From: Bdellovibrionales bacterium
GTDB lineage: Bacteria; Bdellovibrionota; Bdellovibrionia; Bdellovibrionales; UBA1609
Length of the DNA stretch: 64,000 nucleotides
Direction of reading: 5' to 3'
Assembly (NCBI GenBank): GCA_019637855.1
Contig: JAHBUX010000004.1
Location: forward strand, 124,001-188,000
Below, piece after piece: positions 1 to 64,000 of this stretch; positions within the stretch are counted from its first letter, which is position 1; each line of letters opens with the position of its first letter. Below the pieces are notes generated by a model that was not told where the DNA came from, did no database searches, and saw only the letters and a program-made list of their open reading frames with translations. The position numbers and the translations under genes are program-made.

Positions 1-1
1 C

Positions 2-514
2 GCCGGCGGATTTGCGGGGGGATTTCTCTCTGACAAGGTTTTCCAAAGCCGCCGTGGCCCTCCGGTGGGTCTGGCAAAAGCCGTTATTTTGGTCTCGGCA
101 ATTATGATGGCTATCTTCTTATTCGAAGCTCCCGCCGTGGTTGCTCTTTGTGCATTGGTAATGACCGCTGCAGTGATTTGTGTGCACTCACTAATGTCTG
201 GAACCGCCGCTGCTGACTTCGGTGGCCGAAAAGCCACGGCCACCGCCTCAGGCATTGTGGATGGATTTGTCTATTTAGGAAGCGGTCTTCAATCGTTGTG
301 CTTAGGCTTTTTGATTTCCGAAAGCTGGTATTTCTGGCCATTATTCATGGCCCCTTTCGCTGTTGTCGGATTGATTCTAGCCATTCGCATTTGGAACGAC
401 CTTCCGGCCGCCACAAAACGCTATCTGGCTACAGTCGAAAAGATTGTGATCACGACCCGCACAGAAACGGTCATCACAGCAACGATCACATCGACCAACC
501 CGAACAAAAACTAA
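2..514 (+). CDS. MFS transporter, C-terminal part (cut by window edge)
   Basis: The reading frame is open from the first bases of the window, so the gene begins upstream and only about 170 C-terminal residues are present. They form at least three hydrophobic segments and include an AGGFLSDKVFQSRRGPP stretch, which resembles the basic cytoplasmic loop motif of major facilitator transporters, most like the sugar-phosphate/glycerol-3-phosphate antiporter branch (GlpT/UhpT). The tail after the last membrane segment is Thr-rich and hydrophilic. The substrate cannot be deduced from this fragment. An internal GTG or ATG could be mistaken for a start, but homology-like sequence continues upstream of every candidate. 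Confidence 0.75.
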   Translation, partial: AGGFAGGFLSDKVFQSRRGPPVGLAKAVILVSAIMMAIFLFEAPAVVALCALVMTAAVICVHSLMSGTAAADFGGRKATATASGIVDGFVYLGSGLQSLCLGFLISESWYFWPLFMAPFAVVGLILAIRIWNDLPAATKRYLATVEKIVITTRTETVITATITSTNPNKN

Positions 515-533
515 TCAGCGATCTAAGCTGCGG

Positions 534-764
534 CTAAATGCGGCCGCAGCGACCCAAGCGACAGACCTCTCCCGGCCGGCAATCGAGATTGCTCGAACAG
601 CCCCCACCAACGGACCGGACACACTGCCCGCCATAGCACATCTCCCCTGCCCGACAGTCATAGTTCGAACGGCAACTCACACTTGGAGTTGCGCCCTGAT
701 CGGAAGAAAAACACGCCGACCCCATCAAAAATGGAATCAACACTGTACCAAAAAGTTGTGTCAT
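534..764 (-). CDS. Small cysteine-rich lipoprotein with a duplicated module
   Basis: A 76-residue protein. The start is the ATG at 764, preceded by a purine-rich AAGGGGGG Shine-Dalgarno. A longer frame is possible but would encode that ribosome site as protein. A short hydrophobic signal ends in a GSAC lipobox, so it is probably a lipoprotein. The mature part carries two copies of a unit with spacing C-x5-C-x5-C-x4-C (CRSNYDCRAGEMCYGGQC and CSSNLDCRPGEVCRLGRC), the look of small disulfide-bonded extracellular modules. It faces the end of the MFS gene (convergent). The function is unknown; a surface adhesion or inhibitor module would fit. Confidence 0.6.
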   Translation of the reverse strand: MTQLFGTVLIPFLMGSACFSSDQGATPSVSCRSNYDCRAGEMCYGGQCVRSVGGGCSSNLDCRPGEVCRLGRCGRI

Positions 765-971
765 GAAGCCCCCCTTCATCGCGGCTATAAATACCACTAC
801 AAACCACCGTCATATACGTGGAAATGCCCACATGAACAAAATTTCGTAACGAAACATCCTTACCTCCACAGCCCAAGCTTCCGGAAAACTTGGAGAACTA
901 GCACGCATCGGCCTGGCAGGAGAACGCTCAGCAAAAGGTTAAACAAAAGATTTTAGAGCAGAATTTTAGGC

Positions 972-1004
972 AAAAAAAATCCCGATTAGTTGCCTAATCG
1001 GGAT
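972..1004 (-). terminator. Rho-independent terminator of the rRNA operon
   Basis: A perfect 11-bp stem (979-989 with 994-1004) with a TTGC loop is followed on the minus strand by a run of eight U residues (972-979 are A on the plus strand). It lies 13 bases after the 5S 3' end, as expected for the end of the rrn transcript. Confidence 0.92.
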
Positions 1005-1016
1005 CACAAAAAAAAG

Positions 1017-1132
1017 CTGGCATCGTGCTACTCTCCCACAGTGTCACCACTGCACTACCATCGCCGCTGACGAGCTTAACTTCTGAGTTCGGGATGGGAT
1101 CAGGTGTGGCCTCGTCGCTAGAGACACCAGCA
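1017..1132 (-). rRNA. rrf: 5S ribosomal RNA
   Basis: The minus strand carries typical 5S sequence, including the conserved CCATCCCGAACTC loop and the GGGAGAGTAG segment, with complementary ends forming helix I. It follows the 23S gene by about 150 bases and precedes a strong terminator. The ends are estimated from helix I and may be off by one or two bases. Confidence 0.93.
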
Positions 1133-1185
1133 AAAATCTTGAATAGCATATTCTTTGTAAGAGCTAGCAAACTCGCTGCTCAATT

Positions 1186-1210
1186 TAAGTCATTCCTAAC
1201 AAAGTAAGTT
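1186..1210 (-). other. Pre-23S processing stem, 3' arm
   Basis: These 25 bases downstream of 23S pair with 4271-4295 upstream of 23S. I count 21 Watson-Crick pairs, two G-U pairs and two mismatches. Such long helices enclosing 23S are the usual RNase III substrate that releases pre-23S from the primary transcript. Confidence 0.8.
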
Positions 1211-1279
1211 TCGACTTTTGAAATCCGAAGTGAATCGAAGCACGATGTCACTCGGAGTTAGTTTCTTACTTAAGAAACT

Positions 1280-4262
<2,983 letters not shown>

Positions 4263-4603
4263 AAAATCAAAACTTGCTTTGCTAAGAATTACTTAAATCG
4301 ATCTTGCGGGTCGATTTACGAAAAATGCATTCCATAGCTAGCTCAGATCGTTAACTAAAAATTGAACTCAAGAAAAATTCTGAGATCCGTAATTAAATAC
4401 AGTATCTCTCGAAAATCTTAATTGTGCCTTCACAGCCTTGCGGCTTGAAGACATTCAACTCGTTACTTGCCTTACACCAATGCTCTTTTGAACTTCGTCT
4501 CGCTAAAGCAAGACTCTGCTCTCAAAGCATCGATCTAAAAATATGCTATTCAATTTTCAAAGATCACTCGCTTCTTCGGCCCCTACAAATCTCTTTCGAA
4601 ACT
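4263..4603 (-). other. Spacer between tRNA-Ile and 23S with boxA-like signal
   Basis: No protein gene is supported in this 341-base internal transcribed spacer. On the minus strand it carries TGATCTTTGAAAATTGAATA (4547-4566), a boxA-type antitermination signal, 38 bases after the tRNA. Next to 23S lies the 5' arm of the pre-23S processing helix (4271-4295). A small AAATCGA/TCGATTT hairpin sits at about 4295-4318. The spacer holds no second tRNA. Confidence 0.7.
4271..4295 (-). other. Pre-23S processing stem, 5' arm
   Basis: Partner of 1186-1210. It ends nine bases before the estimated 5' end of 23S. The compensatory G-U pairs in the helix argue that the pairing is real and not chance similarity. 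Confidence 0.8.
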
Positions 4604-4680
<77 letters not shown>

Positions 4681-4691
4681 TCAGGCCTTCA

Positions 4692-4724
4692 CTCTTTCAA
4701 AACTAAACAGCTAACATTCACATG
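4692..4724 (-). other. Pre-16S processing stem, 3' arm
   Basis: These 33 bases are close to the reverse complement of 6436-6468 upstream of 16S, with a central identical block GTTAGCT-GTTTAGTTTT. The two arms form a long helix around pre-16S, the expected RNase III site. It lies between 16S and tRNA-Ile. Confidence 0.8.
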
Positions 4725-4795
4725 GACGGGTATGACCTTAAGAGTCTTCTGACATTTACGAACCGCCGTTAGGCGATTTGTAATATCAATTCGAA

Positions 4796-6321
<1,526 letters not shown>

Positions 6322-6435
6322 AAATCTGATAAATCAAATTTCAAATTCAGACTTTGTTTTGGCGTCATTCACATAAAATGAATTTCGCTATCAAAGTTAT
6401 TAACAGTTACTCAAGCCGAAGCTTGAGACCCATCA

Positions 6436-6468
6436 CATATGATAGTTAGCTATTTAGTTTTCAAAGAG
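6436..6468 (-). other. Pre-16S processing stem, 5' arm
   Basis: Partner of 4692-4724. It overlaps the leader boxA, so antitermination and processing signals share sequence, as in many rrn leaders. Confidence 0.8.
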
Positions 6469-6470
6469 CA
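6458..6470 (-). promoter_or_regulatory. rrn leader boxA antitermination signal
   Basis: The minus strand reads TGCTCTTTGAAAA, matching the rrn boxA consensus bound by NusB-S10. It is about 140 bases upstream of 16S and downstream of the candidate promoter. Confidence 0.75.
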
Positions 6471-6660
6471 AAAGTGAGAACTCAGGGTTCTATTTCAGGC
6501 ACCGTTTGTGGTCAATGGCTTTTTCAAAAATTTCTTTTTGATTTTTCGTGGTGAGTCGAACCGAAGTTCTTCTCGTCACGAAGACGTTCGGGCTTTCGCC
6601 TTCCCGTCGCCACCGCCGGAATCAGATTCCGGAAGTACGTACCTAACCGAGAGAGACGCG

Positions 6661-6689
6661 AATATGGACTACCTAACTTGGGATTGCAA
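6661..6689 (-). promoter_or_regulatory. Candidate rRNA operon promoter
   Basis: The minus strand has TTGCAA, a 17-base spacer, then CATATT (4 of 6 matches to each sigma-70 hexamer), followed by a GC-rich CGCGTC discriminator typical of growth-rate-controlled rRNA promoters. It lies after the tRNA-Ala terminator and about 340 bases before 16S. The match is moderate and other start sites in the leader are possible. Confidence 0.4.
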
Positions 6690-6815
6690 CGCCTTGGACT
6701 GCTGCGGCAAAAGATTTTTTTACGAATTTTTGAGTGGTTTCCGGCTGATATGCCCGCAGCTTGATCACTTTGTGTCGGATTTTTACGGTTATCGCCGTAT
6801 ACGGCCCCAGAAAGC

Positions 6816-6839
6816 AAAAAAGCCGCTTTTGAAGCGGCT
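6816..6839 (-). terminator. Terminator downstream of tRNA-Ala
   Basis: AGCCGCTT pairs with AAGCGGCT around a three-base loop (6821-6828 with 6832-6839), followed on the minus strand by six U residues. It lies 22 bases after tRNA-Ala, separating that gene from the rRNA operon. Confidence 0.88.
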
Positions 6840-6861
6840 CTTGAGTGGTCTGGAAAGCTTT

Positions 6862-6937
<76 letters not shown>

Positions 6938-6993
6938 ATTAGCATTCCAGACGAGGGGGTAAAATCGCTTATACGGATTGTGAGGTCAAGAGA

Positions 6994-7506
6994 TTAAGCG
7001 CTGGCTTTGTTATTCCGCGCCAGGCTCTGCATCCATACACGCTCGGAAGTGGTGTCGAAGCCTACGGCCTCAGCACCGCGCAAGACGGAATCGAAGACCT
7101 TTTTGAGGACATCGAGCTCTTCAGGTTGGCTGGGCAAGCTTGAGAGAGAGTCTTCAATAGCCTCCACCACAGAGAGAAGATCAGGTGTGGTGACGACTTT
7201 CGGAAGTTTGGTGAGATCAAGGCCTCGGCTCGGAGCCGGCTTGAAGCCGATCAAGTTCTGAGTCAGCAGAATCTTTTTGCCTGAATTGAAGTTCACTTGC
7301 AGAAAAACGTGGCCATCGGAATCAATGCGCGGAATGACCTCTTCCAAGTCCGAGATCGGCAAGAGAATCGTCTTGCCGTCCGTGCATTGCAGGATCTCGA
7401 TCGACTCGGCCTGCTGCCTAGACTTAAGACCCGAGCTCTTGGATACGAAATCGTTGATCTGCAGTAGCTGCTCGGTCTTCGAATTTGGATCCGGTTGATG
7501 GCTCAA
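6994..7506 (-). CDS. Conserved-looking hypothetical protein
   Basis: A 170-residue soluble protein with no recognised family. The frame stays open to 8037, but that extension is antisense to the cupin gene and is rich in Arg, Pro and Ser, so it is rejected. The first sensible start is the TTG at 7504-7506 behind a GGGGGAAC ribosome site. Residues about 25-75 look like a small beta domain (ILQCTDGKTILLPISDLEEV, then GKKILLTQNLIGFKP). The C-terminal half is helical. There is no signal peptide or membrane segment. tRNA-Ala follows on the same strand. The start codon is the least certain part of the call. Confidence 0.6.
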   Translation of the reverse strand: MSHQPDPNSKTEQLLQINDFVSKSSGLKSRQQAESIEILQCTDGKTILLPISDLEEVIPRIDSDGHVFLQVNFNSGKKILLTQNLIGFKPAPSRGLDLTKLPKVVTTPDLLSVVEAIEDSLSSLPSQPEELDVLKKVFDSVLRGAEAVGFDTTSERVWMQSLARNNKASA

Positions 7507-7685
7507 GGTTCCCCCGTGATATTCACATTTGCTCCATCGACCCCTTGAAAAGAACACTTGAGACGAGGCCCTTATTTTTAGAGTATTGTCCTGTATCAAA
7601 CGGATGCGCGGAATCACTTCGAGACAGTTCTTGCCTTGATTCCGCGAATCCTGTTTAGAGAGTTGACGATGAGGAGACTGTTGAA
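7507..7685. other. Divergent intergenic region
   Basis: The gene at 6994-7506 leaves to the left and the cupin to the right, so two promoters are expected. I could find only weak elements (a TTGATA on the minus strand without a matching -10), so none is annotated. Confidence 0.4.
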
Positions 7686-7991
7686 ATGCTCGTAAGCCGA
7701 TGGCAAGCCCCGATCCTGCCCACCCGACAACAGATGGCGTTGATGCTGGAGAGCGAAGGCCTGGAACCGCAAGAAGAAACGATCCCTCAGGGTGGCGGGG
7801 CGTCTGAATTACGCCATCCCTTTGATGAGGTCCGCATTGTGGTCTCGGGGCAATTGCGTTTAGACATCGCGGGCAATCGCATGCTGTTGCGGGCAGGCGA
7901 TCGAATCTTGATCCCCGCCAACACTCGCCACTCCAAACAGGCCGACGGTGACGAAGCCTGCGTTTGCTTCTATGCAATGAAAGCGGACTAA
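7686..7991 (+). CDS. Small single-domain cupin protein
   Basis: A 101-residue cupin barrel. Cupin motif 1 is visible as RHPFDEVRIVVSG, with His and Glu as likely metal ligands. Cupin motif 2 is GDRILIPANTRHSKQ, with the Pro and the metal-binding His. The start ATG follows GAGGAG by nine bases. Such stand-alone cupins bind a metal and a small ligand and often act as sensors, isomerases or dioxygenases; the sequence does not say which. It is transcribed divergently from the hypothetical gene and converges on rarA, with a 68-base gap that contains a small CTCAAGA/TCTTGAG hairpin but no U tract. Confidence 0.8.
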   Translation: MLVSRWQAPILPTRQQMALMLESEGLEPQEETIPQGGGASELRHPFDEVRIVVSGQLRLDIAGNRMLLRAGDRILIPANTRHSKQADGDEACVCFYAMKAD

Positions 7992-8059
7992 TAAAAAGCC
8001 TCATAGAGTTCTCAAGATTTCTTGAGCGGATTGCCACGCGGCCCGCGAACCCGAATAAT

Positions 8060-9439
8060 CTATTGGTCGGGCGCTTTTTTGCCCTTCATCCAATCTAGAT
8101 ATTGTCTCATGGTTTTTTCAAATCCGCGGTCCGCAGGTTCGAAGAAGATTTTGCCTCTGAGCGGCTCCGGTAGAAACTCCATCTCTTGCCAGCCCGTCTG
8201 TCCGTCGTGGGCGTAGCGATAGCCTTCACCATAGCCAAGATCTTTTGCCAAGCGCGTGCGCGCCGATCTTAGGGCGAGCGGAATAGGAAGTGTGCCTGTT
8301 TTCTCCACCAACGCCTGAGCTTCCTTCAGGGCCATGTAGCTAGCGTTGGATTTTGGCGCGCAGGCCAGATAGGTCGTCACTTGGGCCAAACTGATCGCGG
8401 CCTCCGGCATACCCACCAATTCCACCGCCTGCAGTCCTGCGACGGCAACGGAAAGACCGCGCGGGTCGGCGTTGCCAATGTCTTCTGAAGCCAAGATCAC
8501 TAAACGGCGGGCGACGAAGACCGGATCTTCTCCGCCGGCCAGCATGCGGGCGAGGTAATAGATAGCTGCATCGGGATCACTGCCGCGAACGCTTTTGATA
8601 AAAGCCGAGATCGTGTCGTAGTGCTCATCGCTCTTTTTGTCGTAGCGAAGCGAGGGCCTCTGTAGAATACGGCTGAGATCTTCGGGGGTAAGTCGCGGGA
8701 CGCGACTGTCTAATACGGCCTCTGTTAATGCAGCCGCGTCGGAAGCCCCCTGCTCCGCCCCTTCTTCGGCCACCACGGCCGATTGATAATGGGCGAACAC
8801 GACCTCCAAGGCCGATAGCAGTTTTCGACCGTCACCGTCGACGAAGTCAAAAAGAGCGATCTTGGCTTCGGAGGTGAGCAAGCTTTCAGGATCTACTCCG
8901 AGGGCGACGCAGCCCTTCTGCAAAATGGCTTCGAGATCAGAGAACGAAAGGCGGTGGAAAACAATCACTCTGGCCCGACTGAGCAAGGCGGAATTGAGCT
9001 CGTAACTGGGATTTTCGGTAGTGGCGCCCACCAGCACAAAATCGCCGCTTTCGGTGAAGGGCAAAAGTACGTCCTGTTGCCCGCGGTTCAGTCGATGGAT
9101 CTCGTCGATAAAGATGAGTGTTTGGCCCTGGCCTTGGATTTTACGGTAATGAGCTTGCTCACCCAACTCACGGATCTCTTTGGCGCCGGTCTCAACCGCA
9201 TTCAAGTTGATGAAATGCGATTTTGAACGCTGAGCCAGCAGCCGCGCCAAGGTGGTTTTGCCACATCCCGGAGGTCCCCATAGGATGATGTTGGGCAAAC
9301 GGTCGGGATTTTCTAAGAAAGGTTTTAGGGCGGCAAGCACCTGCTTCTGACCGTGAAAGTCGGCCAATTCTTTGGGTCTTAGTCTTTCGGCTAGGGGCTG
9401 TGGAGCGTGGGCGGCACCCATTGTCTCAAAAAGATCCAT
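8060..9439 (-). CDS. rarA: Replication-associated recombination protein A (RarA/MgsA), AAA+ ATPase
   Basis: A 459-residue clamp-loader-like ATPase that acts at stalled replication forks in the cytoplasm, with single-strand-binding protein as its usual partner. Visible motifs are Walker A GPPGCGKT (55-62), Walker B FIDEIH (110-115), sensor 1 GATTENPS (138-145) and the arginine finger in SRAR (154-157). The C-terminal oligomerisation domain has the family's DPDAAIYYLARML and RRLVILASEDIGNADP stretches. Length is normal for RarA. A 15-30 residue acidic insertion rich in Ala/Glu lies near residue 225-240. It stands alone between convergent and divergent neighbours. Confidence 0.95.
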   Translation of the reverse strand: MDLFETMGAAHAPQPLAERLRPKELADFHGQKQVLAALKPFLENPDRLPNIILWGPPGCGKTTLARLLAQRSKSHFINLNAVETGAKEIRELGEQAHYRKIQGQGQTLIFIDEIHRLNRGQQDVLLPFTESGDFVLVGATTENPSYELNSALLSRARVIVFHRLSFSDLEAILQKGCVALGVDPESLLTSEAKIALFDFVDGDGRKLLSALEVVFAHYQSAVVAEEGAEQGASDAAALTEAVLDSRVPRLTPEDLSRILQRPSLRYDKKSDEHYDTISAFIKSVRGSDPDAAIYYLARMLAGGEDPVFVARRLVILASEDIGNADPRGLSVAVAGLQAVELVGMPEAAISLAQVTTYLACAPKSNASYMALKEAQALVEKTGTLPIPLALRSARTRLAKDLGYGEGYRYAHDGQTGWQEMEFLPEPLRGKIFFEPADRGFEKTMRQYLDWMKGKKAPDQ

Positions 9440-9529
9440 AGGTCTATGGTCTAGCGGGAACGGGTTCCTGAAGCAAGAGGTACACTTTCGACGCTATAAT
9501 TCCGATAAGACAACCGGAGGAGTCACCTA

Positions 9530-10123
9530 ATGCGGACCTGGATTTCCCGCCTGAAACTGGTCACCTTAATCGTACTTGCGGCATTGCTCGCTCAGTGCGG
9601 TGGTAAGAAATCGCGCTCAGCTGAAGCCTCGACATGGGCGGTTCTTCCGAATGAACCGATCGTGATTTTGGGTCCGACGAAAGATAGTACTGGCGCGGAT
9701 GTGCAAGGTCCTTGGTTCGCGTTCCGCTTACAGATGTCCAACAGCGATACCGAAACTATCACAATCATGGCGATCGACCTGACCATCACCGGCACGGACC
9801 CGGCGGGAGGGATCACCACGAAGTCGATCACTTTCACGCCTACGATGTTTGATCATTCATATACGGACAATGACGTCGAAAAACAGTGTAAATACTATTC
9901 ATTTGGTGAAATTCCGGCAGGAGGAGCGAACATAGATCTAAGCCTCCCTACAGCGGACGTAAACTGTACTTTGCAACCCTATTTCGTCGTCGGTGATCTT
10001 GGCAGAAAAGACGTTGGCTCTAGCTACCGCTACAGAGTGAAAGCTCGTCCCCTCGGTTGGTTTGGTCCCTTTGCCAATCCTAAAGACCGCTACGACATGT
10101 CCTTCGATTTCAATACTAAATAG
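9530..10123 (+). CDS. Hypothetical lipoprotein
   Basis: A 197-residue protein with a basic N-terminus, a hydrophobic segment and an LLAQC lipobox (Cys23), so it is probably lipid-anchored. The start ATG follows GGAGGAG. The mature part is Thr-rich and beta-like, with repeated TITIMAIDLTITGTDPAGG-type strands, two spaced Cys residues and a C-terminal basic/aromatic stretch. No family was recognised. A perfect TATAAT (9496-9501) lies 28 bases upstream, without a clear -35 box. It converges on pilQ. Confidence 0.75.
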   Translation: MRTWISRLKLVTLIVLAALLAQCGGKKSRSAEASTWAVLPNEPIVILGPTKDSTGADVQGPWFAFRLQMSNSDTETITIMAIDLTITGTDPAGGITTKSITFTPTMFDHSYTDNDVEKQCKYYSFGEIPAGGANIDLSLPTADVNCTLQPYFVVGDLGRKDVGSSYRYRVKARPLGWFGPFANPKDRYDMSFDFNTK

Positions 10124-10158
10124 TTTTAAGTAATTTGCGAACCTGAGGTCCCCGGCGC

Positions 10159-12306
10159 TTATTGCGCCGAGGCCATTTGCGCGCGGGTCTCGTCTGCGGC
10201 GAGAACGCGCGGGGTGAGGAAGATCAGGAGTTCGTTTTTCGTGCGCTCAACCGAGCGGTTTTTGAACAACCAACCTAGCACGGGAATATTCATAAGGCCG
10301 GGAACGCCGTTGCGCGCTTCGAGCTCATCGTTGGTGTAAATACCACCAATGACCGCGGTTTGACCGTTGCGCACCAATATCTTGGTTTTCGCTTGGCGCG
10401 TGTTGACGGCGCGCGCGTTGGTTTCGTTGTCGACGATCGGGCCCAGGAATTCACGCTTCACTTCCAAATCCATAATCACCGCACCATCGCTGGTGATCTG
10501 CGGAGTTACCCCCAATTCCAGTGTGAAGGGCGTGCGCTTTTCACTCTTAGTGATGGCGCCCGTCTGTTCAGAGCGTGTAGTCGACACGGACACGTTCTCA
10601 CCCTTTTGCAGGATGGTGGACTTTTCGCGGTTCATGGTCGAGATACGCGGCGAAGAGATCACCTTTGCAAGGGAGTCTTTTTGTGCGAGCAACAAAGTGG
10701 CCGACAGGTTTCCAAACACATCGACCGTACCTAAGCCGATGTTCAAGGCCAACGGACCTGCACCGGCAAACTCTTGCGTTAAACTGGCTGAACGACCGCT
10801 TAGATTGAGGTTGACCGGAGCGCCCTGGAAACCCGAGCCATTGCTCAGAGTGACATCGGCGCCTGAGAATCCCCAATTCACACCGACGAAGTTCGAGAAT
10901 TCCTCCGCCGCCTCGACGATCTTGGTTTCGATCGACACCTGAGCCGGTTGAATATCGAGCGTCTTGATCAGCTTCTGTACACGATCCACGGCTTCAGCTT
11001 TGTCGGTCACGATCATGGTGTTGGTGCGGCTATCCGCCACAACTTTGCCGTCTTTAGAAAGGAATGGAGTTAGGTTCTTTACCAGGTCATCCAAGTTGGC
11101 GTAGTTGACCGGAATCACTTGAACGATCGCGGGAACGATAGCCTTTTGCGCCTCGATAATTTTATTGGCGGCTTCGGTTTCACTCTGTAGGGCCTTAAGA
11201 GTCGAAATGCGGAGCACATTGCCTTGCCGCACATAACCCAGTTCTTTGGTGCGCATCACAGTGACCAACGCTTGGTCCCACGGCACGCGACGTAGCTTCA
11301 AGGAAATGCGGCCCTTCACATCATCGGACATAACGATGTTGGCACCGCTTTCTTCCGCCAAAAAGTTCACTACATCGCGTACATCGGCGTCCTTGACCTG
11401 CAAGGAAATCAAACGACCGAAAAATCTCTGATTGCCGGTGAGAAACTCATCCAAGGTGCGCGCGGAAAGCGCGGACTCATTTTTAGCCGTCGGCACGGGA
11501 GCCGGCTTTTGCGCAACCGGGGCCGCAGGCGCAGGTGGAATCACCACGAGTGACGTGCCTTCTTGCTGCACCACCGGTTCGCTACCACCGTTGCCGTTCA
11601 GTTGAATCACCACGCGAGCCGTGTCGGAACCAGCGCTCTGATACGCATTGATACTGCCCACCCGAGAATTGAAATCTTGTGTCAGATACGGGCGCTGCAA
11701 ATTGGACGGTAGCTCAACGCCGGCGATCTCAATTACAAACTGCTGAGTGGCTGCGTTCATACGCGTCTGGTAAGAGACCGGCTTTGTCGTATCGATCACC
11801 ACAGTGCCGCCGCTCGAGTTGGCCATATAACGGATGTCACGCACTTGGGCTTTTTCTTCAATCACGGGTGCCGGTGTCGGAACCGGCTCTGCTTCAGCAA
11901 GGTCCGGCTCATCCAGAACGGGGTCACTCTGCACCGTCTCTTCCGTCGGTGCCGGAGAACTTTCTAGATCGTCACCCGCAAGGTCGCCTTCCAGGGCGTC
12001 CTCGCCAGCGTCGGCCTGCTGTTGCTCGGGTTCGCCGTCAAACTCAGACTCAAGATCCTCATCGCCACCACCCGCGTCTGCAGGTTCACTGGCCGCTTGG
12101 TCTTCAGCCGCAGGTGCAGAGTCATCCATCTCGTCTTCCAAGCCATCTTCGGAGGCACCGGAGGTGTCGTCAGCTGCCGCAGCAATATCGTCTTCGATCG
12201 GCGACGAACTGGCGGAAGCATCTTCATCTTCTGGCGCCATAGTGCAGGACACGAGTGGCAAACAAAGATTGGCGATTAAAAGGAAGGAAGCTATGAAGCG
12301 TATCAT
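10159..12306 (-). CDS. pilQ: Type IV pilus secretin PilQ with predicted lipoprotein signal
   Basis: Outer-membrane channel for type IV pili, 715 residues from the ATG at 12306. That start is preferred to the GTG at 12315 because AGGGG lies eight bases before the ATG. The signal ends LPLVSC, a good lipobox (Cys21). About 130 residues of Asp/Glu/Ala/Ser/Pro-rich sequence follow. Then come one AMIN domain (about 155-255, peptidoglycan binding), an STN/N0 domain (about 300-375), an N1 ring domain (about 385-460) and the secretin core (about 470-705) ending in RTKNELLIFLTPRVL. It is the last gene of pilMNOPQ; its stop codon lies in the loop of a CGGCGC/GCGCCG hairpin. Lipidation is predicted only. 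Confidence 0.93.
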   Translation of the reverse strand: MIRFIASFLLIANLCLPLVSCTMAPEDEDASASSSPIEDDIAAAADDTSGASEDGLEDEMDDSAPAAEDQAASEPADAGGGDEDLESEFDGEPEQQQADAGEDALEGDLAGDDLESSPAPTEETVQSDPVLDEPDLAEAEPVPTPAPVIEEKAQVRDIRYMANSSGGTVVIDTTKPVSYQTRMNAATQQFVIEIAGVELPSNLQRPYLTQDFNSRVGSINAYQSAGSDTARVVIQLNGNGGSEPVVQQEGTSLVVIPPAPAAPVAQKPAPVPTAKNESALSARTLDEFLTGNQRFFGRLISLQVKDADVRDVVNFLAEESGANIVMSDDVKGRISLKLRRVPWDQALVTVMRTKELGYVRQGNVLRISTLKALQSETEAANKIIEAQKAIVPAIVQVIPVNYANLDDLVKNLTPFLSKDGKVVADSRTNTMIVTDKAEAVDRVQKLIKTLDIQPAQVSIETKIVEAAEEFSNFVGVNWGFSGADVTLSNGSGFQGAPVNLNLSGRSASLTQEFAGAGPLALNIGLGTVDVFGNLSATLLLAQKDSLAKVISSPRISTMNREKSTILQKGENVSVSTTRSEQTGAITKSEKRTPFTLELGVTPQITSDGAVIMDLEVKREFLGPIVDNETNARAVNTRQAKTKILVRNGQTAVIGGIYTNDELEARNGVPGLMNIPVLGWLFKNRSVERTKNELLIFLTPRVLAADETRAQMASAQ

Positions 12307-12354
12307 CCGTGACACCCCTGATGCGTGAATCCTATCTTTATTATTTAAGCAGAC

Positions 12355-12987
12355 TTAGCGTTCGATGCGAAGCACTCTTGTGCGGTAAATGATGTCCCCG
12401 CGCTTGCGGATGGCTTCAACTACAACCACTTCGCCCTCGCGGATTGTGGCGATATAACCATTGCGATTGCCAATACTTTCGTCGCGTCCAAGAATCATCA
12501 CTTCTTCCTCGGGATCGAGGAACATGGCCTTGGGATCTTTGATGTCCCACATGATGCCGATCAGCTTCAACTGCTCCAACTCCCAACGTTGAGCGGGGGA
12601 CATCGCACGCGGAGGCCCCTCAATGTCCACCGGAACATACTCAGCATACGCTTGAAAAGGATCGCGGCGATTGACGATGTCGTAGATGAACGGCTCCAGA
12701 AAGCCCTCGAGCTCCGCGATACCCGTGTTCGCCGTGCTCACGGCTTGAGCCGTCTGGGCATCCATCGTCTGCATATCCGGCGCAGCGGGCGGAGCCCCGG
12801 TGGAGTCTACTGGCGGCGGTGCGGTTTCCGGAGGCGCATTTACAACCGCCGGCGCAGCGGGCGCGGCCCCTTCATCCTGAGCGCGGGCGACAGCTAGAAA
12901 GCGTGACGAAATCAGAAAGGCGCCCCCCACCGCGAGTGAGGCGGCGACAATGTAGGCGCTCAGTTGAAATATTTCATCCCGTTTCAT
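12355..12987 (-). CDS. pilP: Type IV pilus assembly protein PilP
   Basis: About 210 residues: a membrane-spanning N-terminus (about 9-30) with no lipobox, then an Ala/Pro-rich linker (about 40-75), then the conserved PilP beta domain with RDPFQAY and LKLIGIMWD, which contacts the N0 domain of PilQ. Classical PilP is a lipoprotein; here it seems to be anchored by the transmembrane segment. The start is either the ATG at 12987 (preceded closely by AGGTGAG) or the in-frame GTG at 12993 directly after the pilO stop. It links the inner-membrane PilN-PilO pair to the secretin. Confidence 0.88.
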   Translation of the reverse strand: MKRDEIFQLSAYIVAASLAVGGAFLISSRFLAVARAQDEGAAPAAPAVVNAPPETAPPPVDSTGAPPAAPDMQTMDAQTAQAVSTANTGIAELEGFLEPFIYDIVNRRDPFQAYAEYVPVDIEGPPRAMSPAQRWELEQLKLIGIMWDIKDPKAMFLDPEEEVMILGRDESIGNRNGYIATIREGEVVVVEAIRKRGDIIYRTRVLRIER

Positions 12988-12993
12988 ACTCAC

Positions 12994-13608
12994 CTATTGT
13001 CCCGGCGGCTTGGGTTCTTCGGCCGCCGCGGTAGCCCCGCGATAACGGAAGGCCACGATATCCGCAGCCATCTTTACGACCGCAGCTTCTTCGCCCTTGG
13101 CTTCACGAACCACACTTAAATCAAAGCGCTTGATAATCAAAATCTGAGGGATCTTGGTTAGATTGGACAGAAAAACCATGTGCTGCAGGAAACTTCCATT
13201 TAAGTTTACGCTCACATTGATCTCTTCAAACTCTTTGGCGACCGGAGAGACTTCTGAGCTACCCGGTTTAATATCTTCTAATGAAGAACCGGCGACTTTG
13301 GCTTCATTGGAAACGATCCGCATCAAATCAGGCATGCTGAAACGTTCCGGGATCAGGCTCAATAACTTGTTGATCGTGCTGCCGACTTCGGCGGCGGTCT
13401 TTTTATAGACCATAGCGCGGTCGAGCTTGCGCTGACTCTCCTGAATCTCGTTCTCCAGTTCAGTCATACGCGACTGCGAAGCCGCGATCATGGCTTTCTG
13501 CGTATCCCCGCTGTCAAACACAGCAAAGTAATAGAACACGGCCACCAAAATGCCGAAGATCAGAGCCCGAGTGGTGGTAAGACGGTTCATAAGGTCGACG
13601 AAGTTCAC
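12994..13608 (-). CDS. pilO: Type IV pilus assembly protein PilO
   Basis: A 204-residue inner-membrane protein with one transmembrane helix (about 15-31), a coiled coil (about 40-70) and a periplasmic ferredoxin-like domain. The pattern and position after pilN identify it. It forms the alignment subcomplex with PilN and PilP. The start overlaps the pilN stop by four bases (ATGA), indicating translational coupling. Confidence 0.9.
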   Translation of the reverse strand: MNFVDLMNRLTTTRALIFGILVAVFYYFAVFDSGDTQKAMIAASQSRMTELENEIQESQRKLDRAMVYKKTAAEVGSTINKLLSLIPERFSMPDLMRIVSNEAKVAGSSLEDIKPGSSEVSPVAKEFEEINVSVNLNGSFLQHMVFLSNLTKIPQILIIKRFDLSVVREAKGEEAAVVKMAADIVAFRYRGATAAAEEPKPPGQ

Positions 13609-14243
13609 GGCTTCACCTCCACTTGGGCGGTGAATTGGAAGTCGCGCATCACGTTCTTCTGACTGGGAATCGGGACCTCTTGGTTCTTCATCACGATAAC
13701 TTCATACAAGTAAGCACTGTCTTCCAAACGCTTAACGAACTCAGTCAGGTCCTCAGTGGTCACGGCATTGCCGGCGAAATTAAACTTGCCGAATTCAACG
13801 CGGTCTTTGTCGGACTCATACACCAAGGTCTTCAGCCAAACTTTTTCAGGAATCGAGCTTTGGATAAAGTCGAGAGTCTTCACTTCACGCAAGCGCAGAC
13901 GCGACAACAATCGCAAGATCTTTAACTTGTCTTCGAGTTCGCGGGCCTGGGTTTCGATGTCCTTTACAGCTTCAACCTCTTTCGCCTTCTCGACCGCTTG
14001 AGCCTCGAGCTCGGTCACGCGCACGCTCAGGCGAACGGCCTCAGCCTGCAGATTGCGTAGATTCTGCGACTCGAAGAACATCAGAATCACGGTGAACATA
14101 AGGAGGAAAGCGACTTTAATCAGCGCTTCGCGCATCTCGGCGCTGGCGCCACTACTCGATGCGACGTGTGAACCACCAGGCCCCACGCTCTGTAGTGTGG
14201 GCCCGTCATTCACCTTATTGCGCAATAAGTTGACCTTAATCAT
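13605..14243 (-). CDS. pilN: Type IV pilus assembly protein PilN
   Basis: A 212-residue protein starting MIKVNLLRNK, the conserved cytoplasmic peptide that docks into PilM. The peptide is followed by a Gly/Ser linker, one transmembrane helix (about 40-59), a coiled coil (about 60-110) and a periplasmic domain. The start overlaps the pilM stop by four bases. Confidence 0.92.
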   Translation of the reverse strand: MIKVNLLRNKVNDGPTLQSVGPGGSHVASSSGASAEMREALIKVAFLLMFTVILMFFESQNLRNLQAEAVRLSVRVTELEAQAVEKAKEVEAVKDIETQARELEDKLKILRLLSRLRLREVKTLDFIQSSIPEKVWLKTLVYESDKDRVEFGKFNFAGNAVTTEDLTEFVKRLEDSAYLYEVIVMKNQEVPIPSQKNVMRDFQFTAQVEVKP

Positions 14244-15298
14244 GTGTCTCCGGCCTTACGTAAACCGAGTCCCACGGCGATAGAGGCAAAATCGCGAATA
14301 TCATTGATGTAGCCCGGGTTCATAGAGCTATCGTTCACGCGCAACTCTCGAAACGGATCAAAACGCTCGAGGCTGAGTTTGCTGTGTTGGCCGATGAAGT
14401 TCACCAGGCCCGTCGTACGCGAGGCACCGCCGGTGACAAAACACTGCTGCACAGGAAGCCCTGGTGTGGTGTTTACGAAAAAGTCCAAACTGCTCTGCAC
14501 TTCTTCAGCCACCATCTCGTGCGTGCTGGCGATGACCTTGGGCACTTCATCCGGTGCGGCTTGGCCCGTGCAGGCAGAGATCTTCATCGTCTCAGCCTCT
14601 TCGGGGCTGATACCCATGCCCTTGGCGATCTCCGCAGTGTACGTGGCCCCACCTACCGGAATGTCACGACAGAAAATGACTTCACCGTTTTCGAGCACGA
14701 CAAAGTTAGTTACCGCGGCGCCGATATTCATCAAAGCGATGGTTTGACCTTTCTGGGTTCCCCAGTTGTTGAGGAAACAGTTGGCAAAAGCAAAACCAGA
14801 AACGTCGATCACAGCACATGTAAGCCCTGCGCTCTGTACAATGTCTTGATAAAGAAAAGCCATGTCTTGACGAGCCGCTACCAGCAGCACATCCATCGTG
14901 TCGGGAGAGCTATGAAACTCGCGCAAAGTTTTGAAGTCGATGTTCACTTCGTTGATGTCGAAAGGAATGTACTGTTCGGCTTCCCACTTGATCTGGCCGG
15001 CCACCAGCTTTTCGTCCATCTGTGGAATGGCGATACGTTTTGTGATCACCGAAGTGCCCCACAGACCAATCGAAACGTTCTTACGCTTGGTCCTGCTGCT
15101 TTCGACCATCATCTTGAGCGCATCACTGAGCGCCGCAGGATCCGTGATCTCACCACCATTGATGGCACGCGGGGGCGTCGGCATAATATGAAACGCCGTC
15201 AGAGTCGCACTCTTGCGCGAAACATCGAGCTCAGCCATTTTGATATTGGCTGTGCCAATGTCGAGTCCGATTAGTTTCTTGGACTGGAAAAACATCAT
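14240..15298 (-). CDS. pilM: Type IV pilus assembly protein PilM, actin-like
   Basis: A 352-residue cytoplasmic protein of the FtsA/actin fold. Phosphate-binding motif 1 is GLDIGTANIKMAEL (about 11-24); further motifs include the MNIGAAVTNFVVLENG loop and the late GGASRTTGL adenosine loop. It binds the PilN N-terminal peptide and relays motor signals to the alignment complex. A sigma-70-type promoter lies 46 to 74 bases upstream, so pilM-Q can be transcribed apart from the genes before it. Confidence 0.94.
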   Translation of the reverse strand: MMFFQSKKLIGLDIGTANIKMAELDVSRKSATLTAFHIMPTPPRAINGGEITDPAALSDALKMMVESSRTKRKNVSIGLWGTSVITKRIAIPQMDEKLVAGQIKWEAEQYIPFDINEVNIDFKTLREFHSSPDTMDVLLVAARQDMAFLYQDIVQSAGLTCAVIDVSGFAFANCFLNNWGTQKGQTIALMNIGAAVTNFVVLENGEVIFCRDIPVGGATYTAEIAKGMGISPEEAETMKISACTGQAAPDEVPKVIASTHEMVAEEVQSSLDFFVNTTPGLPVQQCFVTGGASRTTGLVNFIGQHSKLSLERFDPFRELRVNDSSMNPGYINDIRDFASIAVGLGLRKAGDT

Positions 15299-15343
15299 GT
15301 GGAACTTGCCCCAAGCCGCGTTAAGCCCTTAACCCTATTAAAA

Positions 15344-15372
15344 ATTAGATCGGACCGTCAAAACCTTGTCAA
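15344..15372 (-). promoter_or_regulatory. Sigma-70 promoter for pilMNOPQ, overlapping the pilD stop
   Basis: The minus strand has TTGACA (15367-15372), exactly 17 bases, then TCTAAT (15344-15349): 6 of 6 and 5 of 6 consensus matches. The -35 box includes the pilD TGA stop codon. It is the best promoter I found in the window and splits the long upstream run from the pilus alignment genes. Confidence 0.75.
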
Positions 15373-16157
15373 TTGACTGAGGTCGAGGCTGGAAGAAACA
15401 GACCAATGTACCAAAGACCTAAGCTATCTCCGCCCAACATGTAGAGCAGCGCGGCCGCTGCCAGATAGGGGCCGAAGGGAATTACTGACTTTAGGCCAGC
15501 CTTGGAGCGTGCGGCGAGCGTGAGTCCGACAACGCTACCGACCACACTCGAGGCAAGAATCACGAACGGGACAGAAGTCCAGCCCAGTACAGCGCCGATC
15601 CAGGCGAGAAGTTTGATATCACCGCCGCCCATGCCCTCTTCTTTACGGAAGACTAAATAAAGATAGGCGATGAGCCAGAGAAAGCCCCCACCCATTAACA
15701 CGCCCGTAAGAGCCGACAGGAAGCTACGCTCTGGATTCAGTGCCGCACCGAGGAGACCGATCACGACTCCCGATAACGTGAAGACATCGGGAAGAATCAT
15801 ATGATCGAGGTCAATGAAGGACACCACGATCAAACCCCATGCGAAGATCAGATATTCGAGCGTAAGCCAAGTGAAACCAAAGCGCGCGTAAATGGCAGCG
15901 AACATAAGTCCCGTCAGAAGCTCAACAAAGGGATAGCGTGCGGAAATGGGGCTTTTGCAAGAACGACAGCGACCACGCAAAAAGACCCAGCTTAAAACCG
16001 GGATATTGTCGTACCAGCCGATCATTTTTTCGCATTCGGGACAGCGACTGCGCGGCCGTACCACACTGAGGCCAAGCGGAAGGCGGTGAATCACCACATT
16101 GCCGAAGCTGCCCCACAGCAGACCGAACAGAAATACCAGGGCTGTTTCAACCCACAT
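15369..16157 (-). CDS. pilD: Prepilin peptidase / N-methyltransferase PilD
   Basis: A 262-residue inner-membrane aspartyl protease that cleaves and N-methylates type IV prepilins. The start is the ATG at 16157 behind GAGGAAAG; a longer frame inside the upstream gene is rejected. Seen are the N-terminal WGSFGNVVIHRLP, the two Cys pairs of the methylase zinc site (CPEC 39-42, CRSC 64-67), the first catalytic Asp region (FIDLDHMILPD, about 115-124) and the second in GGGD (Asp180). About seven hydrophobic segments follow. It overlaps the ABC permease stop by 11 bases. Confidence 0.95.
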   Translation of the reverse strand: MWVETALVFLFGLLWGSFGNVVIHRLPLGLSVVRPRSRCPECEKMIGWYDNIPVLSWVFLRGRCRSCKSPISARYPFVELLTGLMFAAIYARFGFTWLTLEYLIFAWGLIVVSFIDLDHMILPDVFTLSGVVIGLLGAALNPERSFLSALTGVLMGGGFLWLIAYLYLVFRKEEGMGGGDIKLLAWIGAVLGWTSVPFVILASSVVGSVVGLTLAARSKAGLKSVIPFGPYLAAAALLYMLGGDSLGLWYIGLFLPASTSVN

Positions 16158-16914
16158 CTTTCCTCTTAAACAGCATGGCCGAGATACACACGCAGAAAAC
16201 AAACCAGGCCAAGGCATACCCTAGAGCCATCAGTTTACCCGGCATATCGATGGGCTGATTGTAGAGAACAAGATCTTTCCAATTCACACGATCCAGGTCG
16301 GGAAGAGCATGATTCACAACCCAGGCCACCGCAGGCAAGACACCGCCCTCCGCCTTTTTGGCGAAGAATTGCAAGCTACCCTGCCAGTGACCGATCAGAA
16401 AAATTCCGACCGAAAAACACACCACCAAGAGCGGCTTCGTAAACATCGAAAAGACCAAAGTGAAACCTAGAAGGATCAAAGCTTCCGCGAAGAGCCCGGC
16501 TAACACGATGGCAAACCGCTCATCGATCTTCATATTCAGACCATAGAAGACCAGCATTAAAATGGCCGCCAACGCCGCCGTCATCGCAGCAATAAGCATG
16601 GACAATCCCAGCGCTTTGCCAAGAATGAACTGCAAACGGCTTATGGGGCGGACCAAAATGGTGAGAATGGTTTTTTTCTCGATCTCTTTGTAAACCAGGT
16701 TGCTGCCGATAAAAATAGCGAGTGCGATGGCCACAAGATGGATGGCGCTAAGGCCGAAGTTGGCGGAAATGCGCTCTTGCTCGGCAAAGCTAAGCTGTCC
16801 CAGCGCCAAACTCAAACCAATCAACATCACCGCAAACAATAAGAGTGCGTACAGGATGCGATCGCGAATCACTTCCTTAAAGGTGTTTTTGGCCAGGATC
16901 CAGATCGGTCTCAT
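16147..16914 (-). CDS. pilI: ABC transporter permease, PilI-like
   Basis: A 255-residue ABC-2-type permease with six hydrophobic segments. The N-terminal [19 protein letters not shown] is typical of this class, and a cytoplasmic EIEKKTILTILVRPISR coupling segment is present. The start overlaps the ATPase stop by four bases and the gene overlaps pilD. In Myxococcus xanthus an ABC transporter (pilG-H-I) precedes pilD and pilMNOPQ and is needed for pilus assembly; the order here matches pilH-pilI-pilD. The name rests on synteny; by sequence alone it is a generic ABC-2 permease. Confidence 0.75.
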   Translation of the reverse strand: MRPIWILAKNTFKEVIRDRILYALLLFAVMLIGLSLALGQLSFAEQERISANFGLSAIHLVAIALAIFIGSNLVYKEIEKKTILTILVRPISRLQFILGKALGLSMLIAAMTAALAAILMLVFYGLNMKIDERFAIVLAGLFAEALILLGFTLVFSMFTKPLLVVCFSVGIFLIGHWQGSLQFFAKKAEGGVLPAVAWVVNHALPDLDRVNWKDLVLYNQPIDMPGKLMALGYALAWFVFCVCISAMLFKRKDVG

Positions 16915-17795
16915 GGACGTGCTTCCGATCCGCGCAGGGCCATGTTGACGAAAATCTCCTCAAGGGTGGGGCGCAAGCGGCGCACCTCAATGATCGTGGC
17001 GCCGGCAGCCAACAAGCGCTTGAGCTCAGGTTGTAGCTGTTCTTGCGTGGGAACTTTGTGCTGCTTGCGCTGTCCGCCTTCGACAAAGTTGATCTCAAAC
17101 TCAACGCCGCCACGATCCAGGAGCGCGTCCGTAGACCCCTCATATATAGTGGCGCCACCTTTGATAACGATCAGGCGTTCGCATAGGCGTTCTGTGTCGT
17201 GCAGCAAATGGCTAGTGAAAAACACAGCGGTGCCTTTCTTTGCCGTTTCGACGATGATATCGGCCAACGCCATACGGCCATCGGGGTCCAGGCCCGACAT
17301 CGGCTCATCCAAAATCACCAACTCGGGCTCGTGCACCAGAGCTTGGGCCAACCCGATCTTTTGCAGCATGCCTTTGGAATACGTACGCAGCAGACGATCT
17401 TTAGCGAAGGTCAGATCCACTCGCTTCAGCAGCTGATCGATGCGAGCTTTGAGGTCGGCCTTTTTCCACTTACCGCTGAGATTGGCGTAAAACTCAAGGA
17501 ATTCAACACCACTTAAATGTTCATAAAAATAAGGACGTTCCGGCAGAAAACCGATGCGCCGACGACCTTCCACATCCAACGGCTTGCCGAAAAAATCCAC
17601 TTTGCCGCCATCGGCGTAATCATGGCCAAGAATACAGCGCATGGTTGTGGTCTTGCCGGCGCCGTTCGCACCGAGGAAGCCGGTCACCGTGCCCGCAGGG
17701 ACGGAGAAGCTCAAACCTTTGAGCACTTCCGTTTTGCGCGGAATAAAGCCGCGCTTATACGACTTGGTCAATCCTTCGACTTGCAGCAGATTCAT
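16911..17795 (-). CDS. pilH: ABC transporter ATPase, PilH-like
   Basis: A 294-residue nucleotide-binding subunit. Walker A GANGAGKT (42-49), signature YSKGM (139-143), Walker B LVILDEP (159-165) and the switch His in FFTSHLLHD are intact, so it should be active. About 60 C-terminal residues beyond the ATPase core end with [13 protein letters not shown], common in multidrug/antibiotic-type NatA exporters. The start overlaps the carB stop by four bases, joining pilus-type genes to pyrimidine synthesis. The PilH assignment is from the order pilH-I-D-M-N-O-P-Q. Confidence 0.75.
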
Positions 17796-20700
17796 AGTGG
17801 GTTCACGCTAAAGTCACCTTGTTTTCGCTTTTTTAATGCTAATACAAAGGCTTTAGCGGCGTCACTCTCTGTGATGCATGGAATCGAATAGTCCACACAG
17901 CTTCGGCGAATACCAAAGGAGGCCTCAATCGAGGTCCGACCCGACGTGGTATTGATCACAAAGGCGACTTCACCTGAACGAATACGATCGACACAATGGG
18001 GACGCCCCTCATGCACCTTCTTAACGGCTTCACACTCCACCCCTTGCTCATGCAAGTAGGCCGCAGTTCCACGCGTGGCCGAGAGAGTAAATCCCATCTG
18101 ACGCAAATCCTGAATCAAGGGGAACAAATCGCCCTTGTCTTTCTCACGTAGCGACAAGAAGACCTCGCCCTCGGTCGGCAGTTGCAGATCACACGCCACC
18201 ACCGCTTTGAGTAGAGCTTCCGCATAATCAGGACCACGACCCATGGTCTCACCGGTGGATTTCATTTCGGGGCCTAGAATAGAATCGGCCTCGGGGAATT
18301 TTTTAAACGGAAAGACAACTCCCTTAACAGCAACACCTTTAACTGCATGCCAATCATAGCGCTCGGGTTTTACGTCTTTCGCTTTCAGTCCCAAAATGCC
18401 CTTCACACCCAAATCGACCAGCGGAATGCCGGTAGCCTTGGCAATAAAAGGAACGCTTCGCGAACTGCGCGGATTGGCCTCCAGCATAAAGATCTCGTCG
18501 TTTTTAACGGCAAGTTGCAGGTTCAAGAAACCCAAAACATTCAAACGATCAGCCAAACGACGACTTAGATCTTCAATGCGCCGGCAAGTTTCATCTTTCA
18601 AACGTTGCGGCGGGACCACTCCCATGCTGTCCCCGCTATGCACGCCGGCCGCCTCGATATGCTCGATCACGCCGCCGATCACAGTCCAATCGGGGCCACG
18701 CACCAAATCCACATCGACTTCCAGGGCCTGATCAAGAAACTGATCCATTAGACAAGGAGCTTCTTTGGAAATGTAGGAACCGTGACGGTCGAAGTAAACC
18801 TTCAGCTCTTCTTCGCTCTCGACAATTTCCATGCGACGACCGCCGAGCACATAACTGGGGCGGCAAATAATGGGATAGGCGATCCTCTCGGCGATGGTGC
18901 AAGCTTCGGCAAAATTCGCGGCCATCCCTGAACGCGGAATTTGAAACTTCAACTCTTGGCAAATACGCACGAACAGAGCGCGATCTTCCGCCATGTCGAT
19001 GCTCTCAAGCGAAGAGCCGAGAAGTTTCTGACCCACCTTCACCAATTTATGAGCCAGGTTGATCGGCGTCTGCCCCCCAAGCTGGGCCACAAAACCGATG
19101 GGCTCGATAAAACGCATGATCTCCAGCACACTCTCTGTGGTGAGCGGCTCGAAAAACAAAGCATCTGAGGTGTCATAGTCCGTCGAGACAGTTTCCGGAT
19201 TCGAGTTGATCATGGCCACTTTCAAGCCATTTTTTTGAAACTCACGCACGCTGCGCACGCAGCTGTAGTCGAACTCCACGCCCTGTCCGATGCGGTTGGG
19301 CCCGCTGCCGAGCAAGGCCAGCATCGGTCGGGCCAGCTTCATCTCTTGTTGAGGGCTGAAGTAGGTGGAATAAAAGTACGGAGTCTCGGAACGGAATTCA
19401 CCAGCACAGGTGTCGACCTGAAAGTAGGCCGGAACAATCTTATTCTGCCAACGCATCTGGCGCAATTCTTCCACGGAGTGGCCGGTTTGCTTGGCAATGG
19501 CCGCATCGGAAAAACCGCGTTTCTTAGCCGCGCGCAAGAGCTCCAAGGTCAGCGGCGTGTTGTGCATATGTTTTTCAAAATGCGCGAGCTCTTCAACCTG
19601 CTCGAGGAACCAAGGATTGATGGCCGTTTTAGCCATCACTTCATCCACCGTTTGGCCCTCGCGGAAAGCTTGAAAAACGTGATAGATGCGCTTGCTATTG
19701 CCAGAAGCAAGAAGCGCCTCGTCCAAAATCACCGGCGTCGCACCCAAGTCATTTTCCTCGAGCGAGAGGAGAGCTTTTTGTAACGACTCTTTGAAGGTGC
19801 GGCCGATGCCCATCACTTCGCCTACACTGCGCATCTGTGTGGTGAGCTGATCTTTGGTGCCCGAGAATTTCTCGAAAGCGAACCGCGGGATTTTGGTGAC
19901 CACGTAGTCGAGGGCAGGTTCATAGCAGCATGGCGTTGTGCCCGTGATGTCGTTACGCAGTTCTTCTAGGTTGTAACCGATGGCCAAGAGAGCGGCGATC
20001 TTCGCAATTGGAAAACCAGTCGCCTTGCTCGCCAGTGCCGAAGAACGACTGACCCGCGGATTCATTTCAATAACCACGCGCTCGCCGGTCGCTGGATTGA
20101 CAGCAAACTGGATATTGGCGCCGCCCGTTTCCACTCCTACGGCCTCAATGATTTTACGGGCCTCATCGCGCATAGCCTGATAGGCCACATCAGACAAAGT
20201 CTGTTGGGGCGCGACGGTGATGCTGTCACCGGTGTGCACGCCGCAGGGATCGAAGTTTTCAATCGAGCAGATCACCACAAAGGTGCCGGCCTTATCGCGC
20301 ATGACTTCGAGTTCAAACTCTTGCCAGCCGAGAATACTCTCTTCCACCAGCACTTCTGAGGTCGGGCTCTCATGTAGGCCTTGAGCGATCTTGCTTTGAT
20401 ATTCTTCGCGCGAATAGGCGATGCCGCCGCCGCCGCCGCCCAAGGTGTAGTTGGGGCGCAGGATCAGGGGGAAGCCCAGATCATCAGCCACTTGCATACC
20501 TTGTTCATAGGTGCGCACCATAAAGCTGCGCGGATAGCGCGCGCCCACCGTGTCCAAGATATCGCGGAATTTTTCGCGATCTTCGGCAGCCCGGATAACT
20601 TCGGGCGTGGCGGCGAGGAGCTCAATGCCAAGCTCTTTTAAGATGCCGGCTTTGTCCAACTCAAGCGCCAGGTTCAGAGCGGTCTGGCCCCCCAACGTAG

Positions 20701-20962
20701 GAATAATCGCATCGGGTCTTTCTTGGCGCAGAATCTTCTCAACATAAGTGAGTTTCAAGGGCTCGATGTAAACTTTCGAAGCGATCTCCGGATCGGTCAT
20801 GATGGTGGCTGGATTGGAGTTGATCAGCACAACCTCCAAGCCCTCCTTCATCAGCGCCTTACACGCCTGAGTTCCAGAGTAATCGAATTCGCAGGCCTGC
20901 CCGATCACGATCGGACCGCTGCCTAGAATCACCACTTTTTTTAAGCCCTGTTTCCTCGGCAT
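17792..20962 (-). CDS. carB: Carbamoyl-phosphate synthase large subunit
   Basis: A 1056-residue enzyme that makes carbamoyl phosphate from bicarbonate, ammonia (from CarA) and two ATP, feeding pyrimidine and arginine synthesis. It has the two homologous ATP-grasp halves (about 1-545 and 546-930), each with a PxxxQ/GG loop region such as [15 protein letters not shown] and [13 protein letters not shown]. The C-terminal MGS-like regulatory domain (about 930-1056) follows. Length is normal. It begins one base after the stop of the unknown gene that separates it from carA. Confidence 0.97.
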
Positions 20963-20963
20963 T

Positions 20964-21620
20964 TTATAACTTCAACTTCGATTCGTTAGAGTAAATGTGT
21001 TGAATATCTAGGTGCCGGTACTGCTCGTGCTTGTTCTTCATTTTGAAAAGGCGTGAGATCAGCTCTTCGCGCGCTTCGGACTGCTCTTCCTCGGGCAGCT
21101 TGTTCACCCGCTTCACCTCTTTAAGAATGAACTTAGAAACAGGTGAAGGGTGAAAACAGAAGGCGTTAGAGAATACAAAACCGCCTTCAAAGGGAATCAA
21201 ACGCGCCTCGAAATACTCATCTTTGTTAAAACCCTGAGTGAGGCGCGATTTGCGAATCACGTATTTGAAGCCGGTGAACAAATCGCGGATATAGACGTCA
21301 TCGCCTTTGAGCTTTTGAAACTCGAACAAGCTGTGACGCGAATTGCGCAGATTTAAGTACAGAGGACGATCCGTTTCACTGATCACGAAATGAGGATCAT
21401 CCAAGACCATCTCGATAGAAGCGCGACTGGTGGTCTGCATGGGGCGAATGAATAGGTACCAGTCCGTGAACTGGGCCATTTTCAATTCGAAGTCCACGCT
21501 GGCCTCATCAAAGGTGCCGGCGCGCTCGAAGAAATCGCCTTTGGCCGCTTCCACCTCTTTGCTGTAGTGCGCGCCTGTATAATGTTGCATGAGCTTTTCG
21601 ATCAACGGTTCGTAATTCAT
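20964..21620 (-). CDS. Unknown protein encoded between carA and carB
   Basis: A 218-residue soluble protein, not recognised. It is rich in aromatic and charged residues, has no signal peptide or membrane segment, and ends in a strongly charged helix ([21 protein letters not shown]). The centre (about 90-160) looks like alternating strands. The start overlaps the carA stop by four bases (ATGA), and carB starts one base after its stop. The gene is therefore translated as part of the carAB unit and may have a role in that enzyme or merely share its expression. Confidence 0.8.
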
Positions 21621-22696
21621 TGTGTTTGCCCTATGAAGAAATCAAATAGCTCTGAAGCTTCATGCGGGCCCGGATGACTTTCCGGGTGAAACTGAACGCT
21701 CATGGCTTTACGGGTCGGGTCGAAAATTCCGGCCACCGTGTTGTCGTTCAGATTGACGTGCGTCACCTGCACCGTCTTGGGCAGGGACTCGAGCTTCACG
21801 GCATAGCCGTGATTCTGGCTTGTCATATATATTTTATTTAACAAAGAGTCTTTGATCGGATGGTTCGAGCCGCGATGGCCAAACTTAAGCTTGTAGGTCT
21901 CCCCACCTAAGGCACGACCTAGGATCTGATGCCCCATACAAATGCCGAAGATCGGCTTCCAACCCACCAATGCACGCACCGTCTCAGGCGCTTGTTGAAC
22001 ATCGGCCGGGTCGCCGGGGCCATTGGATAAAAAGATGCCATCAGGATTGTAAGCGCGAATTTGCTCAGGAGTAGCGCGCGAGGGGAAGATACGGATCTCG
22101 GAGCAACGACGCTTCAACTCACGCAAGCTGTTCTCTTTGCACCCCAGATCCAGAGCTGCGATGCGCGGCCCGCGTGGATTGTCGCCTTTGAGCGTCTCTT
22201 CCTGGCGGCGCGACGTGAGATGCACCCAATCCTTCTCACCTTTTTGTTTTTCAGCAATCAGCTGGCGAGCACGTTCGAGTGCCTTTTCAGGCGACGATTC
22301 GTGCACCAAGGCGCCCCACATAGTGCCGCGCTCGCGCAGCTTCAAAACCAGGGTGCGGGTATCGATGTCCGTCAGAATGGGGACACCGTGTTTGATCAGT
22401 TTTTGTTTCCACGTTTTTTCGCGCCAGGAGTTCTGTAGCTCGACACATACAAAGCCTTCGATCCAAATACGACGTGACTCCCACCATTTGTCGTCTTCGC
22501 CGTAGTTGCCCTGTTGCGGCGCCGTCAATACAAGGATCTGACCAAAGTATGAAGGGTCAGTGGCCATCTCTTCATAGCCACTATGACTGGTGTTGAACAC
22601 CACTTCACCGGCGCGCTCAACACGCTCTTCTCCCTGCCAAAGCCCGGAGAATGTTTCTCCCGACTCCAGAACCAGAAAACCTTTCGTCATACTCAC
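21617..22696 (-). CDS. carA: Carbamoyl-phosphate synthase small subunit (glutaminase)
   Basis: A 359-residue subunit that hydrolyses glutamine and channels ammonia to CarB. The N-terminal CPSase domain shows TSHSGYEEMATDPSYFGQI. The C-terminal class I glutamine amidotransferase domain has the nucleophile in FGICMGHQILG and the His-Glu pair in VQFHPESHPGP. The start overlaps the pyrB stop by four bases. Confidence 0.97.
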   Translation of the reverse strand: MSMTKGFLVLESGETFSGLWQGEERVERAGEVVFNTSHSGYEEMATDPSYFGQILVLTAPQQGNYGEDDKWWESRRIWIEGFVCVELQNSWREKTWKQKLIKHGVPILTDIDTRTLVLKLRERGTMWGALVHESSPEKALERARQLIAEKQKGEKDWVHLTSRRQEETLKGDNPRGPRIAALDLGCKENSLRELKRRCSEIRIFPSRATPEQIRAYNPDGIFLSNGPGDPADVQQAPETVRALVGWKPIFGICMGHQILGRALGGETYKLKFGHRGSNHPIKDSLLNKIYMTSQNHGYAVKLESLPKTVQVTHVNLNDNTVAGIFDPTRKAMSVQFHPESHPGPHEASELFDFFIGQTQ

Positions 22697-23649
22697 TTCT
22701 GCTGAACCTCAAGGCCGAGCATAATGGACATGAGAGATGCCCGGACAAATACACCGTTAGTCACTTGGTCTAAAACTTTCGTACGCTTATCGTTCAAGAC
22801 AAAGGCAGACAGTTCAATCCCGCGGATCACAGGTCCGGGGTGCAGGAGAATGCCATCACTGCGCAGGTGCTTCAGCTGATCTCCGCCGATGCGATAGCGC
22901 TCGCGGTACTCCGCCATAGAAAGGCCGATACCGGTCGAAGCGTGACGCTCCTTTTGTACACGCAGGCCCATAACCACAGAGGCCCACTCCATACCTTCAT
23001 TTAAGCTGTCAAAGTTACGAACGCCTTTCCAGGCCTCCGTAGTCGGTTCAAATTCTTTGGGCGCGCAATAGGCGACCTCTACGCCCAAACGACGTAGCAG
23101 AACCATATTGGAATTGGCCACACGGCTATGGGCCACATCGCCAACAATCAACATTTTTTCGCCCTTAAGCTTCCCATGCGCCTCTTGAATGGTGAACGCA
23201 TCGAGGAGAGCTTGGGTCGGATGTTCGTAAGCGCCGATACCACCGTTGATCACCGGACAAGGCAATTCGCGAATCACTGCATCCGCATCCAAATTGGTAT
23301 TGTAGCGCACGACCATCAGATCAGGCAGCATAGCGGCGATATTGCGGAACGTGTCTTCTAGGGTTTCGCCCTTTGACAGACTGGAAACCTGCGGGTTGTC
23401 GAGCGACATGGTACGAATGCCCAGACGAGCCGAAGCCATCTGAAAGCTCATACGAGTGCGCGTGCTGGGTTCGGAGAACACCATCGCCACCATTTTCTGG
23501 TGCAGGGCCTCGTTATGCGAAACCAGATGATCGAAACGCTTGGTTTTTTGGAACTCTTTTTTAAAGAGAGCGGCCCGCGAGAAGATCTGCTCGATATCTT
23601 TCTCAGAGAGTTGTTCTGAGCTCAGGAAGGATTCACCGACTATGGACAT
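22693..23649 (-). CDS. pyrB: Aspartate carbamoyltransferase catalytic subunit
   Basis: A 318-residue enzyme that joins carbamoyl phosphate and aspartate in the second step of pyrimidine synthesis. The carbamoyl-phosphate site FSEPSTRTRMSFQ (STRTR at 62-66) and the HPTQALLDAFTI motif are present, with LLHPGPVIRG near the end. No regulatory chain pyrI or dihydroorotase pyrC is adjacent. It follows lepB3 by 34 bases, and carA follows with a four-base overlap. Confidence 0.96.
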   Translation of the reverse strand: MSIVGESFLSSEQLSEKDIEQIFSRAALFKKEFQKTKRFDHLVSHNEALHQKMVAMVFSEPSTRTRMSFQMASARLGIRTMSLDNPQVSSLSKGETLEDTFRNIAAMLPDLMVVRYNTNLDADAVIRELPCPVINGGIGAYEHPTQALLDAFTIQEAHGKLKGEKMLIVGDVAHSRVANSNMVLLRRLGVEVAYCAPKEFEPTTEAWKGVRNFDSLNEGMEWASVVMGLRVQKERHASTGIGLSMAEYRERYRIGGDQLKHLRSDGILLHPGPVIRGIELSAFVLNDKRTKVLDQVTNGVFVRASLMSIMLGLEVQQK

Positions 23650-23683
23650 TGAAAAAGAATGTATACCCGGCCATTTGCCGGAG

Positions 23684-24319
23684 TCAATCTATGCCCCGCA
23701 ACATTCGCCCCCAACGCACCCGCGGCCACGCCCGCACCTCACCATTCTTCTCAAACCAATCCAGGGAGAGCCAAATGCGCGAGGCGCGCCCCTCCACGAG
23801 GTCAGCGGGAAGCGGCCCCCAGGAGCGGGAATCCTCCTCATCGGCGCGCTTATCATTCAAGACATAGACGTAGGCGGGAGGCACAATGATAGGGTCTTTA
23901 GAGTCTAAGCTCTTGTCGCCCGGCCATATCGCCCAACTGGCGTCTCCCACCTTCTCTTGCACGAACTCGGAGCCCAATTCTCGTGAACGCGCCGGCAGGC
24001 CATTGACGATCAATTGACCGGCTTTGAACTCAACACGGTCGCCAGGTATGCCCACGACCCGTTTTAAGCACACGCGTTCTTTTGAACCGGGACAACGCAA
24101 AATCACCACGTCGCCACGCACCGGTTCGTTCATATGCATTTTAGTGGCGACTAAGAAGTCCCCAGGCCACACGCTAGGCAGCATGGCTGAACCGGACATC
24201 ACGTAAGAAGAGATAAAAAAGATACGGACGAGAACCGCGATCAGCAGGATCAGGCCAAAAGATTGAAGTGCATAGCGCACTACAAAGTCGGCCTGCTTTT
24301 TACCCGCATCGGTGCTCAT
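23684..24319 (-). CDS. Signal peptidase I paralogue with altered active-site serine
   Basis: The third and shortest (211 residues) of three tandem S26 signal peptidase genes. One N-terminal membrane helix (about 19-37) precedes the box B region. Aligned without gaps to its neighbour, IPSGSMIPT becomes MSGSAMLPS, so the nucleophilic Ser (45 in the neighbour) is Ala45 here; a Ser stands one residue earlier. The general-base Lys (Lys86 in CLKRVVGIPGD) and the late NDKRADEEDSRSWG box are kept. It may be inactive, regulatory, or use the shifted Ser44. It starts three bases after the previous lepB. Confidence 0.85.
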   Translation of the reverse strand: MSTDAGKKQADFVVRYALQSFGLILLIAVLVRIFFISSYVMSGSAMLPSVWPGDFLVATKMHMNEPVRGDVVILRCPGSKERVCLKRVVGIPGDRVEFKAGQLIVNGLPARSRELGSEFVQEKVGDASWAIWPGDKSLDSKDPIIVPPAYVYVLNDKRADEEDSRSWGPLPADLVEGRASRIWLSLDWFEKNGEVRAWPRVRWGRMLRGID

Positions 24320-24322
24320 CGC

Positions 24323-25084
24323 TCAGTGCAGCACGTGGCCGAAACGTCCCCAGCGCAGCTCAAGCGGATTACACAAGAACGGGAGGAAAGGCACAGTAGA
24401 GTCACAGCTCAACCAAACGAACATGGCTTTGCCGAGCAGGTTTTGCCGCGGCAGCGGCCCCCACCAACGACTGTCTTTAGAGTTGTCGCGGTTGTCGCCC
24501 ATACAGAAGTATTCGTTTTCACCCACCGTGGTGGCGCGATCGTAAAAGCGGGCGATATCTTTTTGCAGAAGTACGCGATGCTGGACGCCGAGGAGATTCT
24601 CCTCATAAAAATCAAAGTTCGAATAGTTGCCCTGAATGTCTTGCTCCGTCACCGGATACCAAGGTTTCTGTGAAGCGGGATCCTCGGTCACCATCAGCTG
24701 CTTGGTATCCACTTTCTCGCCGTTGACCTTCAAAAATCCGCCTGAGTCGACCTCAATTTTGTCGCCGGGGACGCCGACCACACGCTTGATCATAAAGTAG
24801 CCCGCGTTATCCACCGCTCGGAACACCACGATGTCACCGCGCTTAGGGCCATCGAACTCCATCATCCAAGATTTACTGAAGGGCCAGCGCACTCCGTAAG
24901 CTAGCTTGTTGACCAAAATATGGTCGTGCACCAGCAAAGTGGGAATCATGCTACCGGAAGGAATCACATAGGGTTCGAACAGCAGCCAGCGGAAGGCCAG
25001 AATCGCCAGCACCGCGAGGAAGAATGAGCCAAGGCCTTCACCAAATTTCTTCTTCTGAGTACCAGCTGCAGGATCGGCGGACAT
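24323..25084 (-). CDS. lepB: Signal peptidase I
   Basis: A 253-residue membrane-bound leader peptidase that removes Sec and Tat signal peptides at the outer face of the inner membrane. One N-terminal membrane helix (about 18-36), catalytic Ser45 in VIPSGSMIPTL, general-base Lys100 in MIKRVVGVPGD, and box E MGDNRDNSKDSRWWG are all present. It is the middle of three tandem paralogues, 12 bases after the first. Confidence 0.93.
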   Translation of the reverse strand: MSADPAAGTQKKKFGEGLGSFFLAVLAILAFRWLLFEPYVIPSGSMIPTLLVHDHILVNKLAYGVRWPFSKSWMMEFDGPKRGDIVVFRAVDNAGYFMIKRVVGVPGDKIEVDSGGFLKVNGEKVDTKQLMVTEDPASQKPWYPVTEQDIQGNYSNFDFYEENLLGVQHRVLLQKDIARFYDRATTVGENEYFCMGDNRDNSKDSRWWGPLPRQNLLGKAMFVWLSCDSTVPFLPFLCNPLELRWGRFGHVLH

Positions 25085-25096
25085 AGGTGTGCCTTT

Positions 25097-25855
25097 CTAA
25101 TTGACCGAATGGAACAAGCGTTTCCAGCGAACCGTCAAAGGATTGCATATAAATGTCAGCACAGGCAATGTGGTTTCGCAGCTGAGCCACACGAAGGAGG
25201 CGCGACCGATCAAATAGTCGCGCGGCACAAAACGTTTGTCCGCGTCCCAGGCCCGGCTGTCTTTGGATTGGTCCCGATTGTCGCCCAGCACGAGATATTG
25301 CCCCTCGGGCACGGTCACCGGCCCAAAGGTTCCCTGGCTGCCACCGTCCTTGCGCAGCAGCACCGAATAGGCACGTTTGCCCATATGCTCTTCCCAATGC
25401 ACATAAAGTGAGCGACCGCCGGCAGCTTCATCACCGGGAAAATCTTGATCCTTCAACCACAACCACTCCTCTTTCAAATCCTGAGGAATTGTTTTGTCGA
25501 CCAGCTTTTCATTCACGTACAAATTGCCGTTTTCGTACAGCACGCGATCGCCGGGCAGACCGACCACGCGTTTGATAAAGTATTGGTCTTTGTTAGCGGG
25601 ATATTTAAAAACCACCACATCACCACGCTGAGGATGAGCCCAACGCACGAACCATTTCTCCGACAGCGGGGCACGCACGCCGTAAATAAACTTGTTCACG
25701 AAAATAAAGTCGTTCACCAGCAGCGAAGGCAACATGCTAGTGGAAGGAATCACATAGGCTTCGAAAAAGGCCCAACGCACAAACAGCGCCAGGGCGATAG
25801 CGACCACGAACGATCCCACGCCCTCGGTCCAAAACTTGCGCGAGAGCAGCGACAC
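25097..25855 (-). CDS. lepB: Signal peptidase I
   Basis: A 252-residue signal peptidase with catalytic Ser40 in VIPSTSMLPSL, Lys95 in FIKRVVGLPGD and box E LGDNRDQSKDSRAWD. Its GTG start shares one base with the lepA TAG stop (TAGTG), so the two are translationally coupled. The lepA-lepB pairing is common in Proteobacteria; the two further copies are not. Confidence 0.93.
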   Translation of the reverse strand: MSLLSRKFWTEGVGSFVVAIALALFVRWAFFEAYVIPSTSMLPSLLVNDFIFVNKFIYGVRAPLSEKWFVRWAHPQRGDVVVFKYPANKDQYFIKRVVGLPGDRVLYENGNLYVNEKLVDKTIPQDLKEEWLWLKDQDFPGDEAAGGRSLYVHWEEHMGKRAYSVLLRKDGGSQGTFGPVTVPEGQYLVLGDNRDQSKDSRAWDADKRFVPRDYLIGRASFVWLSCETTLPVLTFICNPLTVRWKRLFHSVN

Positions 25856-27654
25856 TAGTCGTCCACCTTAAGGATGGCCAAGAAGGCCTCTTGCGGCACT
25901 TCCACATGGCCAATGGCCTTCATGCGCTTTTTACCTTCTTTTTGTTTCTCTAAAAGTTTGCGCTTACGGCTGATGTCACCGCCGTAACATTTGGCAGTCA
26001 CATCTTTACGAAGAGCGCCTAAAGTTTCACGCGCCACCACTTTGGCGCCGATGGCGGCTTGGATGGCGACTTGATACTGTTGTCGTGGGATCAGCTCTTT
26101 TAACTTGGACGCTAAAGCGCGACCGCGCGTGGTGGCTTTGCTTCTATGCACGACCACTGACAAAGCATCCACCGGCTCTTGATTGATCAGGATGTCCATC
26201 TTAACCAGATCCCCAGGTTCGAACCCCAAAAGTTCGTACTCCATGGAGGCATAGCCTTTGGAGATGGATTTTAGTTTGTCATAAAAGTCCATCACCATTT
26301 CGTTAAGCGGCAGCTTGTACTCGATAATGACCTTGGTGTCGGTGATGTACTCCATCTTAATCTGAATACCGCGACGGTCCTCGCATAGCTTCAGCAAACC
26401 GCCGATGTATTCGGACGGAGTATGCAACGAGAGCTTAACGTAGGGCTCTTCGATCACCTCGATTTGGGTCGGCTCAGGCATATGGGCTGGGTTTTCGAGC
26501 TCGACGATTTGACCGTCTGTTTTTTTAACCTTGTAAACCACTGTTGGCGCCGTGGTGATAAGGTTTAAATTGAACTCGCGCTCAAGGCGCTCTTGGACGA
26601 TCTCCATGTGGAGCAAACCCAGAAATCCGCAGCGAAAACCAAAACCCAAGGCCGCCGATTTTTCAGGCTCATAGTTAAGGCTGGAGTCATTCAACACCAG
26701 CTTTTCCAAAGCCTCTTTCAAACCTTCGAAGTCGGTCGCGTCGACCGGGAAAATACCGGAAAACACCATCGGCTTGATCTTTTGAAATCCGGGCAAAGCT
26801 TCGGTGGCCGATTTCTTGGCCGCCGTCACCGTGTCGCCGACCTTCACGTCGCGAATGTCTTTAATCCCGCAAATGATAAAGCCCACTTCGCCAGCCTCAA
26901 GCTGCTCCATCGGAGCGGCAAAGGGCGCAAACACACCGAGCTTAAGAACCTCGTAGTCCTTGTCGGTGGCCATGAACTTTATGATATCGCCCTTTTTGAC
27001 TACACCATCCACTACGCGCACCAAGGTGACAACGCCCTGATAGGCATCAAACCACGAGTCGAAGATCAAAGCTCGTAACACTTTGCCACGATCAGCGACC
27101 GGCGGCGGCACCTTCTCAACGACGGCCTCGAGAATCTCGTCAATCCCCTTCATCTCTTTGGCGCTGGCCAAGATGGCACCGCTGGCATCCAGACCAATAT
27201 GGTCTTCGATCTGGCGTTTGACGCCCTCGGGATCGGCCGCAGGTAAATCAATTTTATTCAATACCGGAATGATCTCAAGGTTGTGATTGAGAGCCAGATA
27301 CACGTTGGCCAACGTCTGCGCTTCAACTCCTTGCGAGGCATCAACCACCAAAATAGCGCCCTCACAGGCCGCCAGACTGCGTGACACTTCGTAGGAAAAA
27401 TCCACGTGCCCGGGGGTATCGATCAGATTCATCTGATAGGTTTGGCCGTTACGCGCCTTGTACATCAGGCGCACGGTCTGCGCTTTAATCGTGATGCCGC
27501 GCTCACGCTCAAGCTCCATATTGTCGAGGAATTGAGCCTTCTTCTCACGGTCGGACAAAGTCTTGGTGGCCGTCAAAAGACAGTCGGCCAGCGTCGACTT
27601 GCCATGATCAATATGGGCAATGATGGAGAAGTTGCGTATGTTTTCCGGATTCAT
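25855..27654 (-). CDS. lepA: Elongation factor 4 (LepA), ribosome back-translocating GTPase
   Basis: A 599-residue translational GTPase. G1 [13 protein letters not shown]2 region [13 protein letters not shown]3 DTPGHVDF and G4 NKIDLP are intact. Domains II, III and V follow, and the LepA-specific C-terminal domain ends with [18 protein letters not shown]. Full length. It heads the long minus-strand run that continues to pilQ. The 76-base gap to metK contains no strong promoter that I could identify. Confidence 0.97.
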
Positions 27655-27730
27655 CGTCAGTCAGCGTTATCATACGTTGTGGGCGAATACTTGGTTTGAC
27701 GCACTTCACCCCCAAATGGACCGCTTCGCC

Positions 27731-28882
27731 TTAAAGCGAAGCGACCGCATCTTTAAGGGCGTCTACGCGATCCACCTTTTCCCAAGTCAGTTCCGGCAGG
27801 TTACGGCCGAAGTGACCGTAGTTACATGTCTTGCGGTATTTGGGCTTGAGTAAGTCGAATTGCTCGATAATGGAGGCCGGCTTCAAGTTCCATACGCGAC
27901 GCACTGCCTGAGCCAGTTTTTCGCCACCATGCTTGGAAGTGCCATAGTCGTTGACCATAATGCTCACGGGCTCAGCCACGCCGATCGCGTACGCCAACTG
28001 CACCAAGCACTTTTCGGCCAAACCTGCGGCCACGATATTTTTGGCCACATGGCGAGCCGCATAGGCGGCCGAGCGATCCACTTTTGAAGGATCTTTACCT
28101 GAGAACGCGCCACCACCGTGAGCACCATGACCACCGTAGGTGTCGACGATGATCTTACGGCCCGTGAGTCCGCAATCGCCCTGAGGGCCACCCACCACAA
28201 AACGACCGGTCGGATTGATATGAAACTTGGTTTTGGAATCGATCCATTGCTTAGGAATGGATTTGGCCACCAACTCTTCGATGATGAACTCGCGAATGCG
28301 CTTTTGATCCACATCGGGAGTGTGCTGAGTGGACAACACGACGGTATCGATGCGCGCGGCGCGCCCTTCTTTGTACTCAACGGTCACTTGGCTTTTGGAA
28401 TCAGGGCGCAGGAAATTCACTACGCCTTTTTTGCGCATCTGCGCAAGATCTACCAACAGACGGTGAGACATGGCGACTGACAGGGGCATAAACTCAGGAG
28501 TTTCGTTATTGGCATACCCGAACATGATGCCCTGATCGCCTGCACCTTGCTCAGCGGCATCGACGCCCATAGCGATATCGGGGCTCTGTTTGCCGAGTGC
28601 AGACATGACGGCGCAGGATTTGTAGTCAAATCCCATGTCGCCACCGTCATAACCGACATCTTTCACCACATCACGAACGACAGATTGATAATCGACAGTG
28701 CCTTTGGAGGTGATCTCGCCCGCCAAGCAGACAAAACCGGTCGAAACCATAGTTTCGCAGGCCACACGCGAACGAGGATCTTGCGCTAAGTAAGCATCGA
28801 GAACGGCATCACTGATTTGATCCGCGAGTTTGTCGGGATGGCCTTCGGAAACCGATTCACTGGTAAAGAGATAATTCTGCAT
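27731..28882 (-). CDS. metK: S-adenosylmethionine synthetase
   Basis: A 383-residue enzyme making SAM from methionine and ATP. The N-terminal [19 protein letters not shown], the [12 protein letters not shown] motif and the P-loop-like [15 protein letters not shown] are all present. The start ATG stands one base after the end of a perfect inverted repeat that fills the 63-base gap to hpf. AAGGG within that structure, 10-12 bases before ATG, is the likely ribosome site. The stop codon lies in the loop of an 8-bp hairpin (27722-27743) without a U tract. Confidence 0.97.
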
Positions 28883-28945
28883 AAAGCTTGTACCCTTTTT
28901 GGCGTGGAATGATCCACGAGGTTTATCCCTGGTACAAGCTTAGGG
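28883..28945 (-). promoter_or_regulatory. Structured leader of metK, candidate translational switch
   Basis: An 11-bp perfect inverted repeat (28884-28894 with 28931-28941) encloses a 6-bp CGTGGA/TCCACG hairpin with a TCAT loop and two short CC/GG arms, giving a junction-like fold. The 3' arm ends one base before the metK ATG, and the probable Shine-Dalgarno AAGGG borders the stem. A CCCT directly after the hpf stop could pair with that AGGG as an alternative. The layout (SAM-synthase gene, ribosome site inside the fold) suggests SAM-dependent translational control. It does not match the S-box, SAM-II or SMK consensus as I know them. A protein operator is the alternative. Confidence 0.5.
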
Positions 28946-29251
28946 TCAACTGACTTTCGGGGCCTTGTGGCTTTGCACCCGCGACTTCTTTTTGGCCAAC
29001 TGCTTGGCCATTTTATCGAGGGCGTGATCGATACCTTCAAAGAAAGTTTCTGCCTCGCAGTGCGCATGCATTTCGATATGGTCACCTCGCACGTGAATGT
29101 CCACGCGCTTGCTGCCTTTTTCGTGAGTGAATGTGAACTCCACGCGCACGGGCTTCATCTCGAACTTCTCAAGCTTGCTGATTCGTTCTGAAACATAGCT
29201 GGTGAGCTCATCGGAGGCTTCTAAATGACGGAACTTAAAATCTATACGCAT
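28946..29251 (-). CDS. hpf: Ribosome hibernation promoting factor
   Basis: A 101-residue HPF/RaiA family protein that binds the 30S decoding region and helps store ribosomes in dormancy. The beta-alpha fold is visible from MRIDFKFRHLEASDELTSYV, with the conserved KRVDIHVRGDHIEMHAHCEA. It lacks the C-terminal dimer domain of long HPF. The start is the ATG at 29251; a longer frame begins with a TTG at 29308 but adds non-family sequence. Synteny with rpoN and the lpt genes is the standard proteobacterial one, interrupted here by a gene on the opposite strand. Confidence 0.92.
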   Translation of the reverse strand: MRIDFKFRHLEASDELTSYVSERISKLEKFEMKPVRVEFTFTHEKGSKRVDIHVRGDHIEMHAHCEAETFFEGIDHALDKMAKQLAKKKSRVQSHKAPKVS

Positions 29252-29387
29252 AGAGAGCTTTTCGGCCAGCTCTAGGTCCAGGTTGAGTTCGTTCCTGACA
29301 ATTCTCAACTCGGTATAAAGGGCAGCGCAGCATATTGCGTGGCAGCGGAGCTGGTGTGCCGCCCTGTCTCATTTCAAGCTGTAAATA

Positions 29388-29765
29388 TTGATACACGCTG
29401 TTGTCTTCTCTCTACTACTGACGGCTCTGGCCGGCGCCGCCGATCGCGACGGCTATGAATCGCTCCCCCTTCCTGCACCAGGAACCAAACGCATTTTTCT
29501 TGGTTTCAAACTGACACATGTGGAAGCTGGGTCGATCTATCAAAAAGTGGGGCTGAAAGAAGGCGATCTACTGAAATCCATGAATGGCAAGCCCGTCAAC
29601 ACGCCAGGAGATCTTAAAGAGCTGCCGAATATTTTAGATCGCGACAAGAAAGTCGAACTCAAAGTTCAGCGCGGCAATAGAAAGGTGACGCTGCGCTATC
29701 GCCTGACCGTAGTGAAGGCCCCGGCCGCAAAGGCCAAGACCCGCGGCGCTGGCGCCAAAAACTAG
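29388..29765 (+). CDS. Small secreted PDZ-domain protein
   Basis: A 125-residue protein. The only possible start is the TTG at 29388, since a stop codon lies two codons upstream; no ribosome site is visible. A short signal-like segment (MIHAVVFSLLLTALAGAA) is followed by a PDZ fold: FLGFKLTHVEAGSIYQKVG, then LKEGDLLKSMNGKPV. It resembles the C-terminal PDZ of type II secretion GspC and HtrA proteases, without other domains. The tail is Lys/Ala-rich. It sits on the plus strand inside the otherwise co-directional lpt-rpoN-hpf block, and its stop overlaps the rpoN stop. It may be a remnant of a larger protein. Confidence 0.65.
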   Translation: MIHAVVFSLLLTALAGAADRDGYESLPLPAPGTKRIFLGFKLTHVEAGSIYQKVGLKEGDLLKSMNGKPVNTPGDLKELPNILDRDKKVELKVQRGNRKVTLRYRLTVVKAPAAKAKTRGAGAKN

Positions 29766-31213
29766 AACATCTTTTTACGCTTGGATGAGGGCAAGATCTT
29801 GAGCATATCGCGATATTTGGCGACCGTGCGACGAGCGATTTGAATGCCATCTTTCTTCAGGAGCTCAACGATCTTTTGATCGGAAAGCGGATTCTTGGCG
29901 TCTTCATCACTGACCAAGTTTTTAATCTTGAGCTTAACGCTCTCACTGGCCAGCGAGTCGCCGTCGGTCTTGGAAATACCGCTGTTGAAAAAATACTTCA
30001 GCTCGAAAATCCCGCGCGGTGTGTGCACATATTTGTTAGTCGTCACACGCGAAACAGTCGACTCGTGCATTCCGATATCATTGGCAATATCGCGTAAAAT
30101 CATCGGCTTGATGTAGCCGGGGCCTTTCTCAAAAAAGTCCTGTTGGTGCTTCACGATGGATTCGGTCACTTTATAAATCGTACGCTGACGTTGATGAATG
30201 GACTTGATCAACCACACCGCCGAACGCAGTTTGTCCTGAATGTAATTCTGCGCCGTTTCGGTGCCCCCTTGGGTAGCCGCCGTCTGATCCCCCTTGAGGA
30301 TGTTTTTGTACAGGTTGGAAATGCGCAAACGCGGCAGACCGTCTTCGTTGAGCGCCACCATGTACTCTTCACCGACCTTGTAGACGTAAACGTCTGGAGT
30401 CACGAACTGAGTGTCTTGCGGCATGTATACGCGGCCCGGCTTGGGATCCATCGTATAAATGATCTTACACATCTCGATCACGTCATCGAGAGGGATGTTC
30501 ATGGTTTTAGCAATGCCGTTGTAGTTCTTTTTCTCGAGATCTTTGATGTGATCATTGATCAGTTTGACCAAATCGTTGGTGTCTTCTTCCAAGTGTTTGG
30601 CTTGAATCAAGAGACATTCTTTGAGGTCGCGGGCGCCAATGCCGGGAGGATCGAACTCTTGTAAGAACGGAATCATCTCGCTCAATTCCTCAACCGTAAC
30701 TTCTTCCTCGGCGGAAATCTCTTCGAGCGGAGTCTTCAAATAGCCGTCCTCATCCACATAGGAAATCAGGATGGCCATAATATGTTGTTCTTCGTCGTTA
30801 AAGCCGCCCAAGCCCAGCTGCCAATTCAAGTGATCGGTCAGCGACGTGGTCGTCGAGATCAGATTCTCGTAGTTCATGATCTCGTCGGTCCCACCGGCTG
30901 GACCTTGCGGAGGCTTGTAATTGGTGTCCAAGTAGTTTTCCCACTCGAACTCCTCTTGTGTGCGCGGGTCGGAAGCATCTTGTGCCGCCGGAGCGTCGGG
31001 GGCCTCCGCCGCGCGTGTTTCGGCTTCAGTCTTGGGTTGATCGTCATCAACCTCTTGCAACTCTTCAAGCACCGGATTCTCATCCAACTCTTTGCGGATA
31101 GCGCCCTCAAGCTCCAGGCGGGAGAGCTGCAGCAGCTTGATGGCTTGCTGCAGTTGCGGCGTCATGCGCAATTGCTGCGATAACTTAAGACTGGTTTTTA
31201 GCTGCATGGCCAT
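29762..31213 (-). CDS. rpoN: RNA polymerase sigma-54 factor
   Basis: A 483-residue sigma factor for -24/-12 promoters. Region I is Gln/Leu-rich (KLSQQLRMTPQLQQAIKLLQ) and binds activators. Acidic region II follows (about 50-110), then the core-binding domain, the helix-turn-helix with MHESTVSRVTTNK, and the C-terminal RpoN box ARRTVAKYR that reads the -24 element. The ATG at 31213 follows GGAG by eight bases. It needs an AAA+ activator, and one is encoded at 53150-54430. Confidence 0.97.
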   Translation of the reverse strand: MAMQLKTSLKLSQQLRMTPQLQQAIKLLQLSRLELEGAIRKELDENPVLEELQEVDDDQPKTEAETRAAEAPDAPAAQDASDPRTQEEFEWENYLDTNYKPPQGPAGGTDEIMNYENLISTTTSLTDHLNWQLGLGGFNDEEQHIMAILISYVDEDGYLKTPLEEISAEEEVTVEELSEMIPFLQEFDPPGIGARDLKECLLIQAKHLEEDTNDLVKLINDHIKDLEKKNYNGIAKTMNIPLDDVIEMCKIIYTMDPKPGRVYMPQDTQFVTPDVYVYKVGEEYMVALNEDGLPRLRISNLYKNILKGDQTAATQGGTETAQNYIQDKLRSAVWLIKSIHQRQRTIYKVTESIVKHQQDFFEKGPGYIKPMILRDIANDIGMHESTVSRVTTNKYVHTPRGIFELKYFFNSGISKTDGDSLASESVKLKIKNLVSDEDAKNPLSDQKIVELLKKDGIQIARRTVAKYRDMLKILPSSKRKKMF

Positions 31214-31230
31214 GTCGTAAACTCCCTACC

Positions 31231-31953
31231 TTATAATCTAAAGTTTTCGCCCAAGTAAAACTTGCGAGCTATTGGTGAAGCGGCGATTTCATCGGCCGTT
31301 CCGGCCACTTCAATATGTCCATCTTTCAAAATATGAGCGCGGTCGCAAATGCCCAACGTCTCGCGCACATTGTGGTCTGTGATCAGTATCCCGATGCCGC
31401 GCGATTTCAAACCACGCACGATATCCTGAATATCGCCCACCGCAATCGGATCGATACCTGCAAACGGTTCATCCAAAAGCAAGAACTTGGGATCACCAGC
31501 CAATGAGCGGGCGATTTCCACGCGACGGCGCTCGCCGCCCGAAAGTGCGTAACCATAGCTATCACGAATGTGCTGAATACGAAACTCTTCCAGCAAAGAC
31601 TCTAGGCGTTCGGAGCGCTCTACGGCGGTGAGATCCTGAGCGTCTAGGGCCACCTGAATATTCTCATTCACCGTAAGACGACGAAAGATGCTAGGCTCCT
31701 GCGGTAAATAGGAAAGCCCGGCGCGCGCTCTCTTGTACATCGGCAAATGGCCCACGTTCTGCCCATCGATATCGACTTCACCCTCGTCCGGTTTTACTAG
31801 GCCCACCACCATGTAGAAGCTAGTGGTTTTGCCCGCACCGTTGGGCCCGAGCAGACCGACAACCTGCCCCGACTCCACTTCGAAGGAGACATTGCGCACC
31901 ACCTGACGGGCTTTGAATTTCTTGCTGACGTTTTTAATGACCAGCCGGCTCAA
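31231..31953 (-). CDS. lptB: Lipopolysaccharide export ATPase LptB
   Basis: A 240-residue ABC ATPase driving LPS extraction from the inner membrane with LptF and LptG. Walker [11 protein letters not shown], signature [13 protein letters not shown] and Walker [14 protein letters not shown] are present. It overlaps the upstream lptC-lptA gene by four bases and precedes rpoN by 17. LptF and LptG are not in the window. Confidence 0.96.
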
Positions 31954-32957
31954 TTGCTGTTCTCCAGTCGTTTCTCATCCACTTTGGCGCGGGCCCCTTT
32001 GACCTGCACGCGTTTGCCGCCGTCGAGAAAAACAATTTCCTCGCCGCGCAACTCATCGTTGTTCTGCACAACCCGCGGATTACCGCGAAAAACAAAGCGG
32101 TTGGCATCAAAATCCACTTTCACATTCTGTGCAGTGGCCCATTTGTCCGCATCGCTGACACGGGCGCCGCCGGTGAACAGCACGGATTTTACGGTGTCAC
32201 TACCTGCGGCATATTCAAAATTGGCGGCAGGCCCGGTGATGCGCATTGAATCTACGTCCAAAACGACGTCGCCAAAAAATTTGGCGGCGCGATCCTTACC
32301 GCTGAATGTGGCACGCTGACTGCGAATAAAAGCGTGACGACCGCGATCCAAAGTCTTCTCAGCCTTTACGTCGCGCTTCACTTCCATCGTCGAATCAAGC
32401 AACGAGGCTTCCATGGATGCGCCCGTCAGGCGCAACGAATTGCCCTGCTCATCTTTGGGGCCGGTCATATCCACTCGTGCGGGGGCGTTCAAGCGCTTGG
32501 TAGCCGAGTTGTACTCCATGCTGGCCGTGCGAAATACGTAGCCGTTGGACGAGCGCGTGACGGTATCGCCCTCAACAACAAGATTTTTACTTTTAGTCTG
32601 CACTTTGCCTTTTTTTCCCGTCACGGTGAACGTCACTCCTGAATCTGAAAAGAAAACGGCCTTCACCGTTTCCAATTCCCAAGTCTCGCGGGCTTTGAAG
32701 CTCATGGCCTTATCTGACCAGAGCTCCCACTCTTTTGCGCCCTCTTGTGTGCCCGTCATATGCATGCCGTCCATGACTTGATCCACATCACTGGTCCCCG
32801 GAGCCGCAGGAGAAGTGGTCACCGACGGCGTCGGTAAAATCGCAGCCGCCTCTTCGACCCGGGCGTCTCGAATTCGGCTCGGTGCGACGAGTACGACCTG
32901 GACCAAAAGGACCAGGAGAGCCATGCTGAGTGCGATCTGTACGAGCCTGTTCCTCAC
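31950..32957 (-). CDS. Fused LptC-LptA lipopolysaccharide transport protein
   Basis: A 335-residue protein that seems to join two bridge components. Residues 1-25 form a membrane anchor. Residues about 55-175 match LptC ([20 protein letters not shown], then [19 protein letters not shown]). Residues about 180-325 match the LptA/OstA jellyroll ([20 protein letters not shown], then a late [20 protein letters not shown]). In most Gram-negatives these are two adjacent genes of about 190 and 185 residues. The GTG start at 32957 is chosen because the hydrophobic anchor begins just after it; the ribosome site is poor. lptB overlaps the stop. Confidence 0.8.
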
Positions 32958-33065
32958 GCCCTACATTAGCACAGTTCTTGCTTAACGATCCAGTTTTACG
33001 ACTCTATCTCAGACTGGTACATGCAACGTATCAAGACTCCAGTCGTGTTTTCCGATAGAGATTCT

Positions 33066-33767
33066 ATGAGCGCGAAGTGGTTTATTTGCCAAAACGAAAA
33101 TGTCACTGGTCCCTTCTCCACCGAGCAGGTGCAGAACCGGTTGCAATCGGCTGACGTGGCAGCCGGCGATTTGATCTGGGGCCGCGGCTTGTCAGCATGG
33201 CAGACTTTGCGCAGCTGGCAAAATGATCTGCCGAATCTCAACGCGGACACCTACGTAGAACCGGCGCCTGAAGCGTGGCACTACGCCCTGGCGGGGAAAT
33301 CCTTCGGTCCCTACAATCGCGCCACTCTGATCGGTGAACTGAAAAACGTGCATCAGATCGGTGAAGTGATGGTGTGGACAAAAGGCATGAAGGAGTGGGC
33401 TCATCTGTTTGAGTTCCACGAAATCCTCACCGAGATTGGCGTCAACAAACGCTCTTTCCCGCGCACCGATCTAAATGGAAAAGTTATCATCAAAGCCGAC
33501 GGTCAAACCCTTATCGCTCCCACCTTAACGGTCAGCGAAGGCGGTATGGGCGTGCAGTTGGAAGTGGGGCTCGTTCCCGGCCAGGGTGTTTCACTTGAAA
33601 TCCAAAGCGCTGTGTTTCGCGAAACCTTGCACGCCAAAGCCGACGTTCGTTACGTCGCGGGTGGCGTTGTTGGGTTGAAGTTCACCCAGCTCTCCCCTGA
33701 AGCTCGCGGGGCGATCGTGCAGCTTGTTCGTCAAGCCACAACTCGTTTCGTTCTCAAAGCGGCATGA
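33066..33767 (+). CDS. GYF-GYF-PilZ protein, likely cyclic-di-GMP effector
   Basis: 233 residues from the ATG at 33066; an alternative ATG at 33021 adds 15 residues. Two GYF_2-type modules are visible (WFICQNENVTGPFSTEQVQN at about 5-24 and WHYALAGKSFGPYNRATLIG in the second), each with a late W-x-x-L or W-x-H-L. A PilZ domain follows with RSFPR (the R-x3-R motif) and SEGGMG (S-x-x-G). GYF domains bind Pro-rich ligands, and the Glt protein at 35672 has Pro-rich stretches; Myxococcus GltJ carries a GYF domain. It converges on the agl/glt genes. A link between c-di-GMP and this machine is an inference from domains and position. Confidence 0.75.
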   Translation: MSAKWFICQNENVTGPFSTEQVQNRLQSADVAAGDLIWGRGLSAWQTLRSWQNDLPNLNADTYVEPAPEAWHYALAGKSFGPYNRATLIGELKNVHQIGEVMVWTKGMKEWAHLFEFHEILTEIGVNKRSFPRTDLNGKVIIKADGQTLIAPTLTVSEGGMGVQLEVGLVPGQGVSLEIQSAVFRETLHAKADVRYVAGGVVGLKFTQLSPEARGAIVQLVRQATTRFVLKAA

Positions 33768-33809
33768 TGGCGGCTGCCGGAAGTGCGAGACCTGAGGGAC
33801 CAAAACGAC

Positions 33810-34391
33810 TTACATAGGCGCTGAGTCCTCAGCCTTCTTCAACACAGCAAAATTGATCTCTTGCATTCCACTGTTGGTCACAGTGTACATGATTTTCTTG
33901 ATAGTCAGGAAATCCACGTTCTTGTCGGACTGAACCGTCACCTTGCGGAAATCATCGATCTCTTTGGGAGCGGCTTGATTGTTCGCATCGGCCACGGCTT
34001 TCTGCAACTGTGAGCCGAGAGTCTTTTTCTTGGCTTCACCTTCGCTAATCGCTTTGGCGATCTCGTCGGCGAGCGGTTTGATCATCCAATCTTCTTGCTC
34101 TTTGACCGCGCGGAAGTCGGCAACCTTGATGTTGTTAAGCATCACTCCGTCTTCGGCCACGATGACAACGTTCGAGGGTTTGAGTTCCTTGGTTTCATGC
34201 GCAGCCGGCAGATCCACTTTGTCGGGCATGGGAAGGATCTGATTGGTGGTGGCGTAGTTCTGCAGCAGGAACACGCACAACACGGTGAACATATCCACCA
34301 TCGCGGTCATGTTGAGGTAGGCGACAGCACTTCTTTTGCCAGCGCCCACTTTGCCGTGTCGATTCCGTAAACCTGGTACCTTGATAGCCAT
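33810..34391 (-). CDS. ExbD/TolR-type proton-channel subunit (AglS/AglQ-like)
   Basis: 193 residues from the ATG at 34391 behind AAGGGG; a longer in-frame start is rejected. One membrane helix (about 27-45) carries the proton-accepting Asp in MTAMVDMFTVL. The periplasmic part (about 50-193) has an ExbD-like fold and an inserted Lys/Ala-rich helix (about 120-150). With the TolQ-like gene it should convert proton flow into force on envelope proteins. Last gene of the Glt/Agl cluster. Confidence 0.85.
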   Translation of the reverse strand: MAIKVPGLRNRHGKVGAGKRSAVAYLNMTAMVDMFTVLCVFLLQNYATTNQILPMPDKVDLPAAHETKELKPSNVVIVAEDGVMLNNIKVADFRAVKEQEDWMIKPLADEIAKAISEGEAKKKTLGSQLQKAVADANNQAAPKEIDDFRKVTVQSDKNVDFLTIKKIMYTVTNSGMQEINFAVLKKAEDSAPM

Positions 34392-34401
34392 AATTAACCC
34401 C

Positions 34402-34875
34402 TTAAGGAGCCGAGCCGCCGGTTGCCACGGAGATTTCCGGGAAGCCAGCAACGAGGAGTGCGTCCATGCCGCCGATCAGCGTTTCGTACGGCAACTCGTC
34501 GAGCACCGTCACCACGCAGTCGTTTTTGTCAGGATACAGTTCTTTGATTCTCTTTAACTCACCGGTGAGCTTGTCCTGGTCGTACTTGCCGCTCACCTTG
34601 GGAAAGCGCATCTCTTGCCGGCCAATAATGACCCGGTAACCGTCTTTAAGCACGTCGAGTCGGAAGGGAATCTCGGCGCGCTTATCCGGTTCTGCTTTCT
34701 CCTCGGAAGTCTTCTGTCCATAGATGGAGCTTCCGATTTGAATCATAGAGACTTGCGTCCACACGGCAGTGATTAGAAGAAAGATGATACACACCGACAT
34801 CAAGTCGATGATGGGGACCAGGTTTAGGTCCACAGTCTTACTTCGGCCATCACCACCGTCATCAATATGAGCCAT
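34402..34875 (-). CDS. ExbD/TolR-type proton-channel subunit (AglQ/AglS-like)
   Basis: A 157-residue protein with one membrane helix and the conserved Asp in LVPIIDLMSVCIIFLL. A periplasmic ExbD domain follows with a basic/acidic insert (about 60-75). In Myxococcus the motor contains two such subunits, AglQ and AglS, with AglR; which is which cannot be decided here. It lies 3 bases after the aglR-like gene and 10 before the second ExbD. Confidence 0.87.
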   Translation of the reverse strand: MAHIDDGGDGRSKTVDLNLVPIIDLMSVCIIFLLITAVWTQVSMIQIGSSIYGQKTSEEKAEPDKRAEIPFRLDVLKDGYRVIIGRQEMRFPKVSGKYDQDKLTGELKRIKELYPDKNDCVVTVLDELPYETLIGGMDALLVAGFPEISVATGGSAP

Positions 34876-34878
34876 GAG

Positions 34879-35589
34879 TTAGTCCTTAATTTTCTCTCTG
34901 TTGGCGCAGACCAAATTCATAAGGGTCATTGAGCTCTCTTGCATATCAGCAATCGCGCGGCCGATGCGGACCTGGAAGAATCCGTAGGCCACAACCGCGA
35001 TAATGGCGACGATCAGACCGAAAGCGGTACAGTTCAGAGCTTCAGAGATACCTTGCGAAAGCTTAGCCGCTTTAGTTGCGGCATCGGCTTCAGCCACACC
35101 ACCGAAAGCCACGATCAGACCGATGATCGTTCCCATCAGACCCACAAGAACGCCGATGTTACCGAACACGGCGAGAAAGCTGACCCAACCTTCCAAATGC
35201 GGTGTCTCGCGCAGAACGCTGGCGTCCATGGCGACTTGCACTTCTTCATCCGGGCGGCGGTTCATGGTCTGTACCAAACCGGCCTTCAGAGTGTTGGTGA
35301 GCGGAGTCGGACGCGAATCGCAAAACGCGATCGCTTGGCGGATATCACCGCGCAAAATCATCGTAAATAAGTTCTCTTGAATATTGATCTTGTCGACCGT
35401 GAGCTTTTGCAAAGCCATCATACGGTTAACGATCAAGAACGCTGTGCAAAGGCCGATGAAAGCGATGATCCACATCACCACTCCGCCATGGCAAAACGCT
35501 TTACCTATAAAGTTTTGATAGGCGGCACACTTGTCGATCAAGTGCACAGCGCCATTCGCTGCTGCTTGTCCTGCTGCTGTCGGTTCCAA
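34879..35589 (-). CDS. aglR: MotA/TolQ/ExbB-type proton-channel protein AglR
   Basis: A 236-residue inner-membrane protein with three helices (about 37-57, 128-153, 175-197). The pore pattern FGNIGVLVGLMGTIIGLIVAF is characteristic of TolQ/ExbB/AglR. The start is a TTG at 35589, six bases after GGAGG, with no closer ATG. Between it and the preceding gene are 82 bases with an imperfect hairpin (35609-35631). It forms the stator-like motor with the two ExbD-type proteins encoded next. Confidence 0.9.
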   Translation of the reverse strand: MEPTAAGQAAANGAVHLIDKCAAYQNFIGKAFCHGGVVMWIIAFIGLCTAFLIVNRMMALQKLTVDKINIQENLFTMILRGDIRQAIAFCDSRPTPLTNTLKAGLVQTMNRRPDEEVQVAMDASVLRETPHLEGWVSFLAVFGNIGVLVGLMGTIIGLIVAFGGVAEADAATKAAKLSQGISEALNCTAFGLIVAIIAVVAYGFFQVRIGRAIADMQESSMTLMNLVCANREKIKD

Positions 35590-35671
35590 GAAATCCCTCC
35601 CTGTTTTTTACGGCCGTCCTCCGGACTGCCGTTTCAAATCCATTTAAAAATCTTCGCCCTTAAACCCGCGA

Positions 35672-37735
35672 CTATTGCGAGCTGAAGACGAAGGGAAAGT
35701 CCACACGGCCGATTTGATCTTTCGGCGGATCGGGGAACTTCCAAGTGCGTAGGCGCGAGAGAATGCAGTTGGCCACGCGATCGTTACCTAAAGCATTGCT
35801 CTTCACCATGGAGTGACCCACGCGGCCACCCTCTTCGATGTCCCACTGCAAAACGATCTTTCCGTACAGATCGGGCGAGCGTTGAAGTTCGCGCTCATAA
35901 CAGCTGCGGATCTCGCGAATATGTTCGCGGATCACGCGACGGATGGCCTCTTTGTCCATACCCGCCGAAAACTCACCTTCTTGCCCTTGGACGTTGATAG
36001 CCACATTACCTTTTTGACCGATACCACCTGTGCCGTAACCCGTGTTGCCAGTGCCACGACCTTGCGTACCTACACCATTAGACAAGCCAACTGTCGCACT
36101 GCCTTTACCTGAACCCGCGTCTTTAATCTTGCTACCCAAATTGTCGCCGTCGCGATTTTCCGAAGAACCAGCCGTACCGGTGGCCGCATCAGCCATCCCT
36201 TGCAACTCGCCGGAACCGGAATAAGCTTTGTCGATTTGCTTTTGCGTGCCCTTGCTCGAGAACACGCCGAGCAGGCCCACTTTGGTGGGATCCGGCTTTT
36301 CAGCTTTCATGTTGGCGCCGTCTTTGTTGGCCGTCTTAATGGCCGCGCCTGGCTTCGCGGAAACCTGTTTGTTGGGCTTAGGCTTCACGTTTGGATTCGG
36401 AGCCACCTGAGCCGCCTTACCCGGATCAGCCTTCTTCTCCTGCGCCGGTTGCGGAGTAGCGGCGGGCTTCTTCTGCTCCACCACTTTTACTACCTTCTTT
36501 TCCGGCGGCGGTTCCTCTTTGGGAGGAGCTGGTGGCTTCTCTTGACGCTGGAACTTCACGATCGCCTTGCGAATGGGCTCCTCTTGCTTTGCCTCGTCTT
36601 CAAGCAACGACGAAGGCGTATAGATATTCATATAGAGGCCGAGGATCATCGACACGGCCAGAGCCAGGATGATCCCGGTCACTTCCGATGAGCTCATATC
36701 GAGCAACGGAGCGACGAGCGGCTTGGGCGCTTCCGGAATGTAGCGCACGTAAATCGAGATCAGATCATTTTGCAGGCCGACGCGCACCATCTCGCCCTGG
36801 CGTATATCCAGTTCAAAGTGCGTACCGACGTTGCGAATCTTGTTCTGGCGCGCCAGTTCGGCAAAAGTCACCGACTCATTGTCGCGGATGAGTTCACCCG
36901 TCATCTCTTGGGTCAAACACAGGGTGATTTGACCGGAGATTTTGAGCAGCTCGAATTTGCTCTTTGACGAGATGATTGGAACGATCACATCGGCGTCTGG
37001 ATTCGAACTGATGTAAACGCTGCCAGCCTGATTGAAGTGATTGCTAGAGAGGATCTTGTTGTTCCAAGTGACCAGCACTTCGACCAACGATCCCTTCTGC
37101 GGCTTCACGATCTCTTTTAGATCTTTGTAAGGATTGGCCGGCGCAAAAGTCTTCTTAGCGCCGTGTCCACCACCGGCCGAGAAATTCTTGGCCGTAGCCG
37201 CAGGCTTCTTAGCGGCGGCAGGAGCCGCAGCTGGCATCGGCATAGGAGCCGCTTTGACTTCCGACTTTTCATTCTTAACATCAATCTTCTTTGTCGCGGT
37301 CGGTGGCGGCGGCACATCGGCCGGCACGACAGGAGGCGGTTCTGGAATCGGACTCGTGAAGGTCACCGCTTGCGGTGGAGCTTCCGGTGCGGGAGCCGCC
37401 GCGGAGGCCATCGGCTTGGGAGGTGCTGCAGGTTTCGGAATACCGACAAAAAACTGAATACGAAAAGGTCCGATCGTCAGGTCATCGCCCGATGCGATCT
37501 TGTCTTCCAAAACTCGATTTCCGTTTTTGAAAGTTCCGTTTTGCGAACCGAGATCGGAGAGAAAATACTCGCCGCCACGGTCCTCGATCATCGCGTGCAG
37601 AAGGGCGACCCCTTCATCTTGCAGTTGCAGCTGCACATCAGTATTACGACCGATGACGATTTGGCTGTGCTCGAATTGGCGAACCGATTCAAGCTTGTCA
37701 CCCTTATAGACTCTGAGAACAACGGGCTGTTTCAA
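35672..37735 (-). CDS. gltG: FHA and TonB-like trans-envelope protein, GltG-like
   Basis: A 687-residue protein. An N-terminal FHA domain (about 25-85: VIGRNTDVQLQL, then SDLGSQNGTFKNGNRV) would bind phospho-Thr in the cytoplasm. A Pro/Ala-rich linker and a second beta domain (about 205-340) follow, then a single membrane helix (about 352-372). A Pro/Lys-rich periplasmic rod and a Gly-rich segment lead to a C-terminal TonB-like domain (about 600-687) with REIRSCYERELQRSPDL. This order matches GltG (PglI) of Myxococcus, which carries force across the periplasm. It starts one base after the previous stop. Confidence 0.85.
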   Translation of the reverse strand: MKQPVVLRVYKGDKLESVRQFEHSQIVIGRNTDVQLQLQDEGVALLHAMIEDRGGEYFLSDLGSQNGTFKNGNRVLEDKIASGDDLTIGPFRIQFFVGIPKPAAPPKPMASAAAPAPEAPPQAVTFTSPIPEPPPVVPADVPPPPTATKKIDVKNEKSEVKAAPMPMPAAAPAAAKKPAATAKNFSAGGGHGAKKTFAPANPYKDLKEIVKPQKGSLVEVLVTWNNKILSSNHFNQAGSVYISSNPDADVIVPIISSKSKFELLKISGQITLCLTQEMTGELIRDNESVTFAELARQNKIRNVGTHFELDIRQGEMVRVGLQNDLISIYVRYIPEAPKPLVAPLLDMSSSEVTGIILALAVSMILGLYMNIYTPSSLLEDEAKQEEPIRKAIVKFQRQEKPPAPPKEEPPPEKKVVKVVEQKKPAATPQPAQEKKADPGKAAQVAPNPNVKPKPNKQVSAKPGAAIKTANKDGANMKAEKPDPTKVGLLGVFSSKGTQKQIDKAYSGSGELQGMADAATGTAGSSENRDGDNLGSKIKDAGSGKGSATVGLSNGVGTQGRGTGNTGYGTGGIGQKGNVAINVQGQEGEFSAGMDKEAIRRVIREHIREIRSCYERELQRSPDLYGKIVLQWDIEEGGRVGHSMVKSNALGNDRVANCILSRLRTWKFPDPPKDQIGRVDFPFVFSSQ

Positions 37736-37736
37736 G

Positions 37737-38051
37737 TTACTTGCTCCTGGTCCTTTTCACTTCGTCTGCATCCCGGCGCATTTCCGGCAAAAAATCTTCG
37801 CGCAACTTAATAAGGCGTTTGAAGTTGAACTGTTTTTTCTGCAAGAGATAAAACAATTCCGGCTTCTTCAATTCGCCCTCTACCAATTCGTCTTCGAAGT
37901 CGATCTTCGTCTGCTTCTTCGGTTTAGCGCCGCCGCCCGCCGACTTCGTTTGGCCTTCTTGTTCTTGTGCAAACGCCTGTGTCGCAAGGTTGAAATTCAA
38001 TGCGGCTAGCACACAGGCTATACTTAATAGTGTCACTGCCTTTGGTCGCAC
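37737..38051 (-). CDS. gltF: Small secreted protein, GltF-like position
   Basis: A 104-residue protein with a signal peptide ending around AFAQ (about residue 28), then a charged linker. The core KIDFEDELVEGELKKPELFY is followed by a basic segment (KKQFNFKRLIKLREDFLPEM). The pattern, a short D/E stretch followed by KPE and a basic region, recurs in small proteins of myxobacterial gliding loci (GltF/CglF type, from memory). Located between the large TPR gene and the FHA/TonB gene, as gltF lies before gltG in Myxococcus. The name is by synteny. Confidence 0.65.
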   Translation of the reverse strand: MRPKAVTLLSIACVLAALNFNLATQAFAQEQEGQTKSAGGGAKPKKQTKIDFEDELVEGELKKPELFYLLQKKQFNFKRLIKLREDFLPEMRRDADEVKRTRSK

Positions 38052-38095
38052 GGCAAGTCTCCGTATGGTCTAGGCCTGTTACAAACGTCCGGCCT

Positions 38096-41000
38096 CTAGT
38101 TTTCGCTCAATACCTTGTCCATCGCCTCGATCGCCGAACGCGTTTTCGAGTCGTCAGCCAAGAACTTAAGCCTGTTCAATTGCTTCTCCCCTTCCTTCTT
38201 GTCCTTGAGTTTGTGGATAAGGAGGATGGAGTAATTCAAAAGTGCCGTCACGCTACCGCTGTCGGCTTTTAAGATATTCTGATAGATGTCCTTGGCACGG
38301 TCCGTGTCGCCACTACCGCTCAAAGACAGAGCGTAGTTGTTGGCGATGTCGATGCCGAGGCCTTTCTTCATGTCAGACTTCACGGCAGAGTAACCGCGCT
38401 CCAGCAAATCCTTAGCGCGACCGTAGTCTCTATACTCGACGAAGATCGAGCCCAGGTTGGCCGAGGCGATCTGATAGCTGCTCTTCATTTCCAAAGCTTT
38501 GCGGAAGGCTGCGATGGCGGGACGCTGTTTGTCTTCGGATAAGTAGAGAACGCCTTGGTTGTTTTCAAGCGCTGGCTCATTGGCATGCGCCTTCTGCGCA
38601 CGCGACAGAATGATGCGCGACAAACCGTATTTGCCGTCCTCGAAGTAGTGCACAGCCAAAGCGTTAAGCGCTTTCAAATCATTCTGATCTTTGCCCAAAC
38701 GTTTCGACACCGCTTCAACCAGCATGGTTTCGTCTTTGGAGCGGAAGGCGGGACCGAGATCGCTTTCGCTCTCCACCTCAAGGGTGTCGGGCATCTTGGT
38801 CAGCATGGCACGTTCGCCATACTCGGGAAACTTAGCCGGGTCCAAGCGATTCAGTTCGCGCTCGGCCGTCTTCAGGCCTTCGCCATATCCCTCAAGTTTG
38901 AAACCCCGTTCGATCGCCGACTCGTAGCTCTTAACCGCCTCCTCTTGGAAGGGTTTGGCGAACTTGTCGATACCGGCCATATATTGCTTCAGCAACTCAG
39001 GATCTTTTTTGATCGCCGCCGGAACCGGCACCTTGTAGATGCTGGCCGCCATATGCTGGTTGGCTTGACCGATCAGCGCCAACGAATTCACAACGTAAGG
39101 TCCGTCGTCATAACGGATCACGTCTTTTAACTGCTCTTTCAAACGGTTCAGAACAGAGAGCTTCTCGTTCAACGTCTTTTGCATCTTGGCCGGGTCGGCC
39201 GAAATGCGCATCGCTAAGAACTCTTCGAAAGTTTTGTAAACGCGGTTGTACGTGCACTCCGCAGCATAACTGGCGCCGAGAGGTCTTTCCGGGGTCGAGA
39301 ACTTCTTGTGCCGGAAGATGATCTTACCGCACCACTCTTCGTAGTCCTTCTGCTTGTTCTTCATCTTGTAGATCTTGGCGATGCGATATGCCGCCTCGAT
39401 GTACTGCTCGGGATTTTTCGGGCCGGCGTCGGAGTACTGTTGATACTGTTCTTGCGCCTTGCTGATGCTCTTGCGGCGCTCGTTCATTTTGGCGCTCAAG
39501 TAGAGAGCATCCCACTTGTCGGCAGACTTACTCTTATCAAAGTAGGCCTTGTAGTTGGCTTCGGCCTGATTATAGCTGTTCATACCGTCGCGAATAACCG
39601 CGGCGTTGAAGTAAAAAGCAATCCCCGCCTTGTCTTTCTCATGCTTACGAGCGTAGTTTTCGAAGGCCTCGGCGGCTTTCTTGTACTGGCCGGTCTTCTC
39701 ATAGAGAGAGGCCAAGAACTGATTGGACTTCTCTTTAATGTCGGCGTTTTTGTCGGAGCGATCAGCGACCACCACCGAGTACATACCAATCGCCTTGAAC
39801 AAATCGCCGGCGCGCTCATAGTTTACGGCAGCGTTGTATGAAGCGGAGGTGCCCAACTCGGAACCGCGATATTTGGTTGCAAACTCTTCGTAAGCTTTGG
39901 CAGCGCCAGGATAGTCCTTGGCCGCTTCCAAATCATTGGCTTTCTTAAATTGAGCGCGCTGGATAACGCCCTTCACTTCGGAGCCCAGTTCGGAATTGGC
40001 CAAATCTTGGTTGGCAAGGATGCTCTGACCGGCATTTTCCATACCGGCGTAATCCTTCTTCAAGTTGAACATATCCAAAATCAAGCGCGCCGAGAACTTA
40101 GCGTACTGCGATTTGCCATTCTCTTTGATGATGTTGTCGAACATCGCATGCGCTTTGTCGAACTGGTTATGGTAGTAATACAAAGCGCCCAGCTTGTACT
40201 TCATCGCCGGAACGTTTTCTCCCTTGGGGAATTGCTTGGTGTAGCGCGAAGCCGCAGCCTCGAAAACCGCCACGGGTTTGGAGAACGGAACCGGCTCCAA
40301 ACTGTCGCCCACGTTCTTCTTCAGATCGGATTCTTTGGGCAATCCTTTTTCCGCCGCCAACACAGTGTTGAGTGCTGACTTCTCAAAGTAAGGCGAGTTC
40401 GGTGCGTTGTCGACGATCCAACCGTAATGCTGAGCGGCCGCATCGAATTCCCCCATGTCGAATAAAAGTTCGGCATAGAAGAAGTGCATCTCGTCGATCT
40501 TCGGACCTTCTTTAAAGGTGCTGAAGTAAAGTTCATAGCTCTGCTTGGCGGCCTTTTGAGCGGCGGCCACACGAGAGTTTTGCGCTGTCTGGTGCTGCTG
40601 CAGCGTGAAGTTGCGCAAGGTCGTTTCGATCAACTGATTGGCTCGCGCCACCAGCTCTTTGTCCTTGGCGTTGGCCTGTGCCCACTCACTGCCTGGACGA
40701 TAATTCTGAATCCAATTGTAGAGTTCATTACGGAACACTTCATTGCGGTCAGACGACACGTACATGGTTACGATTTGATACTGATAATCGTAAGCTTTGG
40801 GCGCCGTCGGACGCTCGCTGATCAGTTCACGAAAGATCTGGCGTGAACCGTCGCGGTTGCCGGTGTCAGCATAGTAGTAAGCCAACTTTTCCATCAGATT
40901 GAACACCTGCGATTCGCCGGCTACTTCCGCGAAGTAGGCACGCGCACCACCGGGAGTTCCGGCTTCGGCATAGAAGATCACAAGATCGCGTTGGGCCTCA

Positions 41001-41959
41001 GTGGCCAGACGGATACGGCTTGCGCCACCGGCGGTGGCATCATTAGAACCCTTAGCTTGGCGGCCGGCGCGAATCACGCGCTCCAACGACACCAAGGCCT
41101 GCTTCACAGCACCGGTCTTGTATTCACACCAAGCTGTCTTATAAAGTGCGAACGCATACAGGCGGGCACGCTTGTTGGCGGCCACGATGCGGTAGTGCTT
41201 CAAAGCGTCGGCCCACTGCTCGCGTTCGAAGTAGTATTCGCCAAGCGCGAAGTTGGACTCCTCAATATACGGGCTTTTCGGGAAGGCTTTGGTCAAACGC
41301 TGATAGTACTCTTTACCCTTCTCCGGCTGATTCAACTCGAAGTAGTTGTAGCCGAGGAAGAACAAGGCCTGATCGCTCTTCGGATCGTTGGGGAAGTCGC
41401 GCAGGAACCATTCGTACAGCTGAATGGCTTTCTTATTGTATTCTTGTGCGGCAGCCAGGTTCAGCTTGGGTTTGATCTTGGTTTTTCCAGTTTGAAAGTC
41501 CTTGATCTGATCGTCGTACTTCTGTTGAACACGATATTCAATCAAACGAGATTTTTCGACGTAGAGTTCGGCCAAACGCAACCACAGTTCGCCCCGGCGT
41601 TTACTGTTACGGAACTGATTGGTCAGCTTGAACAACTGCTTGATACCCTGGTCGGTTACTTTTTCAAGCTGAGCTTCATCAGTGCCTTCTTCATAAAACG
41701 GATTCAAACGTGAGGGCGGCTTGACCTGATAAAGATCGACGCGCTGAGCGGGCTTCGCTAGCTCTTGGCTCTTTTGAAAGGTCGGCAAGGCGCTCTTCTG
41801 CTTTTGCAGATTCACCTTCTGCGTATTCGACTCAATACGCTTCAAGATATCGCCCACGGTTTTACGCGTGCGCTTATCTTCGGCGCGAACTCCTTCGGCC
41901 GAGACCAATACCAATGCTAGAGCTATAACAATCCTAGTTACAACTTTGCGTGCCGACAT
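38096..41959 (-). CDS. gltD: Large periplasmic TPR-repeat protein, GltD/AgmU-like
   Basis: A 1287-residue protein with a cleavable signal (ending VRAED), followed almost entirely by tetratricopeptide-type helix pairs, for example GELWLRLAELYVEKSRLIEY and DQALFFLGYNYFELNQPEKG. About 15-20 repeats continue to the C-terminus. No catalytic domain is seen. Myxococcus gliding loci encode comparable giant TPR proteins in the periplasm (GltD/AgmU, also AgmK). It overlaps the previous gene by 26 bases. It probably serves as a scaffold connecting inner-membrane motor and outer-membrane parts. Confidence 0.8.
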   Translation of the reverse strand: MSARKVVTRIVIALALVLVSAEGVRAEDKRTRKTVGDILKRIESNTQKVNLQKQKSALPTFQKSQELAKPAQRVDLYQVKPPSRLNPFYEEGTDEAQLEKVTDQGIKQLFKLTNQFRNSKRRGELWLRLAELYVEKSRLIEYRVQQKYDDQIKDFQTGKTKIKPKLNLAAAQEYNKKAIQLYEWFLRDFPNDPKSDQALFFLGYNYFELNQPEKGKEYYQRLTKAFPKSPYIEESNFALGEYYFEREQWADALKHYRIVAANKRARLYAFALYKTAWCEYKTGAVKQALVSLERVIRAGRQAKGSNDATAGGASRIRLATEAQRDLVIFYAEAGTPGGARAYFAEVAGESQVFNLMEKLAYYYADTGNRDGSRQIFRELISERPTAPKAYDYQYQIVTMYVSSDRNEVFRNELYNWIQNYRPGSEWAQANAKDKELVARANQLIETTLRNFTLQQHQTAQNSRVAAAQKAAKQSYELYFSTFKEGPKIDEMHFFYAELLFDMGEFDAAAQHYGWIVDNAPNSPYFEKSALNTVLAAEKGLPKESDLKKNVGDSLEPVPFSKPVAVFEAAASRYTKQFPKGENVPAMKYKLGALYYYHNQFDKAHAMFDNIIKENGKSQYAKFSARLILDMFNLKKDYAGMENAGQSILANQDLANSELGSEVKGVIQRAQFKKANDLEAAKDYPGAAKAYEEFATKYRGSELGTSASYNAAVNYERAGDLFKAIGMYSVVVADRSDKNADIKEKSNQFLASLYEKTGQYKKAAEAFENYARKHEKDKAGIAFYFNAAVIRDGMNSYNQAEANYKAYFDKSKSADKWDALYLSAKMNERRKSISKAQEQYQQYSDAGPKNPEQYIEAAYRIAKIYKMKNKQKDYEEWCGKIIFRHKKFSTPERPLGASYAAECTYNRVYKTFEEFLAMRISADPAKMQKTLNEKLSVLNRLKEQLKDVIRYDDGPYVVNSLALIGQANQHMAASIYKVPVPAAIKKDPELLKQYMAGIDKFAKPFQEEAVKSYESAIERGFKLEGYGEGLKTAERELNRLDPAKFPEYGERAMLTKMPDTLEVESESDLGPAFRSKDETMLVEAVSKRLGKDQNDLKALNALAVHYFEDGKYGLSRIILSRAQKAHANEPALENNQGVLYLSEDKQRPAIAAFRKALEMKSSYQIASANLGSIFVEYRDYGRAKDLLERGYSAVKSDMKKGLGIDIANNYALSLSGSGDTDRAKDIYQNILKADSGSVTALLNYSILLIHKLKDKKEGEKQLNRLKFLADDSKTRSAIEAMDKVLSEN

Positions 41960-43478
41960 AATGGTAATTTCCTAACTCATCCAGCCAGTACTCGCCGCGG
42001 AAGGGCCAGTATTCATAACCGTTTTGAATGTAATAATCGCGCTTGTTCGACTCATCGATCTGCTGATCGGGCAAGTCTTTACCCGCAATACGTTTCTTCA
42101 AACTCTCCTTACGACCATTGATCATCTCGTAGCGAGCAAATCCCTCTTGTTCGATCTGATCCACCAACTCTTCGCGGATCAACAGCAAGTGATTGCGCAC
42201 GATCTTGCCAGCGCGCTCTTTGGCCTTCGCAATCCGAGTGTTCAGGACCTTAATCGAGTACTGACCGACAGGAGATGCGCCCCATCCACCCGGAAGCTTC
42301 TTGATGCGGTTACGCTCTTCCATAAGCTTGCGGATATATTGGAACGAGTTCTGGAAGTCCGCTTCGCGCACGATCTTCTGCGCCACGATGTATGGAATTG
42401 GCAGACTCATCTTGTCCAGTTTACCTTTTTTGTTCATCTTCATCATGTCGTTGATCATGTTGAAGTAACGATTGGCGTTGTCACTCGACTGCAAAGTGCG
42501 GTCGATCTGCGTGTACACCGGCTTATAAATGTTCGAGAACAGAGTCAGTGTTTTATCCATCTCGTCGTACTTACAGATGTACAGGTACACGATCGAACGC
42601 AAGAGCAAGGACTCAGGCATGTAATTGTCTTCGTAGAACGCCGAGTGCAGAGTGTTGAAGTTGCTCAAAGCCGAACGGAAACGGCCAGAGCGCAACATCG
42701 CCCAGCTCGATTCGAAGACCGTGTCATGCCAGAACTCCGAGTCGCGCGGAACATCGCGGTAGACTTCGAGTGACTCATCCCAGGCTTTCTTTTGATAGAG
42801 CACCCGCGCTTTGCCCATTTGGGCAGCGACCTTAGTTTTATCGTTCACCGGCGCGGCAGAACGTGCCTGCATCAGCTCTTCGAAAGCAGCCAAGGCGCGA
42901 TCCAACTGATTGGACTCAGCCAGAGCCAATCCTTCTTGGTACTTAGCGATATTGTATGTTCCTGCGCCACGGGCCACACGCGCGAAACTCTGCGCCGCCT
43001 GTTCGTATTGTTTGTTGCGCATCTGGTACTCACCGATCCGATAGTGCAGCATATCGCGGTGAACACGCGGGAACTCATCCACGTTGATACGCGAGATGGC
43101 GTAATTCAATAGGGTGTCGTCACCCAAACTATCGGCAGCCAGAGACAGTTTCTCCAAGCTCTGCTTGATGTATTTGTTGTTGCCTTCTTTGACCACGCCG
43201 ATGAACTGGAAGGCCGCCACCTGGTTGAGCTTCATCTGGTGCAACGTCATACCCAAGATGTATTTGATCTGCATACGACGATCGCGGTAGCGCGGCGAAT
43301 AGCTGAGTTGAAACAAGCGGCGCGAAGCCTCGGCATATTTACCGGACTTAGCCAACATCAAGGCGTCAGCTAGGTCACGATCGGTACCGACCGCGGATCC
43401 GCGGGGCCGTTGTTGTTGTCCGACGGCACCTAAGGGTGCGAGCGTAATGACTGCGAGTAAAAGTATTAAACGCTTCAT
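41934..43478 (-). CDS. gltE: Periplasmic TPR protein, GltE/AglT-like
   Basis: A 514-residue protein with a signal peptide (LLAVITLAPLGAVGQ) lacking a lipobox Cys, although the Myxococcus counterpart is described as a lipoprotein. TPR-like repeats cover about 40-320 (HYRIGEYQMRNKQYEQAAQS is one). A helical, Lys/Arg-rich region follows, and the end is a short Trp/Tyr-rich tail (EYWPFRGEYWLDELGNYHY) that looks beta-forming. Start overlaps the previous stop by four bases; the end overlaps gltD by 26. The GltE name rests on order and TPR content. Confidence 0.75.
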   Translation of the reverse strand: MKRLILLLAVITLAPLGAVGQQQRPRGSAVGTDRDLADALMLAKSGKYAEASRRLFQLSYSPRYRDRRMQIKYILGMTLHQMKLNQVAAFQFIGVVKEGNNKYIKQSLEKLSLAADSLGDDTLLNYAISRINVDEFPRVHRDMLHYRIGEYQMRNKQYEQAAQSFARVARGAGTYNIAKYQEGLALAESNQLDRALAAFEELMQARSAAPVNDKTKVAAQMGKARVLYQKKAWDESLEVYRDVPRDSEFWHDTVFESSWAMLRSGRFRSALSNFNTLHSAFYEDNYMPESLLLRSIVYLYICKYDEMDKTLTLFSNIYKPVYTQIDRTLQSSDNANRYFNMINDMMKMNKKGKLDKMSLPIPYIVAQKIVREADFQNSFQYIRKLMEERNRIKKLPGGWGASPVGQYSIKVLNTRIAKAKERAGKIVRNHLLLIREELVDQIEQEGFARYEMINGRKESLKKRIAGKDLPDQQIDESNKRDYYIQNGYEYWPFRGEYWLDELGNYHYVGTQSCN

Positions 43479-44305
43479 CTGTAAGTCGCCTCTGGGAAGT
43501 AGAAACTCATGCCGACACCTAGGAAAAGATCGTTCTGCGTGATTTTAGACTTCACACCACCGGCATCCGTGCCGTCCGCCTGATAAGTGTTCCAGATAAT
43601 GTCCCAGCGGAAGGCCATACCTTTGCTAAGTGCGAATACCTGGCTGCTGCCTAAGTGTATAGTCGGAGCTTGCTGGTTGTCGGTCGTAGTGGTCGTTCCG
43701 AAACCGGCATTGAAGTTTAAATCGAAGGGCACGATGCCACGATTCAACCAAGTGATCTTGCCATAGATCGGATTCCACTTGAAAGCGACCGCATAAAAAC
43801 CTTTGGAGCTCACCACGCTAGAGGTGGTGATTTTACGGTTCGCCTCTAGATCGTTAGTCACTTGACGGGCCGAGTTGGTAGCGAAGGCCGCGATACCTTC
43901 GATTGCGTATTGCTCGCGCAAGTAGTACGCCGCACGCACATTCGCGCCCAGGATGTTAAAGAAAGGATTGTTCAAGTTATTGAAGAGACCCGCAGTCAAC
44001 TCAAAGCGTTTAGTCTTCGGCAAGAAGCGGCGCTGGATTACCGCCACGTCTTCAAACGGCGCCAAGGTGGCAAGGTCAGAAAGGTTCTGCACCTGCTTCG
44101 GCGCTTGCTTCATCACTGGAGCCGGCCGCTTTGCTTCAACCTTTGTTTCTTCTTTGTCATAAAGCTCTTCGATTTGCCCGGGTTCGGTAGTGGATGCTCC
44201 ACCTCCCGACGAGGACGGCGGTGAGCCTTCAAGATCTTGCGCACGCGCGACAAACGGCAGCGCAAGGACGAGCGAAACTATGAGTACACAAAGATGATTC
44301 AACAA
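43475..44305 (-). CDS. Outer-membrane beta-barrel protein of the gliding cluster (GltA/GltB-like)
   Basis: A 276-residue protein with a TTG start (44305 or the next codon, 44302; no ATG is available), a signal peptide ending VARAQ, and a Gly/Ser/Lys-rich linker (about 25-80). A beta-barrel follows: ERFELTAGLFNN-type amphipathic strands ending in LFLGVGMSFYF. It resembles the outer-membrane beta-barrel family common in myxobacteria. Paired barrels GltA and GltB form the outer-membrane gliding platform in Myxococcus. It is followed by gltE with a four-base overlap. Confidence 0.78.
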   Translation of the reverse strand: MLNHLCVLIVSLVLALPFVARAQDLEGSPPSSSGGGASTTEPGQIEELYDKEETKVEAKRPAPVMKQAPKQVQNLSDLATLAPFEDVAVIQRRFLPKTKRFELTAGLFNNLNNPFFNILGANVRAAYYLREQYAIEGIAAFATNSARQVTNDLEANRKITTSSVVSSKGFYAVAFKWNPIYGKITWLNRGIVPFDLNFNAGFGTTTTTDNQQAPTIHLGSSQVFALSKGMAFRWDIIWNTYQADGTDAGGVKSKITQNDLFLGVGMSFYFPEATYR

Positions 44306-44416
44306 GCCGACATCCCCAAGTTGAAGAAATCCCTGACTAAAGGATACAAAATGCGGGTTTTAAATTGAATATATATAGATCGAATCTAGACCCAAGCCCT
44401 TCGTCGGGCTTGAGCT
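44306..44416 (-). other. Gap between the two barrel genes
   Basis: Contains a CAAGCCC/GGGCTTG hairpin (about 44393-44412) just after the upstream gene, without a U tract, and an AT-rich stretch. A weak sigma-70-like pair (TTCAAT, 17 bases, TATCCT) precedes the second barrel gene. Partial termination and re-initiation within the cluster are possible. Confidence 0.35.
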
Positions 44417-45154
44417 CTACAGTACGAATACGGCGCTAAGACCGATTTGAGAATTGTAGTAAATGCGATTGCCGAACGCGCTGGCGGCAGGCGACGGATC
44501 ATTATTCGGAGCAACGGAACGCAGTTGTTTGGTCGTAGCGTTAGGACCTTGGAAGATCAACCAACGTACATCCGCGCGCAGGCCAAAGTGTTTGGTGAAG
44601 AAAAAGTTCTGCCCCAATCCCAAGTTCAATGCGATCGCATTGGCAGTATCCATATTAATGTAACCAAGGCCAGCGATACCAAAGAGATTTAAGTTCATCA
44701 CCGTCTGTTTGGTGATCGAGATCTTTCCATAGTAAGCGATGAATTCGTAGTTACCGAATAGACCCCACTTAGGATGAGGCGCCTTCATAGCGTCAAACGA
44801 TTCAACGACAGGCGCCGTCTGGCGTCCCAGCTTGAGCTGTTCACCATAGCTGGACAAACCGTCCATCCACATCAACGCCTGGACGTTCACGGCACTGACG
44901 TTGTCTATATTGTATGTACCCATGAACTGCAGCATGAAGTCGTTATAGTAAGGCTCGTTCATTTCCAAACCGGCGCCGGCGCCGAATTCGAAACGCTTTT
45001 CTGTCTCCACCAAACGATTCATTACAACGCGACGTTTTTCGAACACCGGAAGAGTTGTCTCGCGAGCCAATTCTTCATCCGGAAATTCGATGTTGTCGGC
45101 GTGAGCGACCGTAGTAAAAAGGCAGGCCAATAGAATGAAGAGTGACTTTGTCAT
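44417..45154 (-). CDS. Outer-membrane beta-barrel protein of the gliding cluster (GltA/GltB-like)
   Basis: About 245 residues from the ATG at 45154, chosen over the TTG at 45163 because the GGAG ribosome site is too close to the latter. The signal ends VAHAD. The linker is short, then comes a barrel with the family's KRFEFGAGAGLEMNEPYYND, and the last strand ends in aliphatic/aromatic SQIGLSAVFVL. It is a paralogue of the next gene and the first gene of the cluster on the minus strand. Confidence 0.78.
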   Translation of the reverse strand: MTKSLFILLACLFTTVAHADNIEFPDEELARETTLPVFEKRRVVMNRLVETEKRFEFGAGAGLEMNEPYYNDFMLQFMGTYNIDNVSAVNVQALMWMDGLSSYGEQLKLGRQTAPVVESFDAMKAPHPKWGLFGNYEFIAYYGKISITKQTVMNLNLFGIAGLGYINMDTANAIALNLGLGQNFFFTKHFGLRADVRWLIFQGPNATTKQLRSVAPNNDPSPAASAFGNRIYYNSQIGLSAVFVL

Positions 45155-45213
45155 GCTGCTCAAATCTCCGCTGACTGATTTAAATCTTAGGGGGATTCGC
45201 TAGCTTTGTATAT

Positions 45214-46785
45214 TCACTGCCGAGGCTTCAGGTCTTTGGTCGGTCCACTCAGACCGCAGTAGACGAGCGCGAATGCATAGGATTTCTGATAGTCCTCAAA
45301 ATCATATTTGCCTTGATGCCATTTACTGAACCACTGGACCAGGCCCTGTTTCTCCACGCACTGTCGCCGGAGCGCGACCTCAGCTTTACGGGTCTCCTGC
45401 CATTTCTGCGACGGCTCGCGCTCCAGAAGCGTTCCCCAGAGCTCCGCTTCGCGCGGAAACGTCCGCTGAGCGGCGGTCGCCTTGTGGTTGAACGGGACCA
45501 CGAAGTTGGGTGTCATACCGATCAACTGCAGTGGCAATCCCCCCTCGGGGCGATAGTAGCGCGACACTGTATATATTAGACGCAGCTCCGCTTTGCCATT
45601 CACCGCCACCACGGCTTGGGTCGAGCCTTTGCCAAAGGTCACTTCCCCCACCACCCAAGCTCGCTTTTGGTCCTGAAGAGCCGCAGCCAACATCTCGGAG
45701 GCGCTCGCAGAGACCGCATTCACCAAGATCACTAGAGGAAGGTCGGGGAACATCGCCTTGTCACGTAAACCGTAACGCCAGCTTTGCTGATCTTCCGCTG
45801 AAAAATCCATTGTCAGCGGAAACTGCTTTGGAATCGGAGTTTCCAAAGACCGCTTCTCGACCAACTCACCCTTGGTGATGAACAAACTCTTCAAACAGGC
45901 GGCTTCTGCGACCTGCCCACCGCGATTTCCGCGCAAATCCAAGAGCAAGCCATCGAGCTTTAAACCCGGCACACTCAATTGGCGCGCAAGATCTTCGCAC
46001 ACGCCCTCGGAGAACTGTCTTAGTGTAACCACCGCAAGAACCCGCGCCCCAAAGGGGATGTAATCCACACTTACATTGCGAAGGCTTAGACGTGCAATGA
46101 CCACAGTGGTCGCATAGATCTCACCGTCACGCTCAATAGTCATCTCCACGGTTTTACCGGGGGCTTGCGCCAGCTCTCTCATTACACTAATAGCCTTTAC
46201 ACCGCCTGGTACGGTCTTGCCGTTCAAAGAGACGATGCGATCGTTGGGCATGAGGTTGGCCGCGGCAGCCGGCGTGCCGGGATACACTCGGCGCACGTAC
46301 ACACCGCTGGCACTGATTTCTTCCTCAATTCCAATGCTGCTGACCTCTTGCGTGGCGCCGCTGTAGCGAAGGCTGAGCAGATCTACCGGTGCCAGCGAAG
46401 CATGGCTGTCGAAGGTGCGCAGCTGATCATTAATGATCGAGGCATAAACCATTTCGGAAGGAAAGCGCGTGAAGGCTTTAACGCTCTTTTCAATGTGCTC
46501 GACGGCGGCATCAAAATCCACCTTATCCGCATTGGAGAAGCTGGTGCGAATCTGCGGCACAAACGTCTTCTGTTTCAAAACCCAGTCGGCCTGAGTGAGC
46601 GCACTTAAGCAGGATTTAAAAAGCGCTTCGTTTTCCCGACAGATTTTGTTCGAAACGAACTGCTTCAAATAGCCCGCATCGACACCTGTGCCTTTCCAAA
46701 AGTCGGCATCCTGGGTGGGCTGAAAGTTCCCGCGAGCCACAGGAACAGCCATAAAAAAGAGGATTAAAGTCAAAAACGCGCGCAT
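45214..46785 (-). CDS. Carboxy-terminal processing protease (S41 family)
   Basis: A 523-residue periplasmic serine protease. Signal peptide 1-19. A PDZ domain (about 150-235) has YPGTPAAAANLMPNDRIVSL. The peptidase core has LLLDLRGNRGGQ, the nucleophile Ser in VSASASEMLA and the Lys in VTFGKGSTQAV, so the Ser-Lys dyad is intact. A C-terminal helical segment follows. Related to Ctp/Tsp enzymes that trim or degrade periplasmic proteins from their C-terminus. It lies 50 bases before the first barrel gene on the same strand and might mature components of that machine; this is inference. Confidence 0.9.
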   Translation of the reverse strand: MRAFLTLILFFMAVPVARGNFQPTQDADFWKGTGVDAGYLKQFVSNKICRENEALFKSCLSALTQADWVLKQKTFVPQIRTSFSNADKVDFDAAVEHIEKSVKAFTRFPSEMVYASIINDQLRTFDSHASLAPVDLLSLRYSGATQEVSSIGIEEEISASGVYVRRVYPGTPAAAANLMPNDRIVSLNGKTVPGGVKAISVMRELAQAPGKTVEMTIERDGEIYATTVVIARLSLRNVSVDYIPFGARVLAVVTLRQFSEGVCEDLARQLSVPGLKLDGLLLDLRGNRGGQVAEAACLKSLFITKGELVEKRSLETPIPKQFPLTMDFSAEDQQSWRYGLRDKAMFPDLPLVILVNAVSASASEMLAAALQDQKRAWVVGEVTFGKGSTQAVVAVNGKAELRLIYTVSRYYRPEGGLPLQLIGMTPNFVVPFNHKATAAQRTFPREAELWGTLLEREPSQKWQETRKAEVALRRQCVEKQGLVQWFSKWHQGKYDFEDYQKSYAFALVYCGLSGPTKDLKPRQ

Positions 46786-46804
46786 TTATAACCCGTTGAG
46801 ACGA

Positions 46805-48058
46805 TTAATAGCCCGCCGACATCAGCATAGCCCAGGCCAGCTGCTCTTCCCTGTCGATATCCACAGGTGGTGCAGGAGGGCCTTTAAGGAACGAAGCGCA
46901 GCTGTCCTTTGCCCGACCAAAACGCGCACGCACATTGACCGCCGTGCGCTTGGCCTTGCCCACGATGTGATTCTTCCACATCGCCACCTTGCGCTCGAAG
47001 GACGGACCTTTCAGTAAATAAATGAGCCCCACGGTCACAAGGGTGCCCAACGCCAAGCCCGCGAACGGCACTCCGAAAAAGGTGGCGATCTCAACAGAGG
47101 CGGTGGCCAACTGCATAAGGGGCATATAGGCTTTAAGGAAACCATCTGAGATCTTGCCTTCGCGTTTCCAGCGCAACATCGTGGGGTCAACCACGTTGCT
47201 GTTCAATAGCATTCCGTACCAGGCCACCTGCGCTATCGCAGCAGCCCCATCATAAAGGCCGCCTGACGTATAGAGAGTGAGTAAAGCCAACATCGAATTG
47301 GCGGCCAGTGAGCCAAGGAATTGGCCGGTCGCATTCCACTCGCGACCCTTTTCACCGTCTAAACGCCTGCCGGCCAGCGAGGCCAACTTCTCAGCCAGCT
47401 TCCCGGAGGAATCCAAGTATTGAAACCATTTATTGGTATAGATGGTCAAAAGCGCCGTCCAAAATAGAGTAGGAATGAATTGGGCGACTGCCGCGTCCAC
47501 AGAAGAGGTTTGATAGTAGGTGAAAATAGAAAGGCCCGAGGCATAGGCCACTGTGAAGATCACACCGAGCGGATTGTCCTTCAAATTACGGCCGAAAGTC
47601 TTCACCTTCGAGGTCACAATTTGACGTGTTTTCTTGGGTACGGATTCGTCTTTTAAAACAGGGATATCATCGACTTTGCCGAGGATAATGGTTTTCAAAC
47701 GCGAGAAGAAACCTGTGCGTTTGACCTTGGCCAAAGCGGGGTCTTCGCTGCCCGTCGCGCCTACAATGGTATTTTCGGGATCGCGTTGAGCCAGCTCCAG
47801 AAGGGTGTCGGCTTCCTGCTCGGGCTCAACGGTGGCCATGGTGACATGTAGCTCTTCACCATTGACGTTGTACTTTTGCAAAACAACGCCGGACTTGGCA
47901 TCCACCGCCTCTTCCTTGAGCGGTGATGCCATCAATCCAAACAGCGGTGCACGGGCCTTCTTGGCCTCGGCCTGCTCCGCCAAAGTCGGCAGCGGAATGA
48001 TGAGCGTCGTGCTCACCATAAACGCGATTAATTGTCTGAGGAGGCGTCCCTGCAACAT
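46805..48058 (-). CDS. Unknown multi-pass membrane protein
   Basis: A 417-residue protein. Signal-like N-terminus (LIAFMVSTTLIIPLPTLAEQ), then a soluble region (about 30-165), then four to six hydrophobic segments (about 170-330), and a basic cytosolic tail ending in a Pro-rich PPAPPVDI stretch. No family was recognised. No Shine-Dalgarno precedes the ATG (48058); an in-frame ATG 13 codons later has none either. Upstream, a CCAAGC/GCTTGG hairpin is found about 20-40 bases before the start. It ends 19 bases before the protease gene on the same strand and may be co-transcribed with it. Confidence 0.7.
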   Translation of the reverse strand: MLQGRLLRQLIAFMVSTTLIIPLPTLAEQAEAKKARAPLFGLMASPLKEEAVDAKSGVVLQKYNVNGEELHVTMATVEPEQEADTLLELAQRDPENTIVGATGSEDPALAKVKRTGFFSRLKTIILGKVDDIPVLKDESVPKKTRQIVTSKVKTFGRNLKDNPLGVIFTVAYASGLSIFTYYQTSSVDAAVAQFIPTLFWTALLTIYTNKWFQYLDSSGKLAEKLASLAGRRLDGEKGREWNATGQFLGSLAANSMLALLTLYTSGGLYDGAAAIAQVAWYGMLLNSNVVDPTMLRWKREGKISDGFLKAYMPLMQLATASVEIATFFGVPFAGLALGTLVTVGLIYLLKGPSFERKVAMWKNHIVGKAKRTAVNVRARFGRAKDSCASFLKGPPAPPVDIDREEQLAWAMLMSAGY

Positions 48059-48172
48059 ACGGAGGGAGCGAATTCCAAGCTTTATGCCATGCTTGGCCCC
48101 CGCCCAGGATCAATTGGTTTAGAGACGAGTGAATTTTGGAAAGGGCTAGGCCGAATTACGGCACCGGCCGCC

Positions 48173-48625
48173 TCAACTTTGGGCGACGGCGCTTCTTAGA
48201 GCTGATAAGAAGGAGTTGAGTTCAACAAAGCCGCCGCTACTTACCGGTCGTAAATGAGCAACTTTAGGAAAGCCGCTGAAGACAACCAAAGTACGCCCGT
48301 CGTCCGTAACAATGGACCCATCCTGTTTAACAATAGCTTTTAGCGCTTGTACCGAAAGCCCTGACGTATTTCCCGTGCCACCTGTTTTAGTGAACTCCTC
48401 AACCCAAGCGACAAGCTTCGTCTTGGTTTCTTCGATCTTTGCAAGAAGGTCGGTCAGAATAAAAGAGATCGTCGTCATCTCCTCATTCCAAATAACGTAT
48501 CCTTCTTTACAGTTTTCATGCATCACAACGGCGATGATAAACTTGTGATTTTCATCGAAATATTCAATAGCAACGGTCTCACCAGTTACATCCGAAATGC
48601 GGTCATAAGACACTAGCGTTGTCAT
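48173..48625 (-). CDS. Unknown small soluble protein
   Basis: A 150-residue protein without signal or membrane segments. The N-terminal half looks like beta strands (VAIEYFDENHKFIIAVVMH), followed by a helix (LLAKIEETKTKLVAWVEEF), a Gly/Thr linker and a KAIVKQDGSIVTDDGRTLVV hairpin. Not recognised. ATG 48625 follows GGAGG, and it overlaps the stop of the preceding gene by four bases, so the two are coupled. Base composition appears more AT-rich than neighbouring genes, which may indicate transfer. Confidence 0.7.
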   Translation of the reverse strand: MTTLVSYDRISDVTGETVAIEYFDENHKFIIAVVMHENCKEGYVIWNEEMTTISFILTDLLAKIEETKTKLVAWVEEFTKTGGTGNTSGLSVQALKAIVKQDGSIVTDDGRTLVVFSGFPKVAHLRPVSSGGFVELNSFLSALRSAVAQS

Positions 48626-48954
48626 TCAATCCTCCAATCTTGATGTTTTCGCTCAATCTTCGGAAGGAGATTGAAGTAGAGTTGAAACATGTCACCACTT
48701 TCACGCAAGTATAAGGACAGTGTTTCGATCTTCTTTTTACGACCCTCGAGGGCCTGCTCTTGTTTTTCGAACTCACGATTTGCGCATAGGTAATTGGCTG
48801 CCTCCAGTGGGCTCGGATTTCTAAGATCAGGAATAAGCTTTAGGACATAGGACTTACAGAATTCACTGACCGCCATCCCTGTGGATGGAATCAAAACTAA
48901 AATTGTTATTAAAGACCGTAGGGTTAACCGTGTGACTGCTTTCAAACTTTGCAT
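48622..48954 (-). CDS. Unknown small exported protein
   Basis: About 110 residues. The N-terminal signal peptide (RLTLRSLITILVLIPSTGMA) is followed by a short mature chain with two Cys residues and a charged helix (EFEKQEQALEGRKKKIETLS). The start is ambiguous. AAGGAG directly abuts the ATG at 48954, which is too close, while the TTG nine bases later has ideal spacing; a TTG at 48972 has no ribosome site. All give a signal peptide. It is coupled to the following gene by an ATGA overlap, suggesting that the pair work together. Confidence 0.6.
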   Translation of the reverse strand: MQSLKAVTRLTLRSLITILVLIPSTGMAVSEFCKSYVLKLIPDLRNPSPLEAANYLCANREFEKQEQALEGRKKKIETLSLYLRESGDMFQLYFNLLPKIERKHQDWRIE

Positions 48955-49005
48955 CTCCTTGAAAAATCCCAAGGAGAGTGAATTGCCACTAACGTGCCTA
49001 AAAAA

Positions 49006-49980
49006 CTAACGAATGCCCGCGTTCAGCAGATCCTGAAAGTGTATAAGCCCGACCGGATGCTGCGGGTTCGCGCTCTTGCGGTCGATGGCAAACAAGCGAT
49101 CGATTTTAAACTGCTGCATAAGGAAAGCTGCCTTTTCAGCCAGTTCGTTGCAGTCGATGGTCTTAGGATTGCGCGACATCACGTCCTGCGCCTTTTCGTT
49201 CAAAGGATTTGAGCTCTTCTCCAAACGGCGACGTATATCGCCATCGGTGATCACACCGATCAGATTGTTTTGACCGTCCACCACACCAGCCACACCACGC
49301 ACCGAACGCGAAGTCATCAGTGTGATCACGGTTTTCATATCTTGCTCTAAAGGAACGATCGGACAAGCGTCACCGGTGTGCATGACGTCCTTTACCTGTA
49401 AGGTCAGTTTGCGACCAAGGCTGCCTCCGGGGTGAACTTCGGCGAAATCCTCTTTACGAAAACCGCGGCGCTTTAAAACGGCCATAGCCAACGCATCGGC
49501 CAAGGCCAGACTTGCGGTTGAACTTGAGGTCGGCGCCAAACCAAGAGGGCATGCTTCTTCACGCACAGAAATATCCAAAACCGACTGTGCGTGTTTGGCC
49601 AAAGACGATTCCCCACGCGCGGTAAAGGCAATCAACGGCACGTCTTTGCGGGCCACATAGTTCAACAAGTGCCCGAGCTCCGCCGACTCGCCTCCGTAAC
49701 TAAAGGCCACCACAATATCGCCCTTGGTGATCACGCCCATATCGCCGTGAGAACTCTCGGCAGGATGCAGGTAAAGCGCCGGCGTCCCCGTCGAGCTAAA
49801 AGTCGACGCCAGCTTGCGCGCAATCTGACCCGACTTACCGATACCGGTGACAATCACCTTACCGGTGCACGCGTGCACCATATGAACAGCCTTCTCAAAA
49901 GAGCCATTCAACTTCTCGGCGATATCTAGAATACTTTGGGCTTCAATCTTTAAGACCCGGCGGCCTTCTTCAATATCCAA
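49006..49980 (-). CDS. kdsD: D-arabinose 5-phosphate isomerase
   Basis: A 324-residue isomerase that converts ribulose 5-phosphate to arabinose 5-phosphate, the first committed step toward KDO of lipopolysaccharide. The SIS domain (about 35-170) shows VTGIGKSGQIARKLASTFSS and the active-site HPAESSHGDMG. Two CBS domains (about 200-320) follow, the second beginning near DVMSRNPKTIDC. It follows pyrG by one base and lies with kdsB in the same operon. Confidence 0.95.
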   Translation of the reverse strand: MDIEEGRRVLKIEAQSILDIAEKLNGSFEKAVHMVHACTGKVIVTGIGKSGQIARKLASTFSSTGTPALYLHPAESSHGDMGVITKGDIVVAFSYGGESAELGHLLNYVARKDVPLIAFTARGESSLAKHAQSVLDISVREEACPLGLAPTSSSTASLALADALAMAVLKRRGFRKEDFAEVHPGGSLGRKLTLQVKDVMHTGDACPIVPLEQDMKTVITLMTSRSVRGVAGVVDGQNNLIGVITDGDIRRRLEKSSNPLNEKAQDVMSRNPKTIDCNELAEKAAFLMQQFKIDRLFAIDRKSANPQHPVGLIHFQDLLNAGIR

Positions 49981-49981
49981 A

Positions 49982-51718
49982 TTACACCTTCATCATAGAA
50001 GCTTGAGCGCGGCCCAGTTTGCGCCGAGCCGATGTCTTCGCCGACTGCGTTTTGTCGCCGGCTTTGCGCTTATGATCTAAGCTGGCCGACACGAACTTGC
50101 GGAACAGCGGATGCGGCGCCAGCGGCTTGGACTTGAATTCCGGATGGAACTGCACGCCCACAAACCACGGGTGCTCGGTGATCTCGATAATTTCAACCAG
50201 ATCACGCTCTTCACAAATACCCGACATGGTCAGGCCTTTTTTCTCGAACAACGCCTTGTATTTGTTGTTGAACTCATAGCGGTGACGATGACGTTCTTGA
50301 ATCAAAGTTTGCTCGTAGGCTTCATAGGTGCGCGTGTTCTTGGCGATCTTGCACGGATAAGCACCCAACCGCATGGTGCCACCCATATCGCGCAGATTTT
50401 TTTGATCTTCCATCAGATCTATGACCGCATTGCGTGTGGTCTTCTTGCTTCCCACGAATTCGCGTGAAGTCGCATCTTTGATTCCGCACACGTTGCGCGC
50501 GAATTCAACGGCCGCCATCTGCATACCAAAACAAATACCAAAGAACGGCTTCAGGTTTTCACGGGCATAGCGAATAGCCGAGATCTTACCCTCGGAGCCT
50601 CGTTCGCCAAAGCCGCCAGGAACCAAAATGCCGTCAACGTTCTTTAGGGCTTCGGCCACATTGCGATCGCTTAGAGTTTCCGAATCGATGTAGACGATGC
50701 TGACCTTAGCATTGTTAGCGATCCCGCCATGCACCAAAGCTTCATGCAAGGACTTGTAGCTCTCTTTGAGATCGACATATTTGCCTACGATCCCAATCGA
50801 AATCGCGCGCTCGGGCGTGTGCAAGGTTTCGACCATCTTGCGCCAACCATTCATGTTCGGCTTGTCTGCATCTAGATGCAGACGCTGAACAACTTTCTCG
50901 TCCAAGTTTTCTTCCAGCAAGACAAGGGGCACTTCGTAAATCGATTTCGAATCGGTGGCAGCGATCACATTCTCAGGGCGCACACTGCAGAACAGACCGA
51001 TTTTACTTTTCAAATCGTTGTTGATCTCACGTTCGCTACGGCACACCAAAAAATCAGGTTGAATTCCCACCTGCATCAGTTCTTTCACCGAGTGCTGCGT
51101 GGGCTTGGACTTCAATTCACCGGCGGCGGCGATATAGGGCACATACGTGACATGTACAAAAATAGAATTCTCGACGCCAACATCGACACGCATCTGCCGA
51201 ATAGCTTCGATAAACGGCAGTCCTTCGATATCGCCGATGGTGCCACCAATCTCAACGATACACACTTCCGAGCCTTGAGCCGCTTCATAAATACGCGACT
51301 TGATCTCATCGGTGATATGCGGAATCACTTGCACAGTTCCACCGAGGTAATCGCCACGACGCTCTTTGCTGATCACACTCTCATACACCTGGCCGGCCGT
51401 AACCGAATTGGCGCGCCGTAAAACAACATTGGTGAAACGCTCATAGTGACCCAAGTCCAAATCGGTTTCAGCGCCATCGTCGGTGACATACACCTCACCG
51501 TGTTGCAACGGCGACATGGTGCCCGGATCCACATTGATATAGGGATCGCACTTCATCAACGTCACTTTCAACCCACGGGCTTCGAGCAAAGTGCCGAGCG
51601 AGGCCGCCGTCAAACCCTTGCCGATCGAACTCACCACGCCACCGGTCACGAAGATGTACTTCTGGCTCATGGCTTCAGAGGTCGAACGTATGGCGGATTT
51701 TTTGACGGTCTTCTTCAT
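49982..51718 (-). CDS. pyrG: CTP synthase
   Basis: A 578-residue enzyme that aminates UTP to CTP using glutamine. The synthetase domain begins [20 protein letters not shown]. The glutaminase domain carries Cys in [11 protein letters not shown] and the HPEF motif. There is an N-terminal extension of about 16 residues before the normal start (an internal ATG at MSQKYIF also fits) and a Lys/Arg/Ala-rich tail of about 25 residues. It overlaps kdsB by four bases; CTP is the co-substrate of KdsB. Confidence 0.96.
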
Positions 51719-52458
51719 TTCCGATTCCTCAAAAGAGCTTCCACTCGGGCCACGTCCTCAGGCGTATCCACGCCGACAGACTCATGGTCCACGGTGACCA
51801 CTCGGATGCGCGCGCCCAAATACAGGGCCCGCAATTGTTCCAGTCCTTCCGCCGATTCTAGTAAAGTTGGAGATTGAGCGCAAAACTCGGCGAGAAAAGA
51901 TTTGCGGAACGCATAAAGTCCAATGTGCTTAAGACATACTGCTTCCCGCTCCGGTGCGTCAACGCGGGAGTAGGGAATAGGCAGCCGTGAGAAATAAATG
52001 GCTTCCCCCCTACAATTCAGAACGATTTTCGCAGTGTTAGGGCTATGTAAATCGCCCTCTTTTAAGGCCCGCCCGAGGGTGGCCATCGGGAGCGTCGGGT
52101 CCGCCAAGAGTGGTTCGACCAGCTGATCTAGTAACCGACCGGAAATCAAGGGCTCGTCGCCCTGTATATTGACCACCACTTCCACATTTTCGCCGCGCAG
52201 GGCCTGATACACGCGGTCACTGCCGGTCGGCAAATCGGAGGAAGTCATTACGGTTTTAACGCCTAAACCCTCAGCCAAAGCTTGAATCTCAGGATGGTCC
52301 GTCGCCACCCAGATCTCTGATAGACGCTGGCTCGAACGCGAACCTTCAATCACCCATTGCAAAAGAGGCTTACCGGCCAAGAGCTTAAGCGGTTTGCCCG
52401 GGAAACGAGTCGAAGCATAGCGAGCGGGAATCACACCTACGGCTTTCACTTTATCCAC
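51715..52458 (-). CDS. kdsB: CMP-KDO synthetase
   Basis: A 247-residue cytidylyltransferase that activates KDO with CTP. The N-terminal [16 protein letters not shown] nucleotide-binding motif and [11 protein letters not shown] metal site are characteristic. It overlaps the engB stop by 13 bases and pyrG by four, giving a coupled KDO-activation set. Confidence 0.95.
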
Positions 52459-53009
52459 TCCTTGAACAGCAGAGTTTTGACTTCATCGAAACCGGTCTTC
52501 TTCGCCGATGAGAGTGCATACACCGGAACACCGAGCTTTTTCTGAATGGCGTTTTTCTTGTTGAGCATCTGGGAACGCGACAGCTTGTCCGTTTTATTTA
52601 GGATCAGCGCCCATTTGATGTCGTTGTGGGCGAACCACTCAGCCAACATCTCCTCTTCCTCATCCCAATCGCGGCGAATATCCATGATCAGCAGCACACC
52701 CTTTAGGGTCTTGCGCTCTTTCAAGTAGGTTTCAATCATGGTGCGCCAGAATTCGACCTCGCGGCGGTTACCGGTGGCGAAGCCATAGCCAGGCATATCG
52801 ACCATGTAAAGTTTGTCGTCGAGATCGAAGAAGTTTAAGAGACGGGTCTTGCCCGGCGTCTGACTGACCTTCGCAATCTTCTGCTTCACTAGCGCGTTGA
52901 TAAAGGAGGATTTGCCCGCATTCGAGCGCCCCACCACAGCCACTTCGGGTTGGTAGGGAAACGGATACTCCTCCGGCTTAACGCCGCTTTTCAGAAATTT
53001 GACCTTCAT
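52446..53009 (-). CDS. engB: Ribosome biogenesis GTPase EngB (YihA/YsxC)
   Basis: A 187-residue GTPase needed for 50S assembly and cell division. G1 VGRSNAGKSSFIN, G3 MVDMPGYGFA, G4 LNKTDKLS and the late LSSAKK (G5) are present. Length is typical. It is the first gene of the engB-kdsB-pyrG-kdsD run. Confidence 0.95.
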   Translation of the reverse strand: MKVKFLKSGVKPEEYPFPYQPEVAVVGRSNAGKSSFINALVKQKIAKVSQTPGKTRLLNFFDLDDKLYMVDMPGYGFATGNRREVEFWRTMIETYLKERKTLKGVLLIMDIRRDWDEEEEMLAEWFAHNDIKWALILNKTDKLSRSQMLNKKNAIQKKLGVPVYALSSAKKTGFDEVKTLLFKEWIK

Positions 53010-53103
53010 GGAGGGCCATCATAGTCGTTCCGGCCGACGAAGCCAATTTCCGAAAATCCGGACGGACAAATCCTCTCAGCTGCGAATAGCCGGGGTTTCA
53101 GCG

Positions 53104-53119
53104 AGGCACGGAACTTGTT
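53104..53119 (+). promoter_or_regulatory. Candidate sigma-54 (-24/-12) promoter
   Basis: AGGCACG, four bases, TTGTT resembles the RpoN consensus TGGCACG-N4-TTGCW, with GG and TG elements at the correct spacing but T to A at the first base and C to T in the -12 GC. It lies 31 bases upstream of the start codon of a sigma-54 activator, which suggests autoregulation. The altered -12 base lowers certainty. Confidence 0.4.
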
Positions 53120-53149
53120 CTAGTGCCTTCCCCAGGAGGATCCACTCAT

Positions 53150-54430
53150 ATGATCACACGCGCCTTGTCCACACCGCAGACCACCATTGGCTATTTGAAC
53201 TGGAAAGACTCGGGCCGCACCGAGCAGCTGGAGGTCGGCGAATTCGTCACGCTGGGCCGCGACTCAGTCAACCAAGTGGTTTTGGACGACGAGTGGACCT
53301 CTGGCCGTCACGCCCGCATCGAACGTAAGAACGATGGCTTCTTGATCCGTGATATGCGCAGCCGCAACGGCACCTACGTCAACGGCACCCGTGTGGTGGA
53401 GGCCGTGTTGAACGATGGAGATCGCATCCGCATCGGCCAAACCGAGATCGGCTTTGCCGCACAAAAAGTTGAAAACCCTGACCCCTTCGCACTCAGCAGT
53501 CGTAACCCGTGCTGGAATTTACAGCTGCAACGCCTTCCCAATATCGCCCTCTCGCAATTCCCCGTTCTGCTGACTGGCCCGTCGGGTTCGGGCAAAGACG
53601 TCTTGGCCCAGGTGCTGCACCAGCGCTCGGCCCGCCGCAACGGCCCGTTTGTGAGCGTGAACTGTAGCGCTTTGACGGAGTCCTTGGTCGAGAGCGAGCT
53701 ATTTGGACATGTGCGCGGGAGCTTCACCGGCGCGACTTCCGATCGTAAAGGCGCCTTCGAAGCCGCTCGCGGCGGCACCTTGTTTCTGGATGAGGTCGGC
53801 GATCTACCATTGGTGCTGCAACCCAAACTGCTACGAGCTTTGGAGAACAGCGAGATTCAAGCGGTCGGAGCCGATCGCCCCATTCAAACGGATGTGCGCA
53901 TCATCGCGGCCACTCACAAAGACCTTAAGCGCAAGGTGTTTGATGAGAGTTTCCGGGCGGACTTGTACTTCCGCTTGCACGTGGTGCAAATCCAAACTCC
54001 GGCTCTGTCCGAGCGCATGGAGGATTTTGAGGATCTGATTTACATGTTCGCACGCCAAATGCGCGTGCGCTTCTCTGTGGGGGCCATTGAACGGTTAAAA
54101 CGACACAGTTTTCCCGGCAATATTCGCGAACTACGCAATATCGTGGCACGCGCCAAAGCCTACTGCGGCTCTGAAGAAGTCAATGCGATCGATGTGGTGC
54201 GCTTTATCGACGTTATGCCGGAGACCAGCGATACGCCGGTGGTTTCAAGCTATCGTCCCAGTCGCTCGGTGATCAAAGAGATCGAAGTCGAGATGATCAA
54301 ATCTCGCTTGGTCGCCAATCGCGGAAATCAGCGCAAGACCGCAGCCGAACTGGGTATCCCCAAGAGCACGTTGCATGATCGGATTCGCACCTACGGCATC
54401 AACTTGGAAGAGCTGTTGAAGCACCTTTAG
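53150..54430 (+). CDS. Sigma-54-dependent transcriptional activator with FHA sensor domain
   Basis: 426 residues from the ATG at 53150, behind AGGAGG; a longer GTG-started frame is rejected. An N-terminal FHA domain (about 30-100: LGRDSVNQVVL, then RSRNGTYVNGTRV) replaces the usual receiver, pointing to control by Ser/Thr phosphorylation. The AAA+ domain has Walker A GPSGSGKD (143-150), Walker B GGTLFLDEVGDL (208-219) and a loop 1 motif GSFTGA (190-195) instead of GAFTGA. A Fis-type helix-turn-helix ends it (GNQRKTAAELGIPKSTLHDR). FHA-type activators are known from myxobacteria. Target genes are unknown. Confidence 0.92.
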   Translation: MITRALSTPQTTIGYLNWKDSGRTEQLEVGEFVTLGRDSVNQVVLDDEWTSGRHARIERKNDGFLIRDMRSRNGTYVNGTRVVEAVLNDGDRIRIGQTEIGFAAQKVENPDPFALSSRNPCWNLQLQRLPNIALSQFPVLLTGPSGSGKDVLAQVLHQRSARRNGPFVSVNCSALTESLVESELFGHVRGSFTGATSDRKGAFEAARGGTLFLDEVGDLPLVLQPKLLRALENSEIQAVGADRPIQTDVRIIAATHKDLKRKVFDESFRADLYFRLHVVQIQTPALSERMEDFEDLIYMFARQMRVRFSVGAIERLKRHSFPGNIRELRNIVARAKAYCGSEEVNAIDVVRFIDVMPETSDTPVVSSYRPSRSVIKEIEVEMIKSRLVANRGNQRKTAAELGIPKSTLHDRIRTYGINLEELLKHL

Positions 54431-55311
54431 TGACAGAAGGTCTTTTTGACTAGGCCGTTGTTTAGCTCGGGCGCCACGCGCACGGAGAGCACGGCCAGCT
54501 TTCCCGCACAAGTGGTGCTCGTGCGATCCCGAATCACCAATGAGAAACGCTGTCCGTCTTCACTTAAAAGCAGCGCCGGCACTCCACTTTCGCTTAATTT
54601 CCGCGTCAATGTGGGAACGATCTCGTCCAGAGTTCCTTGAAACAAATGACGACGCAATTCGCCTTGGAGGCTGAACACCTCTTTGTCATCCACCGGCAGC
54701 CAATGTTTCACGCCCTCAGGCAGAGTTTTAGCAGCGACTTTTTCGTATTTAAAAGAGCCCGTGGGGGATTTTGTGACGGCGTCAGGTTTGACTTGCAGTT
54801 GGGCAAACTGCGAGAACACGAAGCCGCGTTCGGGGACTATGCGGTGGCAAGCGGCGCAAGCTTGGGCTGCGGCTTTGGGCTCGCCGGGAAAGGTCTTTCC
54901 TTGCTGATCGAAGAGGACATAACCCCATCCGTCCGTGTCCTTGAAGCGCTTACGATCGCGCACCATAAATTGAAAGCGCTTCGCTCCCGACGGCACTGCC
55001 GAAGAAGCAAAGGCCGGATCGGGCTCTGTTTTACGGCCGACTTTGCCAAAGACAGCGCCATCCGGATAGTCCTTACTGCCTTTTTTAAGCGCCTCTGCAG
55101 CGACTTTGTTGGCATAGGTAAAACGCATCTCGGCGGTGTCTTGGCGATAGCGGACAGTGATGAACTCCCACTGTTCAGGAAAGCCTTTGAAATCCTCAAG
55201 ACGATAGCCGTTGTTCTCTTTCAAACCTTCATATTGCGCCAGCACGGGCGACCCAAGAGAGCCAAGCAAAAGCAGTACGATCGTGAGATATCGGTGATTT
55301 GTTCCGCTCAT
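54427..55311 (-). CDS. Cytochrome P460-like c-type haem protein
   Basis: 294 residues from ATG 55311; GAGGGG lies five bases before it. Signal peptide 1-25. The chain has YPDGAVFGKVG (83-92) and a CAACH haem site (152-156) followed by RGFVFSQ, the typical P460 arrangement in which the haem is attached near the C-terminus of the domain. About 120 further residues (about 175-294) are not P460 and look like a separate beta domain. P460 proteins oxidise small nitrogen compounds, but many relatives have unknown roles. The start shares one base with the stop of the arylsulfotransferase-like gene, so both are translationally coupled. Confidence 0.8.
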   Translation of the reverse strand: MSGTNHRYLTIVLLLLGSLGSPVLAQYEGLKENNGYRLEDFKGFPEQWEFITVRYRQDTAEMRFTYANKVAAEALKKGSKDYPDGAVFGKVGRKTEPDPAFASSAVPSGAKRFQFMVRDRKRFKDTDGWGYVLFDQQGKTFPGEPKAAAQACAACHRIVPERGFVFSQFAQLQVKPDAVTKSPTGSFKYEKVAAKTLPEGVKHWLPVDDKEVFSLQGELRRHLFQGTLDEIVPTLTRKLSESGVPALLLSEDGQRFSLVIRDRTSTTCAGKLAVLSVRVAPELNNGLVKKTFCH

Positions 55312-56921
55312 CAATACCCCTCATTGCTGAACTCTGGCCCCTCGCCGGCACGGCTCAGAGCAAGAGGCGCCGGCTTCCCCGTGGCCGAAGGGGCAAGGTA
55401 GATCTCGTCCGCGATCGCGGATTGAGGGCGGGAAGAAACCGCGCGCTGCTCGCCCTTGGCCTGCAGACCGAGATAGGCCAGAATGGATTTGCTTTGCGGA
55501 TCGATCTCGTAGAAACGCACCGGAGTGTCATCGGCGCCGGATTGGTAGGCAAAGATTTTCCCGTTCGGAAGCAGAGTTACGCTGCCACGATATTCGGATG
55601 CGGGCAGAGGCAATGGGAACGAGGTCTCCACATGAGCGGTGTCGCCCTCGAGTTTGAGAATCTTGACCGCGTTGGGGCGTTGGCCGCCGCCGTAACCCTG
55701 GAAACGAGTTTGGTTGTCGAAAAGCAAAAGACGACCATCGGGCAAAAGCTGAGCGTCGTGCTGCATGCCCAGATGATCGGCGACATCGCGGATGCGAAAG
55801 GTGTCGCGAGCTTCATTGCCCACGGTCCAGCGCAACCGGCCGTCTTCACCAATCAGGCTGATGCGATTTAAATTGCGCTGCGAAATCAAATAGCCTTGCT
55901 CGCGATAGTGGCGTACCGAGTTTTCGTGACTCCAATCCGAATGGCATTCAAAACCCCAATTGGTTTTGAACATATCTCTGTTCAGCGCGCGCTTATATTG
56001 ACCTCGACGTTCAACATTGGCGAAGCGATCGCGATAGTAGCCCAAGCTGAGATTGGGAAAATCTTTGAACGAAAAACTCTGCCATGTGGACCAAAGCCTC
56101 TCTGTCTTGGCGGTTGGAAGATGAATGCGCACTAGACTCGAGCCCGCGTAGGTGCGGCGAGGAAGAATCAGGCGATTCCACCAACCCATGACTCCCTGAA
56201 ACGGCGCTAAGAACTCTTGCGTGTAACCGAGCGCACGGCACTCAAAAGCCAAACTGAGAACACTCTCGCTGTGACTGTCATAGGTGAAGAAGTGATGCAA
56301 ATTCAAATCGGGCGTGCGCAACTCACGTTGTAGCTGACCGGTGCGCGCGTCAACAATGCGGATCTGACTGGTGCTCCCCTGGCCGACCAGCATATAGGTT
56401 TGCGGCGATATTTTTTCGACCAAGGCACTCAACAAAATATGGCCATTCCGTTCGGCAGGCGCGGCCCATACGATTTCACCTTGGCGGTTGATCACAACGG
56501 GCAGAGCGACCACATCACCTTGAGGAATCCAGCTGGTTAAAAGAAACGGAGCGGACAACTGTCCACGCACTTCCGGCTTGAAGTCACCGAAGTGTTGAGC
56601 AAACGGAGACACGTAGGTTTTGCTACCAAGGCGAAACTGCTTTCCGTTTTTCAAACGCAGCTGATAGTCGACCGGGTATCTGTAACTGGGAGGAAACACT
56701 TCGCTACGTACACGGCGCCCTTCGATATTTACCTTGGGCAACGCGAAGTGGCCGATCTCTTTGTTGCCGAAAACAATCGTGTCCACATCAGCAGCGTGCA
56801 CATGTGCGGGAAGCGTCCATGTTTCCGTGCGCAAAGCGCTTTGCGGCCAGGAGGCCGCGGCCTGCAAGCCGTGCACCGGCGACGCAAAAAAGCAAGCGAA
56901 CAGCGCGATCCACATAGACAT
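55311..56921 (-). CDS. Arylsulfotransferase-like (AssT/ASST) periplasmic enzyme
   Basis: A 536-residue protein with a signal peptide (1-18) and a beta-propeller-like chain. The AssT signatures are present: SDWSHENSVRHY (His332), SQRNLNR (Arg349) and GMQHDAQLLPDGRLLLFDNQ (His388). These correspond to the catalytic His/Arg set of bacterial aryl-sulfate sulfotransferases, which move sulfate between phenolic compounds without PAPS. The usual DsbL/DsbI partners are not nearby. A C-terminal Pro/Ala-rich tail is present. It is coupled to the P460-like gene. Confidence 0.8.
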   Translation of the reverse strand: MSMWIALFACFFASPVHGLQAAASWPQSALRTETWTLPAHVHAADVDTIVFGNKEIGHFALPKVNIEGRRVRSEVFPPSYRYPVDYQLRLKNGKQFRLGSKTYVSPFAQHFGDFKPEVRGQLSAPFLLTSWIPQGDVVALPVVINRQGEIVWAAPAERNGHILLSALVEKISPQTYMLVGQGSTSQIRIVDARTGQLQRELRTPDLNLHHFFTYDSHSESVLSLAFECRALGYTQEFLAPFQGVMGWWNRLILPRRTYAGSSLVRIHLPTAKTERLWSTWQSFSFKDFPNLSLGYYRDRFANVERRGQYKRALNRDMFKTNWGFECHSDWSHENSVRHYREQGYLISQRNLNRISLIGEDGRLRWTVGNEARDTFRIRDVADHLGMQHDAQLLPDGRLLLFDNQTRFQGYGGGQRPNAVKILKLEGDTAHVETSFPLPLPASEYRGSVTLLPNGKIFAYQSGADDTPVRFYEIDPQSKSILAYLGLQAKGEQRAVSSRPQSAIADEIYLAPSATGKPAPLALSRAGEGPEFSNEGY

Positions 56922-56926
56922 ACAGG

Positions 56927-57859
56927 CTAGGGCTTGAGAATAAAGGTTTTGTAGTTAACGTCTTTCACCCAACCCTGGGTGAGCTTCTGATTCAACTCAC
57001 GTTTTAAGCGCGACTTGAGTTTTTGTTTTCCTAACTCTGTCTCTAAATCGACAAAGGTTTCTTCTTCGAATACGCGCTGAAGCAAATCGAAAAACTCCAC
57101 TTCGCGATCGCGCACTTCAATCGCCGTGTCTTTGGAGTCCAACAGCACGATGATTTCAAATGCGCCCATGGGCAGTGGGTTCTCCGCCGTGCGCCTCAGG
57201 TTCACTTTCATCCTCTGAAACAAAAACTCATGACGCTCTTGCGGAAAGGCGGTGTAGAAACTCTCACCCTCTTGCTTTGGGTCATAACTTTCCACCCATT
57301 CGGCATTTTGGCCCAGATTGCGCAGGATGGGCTCCGTCAGTTTAGGCAACCAAATACCTTTGAAATTCGCGGCCAAGATCCACAAACTCACACCAGCCAT
57401 GGCGAAGAGTAAGAGCACAAGAATCTTTTGCGAGCGCTCGGCGTTTCTGAAGGCAACAAGCGGAACCGCCGACTTTTTAGCCAGCACTTTTGCCGTCGCA
57501 ATGGAGTAAAGCGCATACTCCTTCGGTTTGACTTTGAGCCAGACCAGCGCGCTTTTAGCGAAGTTAATGATGCCGTTCTTTAAACGCTGACGGAAGGCAA
57601 ATATCGAAAGCCGTACGCGCGTGCGCATGCGACGCCAACGGCTCTCTGTCGGCGATGCCTGCTCACCGCCTTCGAGCTCATCGTCGGTGATGGTGGCTTC
57701 GATCTCGATGCTTTTATCCACCTCGACCGCCCGCACTTCATCAAGCGACTTCGTGAACTCAGGGTCGGCCTGTTCTAGCAGACGATCGATATCCTCGAGC
57801 GGAACTTCCGCGCCTTTGGTCTGGCCGTCTGATGATGAGGGTGGCTGTGCGTTACTCAT
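56927..57859 (-). CDS. FliL-domain membrane protein outside a flagellar cluster
   Basis: A 310-residue protein with a long acidic cytoplasmic N-terminus (about 1-70), a basic helical region (72-140), one membrane helix (about 144-166) and a C-terminal FliL-like domain (about 215-310). That domain shows KDTAIEVRDREVEFFDLLQRV and the end VKDVNYKTFILKP, typical of FliL. Classical FliL is about 155 residues and surrounds the MotAB stator. No flagellar gene is adjacent, and the N-terminus is far longer than normal. It ends five bases before the arylsulfotransferase gene on the same strand. Confidence 0.72.
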   Translation of the reverse strand: MSNAQPPSSSDGQTKGAEVPLEDIDRLLEQADPEFTKSLDEVRAVEVDKSIEIEATITDDELEGGEQASPTESRWRRMRTRVRLSIFAFRQRLKNGIINFAKSALVWLKVKPKEYALYSIATAKVLAKKSAVPLVAFRNAERSQKILVLLLFAMAGVSLWILAANFKGIWLPKLTEPILRNLGQNAEWVESYDPKQEGESFYTAFPQERHEFLFQRMKVNLRRTAENPLPMGAFEIIVLLDSKDTAIEVRDREVEFFDLLQRVFEEETFVDLETELGKQKLKSRLKRELNQKLTQGWVKDVNYKTFILKP

Positions 57860-57931
57860 GGCTCAGACCATTATGGACTCAAACTTTCTCAAATTGAAAC
57901 CGAAAAGCGGGAAGTGTACAGGAGGTACCCC

Positions 57932-58567
57932 ATGCGATGGCTTGCTCTGATCCCGTTCCTCGGACTTTCGGCCTGCGCGATGCTTGAGCGCAGTGCTCGC
58001 AGCGGCTATTACGAAACCTATGAAGGCGATGGCGGCCGCGCCGCAGACATCTACGAAATGAAACGTCAGAACGTGCAAAGCGAAGCTCGTGAAGAACTCG
58101 GGATGCAAGGGCGCCCGCTGAACGACGGCGAAAGCGAGGCTGTGGAAACACGCGTGCGCCTAAAACGCATGGAAACCAAGCTGGCAAGTAAACGCGATAA
58201 GAAGCAGTACTACAACGTACGCGGAGCTTTGAAGAACGACCGCGAACGTCTGTACTTCCTCTCCTTGCCGACCTATGAAGCGCGCGAGCGCTGGGCGGCC
58301 AGCCGTGGTCTTGGTGCCCAAGATGAAGTGCGTAGCGAAGAGATGGCTAAAGTGATCGAGGGCAATGATATCGCACTTGGCATGAGTCAGAAAGGCGTGC
58401 TGGAAAGCTGGGGAGATCCCGACGCGATCGAAGCCGCCGGCAATCCCCTCTACGGCTATGAGCGCTGGAAATATAATCGTTATGTTTCAGGTAACGAAGG
58501 CTATCAAAAAGAAATGCGTATCGTGTATTTCGAAGGGGGCCGCGTGGTCGGCTGGGAGCGCCCCTAG
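57932..58567 (+). CDS. Hypothetical lipoprotein
   Basis: 211 residues from ATG 57932, five bases after AGGAGG. LGLSAC gives a lipobox (Cys15). The mature part is very charged, with a helical region (about 45-110) that ends RDKKQYYNVRGALKNDRERL. A small domain follows that resembles a BamE/SmpA-like fold: IALGMSQKGVLESWGDPDAI, then YERWKYNRY, with strands to the end (EMRIVYFEGGRVVGWE). The BamE-like end is a suggestion from the G-x-W-G-x-P pattern; the rest is not recognised. Confidence 0.78.
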   Translation: MRWLALIPFLGLSACAMLERSARSGYYETYEGDGGRAADIYEMKRQNVQSEAREELGMQGRPLNDGESEAVETRVRLKRMETKLASKRDKKQYYNVRGALKNDRERLYFLSLPTYEARERWAASRGLGAQDEVRSEEMAKVIEGNDIALGMSQKGVLESWGDPDAIEAAGNPLYGYERWKYNRYVSGNEGYQKEMRIVYFEGGRVVGWERP

Positions 58568-58614
58568 TAAATCTTGCCCTTGCGGAGGGGCCGTGTGCGG
58601 AGTACGGCTCCTCT

Positions 58615-59424
58615 ATGAGATTGCTATTACTTCTTCTCATCTTTTTGCCCCTCCCCACTTTCGCCGTCGATAATCTTAGCTGCGCAAAGACGCTGAGTGA
58701 CCTCCCCGTATCCTTAGACGAAAACGACGTGGTTTGGCGCGGCCGTCTCTACGCCCATTGGGAAACAGGCATGGAGGACCAGATCGGTTGGAGCGTTACC
58801 GATGACCAATTGCGCGATTTGATGCCTCCGGATGTTTGGCTTTGGACTCGTCCGCTACGCGAGGGAGATCGGATCATTGTCCTCGATCAGGATGGAAAAA
58901 CGAAAACATGGGGTTACTTCCATGAAATCCAGGGACATCCGAATATGCCGGCGCTTTATCGTGACCAAGAGCTGAGCCATTTGGTTATGAGTGCGGAGGA
59001 GTTGCGCAAGCTCTTTCAACACGAGAGCGCGGCGGTTGTGATTCAACGCTTTTCAGTGCAGGAAAAGGCCGCGCTAAAGAGTCGCCTCAATCCTCTCTTT
59101 GACCGGCAGCGAGCGCATCTCGACGATCCGAACCGCTTTGTATCGATCGGCAATTTGACCTATGAACGCCAGCACTACGAAACCGTGCTGCGCGGTCACC
59201 TGGAACTGAAATCCCACGACCATTGGACCCAAGCCCACCTAGTACACGAGGATGAACGCGAACCCTTAGAATGGGGCGATCGTCTGTTTTTGCTGAATGA
59301 AAAAGGTCGCGTGTTTTTTGAAACGCTCGTACGCGGACAGGACGTAACCAAGATGCACTACGAAATCTCACGCGCCAAAACCGCTGTGGTGATTCGCGCC
59401 TCCGCGCCCGCTATGGCGCCATGA
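58615..59424 (+). CDS. Secreted protein, first of a tandem duplicated pair
   Basis: A 269-residue protein with a Leu-rich signal peptide (about 1-17) followed by a short Asn-Leu-Ser-Cys start of the mature chain. It shares NDVVW-GRLY, QIGWS, WLWTR-L-GDRI and GYF-E spacing with the gene that follows, over its whole length (I estimate about 40-45% identity by eye). Repeated short strands (LFLLNEKGRVFFETLVRG) suggest an all-beta or two-domain fold. No known family. The stop overlaps the next start by four bases (ATGA). Confidence 0.8.
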   Translation: MRLLLLLLIFLPLPTFAVDNLSCAKTLSDLPVSLDENDVVWRGRLYAHWETGMEDQIGWSVTDDQLRDLMPPDVWLWTRPLREGDRIIVLDQDGKTKTWGYFHEIQGHPNMPALYRDQELSHLVMSAEELRKLFQHESAAVVIQRFSVQEKAALKSRLNPLFDRQRAHLDDPNRFVSIGNLTYERQHYETVLRGHLELKSHDHWTQAHLVHEDEREPLEWGDRLFLLNEKGRVFFETLVRGQDVTKMHYEISRAKTAVVIRASAPAMAP

Positions 59425-60248
59425 AATCACTACTCTTTGTAGTCGTATTCCTATCCGTCCCCGCCTTTGCTGTCGAAAACCTCGGTTGTGAGGGATCGCT
59501 GAGGATCGAACGTGCTCGCATCTCTCACGCATTGAGCGTGCCGCTGAGTGAAAACGATGTGGTTTGGCACGGGAATCTATACACCTATCGGAAACGCGGT
59601 ATGGCCGGGCAAATCGGCTGGGCATTCAGTGATCGGCAAGCGCGAGCCCTTTTACCGTTAGATGCTTGGGTGTGGAGTCGAATCTTGCGGAACGGCGATC
59701 GTATTTTTGCGGTCGACCAAAAAGGACGGATTCAGATTTCCGGATACTTTCAAGAAAACCCGGGTCGCCTCAATACCCCTGAGCTCTACCGCGATCCAGA
59801 GTTTACCCAGTTAACAATGGCGGCGGAGGAATTCCGCACACTCTTCCGAAATGGAATCTCAGTGACCGTGATCCAGCGCCTAACCAGCAAAGAGAAAGCC
59901 TGGCTGAAACTGCGCTTTGATCCTCTTTTCGCCCGTCAACGGGCTCATCTTGAAGATCGTTCGCACTTTGTTGTCATTGGCGATCGGCTTTATGAACGTG
60001 GGCAATACGAGATTGTTCTACGCGGCCATGTAGAGGTGAAATGGCAAAACAGTGGGCATAAAATCCTGCTGGTACAGAACGGTGAGAGCACCGAGTTGGC
60101 CTGGAAGGATCGGCTGTTCTTGCTAAATAACAAAGGACAGGTCTTTTTAGAGACCTTGATAAACTTGGAAAACATAAAGAAAATACGAGCTCATCTCGCT
60201 CAGTCCACAGAGGCCGTGATAGTTCGCAGCTCTGTCCCCGCCCGCTAG
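59421..60248 (+). CDS. Secreted protein, second of a tandem duplicated pair
   Basis: A 275-residue paralogue of the preceding gene, coupled by an ATGA overlap. Signal peptide MKSLLFVVVFLSVPAFA. Shared features include the NDVVW-GNLY segment, SDRQARALLPLDAWVWSR, the QRAHLED block and the C-terminal RLFLLNNKGQVFLETL. It adds an extra short segment after the mature start. The single Cys near the N-terminus is conserved in both. It converges on polA with one base between stop codons. Confidence 0.8.
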   Translation: MKSLLFVVVFLSVPAFAVENLGCEGSLRIERARISHALSVPLSENDVVWHGNLYTYRKRGMAGQIGWAFSDRQARALLPLDAWVWSRILRNGDRIFAVDQKGRIQISGYFQENPGRLNTPELYRDPEFTQLTMAAEEFRTLFRNGISVTVIQRLTSKEKAWLKLRFDPLFARQRAHLEDRSHFVVIGDRLYERGQYEIVLRGHVEVKWQNSGHKILLVQNGESTELAWKDRLFLLNNKGQVFLETLINLENIKKIRAHLAQSTEAVIVRSSVPAR

Positions 60249-60249
60249 C

Positions 60250-62847
60250 TCAATGAGCATCGTCCCAGTTTTTGCCAGTACCTACGTTCACCTTGAGTGG
60301 CACATTGAGTTTATAGGCAGACTCCATGATCTGCTTGATCTCAAGACACATCTCTTTGGCGTCTTCTTCCGGGCACTCGAACAGCAATTCATCGTGCACT
60401 TGCAGAAGGAGCGGAATCGGTAAGCTCTCATGCACTTTGATCATGGCTAGCTTCACTAAATCGGCGGCAGTTCCTTGAATGGGCGCGTTGATAGCGGCGC
60501 GCTCCCCGGCCCGCCGCTGCATCGGATTCTTGGATTGCAATTCATCGATATAGCGACGGCGGCCGAAGAGCGTCGATACGTAACCAACCTCCATCCCCTC
60601 GCGCACGGTGGTTTCCATAAATCGTTTCACGCCGGCAAAGCGGGTGAAATAGCGATTGATGATGTCCGTGGCCTCACCGCGGGGAATACCCAGCACATCA
60701 GCCAGACCGAAAGCACCTTGTCCGTACGCAAGTCCAAAGTTGACGGCTTTGGCGATACGACGGTGATCGGCAGTCACTTCTTCAAGAGAGATATTGAAAA
60801 CCTCACTAGCCGTGGCCGCGTGAATATCCAAGTCATCTTGGAAGGCTTTGGTAAGGCCTTCATCACTGGTGATGTGGGCTAGAATCCGCAGCTCGATCTG
60901 CGAGTAGTCGGCGGAGATGAGCACATTGCCTTCATCCGCGATAAAAGCTTTGCGCACCAAACGCCCACGCTCGGTGCGAATGGGAATGTTTTGTAAGTTC
61001 GGATTGGTGCTCGAGAGGCGTCCTGTGCTGGTCGCCGCCTGGTTCATGCTAGTGTGCACACGGCCAGTTTGCGGATTGACCAACGCGGGCAAAGCATCAA
61101 CGTAGGTGCTCTTTAGCTTAGTGAGTTCACGATAGTTCAGAATATGGTTCGCGATCGGGTGATCCTTAGCCAAACCTTCCAGCACATCGCTATCGGTGGA
61201 GTACCCGGTTTTTGTTTTGTGCCCGACGGGTAGCTTCAACTTTTCAAACAGCACGTGGCCCAGCTGCTTGGGGCTTCCGATATTGAAATTCTCGCCCGCG
61301 GCTTTGAAGATCTCCGTTTCCAAAGCACGGATGTCGGTCGCAAGATCTTTGCTCTGACGTCTCAATTCCTCTTGATCGATGCGAACGCCCTTAAGCTCCA
61401 GGTCCGCCAGCACCGGAATCAACGGGAGGTCGAAGCGTTCAAAGACACTGATACCTTCTTGCTCGACCATTTGCGGTTTCAACAACATCTCAAGCTCTTG
61501 GTGGGCCGTCATTTGATCGGCCGAGGTGCAAAGGTCGGGAAGTTTTTTGTTGCAGTACTGTTCGTATATTTTCTCAAACGGCGGCACTAGATTGGGACGC
61601 ACGACGTAGGCCGCCAGCAGCCCATCCCACACCACGATCGAGTGGGGGGCATTGAGCGCCTTAAGCACTTGCTTAACGTCGTAGCCTTTCCAGCGCAGAT
61701 TCTTAGGGCGCAACACATCGCCGATTTCGGCGTCGGAAGCATCCACGCGAATCACTTTGCCGTTATAGCCAAAGAACAATCCGCGCTCGGTCAATAGGGC
61801 CCAGAGATCTTGATAGGGTTCGATATTTTTTTTGAGCTCCTCCAGGGTCCATTGCTCTTCCACCCAAGCGGTGAGCTGGTCGCCGGAGATTTTTTTGGGT
61901 TTTTTCTTATTAGTAGCGACTGCACCCGCAGTCGCTACCGCCGCCCCCGCAGCAGCGGAGCTACCCGCAACAGCACCCGTCCCGGTGGGCGGGGCTTTTT
62001 CCTCAGTAAACAGCTTACGCTCAAAACTACCAAAGCTAAGCTCTTGCAAAAGCGCGCGCAGCGGCTCTTTGTCGAAGGGCTTCATCTTCAAATCATCGAA
62101 CTGAACCTTGAGATCCACATCCGTTACGATCGTGCACAGCTTGCGCGACATAAAGGCGTCGTCTTTACCCTCAATCAGTTTTTTCTGAGTGGCTCCCTTG
62201 ATCTCCGCGATGGAGTCATAGATCTTTTCGAGATTTTCGTAATCGTGCAGAAGTTTCTGCGCGCCCTTCGGACCGATGCCGCGCACACCGGGAACGTTGT
62301 CGCTGGCATCACCCACCATAGCCAAGTAGTCGATCATTTGATCCGGGCGAATGCCGAACTTCTCTTTCACGCCGTCAACGTCGGTACGCACCTCTTTCAT
62401 CGTGTCGTATAGTGTGACCCCTGGCCGCACTAGCTGAGCGAAATCTTTGTCGCCGCTAACGATCACCACATTGACGTGATTCTGAACGCCCAGCATGGCC
62501 AATGTGCCGATGCAGTCATCGGCTTCAAAACCAGCCGCTTCGACCTGTGAAATGCCCAACAAAGTGGTGAGTTTTTTTAAGTAGGGAACCTGCGGTTGCA
62601 AGGCGTCTGGCATCTCTTCGCGGTTGGCCTTGTAGTCCTTGTACATCTCGGAGCGAAAGGACGGCTCCTTACGATCAAAACAATAGACAAGGTATTCGGG
62701 CTTCACTTCACGTATCAGCTTGAGCGACATGGCCAGAAAACCGTAAAGCGCGTTGGTGGCCATGCCCTTGTCATTGGTCAAAGGCGGAATGGCAAAAAAG
62801 GCGCGAAAGAACATATTGCTCGCGTCGACGAGGTACAAATTCTTCAT
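60250..62847 (-). CDS. polA: DNA polymerase I
   Basis: An 865-residue replication/repair polymerase. The 5'-nuclease domain (about 1-290) is intact (SGDKDFAQLV, then GDASDNVPGVRGIGPKGA). A low-complexity Ala/Gly-rich linker follows (about 292-322). The 3'-5' exonuclease domain (about 330-470) seems degenerate: at Exo I, the E. coli FDTET is LLTER, so the first metal-binding Asp is Leu. The polymerase domain (about 470-865) is complete, with DYSQIELR, the O-helix RRIAKAVNFGLAYG, and VHDELL. The protein is likely proofreading-deficient, as in Taq and Bacillus. HTH and cold-shock genes lie upstream. Confidence 0.96.
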   Translation of the reverse strand: MKNLYLVDASNMFFRAFFAIPPLTNDKGMATNALYGFLAMSLKLIREVKPEYLVYCFDRKEPSFRSEMYKDYKANREEMPDALQPQVPYLKKLTTLLGISQVEAAGFEADDCIGTLAMLGVQNHVNVVIVSGDKDFAQLVRPGVTLYDTMKEVRTDVDGVKEKFGIRPDQMIDYLAMVGDASDNVPGVRGIGPKGAQKLLHDYENLEKIYDSIAEIKGATQKKLIEGKDDAFMSRKLCTIVTDVDLKVQFDDLKMKPFDKEPLRALLQELSFGSFERKLFTEEKAPPTGTGAVAGSSAAAGAAVATAGAVATNKKKPKKISGDQLTAWVEEQWTLEELKKNIEPYQDLWALLTERGLFFGYNGKVIRVDASDAEIGDVLRPKNLRWKGYDVKQVLKALNAPHSIVVWDGLLAAYVVRPNLVPPFEKIYEQYCNKKLPDLCTSADQMTAHQELEMLLKPQMVEQEGISVFERFDLPLIPVLADLELKGVRIDQEELRRQSKDLATDIRALETEIFKAAGENFNIGSPKQLGHVLFEKLKLPVGHKTKTGYSTDSDVLEGLAKDHPIANHILNYRELTKLKSTYVDALPALVNPQTGRVHTSMNQAATSTGRLSSTNPNLQNIPIRTERGRLVRKAFIADEGNVLISADYSQIELRILAHITSDEGLTKAFQDDLDIHAATASEVFNISLEEVTADHRRIAKAVNFGLAYGQGAFGLADVLGIPRGEATDIINRYFTRFAGVKRFMETTVREGMEVGYVSTLFGRRRYIDELQSKNPMQRRAGERAAINAPIQGTAADLVKLAMIKVHESLPIPLLLQVHDELLFECPEEDAKEMCLEIKQIMESAYKLNVPLKVNVGTGKNWDDAH

Positions 62848-62860
62848 GTAAAGGGTTCTA

Positions 62861-63139
62861 CTAGCTGTCTTTTAAAAGGTCACGATGCGTGAGCTGAGAA
62901 AGGCGTCCGGCTTCCATACGGACTTCGGCCACCGGTTTTTGCAATGTGCGTTCGGAATTGCCATCGGCGTGATCGCGCAAATAGCGCAGCTGATTCAAAG
63001 ACTCGGGTTCGGGGACAAGAGCGCCAGACTCCCACTTTGTGACGAGATCGGTGCTACAGCCCATGCGGCGAGCCATCTCGGCAACACTCCAACCCAAACG
63101 CTGGCGCAGAGTACGTATATCTTGTGCGTTCAGGGACAT
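62861..63139 (-). CDS. XRE-family helix-turn-helix regulator
   Basis: 92 residues from ATG 63139, or 100 from ATG 63163; neither has a convincing ribosome site. The helix-turn-helix is clear: AQDIRTLRQRLGWSVAEMAR then CSTDLVTKWESGALVPEPES, about residues 4-55. The C-terminal part is short and charged. A perfect 11-bp inverted repeat (63173-63205) is directly upstream and is a natural operator candidate. It ends 13 bases before polA and may be co-transcribed with it. Confidence 0.82.
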   Translation of the reverse strand: MSLNAQDIRTLRQRLGWSVAEMARRMGCSTDLVTKWESGALVPEPESLNQLRYLRDHADGNSERTLQKPVAEVRMEAGRLSQLTHRDLLKDS

Positions 63140-63172
63140 GTAAAAACTCGCTTTGTGAGCCATCAGTTATAG

Positions 63173-63205
63173 GTCACGAGAGAGCGTTTAGCTATCTCTC
63201 GTGAC
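63173..63205. repeat. Perfect inverted repeat between csp and HTH genes
   Basis: GTCACGAGAGA (63173-63183) is the exact reverse complement of 63195-63205, with an 11-base spacer. It has no U tract on either side, so it is not a standard terminator. It starts nine bases upstream of the longer HTH start (63163). An autoregulatory operator or an RNA hairpin that controls the ribosome site are both possible. Confidence 0.7.
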
Positions 63206-63225
63206 GCATTGAATAAACTACTGGG

Positions 63226-63435
63226 TTACCAGCCGATTAACTCGACGTTATGCGCCTCTTGGCCGCCTCGAGTTTCAATAAGGTCGAAGCTAACGTCGGC
63301 GCCGGGGTTTAAATGATCGATCAAGCCTGAGTGACTCACTGAGCTGGAGTGAAAGTAAACTTCAGTTCCATCCAAGAGCACTATGTAACCGTGGCTCTGG
63401 AATGCGTTGTACCACTTGATACGACCTGTTCTCAC
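63226..63435 (-). CDS. Divergent cold-shock-domain protein
   Basis: A 69-residue protein with a GTG start five bases after AAGGAGG. The CSD fold is recognised from GRIKWYNAFQSHGYIVL (RNP1 region, normally KGFGFI) and EVYFHSSSV (RNP2 region, normally VFVHFS). The Phe residues of RNP1 are reduced, so nucleic-acid binding may be altered. Length equals that of classical CspA. It lies between ftsB and the HTH gene on the same strand. Confidence 0.85.
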   Translation of the reverse strand: MRTGRIKWYNAFQSHGYIVLLDGTEVYFHSSSVSHSGLIDHLNPGADVSFDLIETRGGQEAHNVELIGW

Positions 63436-63449
63436 CTAGACCTCCTTGG

Positions 63450-63773
63450 TTAATTGGCGTCCTCCTCATCTGAAAAGACGAAGACAAGATCGCCCTCACT
63501 CACTAAGTCGAAGCGGTCCCGCGCCTCGCGCTCAAGGAAAGCGGGATCCTTTGCTTTCTGCAGCCGTTTCTTCAGGTCTTGATTCTGCTGCTGCAGAGTT
63601 TGAATGTTTTGTTGAATGGAGACGTGATCGCGATGCAAGCTCCACAGGCGGAACAAACTGCCATCGAACACCACGTTCAGGGTCACGAGGCCTAGACAAA
63701 TCCAAATCACTTTTTGAGGTGCTTGTAAGAGATCGTTTAAGCCGCGAAAGAACCCGATGAGGAAACTTCTCAC
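63450..63773 (-). CDS. ftsB: Cell-division protein FtsB/DivIC family
   Basis: A 107-residue bitopic protein with one N-terminal membrane helix (about 20-38), then a coiled coil (about 48-75: QQNIQTLQQQNQDLKKRLQ), then the family's REARDRFDLVSEGDLVFVF end. It is a member of the FtsQ-FtsL-FtsB divisome complex. The GTG at 63773 is the only plausible start, with a poorly placed AAAAGGG. Confidence 0.85.
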   Translation of the reverse strand: MRSFLIGFFRGLNDLLQAPQKVIWICLGLVTLNVVFDGSLFRLWSLHRDHVSIQQNIQTLQQQNQDLKKRLQKAKDPAFLEREARDRFDLVSEGDLVFVFSDEEDAN

Positions 63774-63938
63774 CCTTTTAGAATAGCAGATTTTGCGGAT
63801 TCGTGAAGCGGACTGGATGTTGGTCCAGTCCCGTCCGTGTTTCGAACTTGAATGCGATATTTAGAGAATCCATCCACTCCTAAATAGTACGGCAGCATGG
63901 TACTACGAATATACAACTAAGAGGCATAAAGGACTGCC
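63774..63938. other. Divergent region upstream of ftsB and a lipoprotein gene
   Basis: 165 bases with no gene. It has an ACTGGA/TCCAGT hairpin (63814-63831) and an AGTAC/GTACT repeat (63887-63905). No promoter with both boxes convinced me; a TATTCT hexamer lies six bases before the ftsB GTG, which would imply a nearly leaderless message. Confidence 0.35.
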
Positions 63939-64000
63939 ATGAAAGTAATCGTAGTCGTTCTCTTATCGGTTGTGGTGCAAGCCTGTGCGAGCCAGCAAAA
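63939..64000 (+). CDS. Lipoprotein, N-terminal fragment (cut by window edge)
   Basis: The ATG at 63939 follows AAAGGA at good spacing. The first 20 codons give a signal peptide ending VVQAC, a lipobox, then ASQQ. The rest lies outside the window and no family can be assigned. Confidence 0.6.
   Translation, partial: MKVIVVVLLSVVVQACASQQ

Follow-up and report, generated by a model that had tools for sequence, protein, structure and literature searches.

Which machine is encoded by a compact block of nine envelope and motor genes in a member of the Bdellovibrionales, and what work might that machine do? The block lies on the minus strand, at positions 45154-33810 of a 64,000-nucleotide stretch of genomic DNA that we refer to as “the window”. 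A 2026 review describes the gliding machinery of Bdellovibrio as unidentified, and as a major open challenge (PMC13104615). We consider it probable that the block encodes the Bdellovibrionota version of the proton-driven Agl-Glt machine, i.e., the counterpart of Bd0828-0838 in strain HD100, with gliding and/or traction during prey contact as its likeliest function.

Gene content and family assignment

The nine co-directional ORFs pointed out in an initial annotation of the window are all present in its ORF list, and all are real. In the order of transcription, they encode a GltA/GltB-type barrel, a second such barrel, GltC, GltD fused to GltE, GltF/CglF, GltG, AglR, AglQ, and AglS, meaning that ten Glt/Agl components are carried by nine genes. 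Their spacing is operon-like: several neighboring glt/agl genes overlap or almost abut, with the same short spacings found in relatives. Scans for promoters and terminators returned fewer sites than in shuffled sequence and are therefore uninformative.

The two outer-membrane beta-barrels read in the initial annotation are encoded at 44417-45154 (copy 1, “GltA”; minus strand, as are all nine genes) and 43475-44305 (copy 2, “GltB”), the A/B naming being tentative. Both exceed the cut-off of 60 for the OMP_myx_plus model TIGR04565, with 72.0 bits (5e-20) and 85.9 bits (3e-24), respectively. The start of gltA is corrected to the ATG at 45154, which is also the end coordinate given in the initial annotation. 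An AlphaFold2 model of GltB is an eight-stranded barrel with pLDDT mostly >90 in the barrel, and its nearest solved folds are OmpA/OmpW. GltC (41934-43478), a periplasmic TPR protein, matches NF033756 over nearly its whole length, with 201 bits (3.6e-59; Myxococcus equivalog cut-off 450). The small secreted protein (37737-38051) matches the CglF/GltF model NF033764 with 57.8 bits (8e-16; Myxococcus cut-off 90). GltG (35672-37735) is indeed an FHA/TonB-like trans-envelope protein: it scores 287 bits over 1-686 against NF033760 (3e-85; cut-off 650), 109 bits against NF033768 (cut-off 40), which corresponds to the TonB-like AgmX/PglI C-terminal domain, and 1e-13 for FHA.

The motor comprises one MotA/TolQ/ExbB-type proton channel, AglR (34879-35589; PF01618, 2e-27), and two ExbD/TolR-type proteins, AglQ (34402-34875; PF02472, 3e-13) and AglS (33810-34391; PF02472, 2e-12), as the initial annotation had it. 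AglR orthologues are 56-83% identical, and both proton-path Asp residues are invariant: D24 of AglQ in 59/59 orthologues and the Asp of AglS in 58/58. The latter residue is D53 if counted from the listed TTG start and D33 from an ATG at 34391. We reject the TTG as a start, because the ATG has a good ribosome-binding site (AAGGGG) and its Met is kept in all 58 orthologues. Kinship of this motor to Agl is suggested by the work of Luciano et al. 2011 together with synteny.

The profile comparison proposed in the initial annotation places the products in the Glt/Agl family, through the models for GltC, GltG, CglF, GltE, and OMP_myx_plus. All features of the Group B core in the grouping of Luciano 2011 (GltC, D, E, G and AglR, Q, S) are found, and the expanded set (GltA, B, F) is represented by the two OMP_myx_plus barrels and CglF. 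None of GltC, GltG, CglF, or GltE reaches its Myxococcus equivalog cut-off. Two further NCBIfam entries considered as Glt models, NF033759 and NF033763, were discarded, being TraA and TraB rather than Glt proteins. A sceptical reading is that the locus is a plain Tol-/Exb-type energised uptake or envelope-stability system, to which Glt names attach by way of generic TPR, FHA, and TolR domains; indeed, the TolQ/TolR and TPR matches are generic and the TolQ/ExbB scores modest. We regard this as very improbable: the GltC, CglF, and OMP_myx_plus models are specific (GltC matches in 0/14 control genomes), the nine-gene order is fixed (see below), and the locus contains no TonB-dependent receptor or Pal/TolB gene. 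Membership of the Glt/Agl family and the identity of the operon are well supported.

The locus had also been called complete, which does not hold by Myxococcus standards. The genome contains no full-length GltJ, just C-terminal or GYF pieces, and no match to the CglB adhesin, a model that also matched in none of the control genomes. These two gaps count against the gliding reading. According to Luciano et al. 2011, GltH, I, J, and K are all absent from Bdellovibrio (PMC3169522).

The GltD-GltE fusion and the GltC tail

Of the two TPR proteins proposed initially, GltC stands as described, and the larger one (38096-41959) proves to be GltD and GltE in one gene. The protein has 1287 aa and a single Sec signal peptide. 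The GltE model matches residues 1002-1262 with 55 bits (9e-15; cut-off 225), and in relatives with a stand-alone GltE that protein aligns from ~residue 1063 onward, placing the GltE moiety at ~residues 1063-1287 (38096-38773). The GltD assignment was made without a GltD-specific model, from the GltE match and the split homologues. A search for a free-standing gltE gave none, GltE being fused to GltD. In B. bacteriovorus kdesi, by contrast, gltD and gltE are separate genes encoding 1058 and 287 aa, and Bdellovibrio sp. qaytius also has two genes. The fusion occurs in 15 of 65 assessable relatives, and the other 50 have the split form.

On a tree of GltC, AglR, and AglQ, GltE appears as a lipoprotein in 33 rows, as a soluble protein in 10, and as a fusion in 16, the window included; lipoproteins were called by a simple lipobox rule of our own rather than a trained predictor, and soluble forms by their signal peptide. 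These states are clustered, with 0/500 shuffles as low for either the lipoprotein or the fused state. Fusion requires seven changes on the tree, three of them forced by well-supported branches; the tree itself gives no direction. In the region of the tree that holds the window, fused and soluble forms are intermixed, and by the same lipobox rule the lipoprotein signal of GltE has been lost in this clade. The series of lipoprotein, soluble, and fused GltE poses the question of whether a lipid anchor matters for force transfer.

The most conserved part of GltC is its C-terminal tail (41934-42030), with the near-invariant sequence NGYEYWPFxGEYWLDELGNYHY. A shortened form of this motif, GE/DE-x-W-x-DE-x-x-NY/SY, is kept in all four GltC paralogues of the genome. 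In the structure model, GltC is a TPR solenoid, for which Foldseek returns generic TPR proteins, and the tail has pLDDT of 30-40. That it is near-invariant and yet modelled at such low confidence suggests that the tail takes up its fold upon contact with a partner. The GltC of M. xanthus binds GltA and GltB, and the three proteins interact pairwise (PMC4488436).

A conserved position among lipopolysaccharide genes

With the GltC alignment, we fetched 80 loci, of which 53 hold all nine genes complete. The order and strand of the nine genes are the same in 52/53 of these complete loci from other Bdellovibrionota; therefore, the cluster is not due to chance. The GltC profile reaches E <= 1e-140 in 115 genomes among the matches listed, which belong to the genus, family, order, and class of the window, whereas in other classes of the phylum its matches lie between 1e-30 and 1e-58 or do not pass that threshold. 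A contig scan with the GltC alignment returned Bdellovibrionota or mislabelled MAGs only.

On the left of the operon, engB-kdsB-pyrG-kdsD (45214-53009) includes the border gene kdsD/kpsF (49006-49980, minus strand), which encodes a sugar-phosphate isomerase of Kdo synthesis (TIGR00393, 294 bits; cut-off 203.7). On the right, lptC-lptB-rpoN (29762-33000) begins with an LPS-export gene, lptC, whose product has an LptA-like C-terminal part (31950-32957, minus; TIGR04409, 2.5e-20; TIGR03002, 3.6e-9). It is followed by genes read from the sequence as encoding an lptB-like ABC protein (31231-31953, minus), which is next to lptC in relatives, mostly with 65-75% identity, and the sigma-54 factor RpoN (29762-31213, minus), found at the same place in relatives. 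Both flanks are conserved over the class: lptC follows the operon in 29/30 assessable loci, and 56/80 loci have kdsD, pyrG, or both upstream. In E. coli, the arrangement is close to kdsD-lptC-lptA-lptB-rpoN, and the glt-agl operon therefore sits inside an LPS locus. Two other neighbors may be mentioned. An FHA and sigma-54 activator fusion with a Fis-type HTH (53123-54430, plus) lies ~8 kb upstream of gltA, in the same window as rpoN. Genes for a type IV pilus PilM and a PilQ-like secretin with an AMIN domain (10159-15298, minus) lie on the same strand as aglS, ~19 kb from it.

The LPS setting, together with the lack of an identified adhesin, makes an Nfs-like transporter the main rival to our reading, i.e., a machine that moves or arranges outer-membrane polysaccharide or LPS without propelling the cell. 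The M. xanthus genome offers a precedent in the paralogous Agl-Nfs machine, which moves spore-coat polymer (PMC3858216). The fixed position of the operon between kdsD and lptC-lptB-rpoN would fit such a role, as would the retention of the operon, GltC included, in genomes of just 1.2-1.3 Mb; taken together, position and retention could indicate a general envelope function. Nevertheless, the LPS neighborhood may be a historical insertion, the defect of a mutant in the HD100 aglS gene is one of prey attachment (see below), and the window set is the closest to Myxococcus GltC and GltG of the four glt-like sets in the genome. We therefore judge the transporter reading unlikely, while taking it more seriously than any other rival.

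Nfs (nfsA-H) resembles the window set in being a paralogous envelope complex encoded in one cluster, with no GltI/J/K. It differs in borrowing the AglRQS motor, which is encoded elsewhere (PMC3858216), whereas the motor of the window is encoded within the locus. The M. xanthus Agl-Glt machine has the same families as the window (GltA/B, C, D, E, F, and G with AglR, Q, and S) but is spread over three clusters (G1, G2, and M1) rather than one locus.

The probable HD100 counterpart and a proposed force path and control

The joining of motor and envelope genes in one locus had been put forward as a novelty of this cluster, but it is already known: Luciano et al. 2011 found Bdellovibrio to have four expanded core sets, with Bd0828-0838 nearest to AglRQS, and proposed Bd0828-0838 as the best candidate for the Bdellovibrio gliding apparatus (PMC3169522). 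In HD100, AglS is Bd0838 (PMC6561027) and RpoN is bd0843 (PMC3464611). Because of these gene numbers, and because the order is the same in B. bacteriovorus kdesi, the window operon appears to be the counterpart of Bd0828-0838, a match drawn from numbering and synteny. As in the window, aglS of HD100 would, judging from these gene numbers, be followed by lptC-lptB-rpoN, and kdesi has the same gene set. The window differs from kdesi in having GltD and GltE as one gene, with GltE lacking a lipoprotein signal, and in having a GYF-PilZ gene next to aglS, which is absent from that place in kdesi. What is new here is the GltD-GltE fusion within a clade that has lost the GltE lipoprotein signal, the GYF-PilZ neighbor, the near-invariant GltC tail with its disordered model, and the fixed position in an LPS locus. 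Strict conservation across the class and identity with Bd0828-0838 make this the first-choice set for deletion.

With a transposon in Bd0838, HD100 neither attaches to prey nor kills or rounds it (Duncan et al. 2019; PMC6561027), a phenotype that supports a role in predation in a relative. This result is also the basis for supposing a predation-specific device for traction or invasion, with no part in gliding. Two observations make that rather improbable, more so than the transporter. First, the operon is near-universal in the class, and for most members of this class, which are uncultured, predation has not been demonstrated. Second, Lambert et al. 2010 found that Bd0828-0838, unlike Bd0412-0420, is not upregulated 30 min into predation, its upregulation being seen in host-independent growth (PMC2797640).

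For the Agl-Glt machine that we favor, the force path, cargo, and output can be sketched by analogy with M. xanthus and HD100. Proton flow via AglR and the Asp residues of AglQ/AglS, established for the family, would drive a conformational cycle here as well. AglR would pass the work to GltG, predicted to place its FHA domain in the cytoplasm and its TonB-like end in the periplasm; an AglR-GltG interaction has been published (PMC3169522). GltG would engage a periplasmic TPR stack of the GltDE fusion, GltF, and GltC, and the near-invariant GltC tail would dock on the GltA/GltB barrels, such that the complex at the surface is pulled along the cell. The likeliest output would be slow gliding over surfaces, traction while in contact with prey, or both, probably controlled via MglA and the GYF-PilZ protein. 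MglA is present in the genome (4e-83 to the M. xanthus structure), and M. xanthus MglA acts on AglR and GltJ (PMC12288465).

The GYF-GYF-PilZ gene (33021-33767, plus strand; PF14237 in two stretches, PF07238) is convergent with aglS and adjoins it in 23/52 assessable loci. A profile of this family matches 7z3c, a GYF structure from M. xanthus AgmX/GltJ (1.8e-6). RxxxR and SxxG are invariant in 23 aligned sequences; the D/N that normally precedes the Ser varies. For the GYF-PilZ gene of kdesi, no query glt protein matched within ~10 kb. Bdellovibrio gliding is under cyclic-dinucleotide control, and the GYF-GYF-PilZ protein is a candidate c-di-GMP-responsive adaptor, i.e., a candidate link between such signaling and the motor. 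Near another gliding operon, Bd1482, a PilZ gene has been noted earlier (PMC3271064). More speculatively, the separate GYF-GYF-PilZ protein may in this clade have replaced the cytoplasmic control part of GltJ, with c-di-GMP gating the motor directly, while the loss of the outer-membrane lipid anchor of GltE and the fusion of GltE to GltD would have given anchor-free force transmission; we offer this scenario tentatively, as one that is doubtful as a whole.

The other three glt-like sets of the genome, at loci L039, L040, and L042, each have a GltC-like protein, a GltG C-terminal domain, OMP_myx_plus, and a long TPR protein. The window set has the best Myxococcus GltC, GltG, and CglF scores of the four, with 201 bits for GltC (vs 97, 62, and 54) and 287 bits for GltG (vs 191, 146, and 115). 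A VWA/MIDAS protein is found in the L039 and L040 sets, and L042 has its own FHA-GltG and a second GYF-GYF-PilZ gene beside it (L042:18121-19002, minus). The L040 and L042 sets have no motor gene. Three further TolQ-TolR-TolR motors occur in the genome, at L039, L041, and L043, of which those at L043:9434-11353 and L041:8789-10468 stand alone, with no glt genes nearby; these two might serve the motor-less L040 and L042 sets. Lastly, a MIDAS-family adhesin-like gene (L138, L141; G000:C21:118395-119543) lies ~5 kb outside the window, one of several such weak matches in the genome.
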